From positions 1 through 64,000 of the forward strand of contig NZ_JAJIRQ010000007.1 of the NCBI RefSeq assembly GCF_025717605.1: a DNA stretch of 64,000 bases. The letters are read 5' to 3'. Shown here piece after piece: positions 1-64,000 of the stretch; position 1 is the stretch's first letter, and every line of letters begins with the position of its first letter. A program made the translations under genes and the position numbers. Source of the stretch: Paucibacter sp. TC2R-5 (GTDB taxonomy: Bacteria; Pseudomonadota; Gammaproteobacteria; Burkholderiales; Burkholderiaceae_C). Below the pieces are notes generated by a model that had not been told where the DNA came from, ran no database searches, and saw only the letters and a list, made by a program, of their open reading frames with translations.

Positions 1-200
1 TCCGTCAAGTGCATCGAAATTTTCTTTTGCACTTCCTTTTTGCTACCTCTGCCGCTGCCGTGGCGTGAACCTCAGCAGCGAAGCCCACGACTGTAGCACG
101 AAGAATCAAGCCTGCAACGCCAACTCGCTGAAAAATATGCAATTACCCGTCCACGCGGTAGCTTGAGGGTCAGCTCAGTCGCGCCGAACGTTCGCACGGT
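1..200. other. Left edge without a recognised gene
   Basis: Downstream of ptsI. I see no terminator hairpin or open frame with coding character here; a neighbouring gene may lie beyond the edge. Confidence 0.4.
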
Positions 201-1985
201 TTACTGCAAAGTCCGCGCCGGTTTGTTTCTGGCGAAAGCTTGCTCCGCCTCTAGCCGGGGATCTTCACTCCCCAAGATTTCTGGCATGAAGGAGGCAAGG
301 CGCGCCGCATCGGCGCGCAACACGCGCTGTTTCACCGAGGGGATTTGAGACGGGTGCATGGAAAAGCTACGCAGACCCATCCCTAGCAGCAAGTCCGTGA
401 ACGCGGGGTCACCGGCCATCTCGCCACATACGCTGACCGACTTGCCGGCCGCTCGCGCCTGCCCGATCGAGCTTGCCAACAACTGCAAGACGGCGGGGTG
501 CCAAGGATCATAAAGATGAGCGACCGCCTCGTCTGCGCGGTCAATCGCCAAGGTGTATTGAATCAGGTCGTTGGTGCCGATCGAGACGAAGTCAACATGG
601 CGCAACAACAAGGGGAGCATCACGGCCGCCGCAGGAATTTCAATCATGACGCCCAGATCAACATGGCTATACGCATGGCCTGCGTCATTGAGTTGCTGCT
701 GAACCTTTTTGACGGCCTCCAGAATCTGCCTTACTTCATGCAGGTGCGCCACCATAGGGATCAGCAGCCGGACCTTGCCAAAAGCACTTGCCCGGTAGAT
801 GGCGCGCAGCTGCTGGCGAAACATGCTGGGTTCGGCCAGGCTCCAGCGAATCGCCCTCAGACCCATGGCCGGATTGAGCACATGCTCATGGCGCAATTCA
901 CTCGCACTCATACGGTCCAGCGGCTTGTCCGCACCCACATCAACGGTACGAATGGTCACCGGCATGCCTTGCATTGCCTCTACGGCCGCCCGGTAAGCAG
1001 CGAATTGCTCATCCTCGCCGGGCAACTCACCATCGCGATTCATGAACAGGAATTCACTGCGGAACAAACCAACCCCGGTGGCGCCCGCCTCAATGGCGCC
1101 GAGCGCATCCAAAGGGAGCTCAATATTCGCGTGCAACTCAATACGTTCACCGTCCAGCGTTACCGCCGGCGTATGCCTTAAACGCGCTAGGCGCGCCCGC
1201 TCCAACTCGCTCTGGCGCTGCCGGAAGCGATACTCTTCCAGCATGATGGGTGACGGATTGACGATCACGGTGCCCGCATCACCATCAATGATGATCCAGT
1301 CATCTTGGCGAATCAGCCGCGAGGCTTCGCGCGTGCCCACCACGGCGGGAATGTCCATGCTGCGGGCAACGATGGCCGTGTGCGAGGTCTTTCCGCCGAT
1401 GTCGGTAATGAAACCGTGAAAGACGCTGCGCTTGAACTGCATCATGTCGGCCGGTGCAATGTCGGCCGCCACCAACAACAAGGGATCTTCTCCGGCAAAG
1501 TCGCGCTGCACAACGCTGGCCGCATCGGCCGGATTCAAACCCTGCTCGCGCGCCAAGGCACTCAAGATCCGCTCGACCACTTGCTCCAGGTCAGCCTTGC
1601 GCTCGCGCAGATAGTCGTCTTCCATCTCGTCGAATTGGCGCGCCAGCACCTCAAGCTGAGCGGACAAGGCCCATTCAGCGTTGTAGTGCCGTTCAACAAT
1701 CCATTGCGTGGCCGCACCAATGAGAGCCTCATCGTGCAAGAGCATCAAGTGCACATCCAGCAAGGCGGCGAGCTCTTGAGGCGTATCGCCCCGCAAGTCC
1801 TGCTTGAGCGTTTCAAACTCGCGCGCCACCACATCGCGGGCCCGATAAGCGCGCTGGATCTCGCCTTCAACCTGAGCTGAAGCAACAAAATAGTGCGCGA
1901 CGTCTACGCGGCTCGACGCCACCAAGACCGCGCGGCCGATGGCCACGCCGCGCGAGACCGGGATGCCAAACACCTGAAAGCTCAT
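201..1985 (-). CDS. ptsI: PTS enzyme I (phosphoenolpyruvate-protein phosphotransferase)
   Basis: 594 residues, close to the usual EI length of about 575. EI takes phosphate from phosphoenolpyruvate and passes it to HPr in the cytoplasm. The phosphorylated histidine is His202 in GGKTSHTAIVARS. The C-terminal PEP-binding barrel contains TGVGLFRSEF and a conserved cysteine in SVCGEMAG. HPr and a mannose-type EIIA lie upstream in the same orientation, but olsB on the other strand separates them from ptsI, so ptsI probably has its own promoter in the 125-bp gap (1986-2110) it shares with olsB. No EIIB or EIIC gene is visible, so a regulatory PTS is more likely than a sugar-transporting one. Family assignment is very secure. 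Confidence 0.97.
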   Translation of the reverse strand: MSFQVFGIPVSRGVAIGRAVLVASSRVDVAHYFVASAQVEGEIQRAYRARDVVAREFETLKQDLRGDTPQELAALLDVHLMLLHDEALIGAATQWIVERHYNAEWALSAQLEVLARQFDEMEDDYLRERKADLEQVVERILSALAREQGLNPADAASVVQRDFAGEDPLLLVAADIAPADMMQFKRSVFHGFITDIGGKTSHTAIVARSMDIPAVVGTREASRLIRQDDWIIIDGDAGTVIVNPSPIMLEEYRFRQRQSELERARLARLRHTPAVTLDGERIELHANIELPLDALGAIEAGATGVGLFRSEFLFMNRDGELPGEDEQFAAYRAAVEAMQGMPVTIRTVDVGADKPLDRMSASELRHEHVLNPAMGLRAIRWSLAEPSMFRQQLRAIYRASAFGKVRLLIPMVAHLHEVRQILEAVKKVQQQLNDAGHAYSHVDLGVMIEIPAAAVMLPLLLRHVDFVSIGTNDLIQYTLAIDRADEAVAHLYDPWHPAVLQLLASSIGQARAAGKSVSVCGEMAGDPAFTDLLLGMGLRSFSMHPSQIPSVKQRVLRADAARLASFMPEILGSEDPRLEAEQAFARNKPARTLQ

Positions 1986-2110
1986 GCACCGACTTTAGCA
2001 GCCACTCGGCCCTGCTGCCTCGTCACCGAATCGTCATTCATGCGTCATGGCAGCGTCACCGCAACAACCGAGCATCCGCCTGCCAACCAACGACCTAGAC
2101 GAGGCCGCTC

Positions 2111-2947
2111 ATGAGGGATCTTCCGCTGTCCACCTTGCCCTATTCCGAACTCCGCCCCGCAAGGCTGGAGCACCCGCCGGTACAGCTGCAGCAGCCAGCG
2201 CATGGAGCGACACCAAGCCGGCTGGAAGTTTGCTGGGCCAAAACAGAACAAGAGGTGTGCGAGGCGCAGCAGCTGCGCTTTCGCGTCTTTGCCGAAGAAA
2301 TGGGCGCACGCCTGACCGTACCAAAAGGAACGCCGGCCGGTCACGACATCGACACCTTCGATGCCTTTTGTGAGCATCTCTTGGTGCGCGAGATTGACCC
2401 CAAGGACCATTCAAGCCGCGTTGTCGGCACCTACCGGGTGCTGACCCCTGCAGCAGCCAAGCGCGCCGGCGGCCTGTACAGCGAGACCGAATTCGATCTC
2501 ACACGCTTGCGCAGCCTGCGGGGAAACATGGTGGAGCTGGGACGCTCTTGCATTGATCCGGCCCACCGCTCGGGCGGCGTCATCATGCTGCTCTGGGGTG
2601 CATTGGCCGAGTTCATGATCAGAAACAAACTCGACACCATGGTCGGCTGCGCCAGCATCAGCATGTGTGATGGCGGTCATTTCGCGGCCAGTCTTTGGAA
2701 GCAACTGGAGAAGACCCATTTGGCCGGGATTGAATGGCAGGTGCGGCCCCGTTTGCCCTTGCCTGTCGATGACTTGCGCCACGATCTCAAGGTCGAGGCG
2801 CCACCTCTGATCAAGGGCTATTTGCGCTGCGGTGCCCGCATACTCGGCGCGCCGGCTTGGGACCCCGACTTCAATATGGCCGATCTGCCGATGATGATGC
2901 GACTGGCCGAACTACCCGCTCGCTACCGTCGTCACTTCATCGAATAA
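2111..2947 (+). CDS. olsB: OlsB-type L-ornithine N(alpha)-acyltransferase (GNAT-like)
   Basis: 278 residues. The central part (about residues 40-230) resembles the acyltransferases that transfer a 3-hydroxyacyl chain from acyl-ACP to ornithine, the first step of ornithine-lipid synthesis, also annotated as hemolysin-like. Visible landmarks are the substrate-domain start QLRFRVFAEEMGA, the acyl-binding-like stretch MVELGRSCIDPAHR, and VGCASISMCDGGH. GAGG at 2101-2104 precedes the ATG by 6 bases and supports this start. The gene runs divergently from ptsI and convergently towards ptsH, with 15 bp between the stops, so it sits inside what is usually one PTS operon. An olsA partner is not present. 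A related GNAT making another N-acyl amino acid is the main alternative. Confidence 0.8.
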   Translation: MRDLPLSTLPYSELRPARLEHPPVQLQQPAHGATPSRLEVCWAKTEQEVCEAQQLRFRVFAEEMGARLTVPKGTPAGHDIDTFDAFCEHLLVREIDPKDHSSRVVGTYRVLTPAAAKRAGGLYSETEFDLTRLRSLRGNMVELGRSCIDPAHRSGGVIMLLWGALAEFMIRNKLDTMVGCASISMCDGGHFAASLWKQLEKTHLAGIEWQVRPRLPLPVDDLRHDLKVEAPPLIKGYLRCGARILGAPAWDPDFNMADLPMMMRLAELPARYRRHFIE

Positions 2948-2962
2948 GCCGCAGGCGGCCGC

Positions 2963-3232
2963 TCACTGACCCTCGCCGAACTTGTCATTCACCAAGGCGG
3001 TGATGGCGTCTTGAGCGGCCTGCTCGTCAGGCCCTTCGGTCTCGAGTTCAACCTCCGAACCCAGGCCAGCCGCCAGCATCATCACGCCCATGATACTTTT
3101 GGCGTTGACGCGCCGGCTCTTTCGGCTCATGAAAACCTCGCACTGAAAGCTACCGGCAAGTTTGGTCAGCTTGGCCGATGCGCGGGCATGCAGGCCCAAT
3201 TTATTGCTGATGGTGAGCGTCGACTTGATCAT
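2963..3232 (-). CDS. ptsH: Phosphocarrier protein HPr
   Basis: 89 residues, normal HPr length. The active-site histidine is His15 in LGLHARASAK, and the regulatory Ser46 in NAKSIMGV is conserved, so control by an HPr kinase encoded elsewhere is possible. HPr accepts phosphate from EI and gives it to EIIA proteins. The start lies 6 bases after the end of manX, so the two are certainly co-transcribed and probably translationally coupled; a weak GAGA stands just before the ATG. Downstream the transcript runs into the antisense end of olsB. Confidence 0.97.
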   Translation of the reverse strand: MIKSTLTISNKLGLHARASAKLTKLAGSFQCEVFMSRKSRRVNAKSIMGVMMLAAGLGSEVELETEGPDEQAAQDAITALVNDKFGEGQ

Positions 3233-3238
3233 TGAATC

Positions 3239-3643
3239 TCAGGTTTCCGAATTGGGGTTCACGGGAATGTCATTCAACATGATGCCGGCCGCACCGCCTT
3301 GAACGGCCCGCGCGATCAAGGACGCCAAAGGCTCGCTGATGTAGCAAAGGGAGCGCCAAAGCATGGGCACATTGACACCACTGACCACGCGCACGGTTTC
3401 GCTGTGCAAACGCTGCGCGCCGTTGCAAGGCGTGGCGCCGAAGACATCGGTCAGAATCAAGGCTTCTGCATGGCCGGCCGCTTGCAGCAGCGCCCGCGCA
3501 GCGCCCTCAACGTCGTCCGCCGACATATCCGGCGTCACGTCCAGCACCGTCAATTGGGCCGCGCAATGCGGGAAGGTGTGCTCCGCCACCACCTTCAAGG
3601 CTGTAGCAAGCGGGGCATGGGCGATCAAAAGCAAACCGGGCAT
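3239..3643 (-). CDS. manX: PTS EIIA component, mannose/fructose type
   Basis: 134 residues, a stand-alone EIIA-Man domain. The likely phosphorylated histidine is His9 in LLLIAHAPLA, and DVFGATPCNGAQ and VSGVNVPML are typical of the family. It is the first gene of a manX-ptsH pair. A TGAGGT ribosome site precedes the ATG. With no IIB, IIC or IID genes here, this protein most likely acts as a phosphorylation-dependent regulator rather than in sugar transport, as proposed for similar betaproteobacterial loci. The function of such orphan EIIA-Man proteins is not well defined. Confidence 0.9.
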   Translation of the reverse strand: MPGLLLIAHAPLATALKVVAEHTFPHCAAQLTVLDVTPDMSADDVEGAARALLQAAGHAEALILTDVFGATPCNGAQRLHSETVRVVSGVNVPMLWRSLCYISEPLASLIARAVQGGAAGIMLNDIPVNPNSET

Positions 3644-3718
3644 GACCTCATTATCAACGCTGCATTTGCTGCGCGCCGCAAGCCCTCCCGTCCTGACTTG
3701 CGTACGGCGCCAAACTGC

Positions 3719-4219
3719 TCACGAATCAAGCTTCAGCCCGGTGATAAAACTCTCCCAGGCGACCGGCTTGTCTTGCGTGCCCAACATCAGCACCTGATAG
3801 ACCCGCAAGCCGCGCGAGAACACCGCCAGCCGTGCGTGCTGCTGCGTGCCCCGCAGCAACTGCTGCCCGGCCGCCGGGTTGGGCGTCATGCCGGCCACGG
3901 TCAGCGCTTCGGTCGATACCGCTTGTGCATTCAATTTAGTCGTCAGCGAGCGCTGCATTTCAAGCAAGGCCGGACCCACCAAGGCCGGATCTTTGAGGTC
4001 GGCCCAGGCCAGGGAGAAGGTCCACTCGTCGGCCTTGCATTCAGCCAAACCCATGGCTGCCGGTTCGGCCGCCGTGGCCGGGCGGCTGTTGACCACCGGC
4101 TTGCAAGGGAACATTGCCGTGATGCCCGCGCCGACGGGGTGAGTCTGGCGCCAATCCAGCTTGGGCGAACAAGCCGCCAAGCTCAAGGCAAGTACGAGAA
4201 GAGGGGCACGTGAGGTCAT
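3719..4219 (-). CDS. Putative lipoprotein of unknown function
   Basis: 166 residues from the ATG at 4219. A TTG 15 bases upstream is also in frame, but the ATG gives a compact lipoprotein signal (MTSRAPLLVLALSLAACSPK). The lipobox LAAC puts the mature N-terminus at the cysteine, so export and lipid anchoring are expected. The rest shows no motif I recognise; it contains CKADEWTFSLAW and may form a small beta-rich periplasmic domain. It lies upstream of manX in the same orientation, with a 75-bp gap, and divergent from the CoA transferase. Confidence 0.75.
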   Translation of the reverse strand: MTSRAPLLVLALSLAACSPKLDWRQTHPVGAGITAMFPCKPVVNSRPATAAEPAAMGLAECKADEWTFSLAWADLKDPALVGPALLEMQRSLTTKLNAQAVSTEALTVAGMTPNPAAGQQLLRGTQQHARLAVFSRGLRVYQVLMLGTQDKPVAWESFITGLKLDS

Positions 4220-4270
4220 GGCGGCATTATCCAAGGGCGGCGGCCATAGCCCTGCCCGACAATCTCACCC

Positions 4271-5551
4271 ATGCAAAACCAAGCCGCCCCCAACGAGCCC
4301 CCCAAAGAATCCTGCCAAGCGCCCCTACCCCCGATGGCGCTGGGTGGCGTGCGCGTACTCGACCTGTCGCGCGTGTTGGCCGGGCCTTGGTGCACGCAAA
4401 CCCTGGCCGATCTCGGCGCCGATGTGATCAAAGTGGAACGACCCGGCAGCGGCGACGACACCCGCGCCTGGGGGCCGCCTTACTTGAAAGATGAGCAGGG
4501 CCGCGACACCAGCGAGGCCGCCTACTACTTAGGCGCCAACCGCAACAAGCGCTCAATCGCCATCGACATCGCCTGCCCAGCAGGCCAAGCGCTGATCCGC
4601 GAACTCGCGGCCGGCGTCGATGTGCTGGTCGAGAACTTCAAGGTCGGAGACCTGGCCCGCTACGGCCTGGACGCGCAAAGCCTGCGCGAGCTCAATCCCG
4701 GCCTGATCGTTTGCTCCATTACCGGCTTCGGCCAGACCGGGCCTTACAAAGACCGTGCCGGCTACGACTACGCCGTGCAGGGCATCGGCGGCCTGATGAG
4801 CGTGACCGGCGAACGTGACGACTTGCCCGGCGGCGGGCCGCAGAAGGTCGGTGTGGCCGTGGCCGACCTCTTCACCGGCCTCTACGCCACCGTCGCGATT
4901 CTGGCCGCCTTGCGTCACCGCGACGCGACCGGCCAGGGCCAGGTCATCGACATGGCCCTGCTCGACACGCAACTGGCCATGCTGGCCAATTTGGGCGCCA
5001 ACTACCTCTGCACGGGCCAAGCACCCACCCGCATGGGCAATGCCCACCAGAACATCGTGCCCTACCAAGCCTTCGAAGCCAGCGATGGCCATTTGATTTT
5101 GGCCATCGGCAATGACCATCAATTTGCCAAGTTCTGCGCCATCGCGGGCTTCCCGGCTTGGGCACAAGACCCTCGCTTCAGCACGAACGCTCAACGCGTT
5201 CGGCAACGCGAGTTGCTGGTGCCCATAATCGCAGCCGCAATCAAAACCCGCCCCCGCGACGCCTGGCTCAGCGCCCTTGAAGCCGCCAAAGTACCCTGCG
5301 GCGCCATCAACAACCTCGCCGAAGCCTTCGCCGACCCGCAGGTCCAGGCGCGAGGCATGGCAAGACCCATGCCGCACCCCTTGAGCCCCGGCTTGCAGCT
5401 GGTGTCCAGCCCCATGAACTTGTCAGCCACGCCGGTGAGCTATCGCCGGGCCCCGCCGCTTTTGGGTCAACACACCCGCGAGCTCTTGCTTGAAGCGGGT
5501 CGAACCGAAGCCGAGATTGCGGCACTGTTGCAGACCGGGGTGATCGCATAG
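4271..5551 (+). CDS. CaiB/BaiF family (class III) CoA transferase
   Basis: 426 residues. The N-terminus (VRVLDLSRVLAGPWCTQTLADLGADVIKVE) is the family signature, followed by LGANRNKRSIAIDI, DVLVENFKVG, a glycine-rich loop GIGGLMSVTGE, and the C-terminal PHPLSPGLQLVSSPM typical of formyl-CoA transferase relatives. These enzymes move CoA between carboxylic acids; the substrate here cannot be read from the sequence. A second in-frame ATG at 4334 (MALGGVRVLDL) lies closer to the family's normal start, so the first 21 residues may not be translated. No partner enzymes are adjacent, so it looks like a single-gene unit. Confidence 0.9.
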   Translation: MQNQAAPNEPPKESCQAPLPPMALGGVRVLDLSRVLAGPWCTQTLADLGADVIKVERPGSGDDTRAWGPPYLKDEQGRDTSEAAYYLGANRNKRSIAIDIACPAGQALIRELAAGVDVLVENFKVGDLARYGLDAQSLRELNPGLIVCSITGFGQTGPYKDRAGYDYAVQGIGGLMSVTGERDDLPGGGPQKVGVAVADLFTGLYATVAILAALRHRDATGQGQVIDMALLDTQLAMLANLGANYLCTGQAPTRMGNAHQNIVPYQAFEASDGHLILAIGNDHQFAKFCAIAGFPAWAQDPRFSTNAQRVRQRELLVPIIAAAIKTRPRDAWLSALEAAKVPCGAINNLAEAFADPQVQARGMARPMPHPLSPGLQLVSSPMNLSATPVSYRRAPPLLGQHTRELLLEAGRTEAEIAALLQTGVIA

Positions 5552-5749
5552 GCGCAGGCCACTGCGTCAAAACGTGTGAAAGTGCGCAAATTTCGCGCTT
5601 ATTGCAGACAAATGACAATTTCAGCGCCAACTCCCCCGGATCAGGGGATGGACGCTGAGGACCATCGCGTTGACGATGGCGTCCGTTGCGGGAATTTGGC
5701 CCGCAAGCGCCCCTAAAAGAAAAACAGCCGCCGATCCTCAAGCCTGCCC
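5552..5749. other. Intergenic region with no recognised element
   Basis: 198 bp between the CoA transferase and the degenerate kinase gene. It is more AT-rich near 5580-5640 than its surroundings, and I see no clear terminator hairpin, repeat or operator. It presumably holds the promoter of the downstream gene. Confidence 0.4.
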
Positions 5750-6934
5750 ATGTCAATCCCGCCGTCCACTTCAACTGCCTCCGCCTGCTCAGCCGCCAAT
5801 GATGTGGCCGGCGAGCCAAGCCCCGTGCAGTGGACCGAAATCGTGCAACAACTGGGTGCTGAAATTGCGGGGCCTCTGAGTTCGGCCTTGGAACGCATCC
5901 ACGACCTGGTCAGCACCGGTCAGATCGACCGCCAGAGCCTGCGTGCGCTGCGTGAAAGCGTCAGCCAGGCGCGTGAGGCCGGCATGCTGGGCCAGCAACT
6001 CGCCCGCCTCGCCTCCGGCCGACTCAAACTGAGCCGCGAGCGCATGCACCTCACGCAAATATTGCGCGGCGTGCTGGCGCAACGCAGCCGCGAAACCCAG
6101 GCGCGCGGCATCCAGGTGCGGCAAATTCTCAAGCCGGTTGAGATCATGGCGGACGGCTCGCTGCTGTTCGCACTGCTCAACGCCTTGATGGATTGGGCTC
6201 TGGCCAGCACTCACAGCTCGATCGACCTGCGGCTGGATCTGACCCCATGGCCGGCTAAAGCCCGACTGGTGTGCCGCTTTGCTCACCGTTCGCTGGACCT
6301 GATCGACGACCCTCGTTTCAAGGAATTGCCGCTGGCCTTGAACTCCCTGGCCTGGCGCCTGGTCGAGCAAACCGCACTGACCATGGGTGTGTTGCCACTG
6401 CGGGAGGACGAAGCAGGCATCACCGTGCTCACCCTCGAGTTCCCGCAAATCATCGGAGACGAGCCCGGCTTGATCGCGGCAAGCAGCGAGCGAGAGGCCG
6501 GCCGGGAACTCGCCCAAAGCAGCGAGCGCGTGGCCGAGTTCCAGCCGTCCAACAACTCCAAGCCATTGGCCGGCAGCCATGTGCTGATCATTTCCGCGCA
6601 GCGCGAGCTACGCGGCCAGATTCAGGCCGCCATGCAGCATATGGGGCTGATCATCGACCTGGCCGGCAGCATGGCGGAAGCGGCGCAGTTTTGCCAGGAA
6701 GGCCTGCCGCATGGCATCGTGTTCGAGAGCGCGCTGCGCGGCGACGACTTTGAGCAATTGTTTGCCGACGTGATGCGCGAAGTGCCGGACTTCTGCTTTG
6801 TCGAAGTGCTCGACGAGCCCCACCTGACACAGCTCTCCACCGCCACTGCAGACGGCCTGGCACGCATCTCGCGCCTGCACCTGAACGATGCGCTGTCCTC
6901 GGTGCTGATGTTCGAGTTGTCCAAAGGGCTTTGA
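5750..6934 (+). CDS. Degenerate histidine-kinase-like protein with C-terminal pseudo-receiver
   Basis: 394 residues. Residues about 25-110 look like a dimerisation helix pair (VQQLGAEIAGPLSSALERI) but lack the phospho-accepting histidine expected in this H-box position. Residues 120-230 resemble a HATPase fold: MADGSLLFALLNALMDWAL matches an N-box pattern, but no G-box glycines follow. Residues about 275-390 (GSHVLIISAQRELRGQI onward) look like a receiver domain in which the phospho-acceptor position reads GIVFESALRG, with no aspartate. It is probably a non-catalytic signalling or scaffold protein. The evidence is pattern-based only, and the domain assignment is tentative. No partner kinase is adjacent. 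Confidence 0.6.
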   Translation: MSIPPSTSTASACSAANDVAGEPSPVQWTEIVQQLGAEIAGPLSSALERIHDLVSTGQIDRQSLRALRESVSQAREAGMLGQQLARLASGRLKLSRERMHLTQILRGVLAQRSRETQARGIQVRQILKPVEIMADGSLLFALLNALMDWALASTHSSIDLRLDLTPWPAKARLVCRFAHRSLDLIDDPRFKELPLALNSLAWRLVEQTALTMGVLPLREDEAGITVLTLEFPQIIGDEPGLIAASSEREAGRELAQSSERVAEFQPSNNSKPLAGSHVLIISAQRELRGQIQAAMQHMGLIIDLAGSMAEAAQFCQEGLPHGIVFESALRGDDFEQLFADVMREVPDFCFVEVLDEPHLTQLSTATADGLARISRLHLNDALSSVLMFELSKGL

Positions 6935-6998
6935 CCCTGGCTTGCGGCGGATGACCCACCCGCCGCCCTTGGTTCAAAGCCCAGGCTAAACTGCCGCC

Positions 6999-7508
6999 AT
7001 GAAGCTGCAACGTATTTTTCTGCCCCTGCTGGTGGCGGCCTTGGCCGGCGGCGGATTCTTTGCCTATCAAAGCCTTGGCTCCCGCGAAGTAGCGCCGGCC
7101 GTCAGCTATGTGCTGCTGGACGGCGCACCGGCCGACTCCAGCCAATGGGCAGGCAAGGTCATGCTGGTCAATTTCTGGGCCACCAGTTGCACGACTTGTG
7201 TCAAAGAGATGCCGCAAATCGTCGCAACGCATGAAAAGTTCAAGGCCCGGGGCTTTGACACCCTGGCCGTGGCGATGAGCTACGACCCACCGGCTTTCGT
7301 GGCCAATTTCGCCGAGAGCCGCAAGCTGCCCTTCGGCGTGGCGATCGACAACAACGGAAAAATCGCCCATCAGTTTGGCAAGATTCAGCTGACGCCAACC
7401 ACGCTATTGATCAATAAGCGCGGCGAGATCGTCAAACGCTATGTCGGTGAACCGGACTTCACCGCCCTGCATGCCTTGGTCGAAAAGCTGCTGGCCGAGT
7501 CGGCCTGA
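6999..7508 (+). CDS. TlpA/ResA-like thioredoxin-fold protein
   Basis: 169 residues. An N-terminal hydrophobic segment (about residues 5-23) acts as a membrane anchor or uncleaved signal, so the thioredoxin domain faces the periplasm. The active site is Cys64-Thr-Thr-Cys67 in NFWATSCTTCVKEMP, and the cis-proline loop LTPTTLLIN is present. Such proteins reduce or isomerise disulfides, for example during cytochrome c maturation, but no cytochrome genes are adjacent. The next gene starts 27 bases later, so co-transcription with the binding protein is likely. Confidence 0.9.
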   Translation: MKLQRIFLPLLVAALAGGGFFAYQSLGSREVAPAVSYVLLDGAPADSSQWAGKVMLVNFWATSCTTCVKEMPQIVATHEKFKARGFDTLAVAMSYDPPAFVANFAESRKLPFGVAIDNNGKIAHQFGKIQLTPTTLLINKRGEIVKRYVGEPDFTALHALVEKLLAESA

Positions 7509-7535
7509 GCGCAGCAGTCAATAAGCTTGTCGGCC

Positions 7536-8372
7536 ATGTTCGCTTGCTACCTACACCGTGCCGTCTCGATAGCTGTTTGCCTGGCGTTCAGCACTGGGCT
7601 ACTCGCGCAGACCCCGGCCGAGTTCTCGGCCACCTCAGCCACCGCATCATTTAGCAACGACAAAAAGACGCTGGTGCTCGCGGGCGAAGATGACTGGTCG
7701 CCGTACAGCGCCGCCGAGAAGCCCGGCGCCGACACCGACAGCAGCCCGGTCGGTTTCAGTGTTGACCTGGTGCGCGCCGCTCTTGCAAGCCAAGGCATAC
7801 AGGTGAAGATCATCAACGTACCGTTTGCGCGCTGCATGCTTTACGCTAAATCCGGCCAGGTCGCGGGCTGCTTCAACGCCACCATCACCGATGACAACCG
7901 CGCCGACTATGTCTGGCACCAGCCGGCCATGTTCGAGGAGGAGTTGTCGATCTTTGCTCGCGCTGACGCCGATGTGCCCGAACTCCGGTTGGCCGACCTG
8001 CGGGGCAAGCGCGTGGCCTATACCAACGGCTACACCTACCCCAGCGAATTCATGCACGACAGCCGGATTCTGAAATCGGTGGCTGTCTCCGATGCCGCCT
8101 TGATACGCATGCTGCTGGCCAAGCGGGTCGACTACATCTTGCTCAATCGCACGCCCGGCGGCATGCGCATCAACAACACACCCGAGTTCAAGGGCCGCGC
8201 CAAGCGAGTGGGCCTGCTCTCAATGGATGGCTTCTGGGTGGCTTTTTCCAAGCAACACCCGCAGGGCGAGAGCCTGGCCCAAGCCTTCAGCGCTGGGTTG
8301 GCGCAGATGCGGCGCGACGGCAGCTATCAGCGCCTGCAAGATGAATTTCGCAAACGGGTGCACTACCGCTGA
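7536..8372 (+). CDS. Periplasmic solute-binding protein, family 3 (amino-acid type)
   Basis: 278 residues from the ATG at 7536 (a TTG at 7527 is also in frame). The signal peptide ends near GLLAQTPAE. The mature protein carries SBP family 3 features: GEDDWSPYS, VGFSVDLVRAALASQGI, FARCMLYAKSGQVAGCFNAT and LRGKRVAYTNGYTYP. Two cysteines (in FARCML and VAGCFN) lie close together and may pair. No ABC permease or ATPase is nearby, so this is an orphan binding protein; it could feed a remote transporter or act as a sensor partner. The ligand cannot be predicted. Confidence 0.85.
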   Translation: MFACYLHRAVSIAVCLAFSTGLLAQTPAEFSATSATASFSNDKKTLVLAGEDDWSPYSAAEKPGADTDSSPVGFSVDLVRAALASQGIQVKIINVPFARCMLYAKSGQVAGCFNATITDDNRADYVWHQPAMFEEELSIFARADADVPELRLADLRGKRVAYTNGYTYPSEFMHDSRILKSVAVSDAALIRMLLAKRVDYILLNRTPGGMRINNTPEFKGRAKRVGLLSMDGFWVAFSKQHPQGESLAQAFSAGLAQMRRDGSYQRLQDEFRKRVHYR

Positions 8373-8446
8373 TCGAAGGGCGGGCCGACACTTGATTCAA
8401 TCATTCGATTTAATCCTTAGCTCCACTGAACCCCCAAAGGCTCTTC

Positions 8447-8740
8447 ATGATTCTCGAGATCGCCGAAATTCAAATTCCGCCTGGCCAGCAGGCCGCCTTT
8501 GAAGCCGCCATTGCGCATGGCATCAAGACCGTGATCGCACAGGCCCAGGGCTTTATGAGCGCGAGCGTCCAACATGGGCTGGAGTCACCCGAGCGTTACA
8601 TCTTGCAGATCGAATGGGCCAGCCTTGAGGACCATACCGTGCATTTTCGCGGCGGCCCCTTGTTCCCAGCTTGGCGCGCCATCGTCGGCCCCTTCTTCGC
8701 TCAGCCGCCTAGGGTGGAGCATTTCGAACGCGTCATTTAA
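8447..8740 (+). CDS. Antibiotic-biosynthesis-monooxygenase (ABM) domain protein
   Basis: 97 residues, a single dimeric alpha-beta ABM domain. It starts MILEIAEIQIPPGQ and contains GFMSASVQHGLESPERYILQ, WASLEDH and FRGGPLFPAWR, the pattern of small cofactor-free monooxygenase-like proteins. Many members are quinol or heme-related oxygenases, others have no known activity, so only the fold can be named. It is flanked by unrelated genes and is probably monocistronic. Confidence 0.85.
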   Translation: MILEIAEIQIPPGQQAAFEAAIAHGIKTVIAQAQGFMSASVQHGLESPERYILQIEWASLEDHTVHFRGGPLFPAWRAIVGPFFAQPPRVEHFERVI

Positions 8741-8851
8741 GCGGATGCGGTGAAGGGCCAGCTAAGCGCTTGTCTCAGGTCAAGCCGGAAGCCATAACGC
8801 TTGGCTAGACTGCGGTTGATCTCAGCCCCGCTGGGGCAAAAAAGCGACACC

Positions 8852-11542
8852 ATGGACAAGCATTACCTGACCCCACTGTTTACCCCCGAGTCGATTGTTG
8901 TTTTTGCCGGCTCGCCGGACAGCAGCGAGGGGCAAAGCGCCCACGCCCTGGCGCTGCATCAAGCGCTGCAAGCCCAACGCTTCAGTGGCAGCTTGCGCTT
9001 CCTGGATATCCAGAGCACCGGCACCTTGGCCGACTTGGCGCAGGCGCGGGCCGATCTGGCCATCATCGCGCTGCCGCCGCAAGACATCGCTGCCGCGCTG
9101 GAGGTGGCCGGGCGCATCACCTGCCGCGCCGCGCTGGTGATCTCCAGCGGCGTCAGCACCGAACAGGCCGCCATGCTGAAGAAAATCGCCCGGCGTGAAG
9201 GCATGCTGCTGCTCGGCCCCAACAGCCTGGGCTTTCAACGCCCGGGCCTGCAGCTCAATGCCAGCGCCACCGGGCCGCTGGCACAGGCCGGCTCCTTGGC
9301 CTTGGTCTCGCAGTCAGGTGCCCTGACGGCGTCGATGCTGGACTGGGCGCGCAGCAACGCGGTGGGCTTTTCGTCGGTGGTCTCCTTGGGCCCCAACACC
9401 GGCGTCGATATTGCCCAGGTCTTGGACTTCCTCGCCAATGACGCGCAGACGCAAAGCATCATCGTCTACCTTGAAGGCATAGGCAATGCGCGGCGCTTTA
9501 TGAGCGCGCTGCGCTCGGCCGCTAACGCCAAACCTGTGGTGATCCTGAAGGCCGGACGCAAGCCCGCCGGCAACGCCGCCGCACAAACCCACAGTGGCAC
9601 CATCGTCGGCAGCGACGATGTTTTCGATTCGGCCCTGCGGCGTGCCGGTGCGGTCCGGGTGCGCTCGTTTGTCGAGTTATTCTCTGCCGCCAAATGTCTG
9701 GCCTCGCGCTACCGTCCCGTCGGCAAGCGCCTGGCCATCGTCACCAACGGCGGCGGCCCCGGCGTACTGGCGGCCGATTGGATCAACGAGATCGGCCTTG
9801 AGCTGGGTCGGCTGGGGCCGGATTCAGTCACCGCGCTCAAGCCCTTGTTGCCCGAGCTGGCCAGCCTGTGCGACCTGATCGACCTGTCAGAAGACGCTGA
9901 GGGTCAGCACTACCAGGCGGCGATCGAAGCGGCCGGGCGCGACAAGCAGGTCGACGGCGTGCTGGCGATTTACTCGCCCAAGCTGGGCGCTGACACCACC
10001 GCCGTCGCTCGCGCGCTGGCGGAGATGAAGCGCAGCTTAAGCAAGCCGTTGCTGGCCTGCTGGATGGGCGACGCGTCGGTGGGCACGGCCCGCAGCACCC
10101 TCAGCGAGGCTTCGATTCCGAGCTTTCGCACACCCGAGGCAGCGGTCGGCGCCTTCGGCAATATTTCGTCCTTCTACCAAAACCAATTGCTCTTGCAGCA
10201 AACACCGGCCCCGCTGTCCACCCTGACTAAACCCGATATCGAGGCGGCAAGGCTGGTGATCGAGGGCGTCTTGTCCGAACGCCGCAAGGTGCTGACCGAG
10301 ATCGAGTCGAAAACGCTGTTGTCGGCCTTTCAGATCCCCGTCACACACACGATTCTGGCGCGCTCGGCCAACGAGGCCATGATGATTGCCACCCAGCTGG
10401 GCTATCCCGTCGCGCTGAAGATTGACTCACCCGATATCTCGCACAAGTCCGATGTGCAAGGCGTGGTGCTCAATTTGCAGCATGGCGCCGCCGTCAAGGA
10501 TGGCTATACCGAAATGATGGAGCGCGTCGCGCGCCTGGCACCGCAGGCCCGCATCAACGGCGTCACCGTGCAGAAAATGGCGGCTGCCAAACGCGGCCGC
10601 GAGATCTATATCGGCCTGGTCACCGATGACCCCTTTGGCCCGGTGGTGGTGTTTGGCGCCGGCGGTACCATGATCGAGTTGCTCAACGACCGGGCGATGG
10701 AGCTGCCGCCGCTGAACCGCTACTTGGCACGCCGCCTGATCGACCGCTCGCGCGTGGCCGAAACCCTGGGTGACTGGCGCGGCGCCAACGCCGTCGATAT
10801 GGACGCTCTGGAGCAGCTGCTGCTGCGCGTGTCGGAGATGGTGTGCGAGTTGCCGCAGCTGCGCGAGATGGACATCAACCCCATCATCGTGGACGAGTTT
10901 GGCGCCGTCGCGGTGGATGCCCGCATCGTCATCGACAGCGCTTCACTGGCGATCGGCCCCGGTTCGCAGCAATACGCCCATCTGGCCATCCTGCCCTACC
11001 CGGCGCGGCATGCGCAGGTCTGGCCTATGCGCGGCGGCGGCGAATACACGCTGCGCCCGATTCGCCCGGACGACGCGCAGATGTTGCAGCAGCTGGTACA
11101 CAGCTTGTCGGCCGAGAGTCGCTATTTCCGCTTTGTCTCTTCGATGACGGAGTTGCCGCCGGCCATGCTGGCGCGTTTCAGCTTGATTGACTATGACCGG
11201 GAGATGGCACTGGTAGCGGTATCCAAGCAACGCAGCCTCGACGCTAACGGCGAAACCGTAGAGACCGAGCGCATCATCGGTGTCTCACGCTACATCACCA
11301 ACCCCGACCAATCGAGCTGCGAGTTTTCGCTGGTGGTGGCCGATGACTTCAGCGGCAAGGGCCTGGGTTCACGCCTGATGGAAAGCATCATGGACGTGGC
11401 GCGCGAAAAAGGCTTGAGCGAGATCGAGGGCCTGGTGCTGGCCAAGAACCCCGGCATGCTCAAACTGATGAAAAGCCTGGGCTTCACCATCAAGCCCTAT
11501 GCCGAGGACCCCGACTTCAAATGGGTGACGCACGCCTTGTAG
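8852..11542 (+). CDS. Pat-like bifunctional NDP-forming acyl-CoA synthetase / GNAT protein acetyltransferase
   Basis: 896 residues from the ATG at 8852; a TTG at 8801 is in frame but gives an unlikely leader. Domains in order: CoA-binding Rossmann domain (about 10-130), succinyl-CoA-ligase-like domains (about 140-460, with THSGTIVGSDDVFDSAL), ATP-grasp domain (about 480-700, with GYPVALKIDSPDISHKSDVQ and FGPVVVFGAGGTMIEL), and a C-terminal GNAT acetyltransferase (about 725-890, with DDFSGKGLGSRLM). The order and length match the E. coli PatZ/YfiQ type (886 residues), which acetylates lysines such as that of acetyl-CoA synthetase and has a catalytically dead synthetase part. It converges on the TPR-GAF kinase with a 6-bp gap. 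Confidence 0.9.
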   Translation: MDKHYLTPLFTPESIVVFAGSPDSSEGQSAHALALHQALQAQRFSGSLRFLDIQSTGTLADLAQARADLAIIALPPQDIAAALEVAGRITCRAALVISSGVSTEQAAMLKKIARREGMLLLGPNSLGFQRPGLQLNASATGPLAQAGSLALVSQSGALTASMLDWARSNAVGFSSVVSLGPNTGVDIAQVLDFLANDAQTQSIIVYLEGIGNARRFMSALRSAANAKPVVILKAGRKPAGNAAAQTHSGTIVGSDDVFDSALRRAGAVRVRSFVELFSAAKCLASRYRPVGKRLAIVTNGGGPGVLAADWINEIGLELGRLGPDSVTALKPLLPELASLCDLIDLSEDAEGQHYQAAIEAAGRDKQVDGVLAIYSPKLGADTTAVARALAEMKRSLSKPLLACWMGDASVGTARSTLSEASIPSFRTPEAAVGAFGNISSFYQNQLLLQQTPAPLSTLTKPDIEAARLVIEGVLSERRKVLTEIESKTLLSAFQIPVTHTILARSANEAMMIATQLGYPVALKIDSPDISHKSDVQGVVLNLQHGAAVKDGYTEMMERVARLAPQARINGVTVQKMAAAKRGREIYIGLVTDDPFGPVVVFGAGGTMIELLNDRAMELPPLNRYLARRLIDRSRVAETLGDWRGANAVDMDALEQLLLRVSEMVCELPQLREMDINPIIVDEFGAVAVDARIVIDSASLAIGPGSQQYAHLAILPYPARHAQVWPMRGGGEYTLRPIRPDDAQMLQQLVHSLSAESRYFRFVSSMTELPPAMLARFSLIDYDREMALVAVSKQRSLDANGETVETERIIGVSRYITNPDQSSCEFSLVVADDFSGKGLGSRLMESIMDVAREKGLSEIEGLVLAKNPGMLKLMKSLGFTIKPYAEDPDFKWVTHAL

Positions 11543-11548
11543 TGCAAG

Positions 11549-14416
11549 CTAGGGGAGCGCCTCGCCCAAGCCCGGCGCCACCAAGGGCAGCACTATCTCG
11601 AATTGCGTGCCTTGACCAAGCATGCTGCTGACCGTGATGCTGCCACCGAGCAGATTGCGCACGATGTTGTAGCTGATGTGAAGGCCCAGGCCGCTGCCGC
11701 CCTGGCCAAGTCGGGTGGTGAAAAAAGGCTCGAAAATCTTGTCTAGATGCTCGGCCGCGATGCCATGGCCATCGTCCTCAAAGCACAGCAAAACTTGCCG
11801 CTCTTCCAGCACCCGAGCACTCAGCCGCATATGGCCGCCTTGCCGGCCAGCAAAGCCATGCAGGCCGGCGTTGATGACCAAGTTACTGAGCACCTGACCC
11901 AAGGGGCCGGGGTAGCTGTCGAGGGCCACATCCTCGGCGACATCGACGACCAGCTCATGGCCCGCCCGCTGCAGCAGGTGCGCCAGGGTCAAAGACACCT
12001 CTTCGCAGGTCTGGCGCAAATTGAAGACGCGGCGGCGCTCGGAGGTCTGGTCGACCGCTAACTGCTTAAAGCCATTGACCAAGGCCGCGGCCTTTTCCAG
12101 ATTGCGCATCAACAAGCCACTGGCATCCTGTGTATTGCGGCAAAACTGCTCCAGCTGCGATTTGCGCAGCTGGCCTTGGCTGACCAGCGTCAAAAACTCC
12201 TCGCTGCCCTCGTGCAAGGTGCTGGCCACCATCAGGCTGTTGCCAATCGGGGTGTTGAGTTCGTGGGCCACGCCGGCCACCAAGGACCCCAGTGCCGCGA
12301 GCTTCTCACGTTCGATCAAGTCACGCTGCATCTGGCGCAGCTCCATCAAGGCCGCGTGGGTCTCTTGCTGGGCCGATTCGGTCAAGGCGTAGGCGGCCGC
12401 ATTGTCCAGGGCGATGGCCGCATAGGCGCACAGAGCCTTGAAGATAAAACGCTCCCGGTCGCCATAGGCATGCTGGCGGTTGGACTGAATGGAGATCACG
12501 CCCAACAGCCTGTCGCCCGCCAACAAGGGGCCAAACAAGAGGCTAAGCGTCTCCAAGGTACCCGGAATCAGGCGCGGCCCGTCACTCTGCTCGGGGGCAA
12601 GATTGATCAGCAACTCCTCCCGTTCGCGGGCACAGCGCGCAAAGACCGAGTTGCCATGCAGATCCAGGCTCTCGCTGGGCAGTTTGCGCCCGCCTTCCGA
12701 GCCGTAGGTCAGCACCAGCTTTTGCGGCGTGCCCGCTGCGGCCTGCGCCGGCTCCACCATGAAGACCACAAAGCTGGCGGCATCCAGCAGCTGCTCGACA
12801 TGCCGATGCAACGTCAAAAACACGCTCTCGGCCTGCAAGCTGGCGGTAATGTCGCGCCCCATCACGCCCAGGACTTCCAAGGTCGCCGTCGTTTCCCGCA
12901 AGGCCTCGGCCGCTTGCTGGTGCAGTGCCGCCTGGGCCTGGGCCTGCTCCAGCTCATGCTTGACTTGCATCGCCACTGCACGGCTTTGAACGGTGGCTGT
13001 TTGCAAGCGGCGGAAGGCCATATCGGCCGCCAAGCCATGCTCGTAAGCCAGCTTGTAATTGCCCGCCGAGGCCTCGGCCGCCGCCAATTGCTGCCTGAGC
13101 TCCGGCGAGGGCTCATAGTCGGGAATGGTGGCCGCCAGCGCCAGCGCCCCGCGCAGATAGTGAAGCGTCAACGAAGGGGCTTGCCTCTGCGGCGGCAGCG
13201 GCAAACCCGCGTCCGGCGGCAATTGCGCCAGCACCTGCATGGCATTGACCTGACCCAAGACATCGCCCAAATTCGTGGCCAAGCTCAAAGCAGCCGTGGC
13301 CTCCTTGGCGGCCGCTTGATGTTGACCGACCTTCACCAGTGCGGTGGCCAAACCACATTGCACCAGCAACAACAAGTCGGGCGCCAGCTTCAGCTCGCGC
13401 TGCGCCGCCAAGTCCGTGAAGGCCCGAACCGCTTCGGCAAACTGGCCGTCCGCCAACTCCAACTCCGCCAGGTCTATCGCCACCTGCGCCTGCGAGCGCG
13501 AACCCGGCAGGCGCGCCATTTGTTTGGCGCCCTCAAGCATGAAGCCGCGCGCTTCGCCATAACGCCCGAGTTGCCGCATCGCGCTGCCTATCTTGGCCAG
13601 ACATAGCCCCAAGCAGGCCGGCCAGCCGACTTCGCGCGCCAGCAACAAATCACGCTCATGCATGGCCAAGGCCGTGTCCAAGTCTCCCAAGCGCAAAAAC
13701 GACTCGGCCGCGTTGCTGCCGGCCACCAAGGCCCGCCGCAGCTGGCCGATTTCCAGGCCGATTTCGTGGGCACGTAAAAAATGCTTGATCGAGGCGGCAG
13801 GATCGCCGGCCAGTGCTGCAGCCAGCCCATGCGCATTGCTGATCCAAAACGCTACGGGCAATGGCCGAGCCTGCTCAGTCGGGAAGCTCTGCGAGATGGC
13901 CGCCGACGCCGCCACGGGCTCGTCAAACAAGGCCATCGTCAAACAACGCGCATGCAATGCGTCCTGCCGATCTATGTCTCCCGCTGCCGCATAGGCCACC
14001 CGCGCTGCGTCCAAACTGGGTTTGGTCTGGCCCTGTCTACCGCTGTCCTCCAAGACCTGCGCATGCAGCCAATAGGCATCACCGAGCCCCGCCATGTCCC
14101 GACAAGCTTCAAACTGCGCAATCGCTGCGAGCACCAGTTGCAAGGCCGCGCCAAGCTCGGCGGACAGCAAATTCAACTCGGCACGCACCAGCGTCAGGCG
14201 CGCTGCAAGGGGCTCAACTTCGGTAGTCTGGATCTGAACTCCCAAGCCCTGTAGGCTGCGCTCACCGGCTTCGACCCAAGCCAAGGCCTGCCGGCTATCG
14301 GTCTGACGCCAGTACCAGGCCAAAGCCACCAGGGTTTGCGTGCGCGCCAAGCCCGACTGCCCGAGCAAGCCTTGCTCCAGCGCGATCACTTCAACTTTGG
14401 GCAGGAATAATTCCAT
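11549..14416 (-). CDS. Soluble TPR-GAF sensor histidine kinase
   Basis: 955 residues with no obvious transmembrane segment. Residues 1 to about 450 form alanine/leucine-rich TPR-like helical repeats, followed by a coiled coil (about 465-505) and a GAF domain (about 510-670, with VISIQSNRQHAYGDRERFIFKAL). The kinase core has the H-box GVAHELNTPIGN with His718, an N-box VLSNLVINAGLHGF, and G-boxes DDGHGIAAEHLDKIFEPFFTTR and GSGLGLHISYNIV. A cognate response regulator is not adjacent. The TPR plus GAF input suggests a cytoplasmic protein- or ligand-sensing role; the signal is unknown. It lies downstream of the glucanase operon in the same orientation across a 166-bp gap. Confidence 0.92.
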   Translation of the reverse strand: MELFLPKVEVIALEQGLLGQSGLARTQTLVALAWYWRQTDSRQALAWVEAGERSLQGLGVQIQTTEVEPLAARLTLVRAELNLLSAELGAALQLVLAAIAQFEACRDMAGLGDAYWLHAQVLEDSGRQGQTKPSLDAARVAYAAAGDIDRQDALHARCLTMALFDEPVAASAAISQSFPTEQARPLPVAFWISNAHGLAAALAGDPAASIKHFLRAHEIGLEIGQLRRALVAGSNAAESFLRLGDLDTALAMHERDLLLAREVGWPACLGLCLAKIGSAMRQLGRYGEARGFMLEGAKQMARLPGSRSQAQVAIDLAELELADGQFAEAVRAFTDLAAQRELKLAPDLLLLVQCGLATALVKVGQHQAAAKEATAALSLATNLGDVLGQVNAMQVLAQLPPDAGLPLPPQRQAPSLTLHYLRGALALAATIPDYEPSPELRQQLAAAEASAGNYKLAYEHGLAADMAFRRLQTATVQSRAVAMQVKHELEQAQAQAALHQQAAEALRETTATLEVLGVMGRDITASLQAESVFLTLHRHVEQLLDAASFVVFMVEPAQAAAGTPQKLVLTYGSEGGRKLPSESLDLHGNSVFARCAREREELLINLAPEQSDGPRLIPGTLETLSLLFGPLLAGDRLLGVISIQSNRQHAYGDRERFIFKALCAYAAIALDNAAAYALTESAQQETHAALMELRQMQRDLIEREKLAALGSLVAGVAHELNTPIGNSLMVASTLHEGSEEFLTLVSQGQLRKSQLEQFCRNTQDASGLLMRNLEKAAALVNGFKQLAVDQTSERRRVFNLRQTCEEVSLTLAHLLQRAGHELVVDVAEDVALDSYPGPLGQVLSNLVINAGLHGFAGRQGGHMRLSARVLEERQVLLCFEDDGHGIAAEHLDKIFEPFFTTRLGQGGSGLGLHISYNIVRNLLGGSITVSSMLGQGTQFEIVLPLVAPGLGEALP

Positions 14417-14582
14417 CTCAGCGCCTATCGAGTTCTTTGCACTCTACGCCTCCTTCTGATGATTGCCCGCCTGATTGGATGCCGGTTTGGCCCTCAAATC
14501 TGGCCGACTCAGTCCAGCTGTGACATCCGACACACTCGCGCCAGCAAGTTCGTGAGTGCGGGAAAACATCGACTCAGCTGGA

Positions 14583-15695
14583 CTATTGTTTGTTTTCCTT
14601 CAGCATCACGGCCCGGAAATGCCGGCCCTGCAGCGTCGGCTCGTAGCGCCAATCCTTGATCAGCTGCGGCGCCCAGTCCGGGTCAAACACCCAGGCCACC
14701 CAGCTGATCCCTTTGCCGCCCAGATAGTTCGTGATGCGTGGGCCGTAGCTGCCATCGTCAATGACGGGAATATGGGCGCCTTTATCGCCTGCCAATTGGT
14801 AGCCAATTTCGGTCGCGATCACCGGATAGTTATCCGCGACAAAACCCCAGTCGCGTTGCCAGTTTTCTTCATAGGGCGCCGCCACCTTCATCGGATAAGG
14901 ATGGCTCACATAAGCGACCTGCTTGCGTTCTATCGGCGCCATCGCCACCGGGCTCAGGTCATAGGCCCAGTTGAAGCCGGCCACCAAAGAAATTGCATCG
15001 GCGTTGTGAGCCTGGATGATGGTGATCGCCTCTTCGTTGATCGCCTTCCAATCGGCCCAGCTGACGACACCCAGCCGCCCGCCAAAGACGGTCGGTTCAT
15101 TGAATACCTCATACATGGCGACCGCATGGACGCCCTTGTAGCGAGCCGCCACGGTGCGGAAGAAATCAAAGGTTTCGCCTTTGCTGGTGGCATAGCTGCT
15201 GTTTTGAAACAGCTCGGACTTGAGATTGCCGATCGAGTGCCAATCCACAATCACATACATGCCCAGCTCGTTGATCCACCGCACGGACTGATCCAAAAGC
15301 GCCAGATAGCCCTTTTTGCCGCGCCGCTGCCAGGCCGAGGGGTGAACAGGAATGCGCACCACATTGGCGCCCCAGGACTGGATGGCCTCAAAGTAGGCGC
15401 GGCTGAACTGGCCTTGCGCCTCGAGCTTGTCCGGGTCAGACATGTTCACGCCGCGAAACACGACGACGGCGCCCTGCTCGTTGACAAACTTATTGCCCTG
15501 CACCTTCACCAAGGGCAGCTGGCGGGCGCTTGCGCCCAAGTCAAAGCTCGGCAAGTCCTCCGTGCTGTTCCACCAGCCCGGGCTGTTTTGCCAGGCCTGC
15601 GCATGTGTTGATGCGCCACCGTCCGCGAAGGCAAGGCCGGAAGAACCGACCAAGCAGGCCAGCGCGAGCAGGAAGCGGCGCTTAGCGAACTTCAT
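14583..15695 (-). CDS. Glycoside hydrolase family 5 (endoglucanase-like), exported
   Basis: 370 residues from the ATG at 15695. The stop of the upstream transporter gene overlaps this ATG (TGATG), which fixes the start and implies translational coupling. A signal peptide MKFAKRRFLLALACLVGSSG ending near LAFADG directs export. The GH5 (beta/alpha)8 fold shows the acid/base Glu in VFNEPTVFGG and the nucleophile Glu in IATEIGYQ, plus WGANVVRIPVHP and HPYP. It should cleave beta-glucan or cello-oligosaccharides outside the cytoplasm. It is the last gene of the beta-glucosidase operon controlled by the palindromic sites near 19.94 kb. Confidence 0.92.
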   Translation of the reverse strand: MKFAKRRFLLALACLVGSSGLAFADGGASTHAQAWQNSPGWWNSTEDLPSFDLGASARQLPLVKVQGNKFVNEQGAVVVFRGVNMSDPDKLEAQGQFSRAYFEAIQSWGANVVRIPVHPSAWQRRGKKGYLALLDQSVRWINELGMYVIVDWHSIGNLKSELFQNSSYATSKGETFDFFRTVAARYKGVHAVAMYEVFNEPTVFGGRLGVVSWADWKAINEEAITIIQAHNADAISLVAGFNWAYDLSPVAMAPIERKQVAYVSHPYPMKVAAPYEENWQRDWGFVADNYPVIATEIGYQLAGDKGAHIPVIDDGSYGPRITNYLGGKGISWVAWVFDPDWAPQLIKDWRYEPTLQGRHFRAVMLKENKQ

Positions 15696-17428
15696 CAGGC
15701 CAGCAGGCGCTGTGCGCAAAAAACCAGCACCGCGAGCGACACTGCGGCGCTGATCAAGGTGGCGATCTTGGCGCCCTGGGCGTTGCCCGAATAATGCTTT
15801 TCACCGGTCGGCCCAGCAAGCCGCGCCGCCTGGGCCGCGAGCACAAAGGTCCGGCGTGCAAAAAAGGCCTTGGGGCACAGCAGGGCCAATAGGAGCAGCA
15901 ACTGCGTCAGACCCGTGCCAGGCTCGCCCCCTTGCAGCGAACCCAGCACTTTGGCGTCGGCAATCAGAATCACCAAGATGCCCAGCATTGCGAACATCGA
16001 AGCACGCCCCGCAATAGCCTGCACTTCTTGCTCCACGGCACTCAGCCGCGTCGGGTCGTCCACCGTCAGCTGCACGCCGCCGGCACCCGCGTCGAAGACT
16101 GAGCGCGTCTCATCTTCTTGCTGAGGGAAGGGTGCTCGCCAAGCCGCCAAGACCGAGGGCACTGAAGCCAACATCACCAGCAAGAAGAAGCTGGAGAAAC
16201 CCAGCCATTCGGCCAAAGGGCCGGAAATCATCGCCGTGGGCACCAGCACCAGATTCATCAGCGCGGTGGCAAAGGCGTAATGCGTCATCGTCGAGCGCCC
16301 CGGCGCCAACTGCTGCATCAGATAGACCATATTCCCAACCATGCCAAAGCCATAGCCGAACTTTTCGATGCTGACCAGGGTCACGACGGCGCTGTAGTCC
16401 AGGCCATGGCCGGCCGCCGCAAAGTGGCTCATCAACACAAAGGTGAAGTGCGGGATGTTAAGGCTCAATCCCAGTATCCAGAGCGAGCGCCGCAGGCCCA
16501 GCTTGCCGGCAAAGGCGCCGCCGAGCAGGCCGCCCACGATGCTGGCGAGCGTGCCGTAAACAGCGTCGATATCGCTGACCTGGCCCGCGCTCAAGCCCAG
16601 ACCACCTTGCTCGGTGCTGCTTTGCAAAAAGAGCTGGCCTTCCATCAGGATCAGCCCTTCGCCCAGCCGATACAGAAAGACAAAGGCAATCATGCCCCAG
16701 AAGGCGCGCTTGTGAAAAAACGTTGTCGCCGTGCCGCTGAAGTCACGCCATACTTGTGCGGCTCCGCTGGGACGCGCCGCCACGCTGCCGGTCGGCAACA
16801 TCAACAGGTGATACAGCGCCAGCAGCCCCATGGCAGCGGCGCAGCTCAACATCACATGGCGCCACATGGTTTGATCGGACCAGCCCTGGGTGGCCTGCAG
16901 CTTGAACAGCAGAGAGATCAGCAGCCCGGTCGCCAAGACCTTGCCCAGCACCCAGAACGCGCCCTGCAGCCCGGCAAAACGCGTCTGCGCGGTTTTATCG
17001 AGCGCAGTCAGGTAGATCCCGTCCGCGCAGATGTCCTGGGTCGATGAGGCGAAGGCCGCCACCCACAGCAAGGCAATCGCGATCTGGAAGAAGCCCGGCT
17101 CGCCGACCGACATGGCGATGGCCGCAAACAAGAAGCCGCACAGCAGTTCCATCGTCAGCACAAAGAAGCGCTTGGTCCGGTACATGTCCAGAAAGGCTGC
17201 CCACAGCGGCTTCAAGGACCAGGCGATGCCTATGCTGCCAACCGCCACGGTGATCTGGCTGTCCGGAAAACCCAGCGACTTGAACATGCGCACCGAAGTG
17301 CCGTTGATCACGTTGTAGGGAATGCCCATGGCCAAGTACAGCGAGGCGACCCAAAAAATATTGCGCAGCGCCGAGAGAGGCGCCGCTTTGACCGGCGATG
17401 TGGGCTTCATTGAGCTCGAAAAGTCCAT
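15695..17428 (-). CDS. MFS transporter, AmpG/PAT-like, presumed oligosaccharide importer
   Basis: 577 residues with about 12 or more hydrophobic segments, longer than a typical MFS protein because of a central hydrophilic stretch (about 435-475) and a C-terminal tail. The start MDFSSSMKPTSP is followed by ALRNIFWVASLYLAMGIPYNV, which resembles AmpG-like permeases. It begins 3 bases after glk and overlaps the GH5 start, so it belongs to the operon. The context suggests inner-membrane uptake of cello-oligosaccharides or glucose; the substrate is inferred, not shown. A second ATG (17410) is possible. Confidence 0.85.
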   Translation of the reverse strand: MDFSSSMKPTSPVKAAPLSALRNIFWVASLYLAMGIPYNVINGTSVRMFKSLGFPDSQITVAVGSIGIAWSLKPLWAAFLDMYRTKRFFVLTMELLCGFLFAAIAMSVGEPGFFQIAIALLWVAAFASSTQDICADGIYLTALDKTAQTRFAGLQGAFWVLGKVLATGLLISLLFKLQATQGWSDQTMWRHVMLSCAAAMGLLALYHLLMLPTGSVAARPSGAAQVWRDFSGTATTFFHKRAFWGMIAFVFLYRLGEGLILMEGQLFLQSSTEQGGLGLSAGQVSDIDAVYGTLASIVGGLLGGAFAGKLGLRRSLWILGLSLNIPHFTFVLMSHFAAAGHGLDYSAVVTLVSIEKFGYGFGMVGNMVYLMQQLAPGRSTMTHYAFATALMNLVLVPTAMISGPLAEWLGFSSFFLLVMLASVPSVLAAWRAPFPQQEDETRSVFDAGAGGVQLTVDDPTRLSAVEQEVQAIAGRASMFAMLGILVILIADAKVLGSLQGGEPGTGLTQLLLLLALLCPKAFFARRTFVLAAQAARLAGPTGEKHYSGNAQGAKIATLISAAVSLAVLVFCAQRLLA

Positions 17429-17431
17429 TGT

Positions 17432-18421
17432 TCAATGCGCCGTATCAAGGTCAAGGGCGCGGCATGCACCTTGCAAGGCCGCCTGCTCGCTAGAGCGTAC
17501 GACATAGCTCGGGATGTCGCTCAAATAAGCCCGGAACCGTCCTTTGGCCTCAAAGCTGCGGCGGAATTTTGACTCGGAAAACCTGGCGCCCAGCCGCGGC
17601 ACAATGCCCCCGCCGATATAGACCCCGCCTCGAGCGCCCAGGGTCAGCGCCAGATTGCCGGCCACGCCGCCGAGCAAGCTGCAAAACATCTCCAGCGCGG
17701 CGTCGGCCATCGCATCGCTGCGCGCCAACGCGGCCTGCGTCACCTGCTGAGCCGCCAAAGCCTCCACGCGCACTCCATGCAACTGCGCCAGGGCCAAATA
17801 GAGATTCTCCAACCCCGGCCCCGACAAGGCCCGTTCGGCCGACACATGGCCGAAGCGCTGCTGCAAGATGTCCAGCACCGCCTGCTCTTCGGGCTCGTAA
17901 GAACTCAAGGTCACATGGCCGCCCTCGCCGCCCAGCGGTACCAGACCAGCGCCATAGGCCGGCACCAGGCCCGACACGCCCAGCCCTGTGCCAGGCCCAA
18001 TCAAGGCGATCGGCGCGCCGGGCACCGCTTGGCCCGTGCCTAGCTGGCAGAGCGCGTCGGCATGCAGCGTCGGCAGGGCCAGGGCTAGCGCCGAAAAGTC
18101 GTTCAACACCAGCAAGCGCTGCAGCCCCAAAGCCTCTTGCATGGCCTTGATCGAAAAGGTCCAAGCATGGTTGGTCATGCGGATATGGTCACCGGTGACC
18201 GGCGTGGCGATACCGATCGCGCTGGCGCGTGGCCGCTCCAGGCCCTCGCGCCAGAGGTGATGGCAGATCGCGTCACAGAGCGATTCAAAATCGGCACAGG
18301 CATAGCTGCCGGTCTGCTGCAAGGGGCCGTTAGCGCTGAGCTGGCTGGCGAAGCGAACATTGGTGCCGCCCACATCGGCGAGCAAGCGCGGAAAGCCTTG
18401 CGAGGCCGCGGAAGGATTCAT
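17432..18421 (-). CDS. glk: Glucokinase
   Basis: 329 residues from the ATG at 18421, giving MNPSAASQGFPRLLADVGGTNVRFA, the normal N-terminal phosphate-binding loop position for proteobacterial glucokinases of about 320 residues. A GTG at 18514 is also in frame and would overlap the beta-glucosidase stop by 14 bases, adding 31 residues that the family lacks. Other motifs are LVLNDFSALALALP, GPGTGLGVSGL, EGGHVTL, and GGVAGNLALTLGARGGVYIGGGI. It phosphorylates glucose released by the upstream beta-glucosidase. Second gene of the operon. Confidence 0.93.
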   Translation of the reverse strand: MNPSAASQGFPRLLADVGGTNVRFASQLSANGPLQQTGSYACADFESLCDAICHHLWREGLERPRASAIGIATPVTGDHIRMTNHAWTFSIKAMQEALGLQRLLVLNDFSALALALPTLHADALCQLGTGQAVPGAPIALIGPGTGLGVSGLVPAYGAGLVPLGGEGGHVTLSSYEPEEQAVLDILQQRFGHVSAERALSGPGLENLYLALAQLHGVRVEALAAQQVTQAALARSDAMADAALEMFCSLLGGVAGNLALTLGARGGVYIGGGIVPRLGARFSESKFRRSFEAKGRFRAYLSDIPSYVVRSSEQAALQGACRALDLDTAH

Positions 18422-18500
18422 GGGGTTCGCTTTCTGGGCCGGCTGCGTGGGCTTGTGCATTTGCTGCTGTGCCAGGATTGACTGCGTCAGCGCAGCCCGC

Positions 18501-19871
18501 TCAGGCGCCGCCACGACTCGCGCTCCCGAAGGCCTCGATCAACGCTCGGTACCAATGTGCGCTGGCCTTGGCCACGCGCTGCTGATTGCTGTAGTCCACA
18601 TGGAAGATGCCGAAACGCTTGAGGTAGCCCGAATTCCATTCGAAATTATCGAGCAAGCTCCAGTAGAAATAGCCCCGCACATCCACCCCCATATCCATCG
18701 CCTGCGCCAAAGCGGCCAGATGCGCTTTCAGATAGGCAATGCGTTCGACGTCCATCACCTGCCCGTCCACCAGTTCATCGGCATTGGCCATACCGTTTTC
18801 GGTGATGAAAATGGGCGGCGGCGAGTACTCGCGGGTGATGCGCACCAAATGCTGGGTCAATGCCTTGGGGTAGATTTCCCAACCCATATCGGTGAAGCCC
18901 AGCTTGCCCGGCGCGGGTACCGCCGGTGTCTGCGTGCTGATAAAGCTGCGGGTGTAGAAATTGACCCCCAGAAAGTCCAGCGGCTGCTGGATCAGGGTCA
19001 GGTCTTGCGGCTCTATCTGCGGGGCGTCTTCGCCCAGGTGCTCGATCACATCGGCCGGATAGCTGCCGCGAAAAATCGGGTCCATATACCAGCGCACATT
19101 CAAACCATCATCGATACGCGCTGCCTGGCGATCGGCCTCGATCGGCTCGGCGGGAAATGCCGGCGTGTGGTTCAAGACCACGCCGAGTTGCGTCTGCGTG
19201 ACGGCGCGCATCGCTTGGATCGCCGCGCCATGCGCCATCATCAAATGATGCGAAACCTGCATTGCTGCTTTGCGGCTGCGCATGCCCGGCGCAAACTGGC
19301 CGGTTTCATAACCCAAGGTTGCCACACACCAGGGTTCGTTCAATGTCGCGATGCTGGCGACCTTGGCGCCAAAGCGGCGGGCCACTTCGGCCGCATAGGC
19401 GGCAAAGTGCGGCACGATCTCGCGCGACAACCAGCCGCCCATGCTGTCATGCAGCGCTTGCGGCAAGTCCCAGTGATAGAGCGTGACATGGGGCTTGATA
19501 CCGGCCTCTACCAAGGCGTCAATCAGCTGATCATAAAAAGCAAAGCCGGCTTCGTTCCACGCGCCTTCGCCCAAGGCCTGCACACGCGGCCAGGAGATAG
19601 AGAAGCGATAGGCCTCCAGGCCCAACCACTTCATGCGCGCAATGTCTTCGCGGAACAAGTGGTAATGGTCGCACGCCACATCGATGTTGGAGGCATCATT
19701 GATGCGCCCTGGCTCGCCGCAGAAAGTATCCCAAATCGATGGCCCCTTGCCGTCGAGCGCCGATGCACCTTCTATCTGAGCCGCACTGGTGGCTGAGCCC
19801 CATTGAAAGCCGGCAGGAAAGTGCGTCGCCAAGTTGGTGTCTGCGGGCTTGAAATTGTCGTTGGCTGTCAT
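18501..19871 (-). CDS. GH1 beta-glucosidase
   Basis: 456 residues. The cytoplasmic GH1 barrel shows the acid/base Glu in IATLNEPWCVATLGY and the nucleophile Glu in IFITENGMAN, with FPAGFQWGSATSAAQIEG near the start and FYWSLLDNFEWNSGY near the end. It hydrolyses cellobiose or short beta-glucosides to glucose. I chose the ATG at 19871 (MTANDNFKP): the other in-frame ATG at 19922 lies inside the -10 hexamer of the promoter I infer at 19921-19950 and so would be upstream of the transcript start. First gene of the operon with glk, the MFS gene and GH5. Confidence 0.94.
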   Translation of the reverse strand: MTANDNFKPADTNLATHFPAGFQWGSATSAAQIEGASALDGKGPSIWDTFCGEPGRINDASNIDVACDHYHLFREDIARMKWLGLEAYRFSISWPRVQALGEGAWNEAGFAFYDQLIDALVEAGIKPHVTLYHWDLPQALHDSMGGWLSREIVPHFAAYAAEVARRFGAKVASIATLNEPWCVATLGYETGQFAPGMRSRKAAMQVSHHLMMAHGAAIQAMRAVTQTQLGVVLNHTPAFPAEPIEADRQAARIDDGLNVRWYMDPIFRGSYPADVIEHLGEDAPQIEPQDLTLIQQPLDFLGVNFYTRSFISTQTPAVPAPGKLGFTDMGWEIYPKALTQHLVRITREYSPPPIFITENGMANADELVDGQVMDVERIAYLKAHLAALAQAMDMGVDVRGYFYWSLLDNFEWNSGYLKRFGIFHVDYSNQQRVAKASAHWYRALIEAFGSASRGGA

Positions 19872-19920
19872 GGGTTCGGGTTTCAAATTAAGGCGGCGCT
19901 CTTTGCGATGGTGCGCGGCC

Positions 19921-19950
19921 ATAATAATTAAAAAAAGACAACGTTGTCAA
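19921..19950 (-). promoter_or_regulatory. Promoter of the beta-glucosidase operon
   Basis: Read on the minus strand: -35 TTGACA (19950-19945), an 18-bp spacer and -10 TATTAT (19926-19921). The palindrome at 19937-19948 lies across the -35 and spacer, which is a repressing position for a LacI-family protein. Seen directly; promoter activity is inferred. Confidence 0.7.
19937..19948. promoter_or_regulatory. LacI-type operator 1 (perfect palindrome)
   Basis: GACAACGTTGTC, a perfect 12-bp palindrome with a central CG as usual for LacI-family operators. It overlaps the -35 region of the leftward promoter. The centre lies 23 bp from operator 2. Confidence 0.8.
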
Positions 19951-19959
19951 CGAGAAATA

Positions 19960-19971
19960 GACAACGCTGTC
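19960..19971. promoter_or_regulatory. LacI-type operator 2 (one mismatch)
   Basis: GACAACGCTGTC, one base off the perfect palindrome, upstream of the leftward promoter. The centre is 23 bp from operator 1, about two helical turns, and 111 bp from operator 3. Confidence 0.75.
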
Positions 19972-20070
19972 GTTTACCCCTATTCGCACATACAAAAGCC
20001 CAGGGTGCCGATAACGACGGCATTCTGGCTCTGCACAAGGGGCTGTTGTTTTTTTCAACTAGGGGAAAAC

Positions 20071-20082
20071 GACAACGCTGTC
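20071..20082. promoter_or_regulatory. LacI-type operator 3 (one mismatch)
   Basis: GACAACGCTGTC, identical to operator 2, placed upstream of the rightward promoter with the same 23-bp centre spacing to operator 4. The bases before it (AAAC) match those before operator 2 in the other gene direction. Confidence 0.75.
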
Positions 20083-20091
20083 ATATCGCCG

Positions 20092-20121
20092 TTGACAACG
20101 TTGTCTTTTGATTCGTATCAT
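20092..20121 (+). promoter_or_regulatory. Promoter of the TonB-receptor/halogenase group
   Basis: -35 TTGACA (20092-20097), 18-bp spacer, -10 TATCAT (20116-20121). The predicted transcript start near 20128 leaves a leader of about 200 nt before the receptor ATG at 20329. Geometry is identical to the divergent beta-glucosidase promoter. The rest of the region between the two genes (19872-20328) shows no other element I can name. Confidence 0.7.
20094..20105. promoter_or_regulatory. LacI-type operator 4 (perfect palindrome)
   Basis: GACAACGTTGTC, overlapping the -35 hexamer and spacer of the TonB-receptor promoter. The block GTTGACAACGTTGTCTTTT is identical at operators 1 and 4 when each is read towards its own gene. 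Confidence 0.8.
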
Positions 20122-20328
20122 GGCCTCGCCTTGTCAAAGGGAAGCGCCCGAGGGCGACGACCGGAGCAAGTCCAGAGGAACTCATAGAAGCGACCCGCGT
20201 GGCAAACACCATGCGCTAAACGACACTGCATCCAAGGTCTCAAATGGCCGCGGTTGCACCCTCTCCATCAAACCGCAGTGGATGGAAATCCAGTTCACGG
20301 TACCCAGCGCAGAATCCATAGGAGACAT

Positions 20329-23300
20329 ATGAAAAGAGCTCAGTTCCAACACCGTCCGAGCACGATCGCCCAGCGGCGTGCCCTGAACGTGAAACCCGTG
20401 GCCAGCGCTTGCGCGGCCTTGTTGACTCTGTTTGCACCCGCCAGCCAGGCCCAGCAAGCAGCCACACCCACCCTCGCTGCCGATGCGCAGCAACTCGACA
20501 CGGTGGTCGTCACCGGCATCCGCCGATCGCTCGAATCCGCCGTTTCGCTCAAGCGCGAAAACCACGGCGTGGTGGACGGCATCGTTGCGGAAGACATCGG
20601 CAAGTTCCCAGACACCAATCTGGCGGAATCGATGCAGCGCATCTCAGGCGTGTCGATCGAACGCGGTCAAAGCGGTGAAGGATCCCGCGTCACCGTGCGC
20701 GGTATCGGCGCCGACTTCAATATGGTGCTCTTGAACGGCCGTCAAATGCCCGGCGCCTTGCTCAATAGCGCCGAGGGCGGCAGCTCAGCCAACTCGTCGC
20801 GCGCCTTCGACTTCTCCAATCTCTCGTCCGACTCGGTCTCGGCGATCGAGGTGTTCAAGACCAGCCGCGCCGCCAAGCCGGCCGGCGGCATCGGCGCCAC
20901 CATCAATATCAAGACCGCGCGTCCACTCGACAGCAAAGAACGCATCGCCAGCTTCTCCGTCAAGGCCAATCACGACGCTTCCAATGATCGCCTGCCCGAG
21001 ATGTATCAAGGCAGCAGCATAACGCCTGATCTGTCCGGCATCTACAGCGACACCTTTGCCAACGGCACCATAGGCATTTCGATCAGCGGCAGCTTCTCGC
21101 GGCGCGATTCCGGCTCCAACAAGGCCTACACGCAAAACGGCTGGCACCCCTTCCTTGGCGACGAGAGCGGCTGGGGTGCGATTCCGAGAAAGGGCGAGCC
21201 CGGTTACGAGCAAATCACCAACCGTCCAGGCCCGAATACTTTGTACTCGACGCCGGTGGACCTGCGCTATGCGTTGACCGCCTTGGAGCGCGAGCGCACC
21301 AACGGCCAATTGGTGCTGCAATACGCGCCCAGCAAAGACCTCAAGTTCACGCTTGACTACACGATGGCCGACAACACGGTCAACAAGAAGAACGTACAGG
21401 TCGGCACGTGGTTCAATTTCCAAGGCGGCCCTTCGGCCTGGACTGACGGCCCGGTCGCTGGCCCGATTTCTTACTCGGCCTTGTTCCCGGCCAAGGATCA
21501 TGACCTCGCCATCGACGGTGGTCAGTACGGCGAAAAGGCGAAGAACCGTTCCACCGGCTTCAACGCGGAATGGAAGATCAACGAGCAACTGAACGTGGAG
21601 CTCGATGCACACAGCTCCACCGCCAAGACGGGGGCCAACAGTCCTTACGGCACTTATTCTGTGATCGGCTCGGGCATGTTCAGCCAAGGCGATGCCATCG
21701 GCTATTACAACCAGGACATGCCCATCCTGAGCCTGCCCAACACGGTCTTTGACACCAACAAGATCCAGGTCGCCGGCACCCGTTTTGACAATGCCTTGAG
21801 CGATCAGAAGATCGATCAGGCCCAGTTCCGGGGCGCCTACAAGCTCAGCAGCGACGACAAGCTGAACTTCGGCATCTCCAGCACCAAGGTGAACAACCGC
21901 TCGGCCTCCGTCAACCACCAAAACGGCGACTGGGGCGGTGTCGGCAAGCAAGGCGATTACGCCGCCAGCTTGTTCAATACCGAAAGCCTGCCGAGCTATT
22001 TCGGCCAGGTCAAGGGCAGCGACGATCCGCGCCTGCTGCAGAAGTTCTACTCCTTTGATTTCAACGCCATGCGCGCCCGCGCGATTGAAATTGCGATGAA
22101 GTCGGGCACCTCCAGCCACCCCACACCGCTGACGCGCGAGGAAGCAGAGGCCTACTTCGCGGCCTATACCGACTTCACCAAGGGCGCCGACCTGCGCACG
22201 ACGGAAAAGTCGACCAGCGGCTTCTTGCAATACGACCACAGCTTCGACACCGCCATTCCGATGAGCGTGTCGGTCGGCGTGCGGCGCGAATCGACCAAGG
22301 TCGAATCCAGCTCGCAAGTGCTGTCGCTGACGGGTGCCAGCTGGGGTTCTTTGAACGAGATCTCGGTGCAGTCCGGCGGAACGACCTTCGGTTCATCCAG
22401 CGGCAAATACAGCTACTGGCTCCCAAGCATCGATTGGGATGCCGACCTGACGGCCAATATGAAGCTGCGCGCCAGCTACGGCGAGACCATAGGCCGCCCC
22501 GGTTGGGCTGCGCTCGCAGGCGGCGTGACGGTGGGTGACACGGCCAACGCAGGCGGCGGCACCGGCTCCACCGGCAATGCCGCGCTGCTGCCACTGCTGT
22601 CCAAAAACTGGGACACCTCGCTTGAGTACTACTACAGCAAGTCCAGCTATGTGGCCGCAGGTCTGTTCCGCAAGAACATCACCAACTTCATCTCCAGCAC
22701 CACGGTCAGGCAGCCGGTCGGCCAGGTTCACACGCCGATTGGGGGCAAATACTACCTTGCGGCAATAGCCAGCGGCTGCTCGGCCACCGATCCCAAGTGC
22801 CAGCGCAACTACATCTTCAACAACTTCAACGGCCAGCCGGGTGTGACCAAAACCGGCGTCAATGCGGCCGGCGAAATCCAGGGCACCATCGTGGGCCAGG
22901 CGACCGATCCCCTGTTGCAATTTGCGGTCACCACGCCGGCGAATGCCAAGGGCGATAACCTGAGTGGCGTTGAGCTGAACGCGCAGCATCTGTTCGGCAA
23001 CTCCGGCTTCGGCGTCGCGGGCAACTACACCCGGGTGTCATCCGGACTGTCCTACGACAACCACAGCACGGCTGCACAGTCGGCCTTGGTCGGGGTGAGC
23101 AACTCCTACAACCTGGTGGGCTTTTATGAAGGCGGAGGCTTCTCGGTGCGCGGCGCTTACAACTGGCGCGGCGAGTTCCTGGCGGCAACGACCGATGGCG
23201 CCGGCAACAACCCTATCTACACCGAGCCCTATGGTCAGATGGACATGACGATCGCCTACCGGATGACGAAGAACCTGACCTTCCAGGCTGACTTCCTCAA

Positions 23301-23406
23301 CCTGAACGACGGGGTTATCCGCCAGCACGGCCGCACCAAAGAGCAGCTAGTATCCGTGACTCAAACGGGCCGCCGCTATCTGGTGGGGGCACGCTACTCG
23401 TTCTAA
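20329..23406 (+). CDS. TonB-dependent outer-membrane receptor (carbohydrate type)
   Basis: 1025 residues from the ATG at 20329, preceded by GGAGA at 20321-20325; an upstream in-frame start at 20254 would add 25 residues with no signal character. A signal peptide ends near PASQAQQ. A TonB box-like DTVVVTGI follows, then the plug (about 75-215: DIGKFPDTNLAESMQRISGVSIER, RGIGADFNMVLLNGRQMPG) and a beta-barrel that ends in the terminal aromatic ARYSF. The plug resembles the receptor class widespread in Xanthomonas and Caulobacter carbohydrate loci. With the flanking glucanase and beta-glucosidase genes, import of beta-glucan oligosaccharides is likely. Expression should respond to the LacI regulator through operators 3 and 4. 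Confidence 0.93.
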   Translation: MKRAQFQHRPSTIAQRRALNVKPVASACAALLTLFAPASQAQQAATPTLAADAQQLDTVVVTGIRRSLESAVSLKRENHGVVDGIVAEDIGKFPDTNLAESMQRISGVSIERGQSGEGSRVTVRGIGADFNMVLLNGRQMPGALLNSAEGGSSANSSRAFDFSNLSSDSVSAIEVFKTSRAAKPAGGIGATINIKTARPLDSKERIASFSVKANHDASNDRLPEMYQGSSITPDLSGIYSDTFANGTIGISISGSFSRRDSGSNKAYTQNGWHPFLGDESGWGAIPRKGEPGYEQITNRPGPNTLYSTPVDLRYALTALERERTNGQLVLQYAPSKDLKFTLDYTMADNTVNKKNVQVGTWFNFQGGPSAWTDGPVAGPISYSALFPAKDHDLAIDGGQYGEKAKNRSTGFNAEWKINEQLNVELDAHSSTAKTGANSPYGTYSVIGSGMFSQGDAIGYYNQDMPILSLPNTVFDTNKIQVAGTRFDNALSDQKIDQAQFRGAYKLSSDDKLNFGISSTKVNNRSASVNHQNGDWGGVGKQGDYAASLFNTESLPSYFGQVKGSDDPRLLQKFYSFDFNAMRARAIEIAMKSGTSSHPTPLTREEAEAYFAAYTDFTKGADLRTTEKSTSGFLQYDHSFDTAIPMSVSVGVRRESTKVESSSQVLSLTGASWGSLNEISVQSGGTTFGSSSGKYSYWLPSIDWDADLTANMKLRASYGETIGRPGWAALAGGVTVGDTANAGGGTGSTGNAALLPLLSKNWDTSLEYYYSKSSYVAAGLFRKNITNFISSTTVRQPVGQVHTPIGGKYYLAAIASGCSATDPKCQRNYIFNNFNGQPGVTKTGVNAAGEIQGTIVGQATDPLLQFAVTTPANAKGDNLSGVELNAQHLFGNSGFGVAGNYTRVSSGLSYDNHSTAAQSALVGVSNSYNLVGFYEGGGFSVRGAYNWRGEFLAATTDGAGNNPIYTEPYGQMDMTIAYRMTKNLTFQADFLNLNDGVIRQHGRTKEQLVSVTQTGRRYLVGARYSF

Positions 23407-23418
23407 ACGGCAAGCACA

Positions 23419-23457
23419 CCGAACCGGCATGGCCCTCAAAAGGCCATGTCGGTTCGG
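23419..23457 (+). other. Strong intercistronic hairpin between receptor and halogenase genes
   Basis: A 16-bp stem with one G-T pair (CCGAACCGGCATGGCC, 23419-23434; GGCCATGTCGGTTCGG, 23442-23457) and a 7-nt loop. No run of T follows, so it is not a standard intrinsic terminator. It could cap the receptor mRNA against 3' decay or lower expression of the downstream genes. Confidence 0.65.
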
Positions 23458-23498
23458 GTCCGTATAGAAGCAGTCCTACAGTGATCGCGAGACTTGAT

Positions 23499-25094
23499 AT
23501 GACGGAAGCGGTGCGGCGCATCGTAGTGTTGGGGGGCGGCTCGGCGGGTTGGCTGAGCGCAGCCTTGTTGGCCGCAGAACATGGTGGTTTGGAAGACGGC
23601 AAATTGCAGATCAGCCTGATCGAATCGCCCAACGCTCCCGCCATCGGGGTGGGTGAAGGCACATGGCCCTCGATGCGCGAGACGCTGCAGCGCATCGGTC
23701 TGCGCGAGCTTGACCTGCTGCGCGACTGCGACACTGCCTTCAAACAAGGTTCGCGTTTCGACGGCTGGGTCAATGGCGACGTGAGCGGCGAGGCCAGCGA
23801 CAAGGCCAGCAACAAACAGTCCGACCGCTATTACCACCCCTTCTCGCTGCCGCAGGGCCATGGTGAGGTCGATCTCGTGGGCGCCTGGCTGCACGCCGGC
23901 ACCGAGCAGGGCTTTGCGCAGGATTTTGCGTTTAGCGTGAGCCCTCAACCCCTGGTCTGCGATGCGAGCTTGGCCCCCAAGCAAGTGACAACGCCAGAAT
24001 TCGGCGGCGCCCTCAACTACGGCTACCACTTCGATGCCGTCAAGCTGGGCGTCCTGCTGCGCAAGCACGCCACCGAGAAACTTGGCGTGAGGCATGTGGC
24101 CGACGAAGTCACCCAGGTGCTCACCCATGAAAACGGCGACCTCAAAGCCCTGCAGACCCGCAGCCACGGCGCGATCGAGGGTGATCTCTTCATCGACTGC
24201 TCGGGCCTGAAGGCCTTGCTGATTGGTCAGCACTACGGCATCGGGCTGCGCTCGCAACAGCATGTGCTGTTCAATGACAGCGCCTTGGCCCTGCAAGTGC
24301 CCTACTCCGATACACAGGGCCCGCTGGCCTCGGTCACGATCGCCACGGCCCATGCCGAAGGCTGGACCTGGGACATAGGCCTGCCCAGCCGGCGCGGCGT
24401 TGGCCTGGTCTACTCCAGCACCCATACCAGCCGCGAGGCAGCAGAACTGGCGCTGCGCCAGCATATTGCCCGCAGCGGCGGCCCGGCCGCGGCCGAGCTG
24501 CCCAGCCCGCGCCACATCCCCTTCGCGCCGGGCTACCGTGAACGCTTCTGGCATCACAACTGCGTGGCGGTGGGCCTGTCCTCAGGCTTTATCGAACCGC
24601 TGGAGGCCTCGGCACTCGCGCTGGTCGAGTTGTCGGCCGCGATGATCCGCGATGAGCTGCCCGCTACCCGCGCCGATATGGCCCTCGTGGCCAAACGCTT
24701 CAACGAGGCCTTCGACTACCGCTGGGCCCGCATCATCGACTTCCTCAAACTGCATTACGCCTTGAATCAGCGCAATGACGCCGACTACTGGCGCGAGCAT
24801 CGCCAAGCGGCCTCCATGCCCGAACGCTTGGGCGAGCTGCTGCAGCTGTGGCGGCACCGGGCCCCTTTGCGCGGCGATCTGTTTCGCGTCGACGAAGTGT
24901 TTCCCGCCGCCAGCTATCAATATGTGCTTTACGGCATGGGCTTCAAACCGCAGCTGCCGCCCCCCCGCGCGAACCGCCTGGCACAGGCGCAAGCCTGCTT
25001 CCAGCAGGTGAGCAGCGCCAGCAAACGAATGCTGGGCGGCCTGCCGCGCCACCGCGATTTGATACGCCACATCCAGGCGCACGGCATGACCTAA
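23499..25094 (+). CDS. Flavin-dependent tryptophan-halogenase-like protein (first copy)
   Basis: 531 residues from the ATG at 23499, with a weak GAGA before it; a GTG at 23481 is the alternative. The FAD-binding glycine motif is IVVLGGGSAGWLSAALLA, followed by GVGEGTWPSM. The lysine that handles hypohalous acid in known halogenases is matched by Lys82 in DTAFKQGSRF. The halogenase WxWxIP motif reads WTWDIGLP, with an extra residue. SSGFIEPLEASAL matches the conserved glutamate region. Homologues occur beside TonB receptors in Xanthomonas and Brevundimonas; some halogenate indoles in vitro but their natural substrate is unknown. Free-tryptophan chlorination is therefore not a safe call here. 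Confidence 0.85.
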   Translation: MTEAVRRIVVLGGGSAGWLSAALLAAEHGGLEDGKLQISLIESPNAPAIGVGEGTWPSMRETLQRIGLRELDLLRDCDTAFKQGSRFDGWVNGDVSGEASDKASNKQSDRYYHPFSLPQGHGEVDLVGAWLHAGTEQGFAQDFAFSVSPQPLVCDASLAPKQVTTPEFGGALNYGYHFDAVKLGVLLRKHATEKLGVRHVADEVTQVLTHENGDLKALQTRSHGAIEGDLFIDCSGLKALLIGQHYGIGLRSQQHVLFNDSALALQVPYSDTQGPLASVTIATAHAEGWTWDIGLPSRRGVGLVYSSTHTSREAAELALRQHIARSGGPAAAELPSPRHIPFAPGYRERFWHHNCVAVGLSSGFIEPLEASALALVELSAAMIRDELPATRADMALVAKRFNEAFDYRWARIIDFLKLHYALNQRNDADYWREHRQAASMPERLGELLQLWRHRAPLRGDLFRVDEVFPAASYQYVLYGMGFKPQLPPPRANRLAQAQACFQQVSSASKRMLGGLPRHRDLIRHIQAHGMT

Positions 25095-25134
25095 GCACCA
25101 AGCCAAGCCCCCTATTCACCCCAACTGATACGCC

Positions 25135-25836
25135 ATGCAAAACCCACAACTGCTCGACAACATCACGCACAAAGACCTGCGCATCATCACCCGCCGTGGT
25201 GCCGAATGGGGTGACGCAAGGATGTCCTGTATCGCCACACCGGACGAGTTTCGCCGCCTGCAGGTGCATTACCCCATCGTGTTTCAGAAGAACGATCAAG
25301 GCGCGATGCAGCCGCTGGCCCTGTTCGGCCTGCAAGAAGGTCAGAACCTTTTCCTCGGCCCCGAGGGCTGGACGGTGCCTTATGTGCCCCTGGCCATGCA
25401 GCGCGAGCCTTTCATGATTGGCGTCAACGAGGATGAGCTCCGGATGCTGGTCGATATGGCCAGCCCGCGCATCAGCCAGGGCGCCGAAGGCGAGGCGGTG
25501 TTCTTGCCGCTGGGCGGCACAAGCGAGTTTCTGGAACATGCCAACTCGGTGCTGAAGACCTTGCACGAAGGCTTGCAAGCGACGCCCGCCTTCATAGACG
25601 CCCTGCTCGCGCATGAGTTGCTGGAGCCCTTTGTCCTGGATGTAGAGCGGCCAGACGGCTCGCATGGCCGCTTGGTCGGCCTGTACACCATCCATGAAGA
25701 GCGCCTCGCGGCCCTGGACGAAAAGACGGTGGGCCTGCTGCACCAAGCGGACTATCTGATGCCCATCTATATGGCCGTGGCCTCGCTGTCCCATTTACAC
25801 ACGCTGATCCGCCTGCAACTCGCACGCGAAGCTTGA
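25135..25836 (+). CDS. SapC family protein
   Basis: 233 residues. SapC-like features include NITHKDLRIITRRGAEWGDARMSCIATPDEFRRLQ (start of that block near residue 8), VHYPIVFQK and PYVPLAMQREPFMIGV. It has no signal peptide or membrane segment, so it is probably cytoplasmic. The name comes from an S-layer-associated reading frame in Campylobacter, but the function is unknown. It is a regular companion of TonB receptors and halogenase-like genes in carbohydrate loci. It starts 40 bases after the first halogenase gene and ends 4 bases before the cupin gene. Confidence 0.85.
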   Translation: MQNPQLLDNITHKDLRIITRRGAEWGDARMSCIATPDEFRRLQVHYPIVFQKNDQGAMQPLALFGLQEGQNLFLGPEGWTVPYVPLAMQREPFMIGVNEDELRMLVDMASPRISQGAEGEAVFLPLGGTSEFLEHANSVLKTLHEGLQATPAFIDALLAHELLEPFVLDVERPDGSHGRLVGLYTIHEERLAALDEKTVGLLHQADYLMPIYMAVASLSHLHTLIRLQLAREA

Positions 25837-25840
25837 AGCC

Positions 25841-26854
25841 ATGAGCCGACCCATGCTCGAGCGCAGCGACATCCGCGCCGACGCCTTGCCCGCCGATCTG
25901 CTGCAAAGCACCGAGCCGGTACTGCTGCGCGGCTTGGTGCGCCATTGGCCGATGGTTCAGGCTGCGCAGCAATCAGATCAGCAGTTCTGCGACTACCTGC
26001 GCGGCTTTGGCGCCGCCGGTGCAGCCACCAAGGTCGGGCTGTGGCGCGGCGCGCCGGCCATCGAAGGCCGATTCTTCTACAACACCGATTTCAGCGGCTT
26101 CAACTATCAGCGCGAGATTGCCGGCTTCGGCGCCCTGCTGGACGAGTTGCTGGCGCAGGCGAAAGTGGCGAATCCGCCCGCACTCTATCTGGGCTCCACC
26201 GAGCTTGACGGCTCCTTCCCCGGCCTGCGCCAAGCGAATGACTTGCCGCTGAATGTGGCCGAGCCCTTGGTCAGCCTGTGGCTGGGCAATCGGGTGCGCG
26301 TGGCCGCCCATTTCGACCTGCCCGACAACATCGCCTGCGTCGTCGCCGGGCGGCGTCGCTTCACACTGTTCCCGCCCGAACAGGTCGCCAATCTATACAT
26401 CGGCCCCCTGGACCTGACCCCGGCCGGTCAAGCCATCAGCCTGGTCGATATTGCCAAGCCAGACTTCGAGCGCTTCCCGCGCTATGCGCAAGCGCTGGCG
26501 CAGGCACAGACGGTGGAACTGCTGCCTGGGGACGCGGTGTTCATCCCCAGCCTGTGGTGGCATGCGGTGGAGGCGCTGGAGCCTATCAGCGCGCTGGTGA
26601 ACTTCTGGTGGCGGCAAAGCCCTGCCTTTATGGACTCGCCAATGAACACCTTGATGCTGGCCCTGATGACGCTGCGTGAGCTGCCGCCGGCCCAGCGCCA
26701 AGCCTGGGAGGCTTTGTTCGATCACTATGTTTTCCACGCGGACGCACAAACCGCCGCCCATATCCCGCCCCACGCTCAAGGCGTGCTGGCACCCATCACG
26801 CCGGACCGTGCGCGCCATCTGCGCTCGGTGCTGCTGAACCGACTGAATCGCTAG
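25841..26854 (+). CDS. Cupin-8 (JmjC-like) 2-oxoglutarate/Fe(II) oxygenase-type protein
   Basis: 337 residues. The double-stranded beta-helix shows the iron-binding His157-x-Asp159 in AAHFDLPDN and the distal His241 in PSLWWHAVEAL, with FTLFPPEQVANLYIGPL between them as in JmjC-like hydroxylases. The N-terminus VLLRGLVRHWPMVQ is also typical. The expected chemistry is hydroxylation of a protein or small molecule. The same type of protein, named pass1-related in some Xanthomonas loci, accompanies halogenase and SapC genes. It starts 4 bases after sapC, so translation is likely coupled. Confidence 0.85.
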   Translation: MSRPMLERSDIRADALPADLLQSTEPVLLRGLVRHWPMVQAAQQSDQQFCDYLRGFGAAGAATKVGLWRGAPAIEGRFFYNTDFSGFNYQREIAGFGALLDELLAQAKVANPPALYLGSTELDGSFPGLRQANDLPLNVAEPLVSLWLGNRVRVAAHFDLPDNIACVVAGRRRFTLFPPEQVANLYIGPLDLTPAGQAISLVDIAKPDFERFPRYAQALAQAQTVELLPGDAVFIPSLWWHAVEALEPISALVNFWWRQSPAFMDSPMNTLMLALMTLRELPPAQRQAWEALFDHYVFHADAQTAAHIPPHAQGVLAPITPDRARHLRSVLLNRLNR

Positions 26855-26875
26855 TTAGTGAGTGAGGCCCTGCCC

Positions 26876-29173
26876 ATGAACCCCTCGACCCAAACATCAA
26901 CACCAACACCTTACGCCTCCAAGCCCGTGCGCCGCATCGTCATTGCCGGCGGCGGGACCGCCGGCTGGATGGTGGCCGCCGGCCTGTCCAAAAGCTTGGG
27001 CCGCCTGTACGACATCCGCCTGATCGAGTCGGAAGAAATCGGCACCATAGGCGTCGGCGAAGCGACCATCCCGACCCTGCATTTCTTTCACGAGATCCTC
27101 GGCATCGATGAGCGCGAATTCATGGCCGCCACGCAGGCCACCTTCAAGCTGGGCATCAGTTTCGAGAACTGGCGCAATGTCGGCGAGCATTACTTCCACT
27201 CCTTCGGCACGACCGGCAAGCCACATTGGACGGCCGGCTTTCAGCATTTCTGGCTGGAGGGCCGCAAGCGTGGACTGGCCAGCGACTATGGTGACTATTG
27301 CCTGGAGTTGCGCGCGGCGATGGACAATCGTTTTGCCCATCTGCCCAACACCGGCCTGAACTACGCCTACCACCTCGACGCGACGCTCTATGCCCAGTAT
27401 TTGCGCCGTTACTCCGAGGCCCTGGGCGTGCGGCGCATCGAGGGCAAGATCGTCAAGGTGCACAGCGACCTCAGCGGCGAGGCCAGCCATGGCGGCATCA
27501 CCGGGCTGAGCTTGAATGACGGCTCGCTGATCGAAGGCGATCTGTTCATCGACTGCACCGGCATGCGCTCACTGCTGCTGGGCGAGACCCTCGGCGTGGC
27601 CTATCAAGATTGGTCGGAATGGTTGCACTGCGACAGCGCCGTGGCCGTGCAGACCGCCTCGGTCGGCGAGGCCGTGCCCTACACCCGCTCGATCGCCCAC
27701 CCCTGGGGCTGGCAATGGCGGATTCCGCTGCAGCACCGGGTCGGCAACGGCCTGGTCTTCAGCAGCCGCCATCTCGACGACGAGGCGGCCAAGGTCGCAC
27801 TGCTGGCCAATGTGCAGGGCGAGGTGATGCGCCAGCCGCGCGTCATCAAGTTCACGCCGGGCCAGCGCGAGCTGGTATGGAAGCGCAATTGCGTGGCCAT
27901 CGGCCTGTCCAGCGGCTTTTTGGAGCCACTGGAGTCCACCAGCATTCACCTGATTCAACGCGGCTTGACGCGCTTGATTCAGATGTTCCCGGCCGATGGC
28001 ATTTGCCAAAGCGATATTGACGAATACAACGACCAATCGCGCCGCGCCATCGAGACGATTCGAGACTTCATCATCCTGCATTACCACGTCAACAATCGCA
28101 CCGATGCCAAACTCTGGCGTGATTGCCGCGAGATGGCGGTGCCTAACTTGTTGGCCCATCGCATCCAGCTCTTCAAGGACTCGGCACGGGTTTGCCTCGA
28201 CTCCGACGAGCTGTTCCGCGATAACTCGTGGATTCAGGTGATGATGGGCCAGGGCATTGCGCCCAGCGCCCACCATCCGGTGACACGTCAGATGAATGAC
28301 GCCGACCTGGGCGAATTTCTCGGCGAGATCCGCAAAGACGCCGCGCGCAGCCTCATCAAGCTGCCCAAGCATCAGGACTATGTCGGCCGGTTCTGCGGCG
28401 CGCCCAAGCCGGCAACAACCAGTCCGTCAGCAGCCCCCAAAGTCAACACCTCTTCCGGCCCTGCATTGCTGCTGAATCCCAAGCCCCATATTCAAACCAT
28501 CCCGCTGAGCAACGGTCAAGAAGTCTTCGTCATCGATGACTTCGTGCAGGACCCGGATGGCTTGGTGCGCTTGGCGCAGTCGGTCTCGAATCAGTTCCAC
28601 AGACCTGCCGGCCACCCCTACCCTGGCCCGCAGCTGGACTTACCCGCCGAGATGGCCGCGCAGCTTGACGACTACTTCCGCCACCATCTGCGCGCCCGGC
28701 TGCAGGCCGGCCCTCCTTTGGGCATGTATGGCCGCTTTTCGCGCGTCACCCAAGAAGCCAGCACGCTGGATGCCCGCCAGCGCACCTGCCACCGCGATGA
28801 CTCTGGTTTGGAGCCCGGGCAGATGATGTGCGCGCTCGTCCACTATTTGTTCGGGGATGAGCGGCTGGGCGGCACCGTCTTGTTCCGCTCGCTGATGTCC
28901 GAGGCCGACACCCAAAGCTTTCTGGCCGACGCAAAAAGCCTGAGCGGCAGCGACTTCGGCAATAAATATGGCATACCGGCGGGCTATATGACGCAGAGCA
29001 ACCGCTACTTCGAGGTGATTGGCCGCGTGCCGGCCAAATGGAACCGCGCGGTCTTTTACGACGGCAGCATCTTCCACTCCGGCGACATTCAGGCCGCCAG
29101 CGCAGCCTACCAGGCGGGCCTGGGGCGCTTGACCGTCAACGCTTTCTTCCAGAGCGCCAAGCTGGCGGCTTGA
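26876..29173 (+). CDS. Halogenase-like protein fused to a C-terminal 2OG-Fe(II)-type (DUF6445-like) domain
   Basis: 765 residues from the ATG at 26876, with AGTGAGG at 26860-26866; a GTG at 26858 is also in frame. Residues about 18-515 form a flavin-dependent halogenase: GGGTAGWMVAAG, GVGEATIPTLHFF, Lys91 in ATFKLGISFENW, the canonical motif Trp279-Gln-Trp281-Arg-Ile-Pro, and Glu350 in SSGFLEPLESTS. A Ser/Ala/Pro-rich linker (about 508-530) leads to a domain of about 235 residues (VFVIDDFVQDPDGL onward) with His639-x-Asp641 in TCHRDDSG, His734 in IFHSGDI and Arg751 in GLGRLTVN, the layout of an iron and 2-oxoglutarate site. Separate genes are the common form as far as I know. It is the last gene of the rightward group. 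Confidence 0.85.
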   Translation: MNPSTQTSTPTPYASKPVRRIVIAGGGTAGWMVAAGLSKSLGRLYDIRLIESEEIGTIGVGEATIPTLHFFHEILGIDEREFMAATQATFKLGISFENWRNVGEHYFHSFGTTGKPHWTAGFQHFWLEGRKRGLASDYGDYCLELRAAMDNRFAHLPNTGLNYAYHLDATLYAQYLRRYSEALGVRRIEGKIVKVHSDLSGEASHGGITGLSLNDGSLIEGDLFIDCTGMRSLLLGETLGVAYQDWSEWLHCDSAVAVQTASVGEAVPYTRSIAHPWGWQWRIPLQHRVGNGLVFSSRHLDDEAAKVALLANVQGEVMRQPRVIKFTPGQRELVWKRNCVAIGLSSGFLEPLESTSIHLIQRGLTRLIQMFPADGICQSDIDEYNDQSRRAIETIRDFIILHYHVNNRTDAKLWRDCREMAVPNLLAHRIQLFKDSARVCLDSDELFRDNSWIQVMMGQGIAPSAHHPVTRQMNDADLGEFLGEIRKDAARSLIKLPKHQDYVGRFCGAPKPATTSPSAAPKVNTSSGPALLLNPKPHIQTIPLSNGQEVFVIDDFVQDPDGLVRLAQSVSNQFHRPAGHPYPGPQLDLPAEMAAQLDDYFRHHLRARLQAGPPLGMYGRFSRVTQEASTLDARQRTCHRDDSGLEPGQMMCALVHYLFGDERLGGTVLFRSLMSEADTQSFLADAKSLSGSDFGNKYGIPAGYMTQSNRYFEVIGRVPAKWNRAVFYDGSIFHSGDIQAASAAYQAGLGRLTVNAFFQSAKLAA

Positions 29174-29208
29174 GGGCGCGCCCGCCGCCCTTGCCCATCC
29201 CCCTCGAT

Positions 29209-30285
29209 TCAGACCTTCTTCGGCGCAAGGTGCGGATGTGCTGATGGGTGCAGGGCGCGGCTGGAGTCCCGCACCAGCAGTTGGTGCGGCAGCACCCGGT
29301 GTGAGCTTTGCGGCGTCGCCGCCTCGGCGTCATTGCCCTTGGCGGTGATCAGCATTTCCACCGCCACGCTGGCCATCTCGTGCGTCGGCTGGCGCACGGT
29401 GGTCAACGGCGGCCAGACTAGGCTGGCTGCGCTGGAATCATCGAAGCCGGCAATCGACAAATCGGCCGGCACGTTCAACCCCAAGCGCTGCGCCGCAGCC
29501 AGCACACCCAAAGCCATATCGTCATTGCTGGCAAAGACGGCCGTAGGTCGCACGCTGCGGCTCAGCAGCTTGTGCGCCCCTTCCACGCCGCTGGGGAAGG
29601 TGAAGTCGCCCTCCCACACCAGGCTCTCTTCAACCGTCAGATCATGGGCCTGCATGGCACGCACAAAGCCCCGGTAGCGCAGCTCCGAGGCCGCCTGATC
29701 GGGTGCGCCTCGGATGAAGCCAATGCGTTCATGGCCCAGGCTGATCAACAAGTTCGTGACCTCTTCGGCGGCGAGCTCGTCATCCATGCGCACGCTGAAC
29801 TGATCGGCCGGCTCTTGTCCAGGCGAAAGCAGCACAAAAGGCGTTTCGTTGTCGCGCAGAGCCTGCAGAACCTTGGGGTTATCACACAGGGGCGGCGTCA
29901 AAATCATGCCGTCCGGGCGCAGCGCCGAGACCATGCGGTCAACCTGGTTGTAGATGTCCGGAGCGTCGTTGTGCAGAGACTCCACCACCAGGTGGTAGCC
30001 TGACTCTCGGCAGCGCAGCGTCGCTCCCTGCTGGACCCCGCCGACAAAGGCTGCACTGGGGTCGTAATAGAGCAGGCCGATCAAAAAGGAGCGCCCGCCG
30101 CCCATGCTGCGCGCGGCCAGCTTGGGCCGGTATTTCAGTTCGGCCACGACCTTGAGCACTTGCTCACGGGTCTTGTCCTGCACGCCGGCTTCCTTGTTGA
30201 GCACGCGGGAAACGGTCTTGATCGACACGCCGGCTTGTTCGGCCACATCAACAATCGTCGGGCTAGACCCTACTTTGCTTGCCAC
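29209..30285 (-). CDS. LacI-family transcriptional regulator of the beta-glucan locus
   Basis: 358 residues with a GTG start preceded by AAGGA 10 bases upstream. The N-terminal helix-turn-helix reads TIVDVAEQAGVSIKTVSRVLN, followed by a hinge (KYRPKLAARSM) and a periplasmic-binding-protein-like effector domain (about 65-340) with VFASNDDMALGVLAAAQRLG and DLSIAGFDD. It faces the halogenase fusion gene tail to tail. It is the only LacI protein in the window and the natural candidate to bind the four palindromes at 19.94-20.10 kb, with a glucoside as inducer; that link is inferred. I see no copy of the palindrome at its own promoter. Confidence 0.93.
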   Translation of the reverse strand: MASKVGSSPTIVDVAEQAGVSIKTVSRVLNKEAGVQDKTREQVLKVVAELKYRPKLAARSMGGGRSFLIGLLYYDPSAAFVGGVQQGATLRCRESGYHLVVESLHNDAPDIYNQVDRMVSALRPDGMILTPPLCDNPKVLQALRDNETPFVLLSPGQEPADQFSVRMDDELAAEEVTNLLISLGHERIGFIRGAPDQAASELRYRGFVRAMQAHDLTVEESLVWEGDFTFPSGVEGAHKLLSRSVRPTAVFASNDDMALGVLAAAQRLGLNVPADLSIAGFDDSSAASLVWPPLTTVRQPTHEMASVAVEMLITAKGNDAEAATPQSSHRVLPHQLLVRDSSRALHPSAHPHLAPKKV

Positions 30286-30336
30286 TGGTCGCGTCCTTGC
30301 TCAACATAGAAGCCCGCACTGTGCCACAGCAGCGCC

Positions 30337-30374
30337 AAAAAAAACGGCCGGGCACCTACAAAGGTGCTCGGCCG
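30337..30374 (-). terminator. Intrinsic terminator of the HU gene
   Basis: On the minus strand a 13-bp stem (right arm 30362-30374, left arm 30345-30357, one G-T pair) is followed by eight T. It lies 74 bp downstream of the HU stop codon and before the lacI-family gene. Confidence 0.85.
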
Positions 30375-30447
30375 CTGTTGGTCTGCTTGTGCCTGCCATT
30401 TGCCTGCCATGTGCCTTCTGACACCGGCGAGCCCATGCGCTAGCAGA

Positions 30448-30822
30448 TTACTTCTTCGCCTTCTTCACGGCAGCCTTGGCGGCTGGCTTGGCGGCTACAG
30501 CCTTGGCTGGAGCGGCTGCCACCTTGGCGGCCTTGCGGGCAGCGGCCTTCGGGTCAACAGCGGCCTTGAAACCGGCGCCGGGTGTGAACTTAGGCAGCTT
30601 GGCAGCGGCGATCTTGATCTTGTCGCCGGTGCTCGGGTTGACGCCGGTACGCGCTGCGCGGGCATGTTGCTTGAAGGAGCCAAAGCCGGGGATAGCCACG
30701 GCGCCGCCCTTTTTCACGGTGCTAACCACTGCTTCAAGCAGGGTCTCGAGGATACGGCCGGCTTCGGCCTTGGTCAGCTCATGCTTGGCAGCCAGGTGTG
30801 CAATCAGTTCGGTTTTGTTCAT
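30448..30822 (-). CDS. HU-family DNA-binding protein with basic C-terminal tail
   Basis: 124 residues from the ATG at 30822 (MNKTELIAHLA), with GAAGAGA upstream. Residues 1-90 are the HU fold, including GGAVAIPGFGSFKQHARAARTG with the DNA-contacting arm. Residues about 91-124 form an Ala/Lys/Pro-rich tail (PKAAARKAAKVAAAPAKAVA and onwards) that resembles histone-H1 tails and is common in Burkholderiales HU-like proteins. It should bend and compact DNA. It forms a single-gene unit ended by a strong terminator. Confidence 0.93.
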   Translation of the reverse strand: MNKTELIAHLAAKHELTKAEAGRILETLLEAVVSTVKKGGAVAIPGFGSFKQHARAARTGVNPSTGDKIKIAAAKLPKFTPGAGFKAAVDPKAAARKAAKVAAAPAKAVAAKPAAKAAVKKAKK

Positions 30823-31038
30823 TCCAGAATCTCTTCTCACGGTGGAACCCGACGATCTCGGGCCTCGCCATTTTCACCCAAACCGCGCGATTGCCGATGG
30901 GCAGCCGCATGAAACAAGGCTCAAGACGGCAATCTTTGGCTCGGACGCATCTAGAAACCAGTTTTGCCGGCCCAAATGATGGAGTTTGACGGGAATCAAG
31001 TAAGCTGCAGGCGTGGACGGACTCACTCAACGGGACCG

Positions 31039-33210
31039 ATGAAACTCGACGTCAACGCAGATCTGCAGCAAGAACAGGCCGCGACTCAAGCCGCCGATCT
31101 GGACCTGGCGCAACTAGGCAGGCCCATGGGCTTGGTGCTGGACGCTTTGATGACCTTGACCTGGGTGCTCGACGATCAATTCAAGATCCGCTTCGCATCG
31201 GCCGCGCTGCTGCGCTACGCCGGCCTGAGCTGGCCCGAGTTGCAGCGCCAGGGCTGGCAAGCCATCGTTCACCCTCATGATTGGCCGGGCTTCGAGCAGG
31301 CCTGCCGCGACTACCAGAGCAGCGCGCCTGCGCTGCCGCTGCCTCAGCCTTTGACGCGGGACTACCGGCTGCGAGCGGCCGACGCCAGCTATCGCTGGCA
31401 TCTGCTGCAGGCCAATGCACTGGCGGCCGGGCCCGGCGAAAGCACAGTCTTGCTGCTGGGCACGCACAGCGATATCCATGAGCGCAAGCGCATCGAATCA
31501 GAACTGCAAGACGCCGATGATTTGTGGAAGTTGGCGCTGGAGAGCAATGGCGACGGCGTCTGGGATTGGTATGTGCAAAGCGGCGTCGAGTTGTACTCGC
31601 CCCGCTACCTGCAAATTTACGGTTATGCCGAGAACGATGTCAGGCCGACACCGGCGGAGTTCGATGCCCGCACCCACCCCGACGATCTGGCCCAAATGCA
31701 GCTTGACCGCGAAGCCCACTTTGCCGGCCTCACCAGCAGCTACAGCAACGAGCACCGGGTTCGCTGCAAGGAAGGCAACTGGAAATGGATACACAGCCGC
31801 GGCATGGTCATCAGCCGCGATGAGCAGGGCCGGCCACTGCGCATGGTGGGCACACATACCGACATCACACAGCGCAAAGCCGCCGAAGACTTGATCTGGC
31901 AGCAAGCCCACTTCGACCCGCTGACCGGCCTGCCCAATCGGCGCAGCCTGCGGGAGCAGTTGGAGCTGAGCTTGAGCGAGGCGCGCCAACAAGGCGCCGA
32001 GCTGGCCCTGCTGTTCATTGACCTCGACCACTTCAAAGAGGTCAATGACACGCTGGGCCACGATATGGGCGACCGCCTGCTGATTGAGGCGGGTGCCCGC
32101 ATCCAGGCCTGCCTGCGCCGCGGCGACACCGTCGCGCGCATGGGTGGCGACGAGTTCACGGTGCTGCTGCGCGTCGAGCCGGCCGAGTTGCAGATCGAAG
32201 CCCGCGCGCGCGAAGTCGCTCTGCACATCATCGCCACGCTGTCCGCCGCCTTTCAGCTGTCGAGCGAGCGGGTCTTTGTTTCGGCCAGCATTGGCATCAG
32301 CCACTTCCCGCACGACGGCGAAGAAATCGAGAGCTTGTTCAAACATGCTGATCAAGCCTTGTACGCGGCCAAGGCAGCCGGGCGCAACCGCCTGGGCTAC
32401 TTCACGCCGGAGCTGCAACAAGCCGCGCTACAGCGCATGCGCCTGAGCAACGACCTGCGCGAAGCGCTGGCCCGGCAGGAGCTGTTCATCGAATACCAGG
32501 CCATCGTCGACCTGCGCAATGGCGAGGTGCACAAGGCCGAGGCCCTGTTGCGTTGGCGGCACCCCAGCCAGGGCGTGATCGGCCCGGGCGTCTTTGTGCC
32601 CTTGGCAGAGACCAGTGGCTTGATACTCGAAATCGGAGCCTGGGTGTTTATGCAGGCCGCGCAGCAGGCCAAGCAATGGCGCAGTCGCTTTGACAGCGGC
32701 TTCCAGATCAGTGTGAATAAATCTCCGGTGCAGTTTCGCCAGCAAGCCGACAACATGCCGGTCAGTACGAACTGGAGCGACACCCTCCAGCAACTCGATC
32801 TGGCCGGCGACGCCTTGACGATAGAAATCACCGAGAGTTTGCTGCTGGAGGCCGATGACCAAGTAGAGGCCCAACTCGCCGCCCTGCATGCGGCCGGTTT
32901 TCAAGTCTCGCTGGATGACTTCGGCACTGGGTTTTCCTCGCTCGCCTATCTGCAAAAGTACGCGATCGACCTGCTCAAGATCGACCAACGCTTTGTGCGC
33001 AACCTGCGCCCCGCCGCCAAAGACCTGGCGCTTTGCACGGCCATCATCACCATGGCCCATGCACTGGGCATGAAGGTGGTGGCGGAGGGCGTCGAGACGC
33101 CCGAGCAAGCTGCGCTGCTGCTGGCAGCGGGCTGTGACTACGCTCAGGGCTATTTGTTTGGCCGGCCGATATTGGCGGCCGACTTTGAACGCCAATGGAG
33201 CAAGACCTGA
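31039..33210 (+). CDS. PAS-PAS-GGDEF-EAL cyclic-di-GMP signalling protein
   Basis: 723 residues from the ATG at 31039, with CGGGA just upstream; an earlier in-frame ATG (30964) would add an unlikely leader. Two PAS/PAC units (about 35-165 and 165-290) precede the GGDEF domain with intact GGDEF at residues 369-373 and an inhibitory RxxD site (RRGD) five residues before it. The EAL domain keeps Glu501-Ala-Leu503 in [21 protein letters not shown], and [11 protein letters not shown]. Both synthesis and hydrolysis of c-di-GMP are possible. No membrane segment is seen, so it is cytoplasmic. The last two codons and the stop lie inside a REP-like repeat. Confidence 0.95.
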
Positions 33211-33214
33211 CCCC
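33200..33214. repeat. REP-like half unit, copy 1
   Basis: GCAAGACCTGACCCC. It shares 14 bases (GCAAGACCTGACCC) with copy 2, in the same orientation. It contains the stop codon of the GGDEF-EAL gene. The sequence resembles short REP elements widespread in proteobacteria, but that assignment is from memory of the motif. Confidence 0.55.
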
Positions 33215-33229
33215 GGCGCAAGGGGGACT

Positions 33230-33307
33230 TTGCTTCCTGGCCTCCAAACGCAAAAGGCCAGCACTTACGTGCTGGCCTTTCTTGTTTGGTGCCCAGGAGA
33301 GGACTCG
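33230..33307. repeat. Partial duplication of the tRNA-Leu 3' end plus its terminator
   Basis: About 78 bp that match 33381-33458 at an offset of 151 bp, with only a few mismatches; the last 64 bases differ at one position. It includes the last 20 or so bases of tRNA-Leu with CCA and the terminator hairpin, but lacks the rest of the tRNA. The stretch between the copies (33308-33380) shows no gene. Confidence 0.85.
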
Positions 33308-33402
33308 GTCACGTCCCTCGACCCCGGCGCCGCAAGCATGCGGACGCCATTCTCGTCCTCACGCAAGGCCCGCTGGGGCCTTGCTTCCTGCGCCCCAAAC
33401 GC

Positions 33403-33431
33403 AAAAGGCCAGCACTTGCGTGCTGGCCTTT
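33403..33431 (-). terminator. Terminator hairpin of tRNA-Leu
   Basis: A perfect 12-bp stem (AAAGGCCAGCAC, 33404-33415; GTGCTGGCCTTT, 33420-33431) with a TTGC loop and TTTT at the minus-strand side. T-rich sequence on the plus side (TTTCTTGTTT) means it may also stop readthrough from the GGDEF-EAL gene. The copy at 33253-33280 carries one loop change. Confidence 0.8.
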
Positions 33432-33437
33432 CTTGTT

Positions 33438-33522
<85 letters not shown>

Positions 33523-33619
33523 AAGGTGTCTTCCTAAGAAGAGGCCGGACTTTAGCATTGAAATTCAAGCATTTCGGCCGAAGCTGAAAATACTTTGAAA
33601 ATTCAGCCCGCCACAGCGG

Positions 33620-33633
33620 GCAAGACCTGACCC
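33620..33633. repeat. REP-like half unit, copy 2
   Basis: GCAAGACCTGACCC, same strand as copy 1 and 420 bp away. It ends at the last base of the S9 peptidase stop codon, so both convergent genes around the tRNA end at a REP-like unit. Confidence 0.55.
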
Positions 33634-35675
33634 TATTTCAGCAAGGTTTGCTGCATAAACATGATGGTGGAGTAGAACAAATAGTCCTGGTTCTCTTTGC
33701 GCGCAAAGCCATGGCCTTCGTTGTCGGCGCGCAAATACCAAACCGGCGTGCCTTGCTCACGCACCTTGGTCACAATCTGCTCAGCCTCGGTGTAGGGCAC
33801 GCGCGGATCGTTCTTGCCCTGCACCACAAACAGCGGAGCCTTGATCTTGGCGCTATTGCTCAGCGGCGAGATCTTCTCCAAGTGAGCCTTCATGGCCGGA
33901 TCGCGCTCGTCGCCATACTCGACCCGACGCAGATCACGCCGATAGCTTTCGGTGTTATTCAAGAAGGTGACAAAGTGCGAAATGCCCACCACGTCGAGCG
34001 CGCCGACGATGCGCTCGGGGTAGTTTGTGGCCACGGCCAGAGTCATATAGCCACCATAGCTGCCGCCCATCACCAGCACACGGGACGCATCCAGATTCGG
34101 CTGCGTGGCAATCCAGTCCAGCAACGCGCCAATGTCCTTGACCGAATCTTCGCGCTTGAAGCCATTGTCCAAATCGAGAAAAGTCTTGCCGAAACCAGCC
34201 GAGCCGCGCACATTGGGCTGGATGAAGGCGACGCCCAACTCTTGCAAATAGTAGTTGTTGCGGCCCAGGAAACCGACCGTGGACTGCCCTTCCGGCCCGC
34301 CATGGATGCTGATGACCACCGGCCGTTTGCCGGTGAATTTGGCCGGCGGCAGGCTCAGCAGGCCCGAAATCTCGCGGCCATCAAAGCTCTTCCAGCGCAC
34401 CACTTGCTGATCGGTGAACTGCTGCGTGTCAATGCCGGCCGGCGCATAGGCCTGCGTCCAGCGCTGCACAGCACCCTTGGCGTCCAGCGTGAAGAGCTGG
34501 CTTGGCCCTTGGGCACCGTTGATGCTGAACGCCAGCTCACCGCGCTTGCGGTCGAATTCGGCGCTGCCTATGCTGCCGGCGGGCAGCTTCGGGGTCGGCA
34601 GCGGCTTGAAGCTGCGCGCGTCATAAAAGCGCAGCTCGTCGCGCCCATCGATATTGAACTGCAGCGCCAGGCGCTTGCCGTCCTCGGTCAGCGTGATGCC
34701 GCTGGCATCCCAGGGGATTTGGGTATCTATGCGCGAGAGCTTGGCGTCGGCAAAGGTATAACGCGCTGGCTCGACGAACTCGCCAAAACGGTTGGTCAGC
34801 AAAAGCAGCGACTTGTTGTCGTGCGAAAACTCGGCAGGCCGATGGCTGGCGCGCAGCTGCTCACCCGCTGCAGGCAAGATCTGGCGTTTCTCGCCGCTGG
34901 CAATATCGAGCAGCCAGATGCGCGACTCATTGGCCGAGATGTATTCGCTCAGCGCGATCTGCTTGTCGTCCCTTGACACAGCGCCGACGCCCCAGCCGCC
35001 ACCCGGCAGTTCGGCCAACAGGCGTTTTTGCGCCGGCTTGAGCGGATCCATCAGCCACAGCTGCGTCAGCACCTGGGCGCGGCTGCCGCCTGCGGCCGTA
35101 CGGTCCAGCGGCACCGAGGTGAACAGCATCTGGCTGCTGTGATGCAACCAGCCGCTCATCGCATGCCGCTGGTTGGGGTCGGTAAGCAGCAGCGGCTCTT
35201 TGCTGGCTGCGTCCAAGCGATAGAGCTGGGCCACCTCGTTGCCGCCGCTGGCGCGGGCAAACACGATGTAGCGTCCGCTGCGCGGCTCATAACTGGCGTT
35301 GCTGACGGGGTCGGCGGCGTCGGTCAGCTGCTCCGGCTCGGCCATGGGCTTGCTGACCCGGTAGAGCTGGGCCGTATTGGCGCCGGCCTTGCGGTGCGTC
35401 ACCAGCATCTCACGCTGACTCGGGTGCCAGGCCACAAAACCATGACCACGGAAGTCGTTATAGCGGCCCACCGCATCGGCCAGGCTCTGCGGCACCGGCG
35501 GAATACCCTGCACCAACAAATTGGCGTTAGGCGCCAGCACGGCCGCAGCCGGCTCAGACGCGGCGGCCGCAGGCGCTGGCATGGGCGTATGGGCCAGTAC
35601 GGCGCCTGAGGCCATCAAGAAGGCAATGGCCGATGCGCCGAGGCGCGGCCGGAACAAATCAAACAAGGGCTTCAT
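33633..35675 (-). CDS. S9-family prolyl-oligopeptidase-type peptidase, exported
   Basis: 680 residues from the ATG at 35675, preceded by AGGAG 10 bases upstream; an earlier in-frame start at 35723 lacks this site. A signal peptide (about 30 residues, ending near GAVLAHTP) is followed by a beta-propeller region (about 50-420) and the alpha/beta-hydrolase domain. The catalytic Ser is in VMGGSYGGYMT and His in NEGHGFARKEN, with NDPRVPYTEA before it. It likely trims oligopeptides in the periplasm. It is a single-gene unit that converges on the tRNA-Leu region. Confidence 0.92.
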   Translation of the reverse strand: MKPLFDLFRPRLGASAIAFLMASGAVLAHTPMPAPAAAASEPAAAVLAPNANLLVQGIPPVPQSLADAVGRYNDFRGHGFVAWHPSQREMLVTHRKAGANTAQLYRVSKPMAEPEQLTDAADPVSNASYEPRSGRYIVFARASGGNEVAQLYRLDAASKEPLLLTDPNQRHAMSGWLHHSSQMLFTSVPLDRTAAGGSRAQVLTQLWLMDPLKPAQKRLLAELPGGGWGVGAVSRDDKQIALSEYISANESRIWLLDIASGEKRQILPAAGEQLRASHRPAEFSHDNKSLLLLTNRFGEFVEPARYTFADAKLSRIDTQIPWDASGITLTEDGKRLALQFNIDGRDELRFYDARSFKPLPTPKLPAGSIGSAEFDRKRGELAFSINGAQGPSQLFTLDAKGAVQRWTQAYAPAGIDTQQFTDQQVVRWKSFDGREISGLLSLPPAKFTGKRPVVISIHGGPEGQSTVGFLGRNNYYLQELGVAFIQPNVRGSAGFGKTFLDLDNGFKREDSVKDIGALLDWIATQPNLDASRVLVMGGSYGGYMTLAVATNYPERIVGALDVVGISHFVTFLNNTESYRRDLRRVEYGDERDPAMKAHLEKISPLSNSAKIKAPLFVVQGKNDPRVPYTEAEQIVTKVREQGTPVWYLRADNEGHGFARKENQDYLFYSTIMFMQQTLLK

Positions 35676-35811
35676 GCGAGACACACTCCTGGGAATCAAG
35701 CTCGGCATTTTGACTGGAAACACCGCCCGCTGCTTTCACCCTCGCTTGAGGCCCTGGGCATGGCTCTTGCGTGCGGCTTGCCACCGCAATCACCTCTGAA
35801 CAGGAGCATCC

Positions 35812-35946
35812 ATGAAGCTGATAGCCGATCAAAAGCGCGCCAAGAGCGCAACCTTGGCCCTCAAAGCATTGTTGCTGGTCGCCTTGGTGTGGGGCTTGAT
35901 TTACCCCGCCTTGCTGTGGGGCGTTGGAAGCTTGGTGCAACTCTGA
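35812..35946 (+). CDS. Small single-pass membrane protein (44 residues)
   Basis: Starts MKLIADQKRAKSATLALK and has a hydrophobic segment of about 20 residues (about 15-38, ALLLVALVWGLIYPALLWGV), ending SLVQL. AGGAG stands 6 bases before the ATG, a good ribosome site. The basic N-terminus and hydrophobic core suggest an inner-membrane peptide with N-in topology. I do not recognise a family; the GLIYPALLWGVG stretch loosely recalls the KdpC membrane segment but length and context do not fit. It diverges from the S9 peptidase gene, with 136 bp between the starts. Confidence 0.55.
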   Translation: MKLIADQKRAKSATLALKALLLVALVWGLIYPALLWGVGSLVQL

Positions 35947-36251
35947 GCAGATTCGCCAGTGGGCCGCTGCACAGCGCTGCGCGGCTTCACTTCGCTTGGC
36001 CCAGCGAGGCCTGCACTCATTTTTGACCCCCACGACTCGCCTTGGTGCAAGGCAAACCCGCACACGCACCAAGAACAGGCAGCCCTTGCAGCTAGCTGGC
36101 AAGAACAGGCAAAAAAAAGCCCCAGGCACGAGGCCCGGGGCATAAATCCATCCAGGGGCGATGGAGGAGACAACTGAAGATATCTAGGTGTAGCAGCTTC
36201 CGTGCCAGCTTTCTAAAACAGCACGTTTTTTTAGCCTGCGACGCGAGCTGA
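35947..36251. other. Intergenic stretch with one terminator
   Basis: 305 bp between the small membrane protein and the M24 peptidase stop. Apart from the terminator at 36111-36141 and two copies of AAGAACAGGCA (36071 and 36101 region), I see nothing. Confidence 0.5.
36111..36141 (-). terminator. Intrinsic terminator of the M24 peptidase gene
   Basis: Minus strand: stem GCCCCGGGC / GCCTGGGGC (arms 36133-36141 and 36119-36127) followed by eight T. It lies 110 bp after the stop codon at 36252. Confidence 0.85.
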
Positions 36252-37463
36252 TCAGGCCTGCAGCCCAAAGGGATCGTCGACCGAATGCGCCGGCTGGCTG
36301 AACCAGCGCGGCCCGTCCTCGCTCATATAGACATGGTCCTCATGCCGGATGCCGAACTCACCGGGGACGCAAATCATCGGCTCGTTGCTGAAGCACATGC
36401 CGGGGGCCAGCGGTGTTTCATCGTTTTCAACCAGATAAGGCCATTCGTGGATGTCCAGGCCGCAGCCATGGCCGGTGCGGTGCGGCAGGCCCGGCAATTG
36501 ATAGCCTGGGCCCAAGCCAGCGGCAGCGATGACGCTGCGCGCGGCACGGTCCAACTCGCGGCAAGGCGTGCCCAACTGCGCAGCCGCAAAGGCGGCCGCC
36601 TGCGCGGCTTTCTCCAGATTCCAGATCTGCCGCTGGCGCGTGCTGGGCTCGCCAAACACATAACTGCGGGTGATGTCCGACATATAGCCATGGACCAGAC
36701 AGCCGGTGTCGATCAAGACCATATCGCCGTCCTGCAAGACTTGCGCCTCCTTGACCCCATGCGGGAAGGAGCTGGCCACGCCAAACAGCACGATGCAAAA
36801 GTAGGAGCCGCTGGCACCCACCTTGCGATGGGCCGCCGCAATAAAGGCCTCGACCTCGGTGGTCGTGATGCCCGGTCTGAGCATGCTGGCCGTGGCGCGG
36901 TGCACGGCCATGGTCATGTCATGCGCACGCTGCATCAGGGCGATTTCGGCCGCTGACTTGTGCATGCGGCAGGCGGCGGTGACCGGCTTGGCATTGACCC
37001 AGGCAAGCCCCTCGCGCTGCAGACCGTCAAGGACGAAGAGCGGCGTGTCCTCGCTGACGGCCAAGCGCGCCGAACTGGCCACGCCCGCTTGCGCCAGCAC
37101 TCGCCGGCACAAGGCGTAAGGGCTTTCATGCTCCTGCCAGACATGCAAGTCGCCCGGCAGCTGCATGTATTCCCGCAGAGTGCCCTCTTCAAAAGCCGGC
37201 GCCACGTATTGCGGCTCACCCTCGGCCGGGATGATCAAACCCACCAGGCGTTCGCTGGGGTACCAGACGGTGCCGCTGAAGTAACGCATATTCGTGCCGG
37301 CATGCGCGTAGAGCGCGCCGAGACCCCGTTCGCGCAAAAGCGCCTGCACGCTAGCGACCCGCGTGCGGTACTCGGCCACACCAATCGGCTCGGCGCCGGC
37401 CATCATTGAGCTCAGCCCCGCCAAGGCCTGCTCGGCGGTCTGCCCGCCCACCCCTATCGTCAT
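36252..37463 (-). CDS. M24-family (Xaa-Pro type) metallopeptidase
   Basis: 403 residues. The N-terminal creatinase-like domain (about 20-160) has YAHAGTNMRYFSGT; the C-terminal pita-bread domain carries the five metal ligands in LIDTGCLVHGYMSDITRS (two Asp), HRTGHGCGLDIHE (His), FSNEPMI (Glu) and IRHEDHVY (Glu). AAAGGA lies 8 bases before the ATG. It removes N-terminal residues before proline or acts on related dipeptides. It appears to be a single-gene unit ended by the terminator at 36111-36141. Confidence 0.93.
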   Translation of the reverse strand: MTIGVGGQTAEQALAGLSSMMAGAEPIGVAEYRTRVASVQALLRERGLGALYAHAGTNMRYFSGTVWYPSERLVGLIIPAEGEPQYVAPAFEEGTLREYMQLPGDLHVWQEHESPYALCRRVLAQAGVASSARLAVSEDTPLFVLDGLQREGLAWVNAKPVTAACRMHKSAAEIALMQRAHDMTMAVHRATASMLRPGITTTEVEAFIAAAHRKVGASGSYFCIVLFGVASSFPHGVKEAQVLQDGDMVLIDTGCLVHGYMSDITRSYVFGEPSTRQRQIWNLEKAAQAAAFAAAQLGTPCRELDRAARSVIAAAGLGPGYQLPGLPHRTGHGCGLDIHEWPYLVENDETPLAPGMCFSNEPMICVPGEFGIRHEDHVYMSEDGPRWFSQPAHSVDDPFGLQA

Positions 37464-37574
37464 TGTTTAGTCCTTTAGATATATTTACATAATATCCCAA
37501 CCAGCAAGGTCGTCATCAGCTACTGATCGCGTACAAAGCGAGCCAGAGGCAGCGTTGCCGCGCGGAGAACATTG

Positions 37575-38150
37575 ATGCTTGAACTGGTTTTGGGGCTGTT
37601 TATATTTTTGGGCGTGCACTCGGTGCGCATTGTTGCCAATGACTGGCGCAGTGCGCAAGTGCGCCGGCGCGGCGCCGCAGCCTGGAAGCTGGGCTACACG
37701 GCGCTGTCTTTGCTGGGTTTTGGTTTGATCCTCTGGGGCTATGGCCTGGCTCGTCAAAATCCTCAAATCCTCTGGGCCACGCCCAAAGGCATGAACCACC
37801 TCGCCGCGCTGCTGACCCTGATCGCGTTTGTGATGCTGGCCGCCGCCTATATACCGCGCAATGCCATCAAAGCCCGGCTGCATCACCCCATGGTTTTGGG
37901 CGTCAAGCTCTGGGCCTTCGGGCATTTGCTGGCCAACAACAGCTTGGCCGATCTGCTGCTGTTCGGCAGCTTTTTGGTGTGGGCCGTGCTGAGCTTTCGC
38001 GCTGCTCGCCAGCGTGATCGCTTGAACCCACCCGCTGTGCTGACGGCCAAGGCCAGCGGCACCGCGCTGACGCTCTTGATCGGCGCTTTGGTCTGGGCCG
38101 GTTTTGCCTTCTGGGGGCATGCGGCGCTGATTGGAGTGAGCCCGCTCTAA
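37575..38150 (+). CDS. NnrU family membrane protein
   Basis: 191 residues from the ATG at 37575 (a TTG directly before it is in frame). About six or seven hydrophobic segments make it an integral inner-membrane protein. FLGVHSVRI, NDWRSAQVRRRG, and LWATPKGMNHLAALLTLIAF follow the NnrU pattern. Family members were linked to nitric-oxide or nitrite metabolism in Rhodobacter and are related to isoprenoid-epimerase-type membrane enzymes, but no denitrification gene is adjacent. The precise role is unknown. Confidence 0.88.
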   Translation: MLELVLGLFIFLGVHSVRIVANDWRSAQVRRRGAAAWKLGYTALSLLGFGLILWGYGLARQNPQILWATPKGMNHLAALLTLIAFVMLAAAYIPRNAIKARLHHPMVLGVKLWAFGHLLANNSLADLLLFGSFLVWAVLSFRAARQRDRLNPPAVLTAKASGTALTLLIGALVWAGFAFWGHAALIGVSPL

Positions 38151-38164
38151 GGCGCGTGTGCAGG

Positions 38165-38180
38165 CGTACGCTGACGCACA
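38165..38180 (+). promoter_or_regulatory. Shared stress-region motif, copy A
   Basis: CGTACGCTGACGCACA followed by GTCAGCA, centred 79 bp before the RcnB-like ATG. See the finding on the shared motif for the alignment with copies B to E. Confidence 0.55.
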
Positions 38181-38251
38181 GTCAGCACACGCCGCTGGCT
38201 CTAGGCTCCAAAGCACGGTCGCTCGCTCCGAGCCGCCACGAGGAGTTCCCT

Positions 38252-38716
38252 ATGAGCAAGAAGCAACAATGCCTGAGCGGCCTGCTGGTGATGAGCCTGC
38301 TGCTGAGTGGCGGGGTGCAGGCGCAGCCGCACGACAAGAGCGACAAGAGCGAACGCGGCGCTCGCGACGATCGGGAAGACCAACATCAGCAGCAGCCACC
38401 GCGGCGCGATGACAAGCGCAGAGATGAGCCTCGGGAGCAGCGCCGAGACCCCCGCTATGAGCAGCGCAGCGACGGTCGCTACGACAGCCGCCAGGGCGGC
38501 CGCTACGAAGGACGCGGCGCCGGCCCGGATTTCAACTACTACCGCGGGCAGCGCCTGCCTTCGCAATATCGGCAACACCCCTATGTGGTGCAAGATTGGC
38601 GCGCTCACCAGCTCTATGCGCCGCCACGCGGCTACCACTGGGTGCAATCGGGGGATGACTATCTGCTGGTGGCGATTGCGACCGGCGTGATCCTGCAACT
38701 GATGCTGAGCCACTGA
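38252..38716 (+). CDS. RcnB-family periplasmic protein
   Basis: 154 residues from the ATG at 38252, with GAGGAG 7 bases before it. A signal peptide ends near GGVQAQPHD. Residues about 25-90 are very rich in Arg, Asp, Gln and Glu and probably disordered. The C-terminal part (YYRGQRLPSQYRQHPYVVQDW, then LYAPPRGYHWVQSGDDYLLVA, and a hydrophobic end) is the RcnB domain, known in E. coli for periplasmic control of Ni/Co efflux. No rcnA is adjacent, so metal homeostasis is only a family-based guess. A shared upstream motif suggests stress control. Confidence 0.8.
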   Translation: MSKKQQCLSGLLVMSLLLSGGVQAQPHDKSDKSERGARDDREDQHQQQPPRRDDKRRDEPREQRRDPRYEQRSDGRYDSRQGGRYEGRGAGPDFNYYRGQRLPSQYRQHPYVVQDWRAHQLYAPPRGYHWVQSGDDYLLVAIATGVILQLMLSH

Positions 38717-38745
38717 GCTTCCGGGCTGCCAGGCTGGAGAAATCA

Positions 38746-39675
38746 TCAAACCTCGACCTGGTCAACTGGCTGCCCGACTAACAAGCGGCTAGGCTTATGC
38801 GCAGGCGGCGCTTGCATTGGCGTCAGCAGCAGGGACTGCTTGCAAACCTTGCAAGCCTCGGTCAAGACTTCGCAGCCAATGCCGCGGTAGCCGACAAAAC
38901 CAGATCGCTGGTCGAACATCGGTTCACCGCTGACCCGGTATCGGTGCTCGACGCCGTCAGCGCCGGTGCGGCTGAAGCTGAAGTCCAAGAAGGGCCGACG
39001 GGCCGCAATGGCCGCTTGCACCTGGGCTCGCTCGACTTCGTTCCAGCCGCTGACACTGCCCTTGTTTGCGTGCCCTAGAAATGCGCCCAGACCCAGGCCC
39101 AATAGCTCTTGCACCGGGCCGGACACGGTGGTGAAGTCGCCGCTCTCGTTTTGTTCCCAGTACCAATCGGCGGCCAACTCGGTCAAGCGCCGAAAGCGGC
39201 TTTCGCTCTCGCGCAGCTCGGCGGTTCGCTCAGCCACCGTGCGCTCCAAGAGCTGGTTGAAGCTGGCCAGCTTTTTGTACAAGAGCCGCACTTCCAGCAT
39301 ATTGTGAATGCGCGTCTTGACCTCCAGCAGGTCGAACGGCTTGCTGATGAAGTCCTTGGCCCCTGCTTGCAAGGCGCGCAGCTTGTGGGCCGGTTGAGCC
39401 GTCAACACGATCACCGGCAAGTAACCGTCGGCGTGCAGCGGCTGCAGCGCCGCCATCACTTCGAAGCCGTCCATGCCTGGCATCTGCAAGTCGAGCAAGA
39501 TCAGATCGAAATCATGCGTCTGGTGCAAGGCGCAGACTTCGGTGGGCTGCATGGTCGACCAGACTTGCGTGTAGCCGGCACCGTGCAGCAGCCGCTCGAA
39601 CAACTGCAGATTGGCATCCAGATCATCGACGACCAAGATGCGCGCTTGAAGAATACTGGCTTCATCACTCATCAT
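38746..39675 (-). CDS. Response regulator with receiver and PAS domains
   Basis: 309 residues. The receiver (about 12-130) has the phospho-acceptor Asp62 in LILLDLQMPGMDGF, an acidic pair VVDD and Lys in ISKPFD. A coiled-coil linker (about 135-165) leads to a PAS domain (about 165-275). No DNA-binding or enzymatic output is seen, so it may act through protein contacts or pass phosphate in a relay. The start overlaps the stop of the hybrid kinase gene (ATGA), so the pair is translationally coupled and functionally linked. Confidence 0.88.
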   Translation of the reverse strand: MMSDEASILQARILVVDDLDANLQLFERLLHGAGYTQVWSTMQPTEVCALHQTHDFDLILLDLQMPGMDGFEVMAALQPLHADGYLPVIVLTAQPAHKLRALQAGAKDFISKPFDLLEVKTRIHNMLEVRLLYKKLASFNQLLERTVAERTAELRESESRFRRLTELAADWYWEQNESGDFTTVSGPVQELLGLGLGAFLGHANKGSVSGWNEVERAQVQAAIAARRPFLDFSFSRTGADGVEHRYRVSGEPMFDQRSGFVGYRGIGCEVLTEACKVCKQSLLLTPMQAPPAHKPSRLLVGQPVDQVEV

Positions 39676-41864
39676 GTGCTCTCTTTCTCAAACGCCGGTC
39701 TTGCAGCGCCGCTCAACTGGCGTTCCTGCAAGGCCAGCGCCAGCGTGGCGACAAATTCGTCGACCCGAATCGGTTTGGTCAGGTAGCGGAAAAACCCCGC
39801 CTCCAGGCCCTTGGCAATGTCGCGCGGCATCGCGTTGGCGCTTAGCGCAATCACCGGAATAGCGCTCGTCAAAGGATTGCCGCGCAGCACCTGCAAGACT
39901 TGGAAGCCATTGATGCCGGGCAAATTGATGTCCATCAGAATCACGTCGGGCAGGGCCATCAGCGCCAGCTCCAAGCCTTGGCGCCCATCGCGCGCCTTCA
40001 GCAGGCGCAGATCGGCTCGCCTTGCCAACAGCTTTTCAATCAAGAGCATATTGGCCGGGTTGTCCTCCACATAAAGCAAGGTGGCCACTCCCGCCGGCAC
40101 TTGCTCAGGCTTGACCGGCGGGCTAAGCGAATGATCAGCGAGGGCCGCCTCAGCATCCCACTGCGGGGCAAGCGCTTGTTGCAACTCGATCCAGAACACG
40201 CTGCCAATGCCCGGCTGGCTGCGCACGCCGATCTCGCCGCCCATCAACTCCATCAAGCGCTTGCTGACGACCAAGCCGATGCCGGTACCTTCGGTCGCAC
40301 CGCCCTCTTGGCCGAGGCGGTTGAAGGGCTGAAACAGTTGTTCGATCGCCGCCGCGCTCAAGCCTTCGCCATCGTCCTCGACGCTCAGGCGCAGACGCGC
40401 CTCAGCGCCTGCGTTGCCCGCAGCGGCTGTGCATATGACCCGCACCTCACCGCCGCTGCGGTTGTACTTGATCGCGTTGGAGAGCAGATTGATCAGCACC
40501 TGTTTGACCCGGGTGCGGTCGGCGGTGATGAAGGCCGGGCCCTCGGGTGCGGTGAAGTTCATCCTGATGCCGGCGCGCTGGGCCTGCGCTTCCATCATCG
40601 CCTGGCAATCCAGCAAGACCTCGGCCAGCGACATCGGCTCGGGCGACAGCGACAGCTTGCCCGACTCGATCAAGGCCAGGTCAAGAATCTCATTGATCAG
40701 CTCCAGCAGATACCAGCCGGCCTGCAGGATCTGATCGATGCTGGCCTGCTGGCTGGGCACGGGCAGCGGCTCGCCCGTCTCCATCAGCTGAGCAAAGCCC
40801 AGAATTGCATTCAGCGGCGAGCGCAGTTCGTGGCTCATGCTGGAGAGGAAATCGGACTTGGCTTGATTGGCTTTTTCCGCCACCACTTTGGCGCTGCCCA
40901 GCGCCACATTGACATCCTGCAGCACCAGATCAAGCGCTTTGCGCTCGGTGATATCGCGCGCGGCAGCAAACACGCCTTGCAGATTACGGTCGCGGTCGTA
41001 AAAAGTCGTGGCGTTATAGGACACAACGGTTTGTTTGCCGTCGCGCGCCAGCGCGGTCAGCTCGTAATTGGTGACCTTGTTCTCGGCCAGCACCCGCTTG
41101 ATGCCGGCCTCGGCACGCAGCGGATCGGTGAAATAATTCTTGAACGGCGCCCCAATCAGCTCATCGCGAGTGCAGCCGGTCAGCGCCTCCATCTGCTTGT
41201 TGACGTCGGAGATGATGCCGGCCGGGTCGGTGGTCATGATCGCGTCGATATTCGCTTCGATCAGCGAGCGGGTGTAAAAGTGCTGGTCACGCAGGCGCTG
41301 GTCGAGCTTTTTGCGTTCCTCCTCGATCTGCTTGCGCGCCGTGTTGTCGGTGCCGATCAGCAAATAGCCGATGATGGCGCCGGCCGCGTCGCGCAGCGCC
41401 GTCACCGACACCACCGCCGGGAAGCGGCTGCCGTCCTTGCGGATGTAGGTCAGCTCATAGATGTCTTCGATGCCGCGCGAGGCCTTGAACACCAGCGCCT
41501 CAAAACCCGGCGTGATGGTGGTGCCAAGCTCCACGCTGAGCGCTTGGGCACGCGCAATCACTTCCAGCGGATCGGAGATATCGGCCGGGGTGATTTTGTT
41601 CATCACATCGGCGGCGGCAAAGCCCAGCATGCGCTCGGCGCCGACATTGAAAAGCTGGATCACGCCTTTCTCATCGGTCGCGATGCTGGAGAAATTGGCG
41701 CTGTTGAGAATGGCGTTTTGCAGCGCGCCGGTTTTGAGCAGGGCGGCTTGGCGGCGCTGCTCGGCGCTCAGTGCGGAGCCAATGCTGACACCGGCGTCGC
41801 CATCATCTTCGGCATCGGCAAAATCCTGCACCGCTGGCGCAAGGGGTAAAACAGCATCCAACAT
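39672..41864 (-). CDS. Hybrid sensor histidine kinase with PAS domains and C-terminal receiver
   Basis: 730 residues from the ATG at 41864, preceded by GAGGATC. Two PAS domains (about 45-170 and 185-310) precede the kinase core with His345 in FLSSMSHELRSPLNAI, an N-box VLINLLSNAIKYN and a G-box GTGIGLVVSKRLME. The C-terminal receiver has Asp645 in VILMDINLPGING. No transmembrane helices, so sensing is cytoplasmic, perhaps redox or energy state. It pairs with the following receiver-PAS protein. A copy of the shared motif lies 170 bp before the start. Confidence 0.93.
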   Translation of the reverse strand: MLDAVLPLAPAVQDFADAEDDGDAGVSIGSALSAEQRRQAALLKTGALQNAILNSANFSSIATDEKGVIQLFNVGAERMLGFAAADVMNKITPADISDPLEVIARAQALSVELGTTITPGFEALVFKASRGIEDIYELTYIRKDGSRFPAVVSVTALRDAAGAIIGYLLIGTDNTARKQIEEERKKLDQRLRDQHFYTRSLIEANIDAIMTTDPAGIISDVNKQMEALTGCTRDELIGAPFKNYFTDPLRAEAGIKRVLAENKVTNYELTALARDGKQTVVSYNATTFYDRDRNLQGVFAAARDITERKALDLVLQDVNVALGSAKVVAEKANQAKSDFLSSMSHELRSPLNAILGFAQLMETGEPLPVPSQQASIDQILQAGWYLLELINEILDLALIESGKLSLSPEPMSLAEVLLDCQAMMEAQAQRAGIRMNFTAPEGPAFITADRTRVKQVLINLLSNAIKYNRSGGEVRVICTAAAGNAGAEARLRLSVEDDGEGLSAAAIEQLFQPFNRLGQEGGATEGTGIGLVVSKRLMELMGGEIGVRSQPGIGSVFWIELQQALAPQWDAEAALADHSLSPPVKPEQVPAGVATLLYVEDNPANMLLIEKLLARRADLRLLKARDGRQGLELALMALPDVILMDINLPGINGFQVLQVLRGNPLTSAIPVIALSANAMPRDIAKGLEAGFFRYLTKPIRVDEFVATLALALQERQLSGAARPAFEKEST

Positions 41865-41959
41865 GGGGCGATCCTCGAACAGCGTACACAAACCCCGAAC
41901 ACAGGGCAACGCTCATCGGGCCGACCTAGCCAGCGGTCGAACGAACAAGGCGAGGAAGG

Positions 41960-41997
41960 AAAACAAGCGCCCAAGCTCTTAGGAACTTGGGCGCTTG
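41960..41997 (-). terminator. Probable terminator after the csbD-like gene
   Basis: Perfect 12-bp inverted repeat (41964-41975 and 41986-41997), followed on the minus strand by the T-rich TTTTCC. It lies between csbD and the hybrid kinase gene. Confidence 0.6.
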
Positions 41998-42025
41998 AAT
42001 AGTCGCCTACAAGGCGTCTGCCGTC

Positions 42026-42041
42026 TGTACGCTGACGCACA
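42026..42041 (-). promoter_or_regulatory. Shared stress-region motif, copy B
   Basis: Plus strand TGTACGCTGACGCACA. Read towards the hybrid kinase gene it is TGTGCGTCAGCGTACA followed by GACGGCAGA. Confidence 0.6.
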
Positions 42042-42068
42042 TTGACAAGCAATCGCCAAACTAACTCT

Positions 42069-42293
42069 TTAGTTAGCTGGTGTGAACCAGTCGTCGGTGG
42101 CGGAACGTTCCCAGGCACCGATTTGCGCCTCGGCCTCGTCCTTGGCGACGCCGTAGCGTTCCTGAATTTTGCCGGCCAGAATTTCGCGGCGGCCAGCGAC
42201 AACATCAAAGTCGTCCTTGCTCAGCTTGCCCCATTGCTCGGTGGCGCGGCCGGTGAGCTGTTTCCAATTGCCTTCGATGCGGTCCCAATTCAT
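42069..42293 (-). CDS. CsbD-family stress protein
   Basis: 74 residues: MNWDRIEGNWKQLTG, KLSKDDFDVVAGRREILAG and RYGVAKDEAEAQI are the CsbD signature. These small helical proteins are induced by general stress in many bacteria; their mechanism is unknown. It lies 34 bp downstream of the BON lipoprotein gene in the same orientation and is probably co-transcribed with it. Confidence 0.93.
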   Translation of the reverse strand: MNWDRIEGNWKQLTGRATEQWGKLSKDDFDVVAGRREILAGKIQERYGVAKDEAEAQIGAWERSATDDWFTPAN

Positions 42294-42327
42294 AGCTAAC
42301 TCCTGAAATGTGGTGATTGAATGAGGT

Positions 42328-42651
42328 TCAAGGACGAACGGTGATTTCGTTCTTGACGGCCTTCACGCCATTGACCTTCCAGGTCAGGCTTTGAGCCGTA
42401 TCCTTTTCTTTCTGGTTCTTGGCGAAGCCCGACAGCATCACGGTTCCCTTCATCGTTTCCACGCTGATGGCGGCGGCGTCGACTTCCGTGTTCTCGACGA
42501 AGCGGGCCTTGACGGCGGTCGTGATGGCGCTGTCATCGATATAGGCGCCGACCGGCTCTTGGCCGCGCGTGACGGCGCAACCTGTGGCGGACAGCAGAGC
42601 GACAGCGGCGATCACGCCAGCCAAGATATTGCGTGCATTGAATGTGTTCAT
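42328..42651 (-). CDS. BON-domain lipoprotein
   Basis: 107 residues. A lipoprotein signal ends in LLSATGC (Cys25). The mature part is one BON domain (about 38-107): DSAITTAVKARFVENTEVDAAAISVETMKG and VMLSGFAKNQKEKD, as in OsmY-like proteins. BON domains are thought to contact phospholipid or envelope surfaces under osmotic stress. The gene neighbours csbD and a ferritin-like gene on the same strand, forming a small stress cluster. Confidence 0.92.
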   Translation of the reverse strand: MNTFNARNILAGVIAAVALLSATGCAVTRGQEPVGAYIDDSAITTAVKARFVENTEVDAAAISVETMKGTVMLSGFAKNQKEKDTAQSLTWKVNGVKAVKNEITVRP

Positions 42652-42694
42652 GGTCAGTCTCCGTTGGGGTTAAAAAAATACGCAGGCTGTGGCC

Positions 42695-43264
42695 TTAGGC
42701 CACCAACCAGTCTTTCAATTCGTCGGCATGTTCTTGCTCATCGCTGAGGATGCTTTCAAGCATGCGGCGGGTGGTGCTGTCCTTGTCGCCTATCAGGCGG
42801 ATCAGCTGGCTGTAGCATTCGATCGCGACCCGCTCGGCGATCAAGTTGGCGCGGATCATGTCCTTCAGATCGCTGGACTCGTCGTAGGCCGCATGGCTGC
42901 GCTCGGTCAAGGAAGCGGGCGAGAAGTCCGGTTCGCCGCCAAGCTGCACGATGCGCTGTGCCAGCAAGTCGGCATGCGCCGCCTCCTCATTGGCGTGAAC
43001 CATGAACTCCTCGGCAATCTTGGGCGAGGCCAAGCCTTGCGCCGTGAAGTGGTGGCGCTTGTAGCGCAAGACGCAGACCAGTTCGGTGGCCAAGGAGTCA
43101 TTCAGCAGCTTGATGATGTCGGTCGCCCAAGGCCCGTAACCGGGCGTCACGGCGCCTTGATCGAGGCTGTTCTTGGCGGCCTCGACGGCCGCCATATCCA
43201 GTTGCATGGCCGGCTGCAGTTGTGGCTGCTGCGGTGCTCGGTCGTGGTCTTTGTGGTGTGTCAT
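42695..43264 (-). CDS. Ferritin-like (bacterioferritin/Dps-type) diiron protein
   Basis: 189 residues from the ATG at 43264, with CAGGA upstream; the reading frame is open much further upstream but that part is low-complexity and has no homology character. The four-helix bundle carries ferroxidase-type residues in SLATELVCVLRYKRHHF, HANEEAAHADLLAQRI, AERVAIECYSQLI and LSDEQEHADELKDWL. It probably stores iron or consumes peroxide. The N-terminal 35 residues are Gln/His-rich. It is the first gene of the ferritin-like, BON, csbD series. Confidence 0.88.
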   Translation of the reverse strand: MTHHKDHDRAPQQPQLQPAMQLDMAAVEAAKNSLDQGAVTPGYGPWATDIIKLLNDSLATELVCVLRYKRHHFTAQGLASPKIAEEFMVHANEEAAHADLLAQRIVQLGGEPDFSPASLTERSHAAYDESSDLKDMIRANLIAERVAIECYSQLIRLIGDKDSTTRRMLESILSDEQEHADELKDWLVA

Positions 43265-43364
43265 GGCGCGGTCCTGTTTGGGCTTGCTGGCTGGCTTGAT
43301 CTGCTGGGCCGGGGCTGGCCCCAAGCGATAAGCCCACTTTAAAAAAACGGGCTCGGACTCACCA

Positions 43365-46300
43365 TCAGAGCGCAACGCCCGCCGCTGTAGGAGAAGGCCG
43401 CGCGGGGCTGTGGGCTGCTGCCGGCACAAGAGGCACGACAAAGTTGCTCGGCACCGCGTTGGCCGGCAGGTCGGACCAGGCCAGGCTTTCACCCGGCAGC
43501 AAGACCTGAGCCCCAAGGGAAGAGGCCTTGGCCAGGGCTTGAGCGAAGTTGCAGCGCAGCAGCACAAAATGCATCACCCGCCCGTCCCGCCTGAGCGTCA
43601 ACTCCACGCGCGGCCAGTGACCGGGCAGGCAGGGCTGGAAGGACAGTTGGCTCGCCTCCAAGCGCAGGCCACAGATCGACTCGATGGCGGCGCGGTGCAG
43701 CCAGGCCGCCGCCCCGGTGTACCAGCTCCAGCCCCCGCGCCCCACATAGGGCGGCTGGCTGTAAACATCTCCGGCCAGCACATAGGGCTCGGCGCCGTAG
43801 ACCGGGCCACGCTGCGGGTGAGCGGCCCGGTGCGCCGGGCTCAGGTAGCTGAAGTAGCGGTAGACGGCGTCCCCTGCAGCTTCACCCTCAGGCCCATCTG
43901 CGCGCTCGGCAGCACCCTGCCCCAGCTGCGCCCTGGCCATCAAGGCCCAGACGCCGGCATGCGAGTACTGGCCGCCGTTCTCGCGCACACCCGGCGGATA
44001 AGCCTGGATATAGCCGGCACTCGGCACAGCCTTGGCCAGTGGTGGGTCGAGCAAGCGCAAGAGGCCTGCGTCTGCGTCGATCAAATGGCTTTGCGCGGCC
44101 GCCATGGCCATGCGCTGCAAGGCCGGCGGCGCCGCGCCCGACAGCACACTCCAAGCCTGCGCGATCAAGTCGATGCGGGCTTCGGCGTTCTGGCTGCTGC
44201 CCAGCGGCTCGCCGTTATCGAAGAAGGCGCGCTTGAACCATTGCCCGTCCCAAGCCGGCCCGATCAGCGCCGAGCGCCAGCCAGCAGCGGCCGACTCCCA
44301 GGTAGCAGCACGAAAGCTCTCGCCGCGCGCCCGCGCCAGCGGCGCAAAGTCAGTCACCACGCGGCACAAGAACCAGCCCAGCCAGACCGATTCACCGCGC
44401 CCCTCAGCGCCCACGCGGTTCATGCCGTCGTTCCAGTCGCCGCTGCCCATCAAGGGCAGGCCATGGACGCCGACGCGCAGGCTGCGGTCCAGCGTGCGCG
44501 CCGCGTGCTCGTAGACCGAGGCAGCCTCTGCGCTCTGCGTCGGCGTGTAGTACGCATCCTCGGCGCCGGCAGGGATCTGCGCACCATCAAGGAAGTGCAC
44601 GCCTTCGTCCAAGAGCCCGGCGTCGCCGGTGCAACGCAGGTAATGCGCGCAGGCCAAGGGCAGCCACAGCAAATCATCGGAGAAATGCGTACGCACCCCT
44701 GCGCCCAAGGGGCTGTGCCACCAATGCTGCACATCGCCCTCGACAAACTGGCGCGACGCACACAAGACGATTTGCTGGCGCAGCAACTGCGGAGCGGCCC
44801 AGGCCAATGCCATCGCATCTTGCAGCTGATCGCGAAAGCCGGTGGCGCCCCCGGCCTGGTAGAAGCCCGCCTTGGCCCACAGCCGGCAGGCCACGGTCTG
44901 GTAAAGCAGCCAGCGGTTGACCAAGGCATCGAACAAGGGGTCAGGTGTTGCCAGCTCGGTGGTTCCCAGCAGCGCATCCCAGCTCGCCTGCGTGGCGCCG
45001 AGGCGCTGCGCGGCGGGCACGCCGGCGGCCTGCTCGGCCAGCGCCAAGGCCGCGGCGGGGCTGGCGCCATAGCCGAGCAGGAACACGCGCTGCGCGCTGG
45101 CACCCGGCGCCAGTTGCAACTCGGTCGCCAGTGCGGCGCAGGGGTCCAGGCCAGCACCATCGCGCTTGCCCAAAAAGTCGGGCATCACCAGGCGGCCGCG
45201 CGCATCGAAGAACTCGCGCCGATCGCAGGTCCAGTCCACGCTCTCGGCCGCAGGCCCATGTTTGCCGGCAGGCTCGGTGGGCGCCGCCAGTGCAAAGAAG
45301 GCCGTGCCCTCGCCAAAGCCCTGCCCCTGCTCGCGTTGCGTCGCCAGCAAGGTGTTCAAGCGCCGGTCGCTGGCGCGGGTCGGTTTGGCCAGGGTTTGCA
45401 GCGTGCTGCGCTCGGCGCGGCCGGCACCCATCTGCCACTCCACCATGCCCAGCACCCGCAAGGTCAAGCTGCGGCTGCCATGGTTGACGAAGGACAGCTC
45501 GATTTGCTTGACCGAGGTCGCCGCATCGACACACCAGGTCGCCGTAACGCCCAGGTCGCCCCTTCGGTGTTTGATCACGCTATAGCCCTGACCGTGCCGC
45601 ACCTCGTAGCCAAGCTCGGCCTCGCCCCAAGCGCCAGGCGCCACGCTCCAGACCGCCAGCGTCGCCATATCCTGCAGCAAGAACCATTCACCCGGCGGGT
45701 CGGCCACGGCATCATTGGCCCATGGGGTGAGTTGATTCATGCGGCTGTTCAAGGCCCAGCTGTAGCCGCCACCCGACTCGGACAGCTGCGCGCCAAAGTC
45801 GCGGTTGGCCAGCACATTGATCCAAGGTCGCTGCGGCTTGCGCTGTGCGTCGACCTCGAAGCTGAACTCGCCCAGCTCGGGTGTGGCGGCGCCGCCAAAT
45901 TTGCCTTGGAATTGCTGCGCAGAGGTCTGCACATGGGGCCCGAGCTCGGGGCCTACGACCGTGCTTGAAGCCTCCAGGCGTGCATCCAAGGCCTGCTCAT
46001 GCTGGCCCAGCCAGTCCGCAATATGGTGCGGCAGCGGCCGCCCGTCAGCATGCAGGCGCAGGCAGGCCAGCGTGCGCAGGCTGCTCAGCTCGGAGGGCGA
46101 GAGCTCCTCCGCGCGCAGCACGTGCAGGCCGCTCAGGTCTTGCCCGCTTGCGGCGCCGGCCTGGTTTTCGGCCAAGTGGCGCTCGCGCAGGGCCAGCAGT
46201 TCGCGCTGCAAGGTCATCAGATAAGAGGCCGGCTCGCCGTTGATGATCACCAGATCACAGGCCACCCCGCCCCAAGACCACAGGCGCAGCGCCTTGGCCA

Positions 46301-49300
46301 AGGTGCGCAGCAGCCCCAGGCCCTGCAGCACCCCTGCCGACACCAGGATCAAGGGCTTGTCGCCCGAGATACCGAAGCGCCACAACACGCGTCGATCACA
46401 GACCGCCGTGGCCTCCAACAGTGCGGGGTCCCCATCGTCCGGCGTGGCGGCTTGCGGCCGCGCCAAGCTCAGCAGCAGCGCGGTCGTGACCGACTGCAGC
46501 GCGGCCAAGTTCTCGGCACTCAGGCCCAGCGTGCGCAAACGGATGCAAGTCAAGGTGGCCGACATCAGCGTGGCCCGCTGCACATGGCTGGGTTGGCGGT
46601 ATTTGTCGATGATGGCGTCCAGCTTGGCGCGGCTGTCGCAAGCGGCAGTGGCAAAGGTCAGCACCACCTTGGCCTGCGGCGCGATGTGTATACGCGCGGC
46701 CAGGGCGCAGACCGGGTCCAGACCGGTGTCCTGTTCGGCCGGCATGCCCGGCTCAGCGCTGTCATCGGCGTCAAGGGGGGTCTCAAAATCAGCCAAGGGC
46801 CGGCCAGCTTGCCGATTGCGGCCCAGCCATTGGTGGCGGTCGGTCTGGCAGCGCAGGCCGAGCAGATGCGGCCCGCCGTCGGCCAGAAAATGCGCCGCCA
46901 ACACACCCTGCTCGGTGTCCAGGCGTGGCTTGCGCTCAAACAGCAGCGCCTGATCCTCGGCCTGCCATTCGGCGCGCAAGAAGAGCTTGGAGAAGGCCGG
47001 ATGCGCCTCGTCAGCGCGCGGCTCGGCCAGGGTCGGCTCGAAGGCCGAGATCAGCTCGAAGTTCAGCGTTCGCTCGCTCAGATTGCGCAGCTCGACCTGG
47101 CGAAACTCGATATCGTCTTCAGGGCTGACCCAGACGGTCAGCTTGGCCTGCAGCTGCGGCCATGTCGCCTCGAAGCAGACGGTATCGGCATGAAAAGTAC
47201 TGCGGTACTGAGCGGCCGGATCGGGCGCCGGATGCTGGGTGAGCGACACCAAGCCGGGCCCGGCAGAGGGCGTCAAACCACGCAGATAGAAGAAGCTGCC
47301 CAGCGCGTCACGCAAGGCATCGTCGCGCCAGCGGCTGATGCCGACCCGCCCCCAACGGCTCCAGCCCGCACCATTGGCGCGCAGCGAGACGCTGTAGCGC
47401 CCGTTCGACAGCAGATGGGTCGGGGCCACGGCGGTCTCGCCCGGCAACACTTCGCGCAGCAAGCTGGGCGCGCGCAACTCCCGCGTGGGCTGCACCCAAC
47501 CTTGCGGAGGCTCGAACAAGACCGGCACCTCGCGCGGCGCACGCTCATGCAGCAGCGAGGCGACCGCCTCAATCTGCGCCGGCGCCATGCCCCAGCGCTG
47601 CGCCACGCCGCCCAGCAAGACATTGGCCAGCGCAACCACACTCATGCCCTGGTGGTGAGCCATAAAGGTGCTGACCGGGGTGAAGCGGGCCTTGCCGGCC
47701 TGGCGGGCGGGTGAATAGTCAAGCGCCTCGATAAATCCATAACGCCCTCGCACAGCGGGGCTCAGCCCCTCCAGCACGGCAAAATTTCGGCAGGCCGCCT
47801 GCGGCGCGATCTGCGCGGCCAGCGCGGTGGCGTAAGGTGCAATCACCAGCTCATCGCTCGGCGTGCGGCGCAGCGCCAGCCTGGGCACACCTTGGGGCGC
47901 GTACTGATAGGCCAGCGTGTAATCGCGCCCGGCAATCGCTGATTCTGAAATTCCCCAAGGCGTCTGGTTCTGCGCGGCAAAGCGCACCTGTTCTTGCAGC
48001 GCGGCCAGGCAGGCTTCACGCAAGACGCTGCCATGCGGCTCGTCCAGCACCAGGCTGGGCATCAAATACTCGAACATCGAACCCGACCAGGAACGCAGGC
48101 CCGCCACCTTCTCGACCGCAAAAAACGGCCGCCCGAGTGCGCACCAGTGGCGCACCGGCACATCGCCCTTGGCCACGGCAAACAGGCTGGTCAAGCGCGA
48201 CTCCGAGGCGAGCAAATCGTAAAAGCCCGAGTCCAGCTGCTGCTCGGCGACGCGGTAGCCAATATGGAAAAGATGGCGCTTGGGGTGGTAGAGGAACTTG
48301 AAATCCGCCTCCATCGCCAAGCGCTCGAAGGCGCCGGCCAGCGCCAGCAAGCGGCCGATAGCCGCCGGCTGCTCGGCGGCCACCAAGTCCAGCGCAGCCG
48401 AGCGCCGCGTGGCTCGCAGATCGGCCAGGCACCAGCGCAATTGCTCGCGCACAGGTGCACCTGCGCCGCAGCGGCTGGTCAATAAAGGGGCGAGCCGTTC
48501 TTGTGCGATGCGCTGCGCACGCGCGCCCGCCTCGGTGTCAAAGGGCGCTTGCGCCAGCTTGCGGCAGGCCTGTGCCGCGGCCAGCAAATGGCCACACAGA
48601 TTGCCGCTGTCCACGGTGGACACATAACGCGGCAACAACGCAGCACCGCGTTCGGTGTCATACCAATTCAAGAAGTGACCTCGGTGGCGCTCCAGCGCGG
48701 CAAGGCTGGCCAGCGTCGCTTCGAGCCGACTCAAGAGCTCCTGCGTGCCTATCCAGCCGAACTCGCGTGCGCAAGGGACAGCCAACAGGTACAGGCCGAT
48801 ATTGGTCGGCGAGGTGCGATGCGCCAGCATGTCTTGCGGGTCGGTCTGAAAATTGTCGGGCGGCAAATAGCGGTCGCCGGGGCCTATGCAGCGCTCAAAA
48901 AAGCGCCAGGTATCTCGCGCCACGCCATGCAGATAGATCTGCTCGGCGGCCAGCAGCACGGGCTGCTCACAGGCCAGATTCGGGCGGCTCACCCACCAAC
49001 TCAGCAGCGGCGCCGTCAGCCAGGCGCCGCAGAGCAAGGCCGCCAACAGGGGATGCTCGGTGCCCGTGTAGAGCAGGCCCACAAACAAGAGCAGGGCCAG
49101 CAAGGGAGCGCGCCAATGTTGGCGCAAAACCGCAGGCAGCGCCGTCTTGGCGGCGGCTTGCGCGGCCGCGGCGGTAGTCCATTGCAGCAGCCGGCGGCGG
49201 CTGATGAACATACGGAACAGCGCGCGTGCGACAGCGTCCAGCGCCATCAGCGCCTGCTGCATCAACTGCCCCAGCAGCCAGGCCCCACTGAGCAAGGCGC

Positions 49301-52049
49301 GCAGCAAATCGCTGCCGGCGCGCCCGTAAAAATGGCGCAGGGCGAGATCATCTCGGCTCGGCGCAAAGCCAGCCAAGGCACCCAGCAAGGGCCCCGCCGC
49401 CAGCGCGGCCCACACCAGGCCCAAGGCCACCCAGATCGGCACACCGGAGCCCGCCAGCGAAAAAACCAGCAAAGCCATGGACGCCGGCGCCACCAGGGAG
49501 CGGCGCAAATTGTCAAACATCTTCCAGCGGCTGACGGCCCGGAAGGGGTAACGCCAGGGGTTCAACAGAATAGGCAGTAACTGCCAATCGCCACGGGTCC
49601 AGCGGTGCACGCGCGACGCGGCCACGTCGGCATGGAAAGGGGCGTCCTCGACCACGGTGATGTCGCTGACCGCTGCGCAGCGAGCCAGCGCGCCCTCCAG
49701 CAGGTCGTGACTCAAGACCTGGCCCTCGGGCAGGCGCGCATGCAGCACGGCATGCAGCGCCTGCACATGCAGCAGGCCCTTGCCACTGAAGCTGCCCTCC
49801 TGGAACAAGTCCTGGTAGACCTCGGAGCTGGCGGCGCTGTAGGGGTCGATGCCGCATTGGCCAGCGAAGAACCAGTGATAGAGCGTGAAGTCCTTGGGCG
49901 CCGGCAGCGGCGTGACCACGCGCGGCTGCAAGATGCCATAACCCTGGGCGACAAAGCGCCCGCTCGGATCAAGCCTGGGTTGGTTATGCGGATGGGCGGC
50001 CACGCCGACCAGTTCGCGCAAGCGCCCCGGCGGCAGCTGGGTGTCGCTGTCCAGGGTGACGATGTAGCGCGTGTTCTGCATGGGCGTGGACAGCTCGCCG
50101 AGGTCGACGAAGCTGGACTCACCGCCGGGCTCGGCCAGCAACGTGATCAGTTGCTCCAGCTTGCCGCGCTTGCGCTCCCAGCCTATCCAGGCCTGCTCGG
50201 TGGGGCTGAAAGCCCGGCGGCGGTGCAGCAAGATGAAGCGCGGCGCGCGCTGCTCGCTCAGCTGCGGATGGCGCAGATTGAGTTTGCTCAGCTGTGACTG
50301 GGCCAGCGCCAGCAAAGCCGCATCGCCTGCCAGCTCGGGCGTGGGCGCATCGAGCCAATCGCTCAACAAGGCGAACTGGGCCTGAGGCTCTGGATTGGCA
50401 AGATAGTGCAGGTGCAGGCGATGCACCAACTCGGCCACGGCCGCCGCGCTGCTCAACATCGCCGGCATCACCACCATCACCCGATGCTCCGGCGGTATGC
50501 CCTGCGCCAAGGCCAGGCGCGGCAAAAGGCTGGGGCGGGCCGACTCGCTGACCAGCCGATTGATCACCGCCACCACCGCTTCTGAAGCCGGAAACAACAT
50601 CAGCAAGGCCACCAAGGGCCAAGTAGCCTGCGCCGGCAAGCCCCAGGCCACCAGCCCAATGCTGCCGCACAGCAGTGCACAGAGATAAAAAGGCAGGGCC
50701 AGGCGCCGCGTGTAGCGCTGCAGCAGGCCGATCTGCCGCCCCGGCAGACCCAGGGCGGCCCAAAGGGCGGGCCTGCCGGCGCCGCTGAGCCAATGGCTGG
50801 CGTCTGTTTTGCTGGCGTGCGCTTGACCAGCGACCTTGTCCTTGGCGTCGATCGCCCCATGCGACACGTCCATCAGGCCCAACAAGGCCTGCGCCACGGC
50901 CACCTCGCTGCGACCGCTGCGCCGCGCCAGGCGCTCGATCGCGTGCAGGCTTTGGTCGCGGCTGACCATATGCTCGGCCGCGAATACCGGCGAGCCCATC
51001 ATCACATGCATCAAGCTGCTGCTGCGCGCGACGATGTCGGGCCAGTCGGCATCACCGATGGCGCGTAAGCTGGTCAGGGCATTGCTGACACTCAGGTTGT
51101 CGGCGGTCTGATCGGCGGTTTGCTGCAGCTGTGCGGCGGCCAAGTCAGGCAAGGCCTCGCTCAACCAGCGCGCCCGCCAGGAGTCGCTCAGGCGCTCCCC
51201 GGTCATGCGCTGATCCTGCAGGCGCTGCGCCATCTGGGCGAGGAAAATCCGCCCGACGCCGCGCCGATTCAGCAGCGCCAGTAAGTCCTCCAGCGCACCG
51301 GTGGTGAAACTGTCGAGCCGATCAAAACAAAGGTTAGCGACTTCGCGTGCAGCCTTGTTGGTCGCCACCCGCTCGGCCAAGCGGCGCAGGTTTTCCACCA
51401 GCACGACCCGCAAGGTGGTCGGCAGCGCCCAGATCTCGCGCAGGCTCAGCTCACGCGTTTCTTGGTAGGCGGACAGGAACTGCAGCAGCAAGTCCTCGTC
51501 GAAAGCGCCGTCGGTATGGGCGACAAAAGCCCAGGCCACGCCATAGATGCGCGGCAGGCCAGCGAGCGGCTCATCCACCAACACCGGCAAGGCGCGGAAA
51601 TAGCTGCGCGGCAGCCCTTCGTGGACTTCTTTGAGTTGCGCCTCAACCAGGTGAAAGTTATCCAGCAGCCATTCGGCTGCGGGGCTGATGTCATAGCCAC
51701 TTTTGGCACGCTCGCCGATATAGCGATGGGCCTGGCGCAGCGCTTGAACATTGCTGCGCAGGCGCGGAAAAAAACTCGCCGCAAATGCGCTGGCGCGCTC
51801 GGCGCTGTGGGTCGCACCGAGGCTGCGACCATGCTGGGCAAAGCGCTGCTGGCCGAAGATCTCGGCCCGGATCGGTGCTTGCAGGGCGCCATGCTGGCTG
51901 CCCAGGATGTCGCATAGCAGGGGCGAGGCTTCGGGCAGCAGGCGCTGCAACTCGCGGGGAAACGCGGCAGCCCCAAAGGTCTCCCGGCCCCCTCTCGGGG
52001 CGGCGGGCGCAGCAATGCTGCGACCTTGGGGGCGCTCAGAGCTGCCCAT
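43365..52049 (-). CDS. ndvB: NdvB-type cyclic beta-1,2-glucan synthase (GT84 + GH94)
   Basis: 2894 residues, near the usual 2830-2870 of NdvB. The order is an N-terminal cytoplasmic region, a first membrane pair near 445-500, the glycosyltransferase with YIVTLDSDTQLPPG (near 660) and VHRWTRGDWQLLP (near 815), more membrane helices (about 855-1035), a glucoamylase-like domain (about 1100-1500), and two beta-sandwich/phosphorylase regions. The last (GH94) holds GSGDWNDGMN near residue 2536. The enzyme makes cyclic glucans that go to the periplasm and help in osmoadaptation. A small membrane-protein gene ends 3 bases upstream and OmpA-like lipoprotein genes follow that, so an envelope operon is likely. 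Confidence 0.93.
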   Translation of the reverse strand: MGSSERPQGRSIAAPAAPRGGRETFGAAAFPRELQRLLPEASPLLCDILGSQHGALQAPIRAEIFGQQRFAQHGRSLGATHSAERASAFAASFFPRLRSNVQALRQAHRYIGERAKSGYDISPAAEWLLDNFHLVEAQLKEVHEGLPRSYFRALPVLVDEPLAGLPRIYGVAWAFVAHTDGAFDEDLLLQFLSAYQETRELSLREIWALPTTLRVVLVENLRRLAERVATNKAAREVANLCFDRLDSFTTGALEDLLALLNRRGVGRIFLAQMAQRLQDQRMTGERLSDSWRARWLSEALPDLAAAQLQQTADQTADNLSVSNALTSLRAIGDADWPDIVARSSSLMHVMMGSPVFAAEHMVSRDQSLHAIERLARRSGRSEVAVAQALLGLMDVSHGAIDAKDKVAGQAHASKTDASHWLSGAGRPALWAALGLPGRQIGLLQRYTRRLALPFYLCALLCGSIGLVAWGLPAQATWPLVALLMLFPASEAVVAVINRLVSESARPSLLPRLALAQGIPPEHRVMVVMPAMLSSAAAVAELVHRLHLHYLANPEPQAQFALLSDWLDAPTPELAGDAALLALAQSQLSKLNLRHPQLSEQRAPRFILLHRRRAFSPTEQAWIGWERKRGKLEQLITLLAEPGGESSFVDLGELSTPMQNTRYIVTLDSDTQLPPGRLRELVGVAAHPHNQPRLDPSGRFVAQGYGILQPRVVTPLPAPKDFTLYHWFFAGQCGIDPYSAASSEVYQDLFQEGSFSGKGLLHVQALHAVLHARLPEGQVLSHDLLEGALARCAAVSDITVVEDAPFHADVAASRVHRWTRGDWQLLPILLNPWRYPFRAVSRWKMFDNLRRSLVAPASMALLVFSLAGSGVPIWVALGLVWAALAAGPLLGALAGFAPSRDDLALRHFYGRAGSDLLRALLSGAWLLGQLMQQALMALDAVARALFRMFISRRRLLQWTTAAAAQAAAKTALPAVLRQHWRAPLLALLLFVGLLYTGTEHPLLAALLCGAWLTAPLLSWWVSRPNLACEQPVLLAAEQIYLHGVARDTWRFFERCIGPGDRYLPPDNFQTDPQDMLAHRTSPTNIGLYLLAVPCAREFGWIGTQELLSRLEATLASLAALERHRGHFLNWYDTERGAALLPRYVSTVDSGNLCGHLLAAAQACRKLAQAPFDTEAGARAQRIAQERLAPLLTSRCGAGAPVREQLRWCLADLRATRRSAALDLVAAEQPAAIGRLLALAGAFERLAMEADFKFLYHPKRHLFHIGYRVAEQQLDSGFYDLLASESRLTSLFAVAKGDVPVRHWCALGRPFFAVEKVAGLRSWSGSMFEYLMPSLVLDEPHGSVLREACLAALQEQVRFAAQNQTPWGISESAIAGRDYTLAYQYAPQGVPRLALRRTPSDELVIAPYATALAAQIAPQAACRNFAVLEGLSPAVRGRYGFIEALDYSPARQAGKARFTPVSTFMAHHQGMSVVALANVLLGGVAQRWGMAPAQIEAVASLLHERAPREVPVLFEPPQGWVQPTRELRAPSLLREVLPGETAVAPTHLLSNGRYSVSLRANGAGWSRWGRVGISRWRDDALRDALGSFFYLRGLTPSAGPGLVSLTQHPAPDPAAQYRSTFHADTVCFEATWPQLQAKLTVWVSPEDDIEFRQVELRNLSERTLNFELISAFEPTLAEPRADEAHPAFSKLFLRAEWQAEDQALLFERKPRLDTEQGVLAAHFLADGGPHLLGLRCQTDRHQWLGRNRQAGRPLADFETPLDADDSAEPGMPAEQDTGLDPVCALAARIHIAPQAKVVLTFATAACDSRAKLDAIIDKYRQPSHVQRATLMSATLTCIRLRTLGLSAENLAALQSVTTALLLSLARPQAATPDDGDPALLEATAVCDRRVLWRFGISGDKPLILVSAGVLQGLGLLRTLAKALRLWSWGGVACDLVIINGEPASYLMTLQRELLALRERHLAENQAGAASGQDLSGLHVLRAEELSPSELSSLRTLACLRLHADGRPLPHHIADWLGQHEQALDARLEASSTVVGPELGPHVQTSAQQFQGKFGGAATPELGEFSFEVDAQRKPQRPWINVLANRDFGAQLSESGGGYSWALNSRMNQLTPWANDAVADPPGEWFLLQDMATLAVWSVAPGAWGEAELGYEVRHGQGYSVIKHRRGDLGVTATWCVDAATSVKQIELSFVNHGSRSLTLRVLGMVEWQMGAGRAERSTLQTLAKPTRASDRRLNTLLATQREQGQGFGEGTAFFALAAPTEPAGKHGPAAESVDWTCDRREFFDARGRLVMPDFLGKRDGAGLDPCAALATELQLAPGASAQRVFLLGYGASPAAALALAEQAAGVPAAQRLGATQASWDALLGTTELATPDPLFDALVNRWLLYQTVACRLWAKAGFYQAGGATGFRDQLQDAMALAWAAPQLLRQQIVLCASRQFVEGDVQHWWHSPLGAGVRTHFSDDLLWLPLACAHYLRCTGDAGLLDEGVHFLDGAQIPAGAEDAYYTPTQSAEAASVYEHAARTLDRSLRVGVHGLPLMGSGDWNDGMNRVGAEGRGESVWLGWFLCRVVTDFAPLARARGESFRAATWESAAAGWRSALIGPAWDGQWFKRAFFDNGEPLGSSQNAEARIDLIAQAWSVLSGAAPPALQRMAMAAAQSHLIDADAGLLRLLDPPLAKAVPSAGYIQAYPPGVRENGGQYSHAGVWALMARAQLGQGAAERADGPEGEAAGDAVYRYFSYLSPAHRAAHPQRGPVYGAEPYVLAGDVYSQPPYVGRGGWSWYTGAAAWLHRAAIESICGLRLEASQLSFQPCLPGHWPRVELTLRRDGRVMHFVLLRCNFAQALAKASSLGAQVLLPGESLAWSDLPANAVPSNFVVPLVPAAAHSPARPSPTAAGVAL

Positions 52050-52052
52050 CGC

Positions 52053-52295
52053 TCAGCCCAGCAAGACGCTGCCGACCATCAAAAGCAAGAGGGCCAGAAT
52101 CAGGCTGGTGATGAAGCGGGGAGCGACAAAACCGTGCAAGCTCTCGGCCGCACAGCGCAGCCTGAAGACGGCGCCACTATTGGCCCGGCACAGGCCCAGG
52201 TGCTCGCCCATGGCCTGGAGTTCGCCGGGCGAGGTGTCGGCGCTGTCGCCAAATGACGAGGTACTCCAGGTGCCGGCAGCGTGTTTGTAAGACAT
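52053..52295 (-). CDS. Small C-terminally anchored membrane protein upstream of ndvB
   Basis: 80 residues from the ATG at 52295 (MSYKHAAGTWS); one 12 bases earlier is also possible. The C-terminus has one hydrophobic segment (ITSLILALLLLMVGSVLLG). The middle contains two cysteines (GLCRANSG, RLRCAAES). I do not recognise a family. Its stop lies just before the ndvB start and 16 bases separate it from the OmpA gene, so it is translated from the same message and may assist the synthase or anchor the complex. Confidence 0.65.
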   Translation of the reverse strand: MSYKHAAGTWSTSSFGDSADTSPGELQAMGEHLGLCRANSGAVFRLRCAAESLHGFVAPRFITSLILALLLLMVGSVLLG

Positions 52296-52311
52296 GGTTT
52301 GCCCCATTCGC

Positions 52312-53226
52312 TTAACGACGCGGACGCACGGGCTGGTCGTTCTCCGAGATATAGATCTCGACTCGACGGTTCAAGGCCCGGTTGCTGGCATTGCTGTTGT
52401 CGGCCACCGGAAAGCGCTCGCCGTGACCCACGGTTGAGATGGCTACCGTCGGCAGGCCGTTGCCGGCGCTCAGCAGCGCGGCCTTGACCGCATCGGCGCG
52501 GCGCAGCGACAAGGCATCGTTCAAGGCGCTGCCGCCACTGTTGTCGGTATGGCCTTCGATCAAGACCTGGCGCTTGGGGTTCTGCTGCAGATAGTCGGCC
52601 AGCTTGCGCATAGCCTGCTGGGCCGCCGGCTTGACTTCGGCGCGGTTGAGCTCGAACAAGACGTCGCCCAGCGTCACCAGCATGCCGCGTTCGGTCTTTT
52701 GCGCCTGCAATGCCGACAACTCGGCTTGCGCTTTGGCCGCGTCTGCCTGCGCTCCTGCGGCTGTCGCGACGGCTATTTCCGTGACCTGTTCGGCCGCAGC
52801 GGCTTGACGCTGCGCGACGCCGGTTTGCTTGCGCGAACTGGCCAACTCCTGGGTGCGTTGATCGGCGCGGGCGCGTTCGCGCTCGGCCACGCTGCCGGCC
52901 ACGGCTGCGTCATTGCTTTTGGCCAAGGCCACTGCAACGGCGCGACGCGCTTGTTGATTGGCCACATAGGCCGCGCTGGCCAGCTCGGGGCCGTCATCGC
53001 CCTTGGCCAACATGGCGTTGGCGCGGCCGAGCGAGTCGGACGCGGTCTTCAACTCCAACGGTGCATGCGTGCGCACCATCGGGTCGCCCTCGGCGCTTTG
53101 CACGGCTTGCCGCGCTTGGGTCAAGGCGGCCGGTGGCGCCGGCGGCGTGCTGGCGCAAGCACCCAGCAAGAGGCTGGTCAACAGCAGGCTGGAAGTCTTC
53201 TTGGGAGAGTAGGCGAATGATTTCAT
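52312..53226 (-). CDS. OmpA-like lipoprotein with N-terminal DUF4398 domain
   Basis: 304 residues from the ATG at 53226. A lipoprotein signal ends LLLGAC. The DUF4398-like helical region (about 25-100: ALTQARQAVQSAEG, ASAAYVANQQARRAV) is followed by a coiled coil (about 100-185) and an OmpA peptidoglycan-binding domain with VLFELNRAEVKPAA, IEGHTDNSGG and LSLRRADAV. It should tether the outer membrane to the cell wall. The preceding gene encodes a short DUF4398 paralogue, suggesting duplication followed by domain fusion. Confidence 0.92.
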   Translation of the reverse strand: MKSFAYSPKKTSSLLLTSLLLGACASTPPAPPAALTQARQAVQSAEGDPMVRTHAPLELKTASDSLGRANAMLAKGDDGPELASAAYVANQQARRAVAVALAKSNDAAVAGSVAERERARADQRTQELASSRKQTGVAQRQAAAAEQVTEIAVATAAGAQADAAKAQAELSALQAQKTERGMLVTLGDVLFELNRAEVKPAAQQAMRKLADYLQQNPKRQVLIEGHTDNSGGSALNDALSLRRADAVKAALLSAGNGLPTVAISTVGHGERFPVADNSNASNRALNRRVEIYISENDQPVRPRR

Positions 53227-53276
53227 GGGGCTGGTTTCCTGTGGGTTTGGCGGCGGCAAACGAGTCTTTTGTTCAC

Positions 53277-53693
53277 TTACTTGCGCGACATCTCGTCGCG
53301 CAGCTGACGGATGCCTTCGCGCACCTCGGCCAGCGCGCGCGCCGAGCGCACCGAGCGGGCTTGGCTCTCGGCCAGGGCCGCGTCGGCTTCGGCCTGTTCG
53401 GCCAAGCGGCGGGCCAGTTCAAAGTCCTGCTTGGCAAAGGCCGCATTGGCCAGATTGAGCTTGGCGCGCGCGGCGGCAACTTCGACGGGCGCGTCGACTG
53501 CGGCCGAGGTGTCGGCGCGTTCCACGGCAGCCTTGCTGACGGCCATTTGTGCGGTGGGCGGCGTGCTGGAGCAAGCCGCCAACACGGCGACCCAAGCGAG
53601 CACAGCGGCCGAAGCCAGCTTGGGCCCGGCCTTCATGGCGGGGCGCTGGGCCGGTATTGCTTGCATTGCTGCTGTTGTGTTGATGTTTTTCAT
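53277..53693 (-). CDS. DUF4398 lipoprotein
   Basis: 138 residues from the ATG at 53693 with GGAGAAG directly upstream. A long basic signal ends VAVLAACSSTPP, a lipobox. The rest is one helical DUF4398 unit (VEVAAARAKLNLANAAFAKQDFELARRLAEQAEADAALAES from about residue 75). Its function is unknown; members often pair with OmpA-like proteins, as here, 50 bp from the next gene. It is the first gene of the DUF4398, OmpA, small membrane protein, ndvB series. Confidence 0.88.
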   Translation of the reverse strand: MKNINTTAAMQAIPAQRPAMKAGPKLASAAVLAWVAVLAACSSTPPTAQMAVSKAAVERADTSAAVDAPVEVAAARAKLNLANAAFAKQDFELARRLAEQAEADAALAESQARSVRSARALAEVREGIRQLRDEMSRK

Positions 53694-53808
53694 GGCTTCT
53701 CCATAGGTGATCAAGGACTGCAGCCATCATGCTGGCGGGGGGGCGCGGCCACCATCAGCAGAGCCCGCGCGCCCTTGTCGGACAGGGCCTACAGCAAGGC
53801 CGCGAGAT

Positions 53809-54360
53809 TCAATCTGCGTGCCGCTTGAGCCAAGCGAGGTAATGCTCGACCCAGCGCTGCATCAAATCCTTGGCGCTGGCCCCGAAGCCTCCGTCTGCAT
53901 CAAAGAGGCCGGGCTGAGCCTGCAAGAACGCCTCGGGCGCGGGCATCAGCGGCACATCCAGGCAAGACAGCACATTGCGCAAATGCTGCTGCGCCGCCGC
54001 AGTGCCTACCGCCCCCGGCGACACGCCCAAGAGCCCGGCCGGCTTGCCCGCCCAAACGCTTTGGCCGGACGGGCGCGAGCCATGATCGATGGCGTTCTTG
54101 AGTACGCCGGGGATGGAGCGGTTGTATTCGGGCGTCACAAAAAGCAGGGCTTGCGAGCCCTGCACATCGGCCCGCAGACGCTGAACGGCAGCTGCGGGAT
54201 TGGCGTCGTCGTCCTGGTTGTAGAGCGGCAAGTCTCCGATCTCGATTGCTTTGAAGCTGATCCAATCTGGCGCCAAGCGCATCACGGCGCCGGCCAACTG
54301 CCGATTGAGGGACTCGCGGCGTAGGCTGCCGACGATGAGGGCCACTTGATAGTTCTGCAT
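53809..54360 (-). CDS. NADPH-dependent FMN reductase
   Basis: 183 residues from the ATG at 54360, with GGAGA 7 bases upstream; an in-frame start at 54387 lacks a ribosome site. The flavodoxin-like fold has VALIVGSLRRESLNRQLA for FMN phosphate, LLFVTPEYNRSIPGVLKNAIDHGSR (from about residue 75) and GVSPGAVGTAAAQQHLRN. It reduces FMN or quinones and azo compounds and may protect against quinone stress. The upstream shared motif (copy E) suggests co-regulation with the stress genes. It could also supply reduced flavin to the halogenase-like proteins, but nothing in the position supports this directly. Confidence 0.9.
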   Translation of the reverse strand: MQNYQVALIVGSLRRESLNRQLAGAVMRLAPDWISFKAIEIGDLPLYNQDDDANPAAAVQRLRADVQGSQALLFVTPEYNRSIPGVLKNAIDHGSRPSGQSVWAGKPAGLLGVSPGAVGTAAAQQHLRNVLSCLDVPLMPAPEAFLQAQPGLFDADGGFGASAKDLMQRWVEHYLAWLKRHAD

Positions 54361-54397
54361 AGAAGTCTCCGCAAAAAGGAGCTTCAAACTTACGATC

Positions 54398-54736
54398 TCA
54401 AGTCTGCCGGGTCTGTGCGTTAGGCAACGCTGCGAGCTGCCGCTTCAATTGCTGAATTTCATCCAGAAGATCCAAGACCAGGGCCGTGCCGTGCGGGCCC
54501 AGATCGAGTTCGCGCTGCAGGCGCAGCGCCAAGCGAGCACGGCGCAACGCGGCGCCCTCGAACATCCATTGCGACATGTCCTCGTCCATGCGCCCGAACA
54601 CGCCCTCGCGCACCAACTCGACCAGGCACAAACTCTCCACCTGGCATGCTTGGCTGAGCCCGCTCAGCGTGAATCTCAGCTCGCGCTCGACCAGCATCGC
54701 TTGCTCGAGTTGTGGGGCCATAGTCATTGCCATCAT
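54398..54736 (-). CDS. cbpM: CbpM-type chaperone modulator
   Basis: 112 residues from the ATG at 54736; another ATG follows at 54733, and GAGGAG at 54741-54746 fits the second better. It has a MerR-like helical pattern: FTLSGLSQACQVESLCLVELVREGVF and ALRRARLALRLQRELDLGPHGTALVLDLLDEIQQLK. CbpM binds the J-domain of CbpA and inhibits it. The start overlaps the end of cbpA by a few bases, so the pair is coupled. Confidence 0.88.
   Translation of the reverse strand: MMAMTMAPQLEQAMLVERELRFTLSGLSQACQVESLCLVELVREGVFGRMDEDMSQWMFEGAALRRARLALRLQRELDLGPHGTALVLDLLDEIQQLKRQLAALPNAQTRQT
54414..54429 (-). promoter_or_regulatory. Shared stress-region motif, copy E
   Basis: Plus strand TGTGCGTTAGGCAACG. Towards the FMN reductase it reads CGTTGCCTAACGCACA then GACCCGGCAGA. 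Only the gene-proximal half (ACGCACA) matches fully. It lies in the last codons of cbpM. Confidence 0.5.
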
Positions 54737-54744
54737 GCTGCTCC

Positions 54745-55728
54745 TCAAGCCTGCACCGAAACGCGTGGGTTGAAAGCGCTGAACTGCGCCGCCATGCTGC
54801 GGTAGGCGTCTTCGGCCGCCTGCGTGTCGGCCGGCGGCAGCTGCACTTGCAACACCGCGTAGAGATCGCCGGCCGCACCGGCATTGAAGGCCGGCAAGCC
54901 GCGCCCTTTGAGCCGGAGCTTGCGCCCGCTTTCGGACGCCGGCGGCACCGTCAGGGCCAGCTCGCCGTCAGGGGTTTGCAAGGCCACCGTCGCACCCAAG
55001 GCCGCCTCCCAGGGTGCCAGCGGCAGGTCCATGAACACATCGCCGCCCTCGACCCGAAAGCGCGCATCCGGCAAAAACGCAATCTCAAGATAGAGATCCC
55101 CTGGGGGCGCATCGCTGGCGCCAGCATGACCCTGCCCCGCCAGCCGCAGATGCTGACCGGCCTGTATGCCTTTGGGGATGCGGATCTGGATGCGCTTGTT
55201 TTGCATGCGCGCGGCGCCGCCCGCGTCAAGCATGGGCACATGCAAGGTGATGGTGCGCTCGGCGCCCCGATAGGCATCCAGCAAAGCAATGCTGACCTTG
55301 GCATGCTGGTCTGCACCGGCGCGTTGCGAGAAGTCATGCGGCGCGCCTCGGCCCTTGCCACGCCCGGCTTGGCGGCCAAACAAGGCCTCGAAGAAGCTGC
55401 TGTGGCTGCCGTCCGGACCGTTCGCGCCGTTCGGCCCACCCGCGAATTCGCCGCCTTCGAAGGCAAAACCATCGCTCCAACCCGGCGCCGGCTTGAACGC
55501 CTTGCCGCCTTGCGCGTCTTTGTCGATCGCGTCATAGGCGGCGCGCCGCTCCACATCACAAAGCGCCTCATGCGCCTCCGCGACCTCTTTGAAGCGGGCC
55601 TCCGCGTCGGGCTCTTTGCTGACGTCGGGGTGGTACTTGCGCGCCAGCTTGCGATAGGCGCGCTTGATCTGATCGGCCGTGGCGCTGCGCTCAAGCCCTA
55701 GCGTGCGGTAATAGTCCTTGAACTCCAT
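54745..55728 (-). CDS. cbpA: DnaJ-class co-chaperone CbpA
   Basis: 327 residues. An N-terminal J-domain (residues 5-70) has the HPD motif at 33-35 (KYHPDVS), followed by a Gly/Phe/Asn-rich linker and two C-terminal substrate-binding domains (from about 120) with RIPKGIQAGQHLRLAGQGH. No zinc finger, so it is the class II CbpA type. It stimulates DnaK and binds curved DNA in stationary phase in E. coli. It pairs with cbpM and diverges from the crp cluster. Motif copy C lies 102 bp upstream. Confidence 0.94.
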   Translation of the reverse strand: MEFKDYYRTLGLERSATADQIKRAYRKLARKYHPDVSKEPDAEARFKEVAEAHEALCDVERRAAYDAIDKDAQGGKAFKPAPGWSDGFAFEGGEFAGGPNGANGPDGSHSSFFEALFGRQAGRGKGRGAPHDFSQRAGADQHAKVSIALLDAYRGAERTITLHVPMLDAGGAARMQNKRIQIRIPKGIQAGQHLRLAGQGHAGASDAPPGDLYLEIAFLPDARFRVEGGDVFMDLPLAPWEAALGATVALQTPDGELALTVPPASESGRKLRLKGRGLPAFNAGAAGDLYAVLQVQLPPADTQAAEDAYRSMAAQFSAFNPRVSVQA

Positions 55729-55822
55729 GGCTTGGGGCTTCCGCTGTCAGTGAATGCGCAACGCTGGCCCTCAGGGCCGCGCTTGCTGCCCGGCATTTAG
55801 CTCGGCGGCGACACGCTCGGTC

Positions 55823-55838
55823 TGTGCGCCAGCGCACA
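55823..55838 (-). promoter_or_regulatory. Shared stress-region motif, copy C
   Basis: TGTGCGCCAGCGCACA. Towards cbpA it reads TGTGCGCTGGCGCACA then GACCGAGCG. It has the best symmetry of the five copies and lies between cbpA and the first crp gene, so either could be controlled. The rest of the 302-bp gap (55729-56030) has no gene. Confidence 0.65.
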
Positions 55839-55990
55839 CAAGCGGCGGCATTTCTCGCCTGCATTGCGCCAGAGCAACGCGCTCACCGGTCAGCCCCCCT
55901 AACTTCATCAGCAGGGCCGTTTCAGCCACGGTAGCCGTCTACACTGCCGGTTCAACCTGACCAGGCCCCTCACCGCAAGCTTTCGCCGTT

Positions 55991-56009
55991 ATTGGCCGTA
56001 TTCGCCAAT
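55991..56009. promoter_or_regulatory. Inverted repeat before the first crp gene
   Basis: ATTGGC-N7-GCCAAT, 22 bp before the ATG of the first Crp/Fnr gene. It is a candidate operator or autoregulatory site; the evidence is symmetry only. Confidence 0.35.
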
Positions 56010-56030
56010 ATTCGCCGCCTGGAGTTTCTG

Positions 56031-56750
56031 ATGGGTGCCCCCTCAAACCTTCGCAAGAATCACCTGCTCGACGCCCTGCCCGAGCCGGAGTGGCAGCGCC
56101 TGCTGCCTCATCTGGAGAGCGTGGACATGCCGCTGGGCTTGGTGCTGTACGAGCCAGGCAGCACGCTCAGCCATGTCTACTTCCCCACCAGCGCGATCGT
56201 GTCTTTGCTCTACGTGATGCAAAACGGCGCTTCGGCCGAGATCGCTGTGGTCGGCTTTGAGGGCCTGCTGGGCATCTCACTCTTCATGGGCGGCGATTCG
56301 ACGCCCAGCCGTGCGGTGGTGCAAAGCGCGGGCCAAGGCCTGCGGATGAAGGCGCAGGCCATCAAGGACGAGTTCAAGCGTTCCGGCCCGGTGATGCACT
56401 TGCTGCTGCGCTACACGCAGGCGCTGATCACGCAGATGTCCCAAACCGCGGTTTGCAACCGCCACCATTCGCTCGACCAGCAACTCTGCCGCTGGCTCTT
56501 GCTGAGCCTGGACCGCCTGCGCGGCCAAGAGCTGGTCATGACCCAGGAGCTGATCGCCAATATGCTGGGCGTGCGCCGCGAGGGCGTGACCGAGAGTGCC
56601 TTGAAGCTGAGCCAAGCCGGCTTGATCCGCTATGCGCGCGGCCATATCACGGTGCTGGACCGCCCCGGGCTGGAGCGGCGCAGCTGTGAATGCTATGCCG
56701 TGGTGAAAGAGGAATACAAGCGCTTGCTGCCCAGCATCCTGGCAGTTTGA
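56031..56750 (+). CDS. Crp/Fnr-family regulator, tandem copy 1
   Basis: 239 residues from the ATG at 56031, preceded by GGAG (56021-56024). A cyclic-nucleotide-binding-like beta domain (about 10-130: YFPTSAIVSLLYVMQNGASAEIAVVGFEGLLGISLFMGG) is followed by a helix-turn-helix (about 165-225) with TQELIANMLGVRREGVTESALKL. No FNR-type cysteine cluster is seen, and the exact cAMP ligands are not evident, so the signal is unknown. The recognition helix keeps an R-E pair in the position that reads TGTG half-sites in Crp. It is about 45 percent similar by eye to copy 2. Confidence 0.92.
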   Translation: MGAPSNLRKNHLLDALPEPEWQRLLPHLESVDMPLGLVLYEPGSTLSHVYFPTSAIVSLLYVMQNGASAEIAVVGFEGLLGISLFMGGDSTPSRAVVQSAGQGLRMKAQAIKDEFKRSGPVMHLLLRYTQALITQMSQTAVCNRHHSLDQQLCRWLLLSLDRLRGQELVMTQELIANMLGVRREGVTESALKLSQAGLIRYARGHITVLDRPGLERRSCECYAVVKEEYKRLLPSILAV

Positions 56751-56896
56751 TTCGCGCTGCTTCGAGCCAGCGAACCAAGCTCCCCAGTTTGGCTGCATCT
56801 GTAGGACAGAGTTGACAGCAGCATCAGCCCCCGGCTGATGTTCAGCGAGGCGGTGCAAGGCAAAGATGGAAGCTCCAAAACGCATCGGAGCCCGTC

Positions 56897-57622
56897 ATGA
56901 AACCAAAGCTCTTCCCGAGCTGCGAGCCGCGCCAGAATCAATTGCTGGCCAATTTACCTTACGAGGATCTGGCACCTTGGGCTGCAGCGCTGGAACCGGT
57001 GGCGCTGAGCCTGGGCCAGGTGCTGTGCGAGTCAGGCAGCACGGCGGCCTATGCCTATTTCCCGACCACGGCCATTGTCTCGCTGCTCTACCTGACGCAG
57101 GACGGCGAGTCGACCGAGATCGCCGTGGTGGGCCGCGACGGCATGGTCGGCGTTTCGCTCTTCATGGGCGGCAACGCCACGCCCAGCCGCTCGGTGGTGC
57201 AAAGCGCGGGCATGGGGCTGCGCCTGCCGGCCCATCTGGTCAAGCAGGCCGTCACCAACGCCGGCGCCCTCCAGGCCATGCTGCTGAGCTACACCCAGAC
57301 CTTGATGGCGCAGGTGGCCCAGACCGCCGCCTGCAACCGCTACCACTCCATCGACCAACTCCTGTGCCGACGCCTGCTGATGGGCTTGGACCGCTTGCCC
57401 AGCGAGGCCATGATGATGACGCAAGAACTGCTGGCCAATCTGCTCGGCGTGCGCCGCGAGGGCGTGACCGCCGCCGCGCTCAAGCTCAGCCAGGCCGGCC
57501 TGATCAGCTATAGCCGAGGCCGCATTGCGGTGCTGGACCGCGAGCGACTGGAACAAAGAATGGGCTGCCCCGCCCCAACCGCCAAGCCGCGCAGAACAGC
57601 GCCAATGCAAATGGCCGCGTGA
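56897..57622 (+). CDS. Crp/Fnr-family regulator, tandem copy 2
   Basis: 241 residues from the ATG at 56897. It has the same plan as copy 1: YFPTTAIVSLLYLTQDGESTEIAVVGRDGMVGVSLFMGG in the sensor domain and TQELLANLLGVRREGVTAAALKLSQAGLI in the helix-turn-helix. The C-terminus ends in a short Lys/Arg/Pro tail. The helix is nearly identical to that of copy 1, so both may bind the same site. The ligand is unknown. 146 bp separate it from copy 1. Confidence 0.92.
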   Translation: MKPKLFPSCEPRQNQLLANLPYEDLAPWAAALEPVALSLGQVLCESGSTAAYAYFPTTAIVSLLYLTQDGESTEIAVVGRDGMVGVSLFMGGNATPSRSVVQSAGMGLRLPAHLVKQAVTNAGALQAMLLSYTQTLMAQVAQTAACNRYHSIDQLLCRRLLMGLDRLPSEAMMMTQELLANLLGVRREGVTAAALKLSQAGLISYSRGRIAVLDRERLEQRMGCPAPTAKPRRTAPMQMAA

Positions 57623-57735
57623 ACATGACATGAGCACGACCGCGCAGCCAACCGCGCTTGAACGGCCCTGAGAAGGTCTCAGGGAACGAATCCGAACCAC
57701 AAGCACGGGGTCATCCATACCCCGGGAGCGTCATC

Positions 57736-58428
57736 TTGACCCAGGCCGACAACCACCTGCTTGAGCTGCTGCCGATGCCCTCAAAGGAGCGCCTGCTTGC
57801 ACTTTGCGAGCCGGTGCAGCTGCGCTTGTCCGAACGCCTCAGCGAGCCCGATCAGCCCTGCAGCCATGTCTACTTTCCGGTTGATGCCTTTGTGTCCCTG
57901 CTGGCCTTGACCGATGGGCATCCCGGCCTGGAAGTCGGCATGGTCGGGCGCGAAGGCATGGTAGGGGCGCATCTGGTGCTGGGCGTCGACCATGCACCCG
58001 TACGCGCCCTGGTGCAAGGCACGGGCCTGGCGTGGCGGCTTGCGGCGGACAGTTTCCAGGCCGAGCTGGCGCTCAGCCCAAGCCTGCACAGCCTGCTGCA
58101 ACGCTTCGTCTATGTGTTGATGGCGCAGACCGCGCGCTGCGCCAGCTGTTTGCGCTTTCACCTGATCTTGCCGCGCCTGGCGCGCTGCCTGCTGATGAGC
58201 CATGACCGGGCGCATGCCAATGACTTCTACGTCACCCATGAATTTCTGGCCGATATGCTGGGCGTGCGCCGCGTCGGTGTCACACAGGCGGCCGGCAAGC
58301 TGCAAAGCCAGGGCTTGATCGCCTACCACCGGGGCCATGTCTCGGTGCTGCACCGGGCCGGCCTTGAGGCTGCAGCCTGCAGCTGCTACGGCCTGGACAA
58401 TGCGCTCTACGCCAAACATCTAAGCTGA
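57736..58428 (+). CDS. Crp/Fnr-family regulator, tandem copy 3
   Basis: 230 residues. I chose the TTG at 57736, which follows GGGAGCG at about 7 bases and gives an N-terminus (ADNHLLELLP) that aligns with copies 1 and 2; a longer TTG start (57658) and an ATG at 57775 are alternatives. The sensor domain (VYFPVDAFVSLLALTDGHPG) and the helix-turn-helix (THEFLADMLGVRRVGVTQAAGKL) follow the family, but the recognition helix has RRVGVT where copies 1 and 2 have RREGVT, so its site specificity may differ. A terminator follows. Confidence 0.88.
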   Translation: MTQADNHLLELLPMPSKERLLALCEPVQLRLSERLSEPDQPCSHVYFPVDAFVSLLALTDGHPGLEVGMVGREGMVGAHLVLGVDHAPVRALVQGTGLAWRLAADSFQAELALSPSLHSLLQRFVYVLMAQTARCASCLRFHLILPRLARCLLMSHDRAHANDFYVTHEFLADMLGVRRVGVTQAAGKLQSQGLIAYHRGHVSVLHRAGLEAAACSCYGLDNALYAKHLS

Positions 58429-58510
58429 ATCGGGCTTCAGTTTGGCTCCGCATAGGGGCAATAAGCCTACGCCATAACTTCAAAACAAAGCGGCAAGAAA
58501 AGCAGACGAG

Positions 58511-58550
58511 AAAAAGGGCGGGCGCCAAAACATGCGCGCCCGCCCTTTGT
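58511..58550. terminator. Bidirectional terminator between crp copy 3 and the PEP-CTERM gene
   Basis: Perfect 13-bp stem (58513-58525 and 58536-58548, AAAGGGCGGGCGC) with T-runs on both sides. It serves the convergent genes ending at 58428 and 58567. Confidence 0.85.
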
Positions 58551-58566
58551 CAAGTCAAGGCTGTGT

Positions 58567-59391
58567 TCAGCTCTTGCTGCTGCGGCGACGGGCCACAAAT
58601 GTGAGCGCGGCCAAGCCGGCCAGCATCAGCAAATAGGTCTCAGGCTCCGGCACGGCGGCGGTGAAGTTGATCGATCCGCCACCTTGGCTGATCAAGAAGC
58701 CGCCTGCCATCGGCGAGACCTGCGAGCTCGTGTTGGTGAAGGCCGTGATGGCCTGGCTGAAAAAAGGCGCCGGCAGCTGGAAGAAGCCGCCCTGGCCAGG
58801 TGCCACTTCAAAGGTCAAACTGGCCGCAGCCGAGGGCGTGAAATGCACACCGTCGCCGCTCGGAATCGACACCACGCCACCCGAGATCAGGCTGCCGCTT
58901 GCCAGCACCACTTCGCCGCTGGCGGTCTCGGTGGGCGTGCTGCCGCTGAAGCCGAAGCTGGCCGGACCGTTATAGCCGTACATCGTGTAGTTGAGCGAGG
59001 TCAAGGCGCCGAACGTGATGCCCTGCGCCGGATTGCCACCGGAAGTGACACCGCTGCCGCTGAAGGCAATGTACATGCCGTAGCTGCTGTTCAGGCCGGC
59101 CGGCGTGAATGTAGAGCCGCCCAACTGCAGGGCACTGAAGGACAGATAGCCGCTTTCCGTGAAGCTGCCGCCAGGGCCAGAAAGGACGGACGAGTAGTTG
59201 GAGATTAGGATGTTGTCGCCCGTGAATGCGGCACCAGCCAAACCAGCCGCCGCCGGGTTGAAAGTGAATTGCGGCAAGGCATCGGCCGAGGCGCTGGCGC
59301 AAACCGCCGCCAATGCCAATGCCATGCCGCTGCGCTGCAATAGCGGCTTGAAGAAGGAAGATGAAGAAGAGGAAGAGGAAGAGGAAGTCAT
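58567..59391 (-). CDS. PEP-CTERM sorting-domain exported protein
   Basis: 274 residues from the ATG at 59391, with TTGGAG upstream. The N-terminus has a run of ten serines, then a signal helix (GMALALAAVCASASADALP). The middle is Ser/Gly-rich with no known domain. The C-terminus AVPEPETYLLMLAGLAALTF plus Arg-rich end (VARRRSSKS) is the PEP-CTERM sorting signal recognised by an exosortase encoded elsewhere. It is likely a surface or extracellular-matrix protein. Copy D of the shared motif lies 150 bp upstream. Confidence 0.9.
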   Translation of the reverse strand: MTSSSSSSSSSSFFKPLLQRSGMALALAAVCASASADALPQFTFNPAAAGLAGAAFTGDNILISNYSSVLSGPGGSFTESGYLSFSALQLGGSTFTPAGLNSSYGMYIAFSGSGVTSGGNPAQGITFGALTSLNYTMYGYNGPASFGFSGSTPTETASGEVVLASGSLISGGVVSIPSGDGVHFTPSAAASLTFEVAPGQGGFFQLPAPFFSQAITAFTNTSSQVSPMAGGFLISQGGGSINFTAAVPEPETYLLMLAGLAALTFVARRRSSKS

Positions 59392-59533
59392 GCTGATACT
59401 CCAAGATACTGGACAACACCGGACGGGATGCCCGGCGTTTTCTTTCCTAAGCTCATGGCACCGGCTCTTGGATAGCAAGGGGACCAAACAATGAGCTTAG
59501 GTCTGAAGAATAGAAACTTCGTGCTGCCGGTTC

Positions 59534-59549
59534 TGTGCGTTAGCGCACC
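59534..59549 (-). promoter_or_regulatory. Shared stress-region motif, copy D
   Basis: Plus strand TGTGCGTTAGCGCACC. Towards the PEP-CTERM gene it reads GGTGCGCTAACGCACA then GAACCGGCAG. Confidence 0.6.
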
Positions 59550-59624
59550 CAAACGCAGACATAAAACGCTGACATAAAGCGCTGACTTCTTGGCAGCCGA
59601 GCATCAGCGCGGGGCAAGCCCAAG

Positions 59625-60272
59625 TCAGGGCGTAAAACCAGGTGCTCGCACCAGGTCGGCCAGCAGTTTTTGCAGCGCTTGATTCGCCGCAATCACGCCA
59701 CCGGCGGCGTCCTCGCTGGGCGCCGCCTCGCGTACATCGAACTCGCGGCTGGCCAAGACCCGGCGCGTCGCGTTGTCGAGCAAGCTGGCCCGCAGCGTCA
59801 GCCGCAGCTGGCTGGGTATATGGGAGAAGTCCTGCTGCAAGCGGATCAGTTCGGTGTCCAGGCTGAAATCCGCAGCCGCCGCGCTGGGCGCTGCAAAGAC
59901 GGCTCGAAAGCCGCCGCCCGCCTCAAAGGCAGCCAGCAAGAGCGGCGCCAACATCCGCGCCGGCGTGTCCGCCCATTCATGCTTGGCAAAGTAGTCAAGG
60001 CGGTAGGGTTCACGCAGGTAGATGATGCGGCGGCTGTCGAAGCCGGCGGCGGCCTGCGGCGGGTTGATGCGCAAGCTGGCTTGCACCGGCGCTATCTTCA
60101 GGCTTGGCAGGCTTGCCAGGCTTGGCAAGGCCCGCGCTGCGCTGTCCCAGGTCAGCAGATGCAAGGTCGGCGGTGGCGCAGGCTTGGGCAGCAAGCTGCC
60201 GCAAGCGCCCAAGCCCAGCAAGATGACCGCGCAAACAAGGCGTAAAACACCCGCAAGCAGATTTGGTTTCAT
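59625..60272 (-). CDS. ABC-type transport auxiliary lipoprotein (PqiC/Mla-associated type)
   Basis: 215 residues. A lipoprotein signal ends LLGLGACGSLL. The mature part has the auxiliary-component pattern: IIYLREPYRLDYFAKHEWADTPARMLAPLLLAAFEAGGGF (from about residue 88) and LDTELIRLQQDFSHIPSQLRL. It probably sits in the outer membrane or periplasm and works with the MCE protein. It overlaps the mlaD gene by 4 bases (ATGA). Last gene of the operon. Confidence 0.87.
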   Translation of the reverse strand: MKPNLLAGVLRLVCAVILLGLGACGSLLPKPAPPPTLHLLTWDSAARALPSLASLPSLKIAPVQASLRINPPQAAAGFDSRRIIYLREPYRLDYFAKHEWADTPARMLAPLLLAAFEAGGGFRAVFAAPSAAAADFSLDTELIRLQQDFSHIPSQLRLTLRASLLDNATRRVLASREFDVREAAPSEDAAGGVIAANQALQKLLADLVRAPGFTP

Positions 60273-61234
60273 GGTCTTTCCTCTCTCGGCTTGCGCGTGG
60301 GTTCAAGCGCTTCGCCTGGGCCATCGGGCACCGCGCCCTGGCCCAGAATCAGCGCGCCGGGGTTGCGCTCGGCCTGCTCGCTCAAGCGCCGCAACGAGGC
60401 GGCAAGCACAGCCATCTCGCCCATCAGCTGCTGCAGCTCGGGCAAGGCCACGGCGCTGAAGCGCTTGATGTCGCCGCCCACATCGACCACGGTGCGGCCC
60501 GCGCTGCTGCTGGCTTGCGCGGTCTCAAGCCCCATGCGCTCGACAGCCAGCGCCGCGCTGTCAATGCGGGCCAGCAAGGGCCCGGCTTGACGCTTGAGCT
60601 GTCCGGTCAATTCAGCACTGTTGTCAAAGGTTTTCGCCGCGCTGTTCAGGCCGGCATCAATCGTGCTGCGCCGCTCGGCCAGGGTATGGGTCAACAAAGC
60701 GATATCGGCCAATGTGCTGCTGAAGGCCTTTTGATTCTGCGGGCTCAGCAAGGCATTGAGGCTGGTCGACGTACTGTCGAGCTTGGTCAAGACCGTGGTC
60801 AACACATTCTCCAATCGAGCACTGAGCGAGGGCTTGCTGCGAATCAGCGGATAACGCTCGGGCGCCACCGCCTGCAGCGGCGCAGAGCTTGCGGCGCCGC
60901 CGTCCAGCTCCACATAGGCAATCCCGGTCAGACCCTGGGTCTTGAGTACGGCGACGGTGTCAACGCGGATCGGCGTGCCCCGGTCGATGGCAAACAGCAG
61001 GCGCACCCGCTTGGGGTTCGCAGCGTCGAGGCCGATCGCCTGCACCTTGCCCACATCCACGCCCATGTATTTGACCGGCGCGTTCAGGTTCAGACCCGCC
61101 ACCGACTCTTCCATGATTGAAAGATAGATGTCTTGCCTGGTTTGCCAAGCGCCGCCCGAGGCCAGCCACAGCAGGCCCGCGATCAGCGCCGCGCCGAGCA
61201 CAAGCACAAAGCCGCCGACCAAGGCAAAGTTCAC
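60269..61234 (-). CDS. MlaD-like MCE-domain protein
   Basis: 321 residues. One N-terminal transmembrane helix (about 5-27) is followed by an MCE domain (about 38-120: LNLNAPVKYMGVDVGKVQAIGL) and a long helical C-terminal part (about 150-290) that may form a tunnel needle. It binds lipid in the periplasm as part of an ABC lipid transporter. The overlap with the ATPase gene is 4 bases. It is longer than E. coli MlaD (183 residues). Confidence 0.92.
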   Translation of the reverse strand: MNFALVGGFVLVLGAALIAGLLWLASGGAWQTRQDIYLSIMEESVAGLNLNAPVKYMGVDVGKVQAIGLDAANPKRVRLLFAIDRGTPIRVDTVAVLKTQGLTGIAYVELDGGAASSAPLQAVAPERYPLIRSKPSLSARLENVLTTVLTKLDSTSTSLNALLSPQNQKAFSSTLADIALLTHTLAERRSTIDAGLNSAAKTFDNSAELTGQLKRQAGPLLARIDSAALAVERMGLETAQASSSAGRTVVDVGGDIKRFSAVALPELQQLMGEMAVLAASLRRLSEQAERNPGALILGQGAVPDGPGEALEPTRKPREERP

Positions 61235-62067
61235 TTTGGTTTCGATGGCGTGCTCCCGGCTTCTTGTTCTTCTGTCGGCTGCTTTGCCTGCTGTTGCGCC
61301 TGGCGGCCGCGTGGGCCGTCAAAAAATTGCCGCACCGCCGGCAGCTGCATGGCGGCCAACTCCTTCATCGAACCTACACCCGCCACGCCGCCATCGGCCA
61401 GCACCGCGACCCGGTCGGCCACCTGCCAGAGCAGGTCCAGATCATGGGTGATCATCACGATCGTCAGACCAAACAGCTCGCGCAGCTTGAGCACCAACTC
61501 GTCGACGCCGGCGGCGCTGACCGGGTCCAGCCCGGCGGTGGGCTCGTCCAGAAACAGCAGCTCCGGGTCCAGCGCCAGCGCCCGCGCCAGCGATGCACGC
61601 TTGAGCATGCCGCCGCTCAGCTCGGTCGGATACTGCGCGCCCACCTCGGGTTTCAAGCCTGCCAGCTGCAACTTCCAGGCCGCCAGTTCGTTGATCAGAC
61701 CATCGTTCAACTCGGTGTGTTCGCGCAGCGGCAGGCCGATGTTCTCCAGCACCGTCAAGCTGCCAAACAGTCCGCCATGCTGAAACATCACACCCCAGCG
61801 CCGGCGCAAGGCCAAAGCATCCGCGTCGCTGATGCCTTGCAGCGCCACACCGCAAATGCTGACCGTGCCGGCATTGGGCTGCTGCAAGAGAATCATCTCG
61901 CGCAACAGGGTCGATTTGCCGGAACCGCTGCCGCCAATCAGCGCGAAGATCTCGGCCCGCCGCACGCCCAGGCTGATGTCGCGGTGGACGACGTGATCAC
62001 CAAAGCTGGTGCTGACGCCGGCCATTTCAATCACGGTGTCGGTTTGCGAGGCGGCAGCGTTGCTCAT
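61231..62067 (-). CDS. MlaF-like ABC transporter ATPase
   Basis: 278 residues. Walker A is in ALIGGSGSGKSTLLREM, the signature is LSGGMLKRASLARALALDPE, and Walker B LLFLDEPTAGLDPVSA follows. VMITHDLDLLWQVADRV is the switch region. It powers the MlaE-like permease. It overlaps neighbours by 4 bases on both sides, typical of a tightly coupled operon. Confidence 0.95.
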   Translation of the reverse strand: MSNAAASQTDTVIEMAGVSTSFGDHVVHRDISLGVRRAEIFALIGGSGSGKSTLLREMILLQQPNAGTVSICGVALQGISDADALALRRRWGVMFQHGGLFGSLTVLENIGLPLREHTELNDGLINELAAWKLQLAGLKPEVGAQYPTELSGGMLKRASLARALALDPELLFLDEPTAGLDPVSAAGVDELVLKLRELFGLTIVMITHDLDLLWQVADRVAVLADGGVAGVGSMKELAAMQLPAVRQFFDGPRGRQAQQQAKQPTEEQEAGSTPSKPK

Positions 62068-63200
62068 AGATCCAGCGCGCTGAAGGCGACCGAGAACAAG
62101 GCGTCTGCACTGATGACCAAGAAGATGGACTGCACCACGCTGCGGGTGGTTTGGCGACCGACGCTGTCGGCGCCGCCCTTGGCGCGAAAACCCTGGAAGC
62201 AGCCGACCAGCACGATGATGGCGGCAAACACCGGCGCTTTTCCTATGCCTATCAGGTAGGACGTTACGCTGACGGCCTTGGGGAAACGCTCGATGAATTC
62301 GGTCGGCGTCACGTCCAGCTTGACGCTGGCCATCAGCATGCCGCCCAGCACGCCCAGCACATCGGCGAACAAGGTCAGCAGCGGCAAGGCAATCACCAGG
62401 GCGACCAGCTTGGGCAGCACCAACAACTCCAGCGGCAGCAGCCCCAAGGTGCGCATCGCGTCGATCTCCTCGCTGACGACCATGCTGCCGATCTGCGCCG
62501 CATAGGCCGAGCCCGAGCGGCCAGCAATGATGATGGCGGTAATCAGCGGCGCGAACTCGCGCAGCATTGCCAGACCGACCAGATCGGTGACAAAGATATT
62601 GGCGCCGTACTGGCGCAGCTGGCCCGCGCCTTGGTAGGCCACCACCACGCCGAGCAAGAAGGACATCAGGCCGACGATGGCCAAGGCATCAAGCCCGGCC
62701 AGACGCAGATTGAAAAGCATGGGGCGCCAGCGAAAGCGCGCGGGCTTTGCAAGACAGCGGCCCAAGGCCAGCGCGTTCTCGCCGACGAAACTCAGCAAGG
62801 CCAAGAGCTCAGCGCCAGCGGCCGAGCCGCTCGCCACCGAGCTGCGACCCAGCCGCTCCAGCACACCCGGTCGCGCCCTTGGGGACTCGGCCACCGGCGC
62901 GGTCTTGGCCAGCTGCTCGCCCACCACTCGCAACAAGGCCGTCATGGGCGCGGGCAGATCGACCAGCGGGGCCGGCTGGCCCGCTGTCCCAAGGCGCAGC
63001 AAGAGCTTTTGCAAGACATAGGCGCCGGCACTGTCCAGCGCCTTCACGCCGGCGGCCTCAATCTCCAGCCCGCCGTCCGGCTGGGTCAAGGCTGCGGCAG
63101 CCAGACGCGCCGGCAAGTCACCCATACCCAGCGTCGTCCAGCATCCGGCCAAGACAAGCCGCTGCGGTGTCGCTTGGCAGAAGCTGGCGGCTGCATCCAT
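62064..63200 (-). CDS. MlaE-type permease with fused N-terminal STAS (MlaB-like) domain
   Basis: 378 residues from the ATG at 63200. Residues about 5-105 form a STAS domain (DGGLEIEAAGVKALDSAGAYVLQ), the role played by separate MlaB in E. coli. The permease region (about 155-378) has five or six membrane segments with MLREFAPLITAIIIAGRSGSAYAAQIGSM and MRTLGLLPLELLVLPKL. The reading frame is open upstream to 63551 but that part is Arg/Pro-rich shadow sequence. It overlaps the ATPase gene by 4 bases. Confidence 0.92.
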   Translation of the reverse strand: MDAAASFCQATPQRLVLAGCWTTLGMGDLPARLAAAALTQPDGGLEIEAAGVKALDSAGAYVLQKLLLRLGTAGQPAPLVDLPAPMTALLRVVGEQLAKTAPVAESPRARPGVLERLGRSSVASGSAAGAELLALLSFVGENALALGRCLAKPARFRWRPMLFNLRLAGLDALAIVGLMSFLLGVVVAYQGAGQLRQYGANIFVTDLVGLAMLREFAPLITAIIIAGRSGSAYAAQIGSMVVSEEIDAMRTLGLLPLELLVLPKLVALVIALPLLTLFADVLGVLGGMLMASVKLDVTPTEFIERFPKAVSVTSYLIGIGKAPVFAAIIVLVGCFQGFRAKGGADSVGRQTTRSVVQSIFLVISADALFSVAFSALDL

Positions 63201-63210
63201 GCTGGATGAA

Positions 63211-63600
63211 CTACTTGATTGGCTTTTCGAGCGCTTTTTCTGGAGGGTTTTCGGGCGTGACCAACTCCCGCAGCAGGCCGCCGCCGGCGACGCTGCCGCT
63301 GGCCGGCATGCGCATTCTGGCAATGCATTCATAGCGCTCCGGCGCGGGCAAGGCCATACAGCGCTCATGCGCATTGCGCTCGTAGGAGGCAGGGTCAGTG
63401 TCCATTGCACCGCGCTTGGCTTCGGCCAGCGCGGCGCCGGCCTCACGCTGGCAATCGGCCCGGCTTTGCGAGGCCTGCGCGCTCTTGCATGCGGCCATCT
63501 CTTGCTGGTAGCGCAGCTGCGCAGAGGACGGTTGCGCCGCCACGGCCGCACTCAGCAGCGCGGCAGCCAGCAAGAAGCTGCAGTGGAGGGTCTCTTTCAT
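63211..63600 (-). CDS. Small secreted protein of unknown function
   Basis: 129 residues from the ATG at 63600, with AGGAG 7 bases upstream. A signal peptide ends near AVAAQPSSA. Four cysteines (AACKSA, RADCQRE, HERCMA, RYECIA) could form two disulfides. No known domain. It lies 10 bp upstream of the permease gene and overlaps the gene before it by 4 bases, so it belongs to the Mla-like operon. Confidence 0.75.
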   Translation of the reverse strand: MKETLHCSFLLAAALLSAAVAAQPSSAQLRYQQEMAACKSAQASQSRADCQREAGAALAEAKRGAMDTDPASYERNAHERCMALPAPERYECIARMRMPASGSVAGGGLLRELVTPENPPEKALEKPIK

Positions 63601-63953
63601 GGGGAACTCCTGGTCTTGGGAAGGGATGCCGGCGCTGCGGCATCGGCTCGCGCGCTGGCATTCAGCGCCAGCAAACAAACTTCTTGCCGGCGCCCGCCGA
63701 CCAGCTGTGTGCATTGGCGCGCTTGGCCCAACTGCGTGACCTTGATCGCTCGGCGCACTTGTTCCTGATTGACCGAAGCCTGCAAGACCGACTGCAGCGC
63801 CAGCAGCAAAGCCAGGCCAAGCAGAGCAGCCCCGCCCGCCCAGCACCAGCGCGCCCGCTTGCTCGGCCCCTGGTTGCCGATGCTGGTGCCTGTGCGGGCG
63901 CGGGTGCTAGCGCGGCTGCGGCCACGTGCAGCCTGTAACGCGTGGGCGCTCAT
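63597..63953 (-). CDS. Single-pass membrane protein of unknown function
   Basis: 118 residues. An Arg-rich N-terminus (about 1-35) precedes one hydrophobic segment (about 40-58, GGAALLGLALLLALQSVLQ). The short C-terminal part has two cysteines in RQCTQLVGGRRQEVCLLAL. No known family. It overlaps the next gene by 4 bases (ATGA), and its own ATG overlaps a possible upstream stop, so it is probably part of the same transcript. Confidence 0.65.
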   Translation of the reverse strand: MSAHALQAARGRSRASTRARTGTSIGNQGPSKRARWCWAGGAALLGLALLLALQSVLQASVNQEQVRRAIKVTQLGQARQCTQLVGGRRQEVCLLALNASARADAAAPASLPKTRSSP

Positions 63954-64000
63954 GCGGCCTGCGGTGCTGCGCCGCCCTGATCAAGCGCTGCGGGCCAGAG
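63950..64000 (-). CDS. Possible C-terminal end of an upstream gene (cut by the window edge)
   Basis: Sixteen open codons end in a TGA that overlaps the ATG at 63953 in the ATGA arrangement seen throughout this operon. The residues (LWPAALDQGGAAPQAA) are not informative. It is only a suggestion from the overlap pattern. Confidence 0.3.
   Translation of the reverse strand, partial: LWPAALDQGGAAPQAA

Follow-up and report, generated by a model that had tools for sequence, protein, structure and literature searches.

Why a TonB-dependent receptor of a beta-glucan locus should be followed by genes for two halogenase-type flavoproteins, SapC and a cupin_8 oxygenase, and what these proteins act upon, are the questions raised by the first 64,000 nucleotides of contig NZ_JAJIRQ010000007.1 of Paucibacter sp. 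TC2R-5 (the window, hereafter). Our preferred answer, given tentatively and with slightly less than even confidence, is a beta-glucan TonB carbohydrate-utilisation (CUT) locus with a cassette that tailors a protein, namely the receptor. The recurrence of the cassette behind receptors suggests the finishing of a surface protein, not antibiotic production. The sequences establish which genes are present, that operators are shared, that the gene order is conserved and, for most of the cassette, the tie to one receptor clade.

Layout and control of the locus

The first-pass annotation had described five genes in a row that share LacI-type operators with a GH1/glucokinase/MFS/GH5 operon. Five co-directional genes do occupy 20329-29173 (+), profile matches agree with the families proposed, and four such operators are common to the receptor operon and the GH1 arm. 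The features are as follows.

14583..19922 (-), divergent beta-glucoside arm: GH1 beta-glucosidase, glucokinase, AmpG-like MFS, GH5
19921..19950 (-), promoter-like TTGACA-18-TATTAT (11/12), overlapping the operator at 19937
19937..19971, operator pair 1, GH1 side: GACAACGTTGTC at 19937-19948 and GACAACGCTGTC at 19960-19971
20071..20105, operator pair 2, receptor side: GACAACGCTGTC at 20071-20082 and GACAACGTTGTC at 20094-20105
20092..20121 (+), promoter-like TTGACA-18-TATCAT (11/12), overlapping the operator at 20094
20329..23406 (+), TonB-dependent receptor, TIGR01782 (Xanthomonas/Caulobacter type), 604 bits against a cut-off of 310
23419..23457 (+), strong RNA stem-loop in the gap between receptor and enzyme genes
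23481..25094 (+), H1, Trp-halogenase-type flavoprotein of the 2PYX subfamily (PF04820, 383 bits; WTWDIGL, FIEPLEASAL)
25135..25836 (+), SapC (PF07277, 212 bits against a curated cut-off of 28.9)
25841..26854 (+), cupin_8, FIH/JMJD5-like 2OG-Fe(II) oxygenase (PF13621, 236 bits; HFD...H)
26858..28399 (+), H2, Xcc4156/BrvH-type halogenase domain of a fused gene (WQWRIPL, FLEPLESTSI)
28478..29173 (+), DUF6445 domain fused to H2, predicted 2OG-Fe(II) oxygenase
29209..30285 (-), LacI-family regulator downstream of DUF6445, presumed ligand-responsive repressor of both arms

The intergenic gaps are, in gene order, 74 bp (92 bp from ATG 23499, the likely start of H1), 40, 4 and 3 bp; the last of these, between cupin_8 and H2, becomes 21 bp if H2 starts at ATG 26876. 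By Pfam, the final gene joins PF04820 (612 bits, residues 26-480) to PF20043/DUF6445 (212 bits, residues 541-764). The AmpG-like MFS scored 120.7 bits, under its family cut-off of 350. LacI genes of a similar kind adjoin the module elsewhere. The gene set is present a second time in the genome, about 240 kb away. This copy, the DUF6445 fusion and the stem-loop had gone unmentioned in the first-pass annotation.

The operator GACAACGYTGTC is found at 19937, 19960, 20071 and 20094, that is, as two pairs with a spacing of 23 bp within each. With at most one mismatch, the whole window gave 9 strand-matches, all but one at these four sites (shuffle mean 0.75, maximum 7). The exact 13-mer TGACAACGNTGTC appears at three places in the 5.13 Mb genome, two of them here (the 19937 and 20094 sites) and the third inside a coding region. 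Both promoter matches overlap the two outward-facing operators; the count of such matches alone is not above chance (2 versus a mean of 1.9). Given the (-) promoter at 19921-19950, GH1 would start downstream of 19922, possibly at ATG 19871. The operators at both divergent promoters, together with the GH1, GH3, LacI and MFS neighbours of SapC loci in other genera, bear out the earlier view of a single glucan-regulated operon whose control is unlike that of secondary metabolism.

A receptor, a sugar transporter, glycosidases and a sugar regulator are all present under predicted shared control, the combination that characterises CUT loci. Those of Xanthomonas and Caulobacter, and the BglR/omp-Bgl loci of Shewanella, likewise comprise a TonB receptor, an inner-membrane sugar transporter, glycosidases and a regulator, and shared operators are described for the Shewanella loci (PMC1790865 and PMC2996990). 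The difference from those loci is that here the receptor operon carries halogenases, SapC and cupin_8; none of these three terms occurs in the main texts of the two papers. A search of the open-access literature turned up no publication that connects these halogenases with SapC and TonB receptors.

Behind the receptor gene, the region 23400-23500 folds with -43.6 kcal/mol (z -5.4), and no T-run follows the stem-loop. Strong folds recur between receptor and enzyme genes in relatives, among enzyme-linked receptors. The z-scores for relatives come from mononucleotide shuffles of gaps of 20-250 bp, with dinucleotide shuffles for the window and two relatives.

Halogenases, hydroxylases and SapC

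The motifs GGGTAGW, ATFKLGISF, WQWRIPL and FLEPLESTSI of H2 were recognised by eye and in an alignment with 6Y1W. PF04820, GxGxxG, WxWxIP and the active-site Lys and Glu, the usual marks of flavin-dependent halogenases, assign it by sequence to the Xcc4156/BrvH type, and it belongs to the same subfamily as Xcc4156 (6Y1W, 702 bits) and BrvH (6FRL, 459 bits), from which it differs by the DUF6445 fusion, seen in the window and in three other loci (L098, L101 and L102). H1 falls in the subfamily of 2PYX (530 bits) and departs from WxWxIP: it has PF04820 and the Lys region (TAFKQGSRF), but WTWDIGL stands in place of the motif, and W.WDI[GA]L was found in at least 30 of 43 H1 sequences. A pattern for the Lys region matched 23 of 115 H2 and 19 of 43 H1 sequences, figures that reflect too narrow a pattern. 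X. prunicola has a near relative of Xcc4156, a likely orthologue at 1017 bits, in a receptor-SapC-cupin_8-H2 operon, and Shewanella saliphila has one of 2PYX, again a likely orthologue (1006 bits), in the six-gene operon. Both are thereby placed in one conserved receptor operon type, with SapC and two predicted hydroxylases.

The closest counterparts of the cupin_8 protein are FIH and JMJD5. It shares the core with these JmjC asparaginyl/arginyl hydroxylases (HxD...H aligned with FIH, 65 bits) and differs from them in being bacterial and encoded within a sugar-uptake operon. Its iron ligands H157, D159 and H241 were invariant in the 4 sequences compared; among cupin_8 sequences the distal WWH was present in 44/44 and the AH[FYW]D pattern in 24/44. 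The DUF6445 domain has an HxD...H...R signature (H103, D105, H198, R215) invariant in 34 aligned sequences (34 of 40 hits above 150 bits, four weaker hits being excluded). Searched by sequence, DUF6445 had no match in the PDB up to E 1; a structural model, built from 4 sequences only and with a pLDDT of 68, had its best PDB matches with prolyl 4-hydroxylases and KanJ, at E 1.2e-3 and weaker. DUF6445 is predicted to be a 2OG-Fe(II) oxygenase and so gains a putative enzyme class. SapC yielded a confident predicted model that matched no solved PDB fold in our search, its PDB sequence search gave nothing convincing (best E 0.24), and the neighbour survey of stand-alone SapC genes showed no single partner.

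Distribution of the cassette and its tie to receptors

The cassette is widespread (Shewanella, Microbulbifer, Pseudoalteromonas, Xanthomonas and Sphingobium), and its gene order, receptor-H1-SapC-cupin_8-H2-DUF6445, is conserved; locus L128 supplies the similar set that had been expected in Xanthomonas. A TonB receptor was located by profile within 2 kb in 60 of 74 halogenase loci, and in 2 more by eye, the profile finding none within that distance in 14. In the Paucibacter genome itself, which has 7 TIGR01782 receptors, each of the six full-length halogenases has one of them at a distance of at most 3.6 kb. For SapC, 68 of 76 named loci had no receptor found within 3 kb, the 76 being those scored out of the 80 top-ranking loci among 534 relatives that a single pattern had retrieved. 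At the genome level SapC was present in 16/16 DUF6445 genomes and 35/36 halogenase genomes, against a background of 104/299 in the same 299 genomes (scoring in nearly all of them took in no more than five candidates each). The Caulobacter vibrioides control genome had genome-level matches for PF07277 and for PF04820 at E <= 1e-60.

The receptor tree, reduced from 144 to 122 sequences by removing receptors shorter than 800 aa and duplicates, contains a clade (support 100) of 48 receptors that includes the one in the window and 43 of the 49 SapC-linked receptors overall. The SapC label requires 11 changes on this tree compared with a shuffled mean of 38.5, a clustering that near-copies favour. 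The 15 unlinked receptors were assigned from 1.5-kb flanks.

Among the families listed in our survey, halogenases without SapC were found near alpha-amylase, GH67, GH97, GH31, GH20, GH9 and fucosidase genes. Relatives are likewise found beside enzymes for chitin and alpha-glucan, and marine genera carry them too. The two neighbour scans covered 57 and 58 hand-picked proteins, mostly from lists of 289 and 194 (three of the 58 came from locus L136, outside the list), and their tallies, taken from the first 25 families in each case (out of 72 and 41), are a survey and not rates.

Halogenases and 2OG oxygenases also meet in phages. Of nine phage halogenase loci, six have 2OG oxygenases and six have tail-fibre or virion genes in the region around the halogenase; several cyanophages have both enzyme types beside tail-fibre genes. 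Like the window, cyanophages syn9 and P-TIM40 carry tandem halogenases with 2OG-FeII_Oxy_5 and JmjC/cupin-like proteins. Unlike it, the cyanophages have no receptor in the stretches read and no SapC match, and their halogenases are about 27-33% identical to H2.

Candidate substrates of the cassette

In the reading that we prefer, beta-glucosides would free both divergent promoters from the LacI repressor, the receptor would be produced in excess and the enzymes behind the stem-loop in smaller amounts. H1 and H2, using FADH2, O2 and halide (or O2 alone), may act in the cytoplasm on protein side chains, and the cupin_8 and DUF6445 oxygenases alongside them, leaving side chains halogenated or hydroxylated; the fusion suggests that H2 and DUF6445 act on the same target. 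This would most likely be the receptor before export, with SapC as a putative adaptor or holdase, and the modified loops could change how the receptor binds sugars or shield it from phages and bacteriocins. Tailoring of the receptor is favoured by the receptor linkage, by the co-occurrence within genomes and by an enzyme set that follows the receptor clade. The enzyme types suit protein substrates (cupin_8 resembles FIH/JMJD5, the DUF6445 model prolyl 4-hydroxylases), the glycosidase neighbours vary between loci while the receptor recurs, and the phage parallel adds to the case.

We have also searched the receptor for a target residue. No Trp, His or Cys was conserved at 80% or more among 92 halogenase-linked receptors, nor did the comparison of linked with unlinked receptors single out one of these residues as kept in all linked ones. 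In the SapC clade W535 was present in 35/35 receptors with H2 and 1/13 without, with H2 changing only twice on that subtree. The unbiased residue scan on independent pairs produced nothing beyond noise, and group contrasts taken together with the independent-pairs scans gave clade signals only. In these alignments no receptor residue tracks the enzymes after allowing for ancestry, and W535 and W672 are weak target candidates; a receptor without an adjoining cassette gene (L302/L324) retains both. A PDB sequence search with the receptor had no match up to E 0.001. Against tailoring of the receptor we count this lack of a conserved or tracking residue, the orphan receptor, the cassette enzymes without a visible signal peptide beside a receptor that is itself exported, the SapC and halogenase loci without a nearby receptor (68/76 and 14/74) and the 3/9 phage loci without 2OG oxygenases.

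Gene neighbourhood alone does not separate modification of the receptor from modification of imported cargo. An aromatic compound that is imported together with the glycan or released from it, such as an aglycone that GH1 sets free, or an endogenous indole, might be converted during feeding to a halogenated signal or a detoxified product; this is somewhat less probable than tailoring of the receptor. Enzymes lacking a visible signal peptide would meet cytoplasmic aglycones, the residue searches are compatible with such a substrate, and both BrvH and Xcc4156 are active in vitro on free indoles, the latter on indole derivatives, according to PMC7336383 and PMC5945002. BrvH is slow on indole, however, and its authors question whether this compound is what the enzyme naturally acts on (PMC5945002); the two papers agree with the earlier statement that the natural substrate of these halogenases is not established, and propose peptides for Xcc4156 and BrvH because the active sites are open. 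The varied company of halogenases without SapC (alpha-glucan, xylan, chitin and fucose enzymes) makes a common aromatic partner unexpected. FIH-like enzymes, moreover, are mostly protein hydroxylases.

It is rather improbable that the target is instead a different envelope protein or peptide, with the link to sugar uptake being one of co-regulation only. The cytoplasmic appearance of the enzymes and the candidate residues kept by an orphan receptor without local enzymes would fit, and the phages with the same enzyme types beside tail-fibre genes indicate that targets can differ; nevertheless, no neighbour is as constant as the receptor, and SapC-linked receptors group together on the tree. More improbable still are halogenase folds turned into non-halogenating redox enzymes or monooxygenases, consuming O2 and flavin or oxygenating Trp as QhpG does. 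QhpG (the name is from NCBIfam) is a halogenase-fold flavoenzyme acting on peptide Trp, and its weak match to H1 (36.9 bits, cut-off 240) and the departure of H1 from WxWxIP speak for this alternative, whereas H2 keeps WQWRIPL and closely resembles Xcc4156, for which activity on indole derivatives is reported (PMC7336383). MibH is another such enzyme of peptide Trp, according to PMC7336383 and PMC5945002, and similarity to both is low (183 bits between MibH, 5UAO, and H2). Modification of lignin-linked phenolics or other aromatic parts of plant walls during glucan use is very improbable despite GH5 and GH1 in the locus, because halogenases without SapC adjoin alpha-glucan, xylan and chitin enzymes; relatives live in marine genera too, an imported lignin fragment would be needed, and none of ten scanned locus proteins belongs to a lignin-type family. 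The first-pass annotation had offered these phenolics along with the receptor or a surface protein; the neighbours listed above speak against the phenolics, and the latter two stand as a possibility through receptor linkage, FIH-like and P4H-like hydroxylases and the phage parallel.

Returning to the tailoring of the receptor, a wider version can be put forward that is speculative and rather less probable: a dedicated cytoplasmic cassette would finish the receptor by halogenating Trp or Tyr and hydroxylating Asn, Asp or Pro of its surface loops, cyanophages would apply these enzyme types to their tail fibres, and this shared chemistry of binding proteins at the surface would give BrvH, Xcc4156, 2PYX and the cyanophage halogenases natural protein substrates. 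The placement of near relatives of Xcc4156 and 2PYX in one operon type makes the natural substrate of BrvH and Xcc4156 a question that mass spectrometry of a single membrane protein can address directly. Should the receptor prove to be the target, TonB receptors would have a post-translational modification that is not reported in the literature searched.

Gene content and control of the locus

The locus is a beta-glucan TonB carbohydrate-utilization (CUT) locus of a known kind, which carries an uncommon, conserved cassette of enzyme genes behind its receptor gene. The components of the locus are as follows:

20329-23406, + strand: TonB-dependent receptor (TIGR01782, 604 bits against a cut-off of 310)
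23419-23457: strong stem-loop in the gap from receptor to enzyme genes, with no T-run
23481-25094, + strand: first halogenase (H1), a Trp-halogenase-type flavoprotein (probable start ATG 23499)
25135-25836, + strand: SapC
25841-26854, + strand: cupin_8 protein
26858-29173, + strand: H2-DUF6445 fusion of 771 residues (PF04820, residues 26-480; PF20043, residues 541-764)
Divergent arm: GH1 beta-glucosidase, glucokinase, AmpG-like MFS protein and GH5
Downstream of the receptor operon, opposite strand: LacI regulator gene

The gene content described in the first-pass annotation holds, save for the last gene, which had been read as a halogenase alone and in which the second halogenase domain (H2) is fused to DUF6445.

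The divergent region contains four copies of GACAACGYTGTC (at 19937, 19960, 20071 and 20094) in two pairs with a spacing of 23 bp. With one mismatch allowed, this motif had nine strand-matches in the window, eight of them at the four operator sites (shuffled sequences gave a mean of 0.75 and a maximum of 7). The genome (5.13 Mb) contains three exact copies of the 13-mer TGACAACGNTGTC, two in the divergent region and the third inside a solute-binding-protein gene, and no copy of its reversed control. Two outward-facing sigma-70-like promoters (11-of-12 matches) overlap the operators at 19937 and 20094; their number equals the shuffle level (2 vs. 1.9), so that the argument rests on their position. 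Since the second hexamer of the reverse promoter covers the listed GH1 start at 19922, this gene may start at ATG 19871 instead. We infer that the LacI protein co-represses both arms. An operator-like site (at least 11 of 14 matches) was present upstream of the receptor in 11 of the 41 loci scanned, including the near relatives L098 and L101 and the Pseudoxanthomonas locus L127; none was found in the remaining 30, among them L102 and L007.

The gap behind the receptor gene folds at -43.6 kcal/mol (z -5.4), and the same gap in the relatives L101 and L102 gave z -5.9 and -3.5 (dinucleotide shuffles in all three). With mononucleotide shuffles, z was -2 or lower in 57 of 70 post-receptor gaps vs. 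2 of 37 other operon gaps. A stem of at least 8 bp appeared in 65 of the 70 post-receptor gaps, followed by a T-rich tail in 23. The stem-loop may set a high receptor-to-enzyme ratio, via partial termination or protection of the receptor message.

Conservation and linkage of the cassette

Loci were gathered around DUF6445, SapC and the halogenases, and annotated with profiles built for this analysis. The complete order receptor-H1-SapC-cupin_8-H2-DUF6445 recurs in four of them (L111, L116, L129 from Shewanella saliphila, and L133), and partial sets in Microbulbifer (L130, L131), Pseudoalteromonas (L134, L135), Xanthomonas prunicola (L128) and others. A Sphingobium plasmid (third-party annotation) carries, in this order, a receptor, SapC, a cupin-like protein, a Trp halogenase, GH16, LacI, MFS, GH3 and GH43. 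H2 and DUF6445 are fused in the window, L098, L101 and L102, and are separate genes in the other loci that have both.

A second set, receptor-H1-SapC-H2, lies about 240 kb away in the same genome (positions 7392-15376 of L007, contig C43:258000-277000), behind a glucokinase-like gene and adjoining a GH30-like gene (both assigned to families by eye), with no cupin_8 or DUF6445 beside it. All six full-length halogenases of this genome are within 3.6 kb of one of its seven TIGR01782 receptors. There are two more halogenase-receptor pairs, at C6:24342-29201 (L087) and C2:112069-122417 (L008); in one of them a free-standing DUF6445 gene parts the halogenase gene from that of the receptor, and in the other SapC is encoded about 4 kb from the receptor.

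Within one set of 299 Pseudomonadota genomes, SapC was found in 104, PF04820 (E <= 1e-60) in 36 and DUF6445 in 16. SapC was present in all 16 DUF6445 genomes (hypergeometric P 2e-8) and in 35 of the 36 halogenase genomes (P 3e-17), both values being overstated by the relatedness of the genomes. A receptor lay within 2 kb in 60 of 74 halogenase loci; of their 107 halogenase genes, 74 were at most 2 kb from one, 90 at most 5 kb and 95 at most 8 kb. By eye, an antisense frame masks a receptor-like gene in L210 and L241 as well. For the 40 DUF6445 loci, a receptor was within 2 kb in 16 and within 8 kb in 27; the 8-kb figure rises to 30 when halogenases are counted too. Few of the named SapC loci have a receptor close by (8 of 76 within 3 kb), so that this family has a wider role. 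Distant DUF6445-like domains were seen at the C terminus of longer proteins in L105, L106 and also L104, the N-terminal part looking TPR-like by eye in the first two; no receptor was found in these three stretches.

Families of the cassette proteins

Judged by sequence, the membership of the cassette in known families appears clear, except for the altered motif of H1. The structures nearest to H2 (motifs WQWRIPL and FLEPLESTSI) are Xcc4156 (6Y1W, 702 bits), 9LUQ (548) and BrvH (6FRL, 459), and those nearest to H1 (WTWDIGL and FIEPLEASAL) are 2PYX (530 bits), 9LTB (481) and 9LU2 (397); the two subfamilies are mostly distinct in these motifs. Xcc4156 has a near relative in the X. prunicola H2 (1017 bits), as 2PYX has in the Shewanella H1 (1006 bits); both pairs are likely orthologues, which would place two structurally solved orphan halogenases in this type of operon. 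Passages of PMC7336383 and PMC5945002 describe the native substrates of Xcc4156 and BrvH as unknown and suggest that larger substrates or peptides may fit the open active sites; TonB occurs 0 times in the main texts of both. No paper joining these halogenases, SapC and TonB receptors was found in the open-access literature searched, by title and listing.

The cupin_8 protein aligns with FIH across the iron ligands. DUF6445 has no sequence relative in the PDB, and H103, D105, H198 and R215 are invariant in 34 sequences. Its model is moderate (pLDDT 68, 4 sequences), with prolyl 4-hydroxylases and KanJ as top structural matches, none below E 0.001. The AlphaFold model of SapC (P0003) is confident (pLDDT 96) and had no match among solved PDB structures (Foldseek; best E 0.059, probability 0.05). 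No signal peptide was seen by eye in any cassette enzyme.

Candidate targets of the cassette

The most coherent reading of the cassette, which we hold tentatively, is that it tailors a protein, the receptor being the leading candidate; the main rival is the tailoring of a small molecule. What speaks most strongly for a protein target is the separate pairing of such enzymes with surface binding proteins in phages. Halogenases are carried by cyanophages and a pelagiphage (L328-L336, nine loci hand-picked from 30 listed of 61 records with a match). In syn9, S-RIM44 and P-TIM40, tail-fibre assembly genes are followed by two tandem halogenases and then by 2OG-Fe(II) oxygenases, with a JmjC/cupin_8 protein also in syn9 and a cupin-like protein in P-TIM40. 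A 2OG oxygenase was present in six of the nine loci (HTVC008M, Sf-CH11, syn9, Syn1, P-TIM40 and S-RIM44), and tail-fibre or virion genes were near the halogenase in six (HTVC008M, Sf-CH11, syn9, P-TIM40, S-SRM01 and S-RIM44); the stretches read of S-H38 and S-B64 contained neither. DUF6445 itself matches phrog_1644 (E 8e-15), labelled "minor coat protein", which looks like an oxygenase; the HMD...H...R pattern is kept in two phage members (profile comparison E 4e-4, probability 34%). H2, SapC and DUF6445 matches were also found in MT835646.1 (23199 bases, human fecal sample), named Bacteriophage sp. and probably a bacterial contig.

For the receptor as the target, the sequence evidence is compatible with either outcome. 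SapC-linked receptors (49 of 122) fall mostly in one clade (43 of its 48 members, support 100; six elsewhere; FastTree), the SapC label requiring 11 changes on the tree vs. a shuffled mean of 38.5, and nine of ten DUF6445-only receptors are in one group of 13. Sampling was centred on the enzymes, hence the few receptors without them (15). Conservation stayed below 80% at every Trp, His and Cys position in the 92 receptors linked to halogenases. W535, W672, W946, N325, D216 and D392 (numbering of the window receptor, P0001) are invariant in the 33 receptors linked to SapC and H2. Within the 48-receptor clade, W535 is found in all 35 receptors that have H2 and in 1 of the 13 that lack it, an association that is undecidable because H2 changed only two times. 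An unbiased residue scan gave no outlier. The orphan receptor L302/L324 keeps W535 and W672 without a local cassette.

A role in lignin or phenolics, named as one option in the first-pass annotation, does not match the spread of glycosidase families among hand-picked neighbour proteins. Near halogenases without SapC (57 proteins) these were alpha-amylase (15), GH67 (3), GH97 (3), GH31 (2), GH3 (2), and GH9, GH20, fucosidase and glucoamylase (1 each); near SapC modules (58 proteins) we found GH3 (10), GH1 (7) and GH20 (2), along with LacI (6), MFS_1 (13), MFS_2 (7) and FGGY kinases (3).
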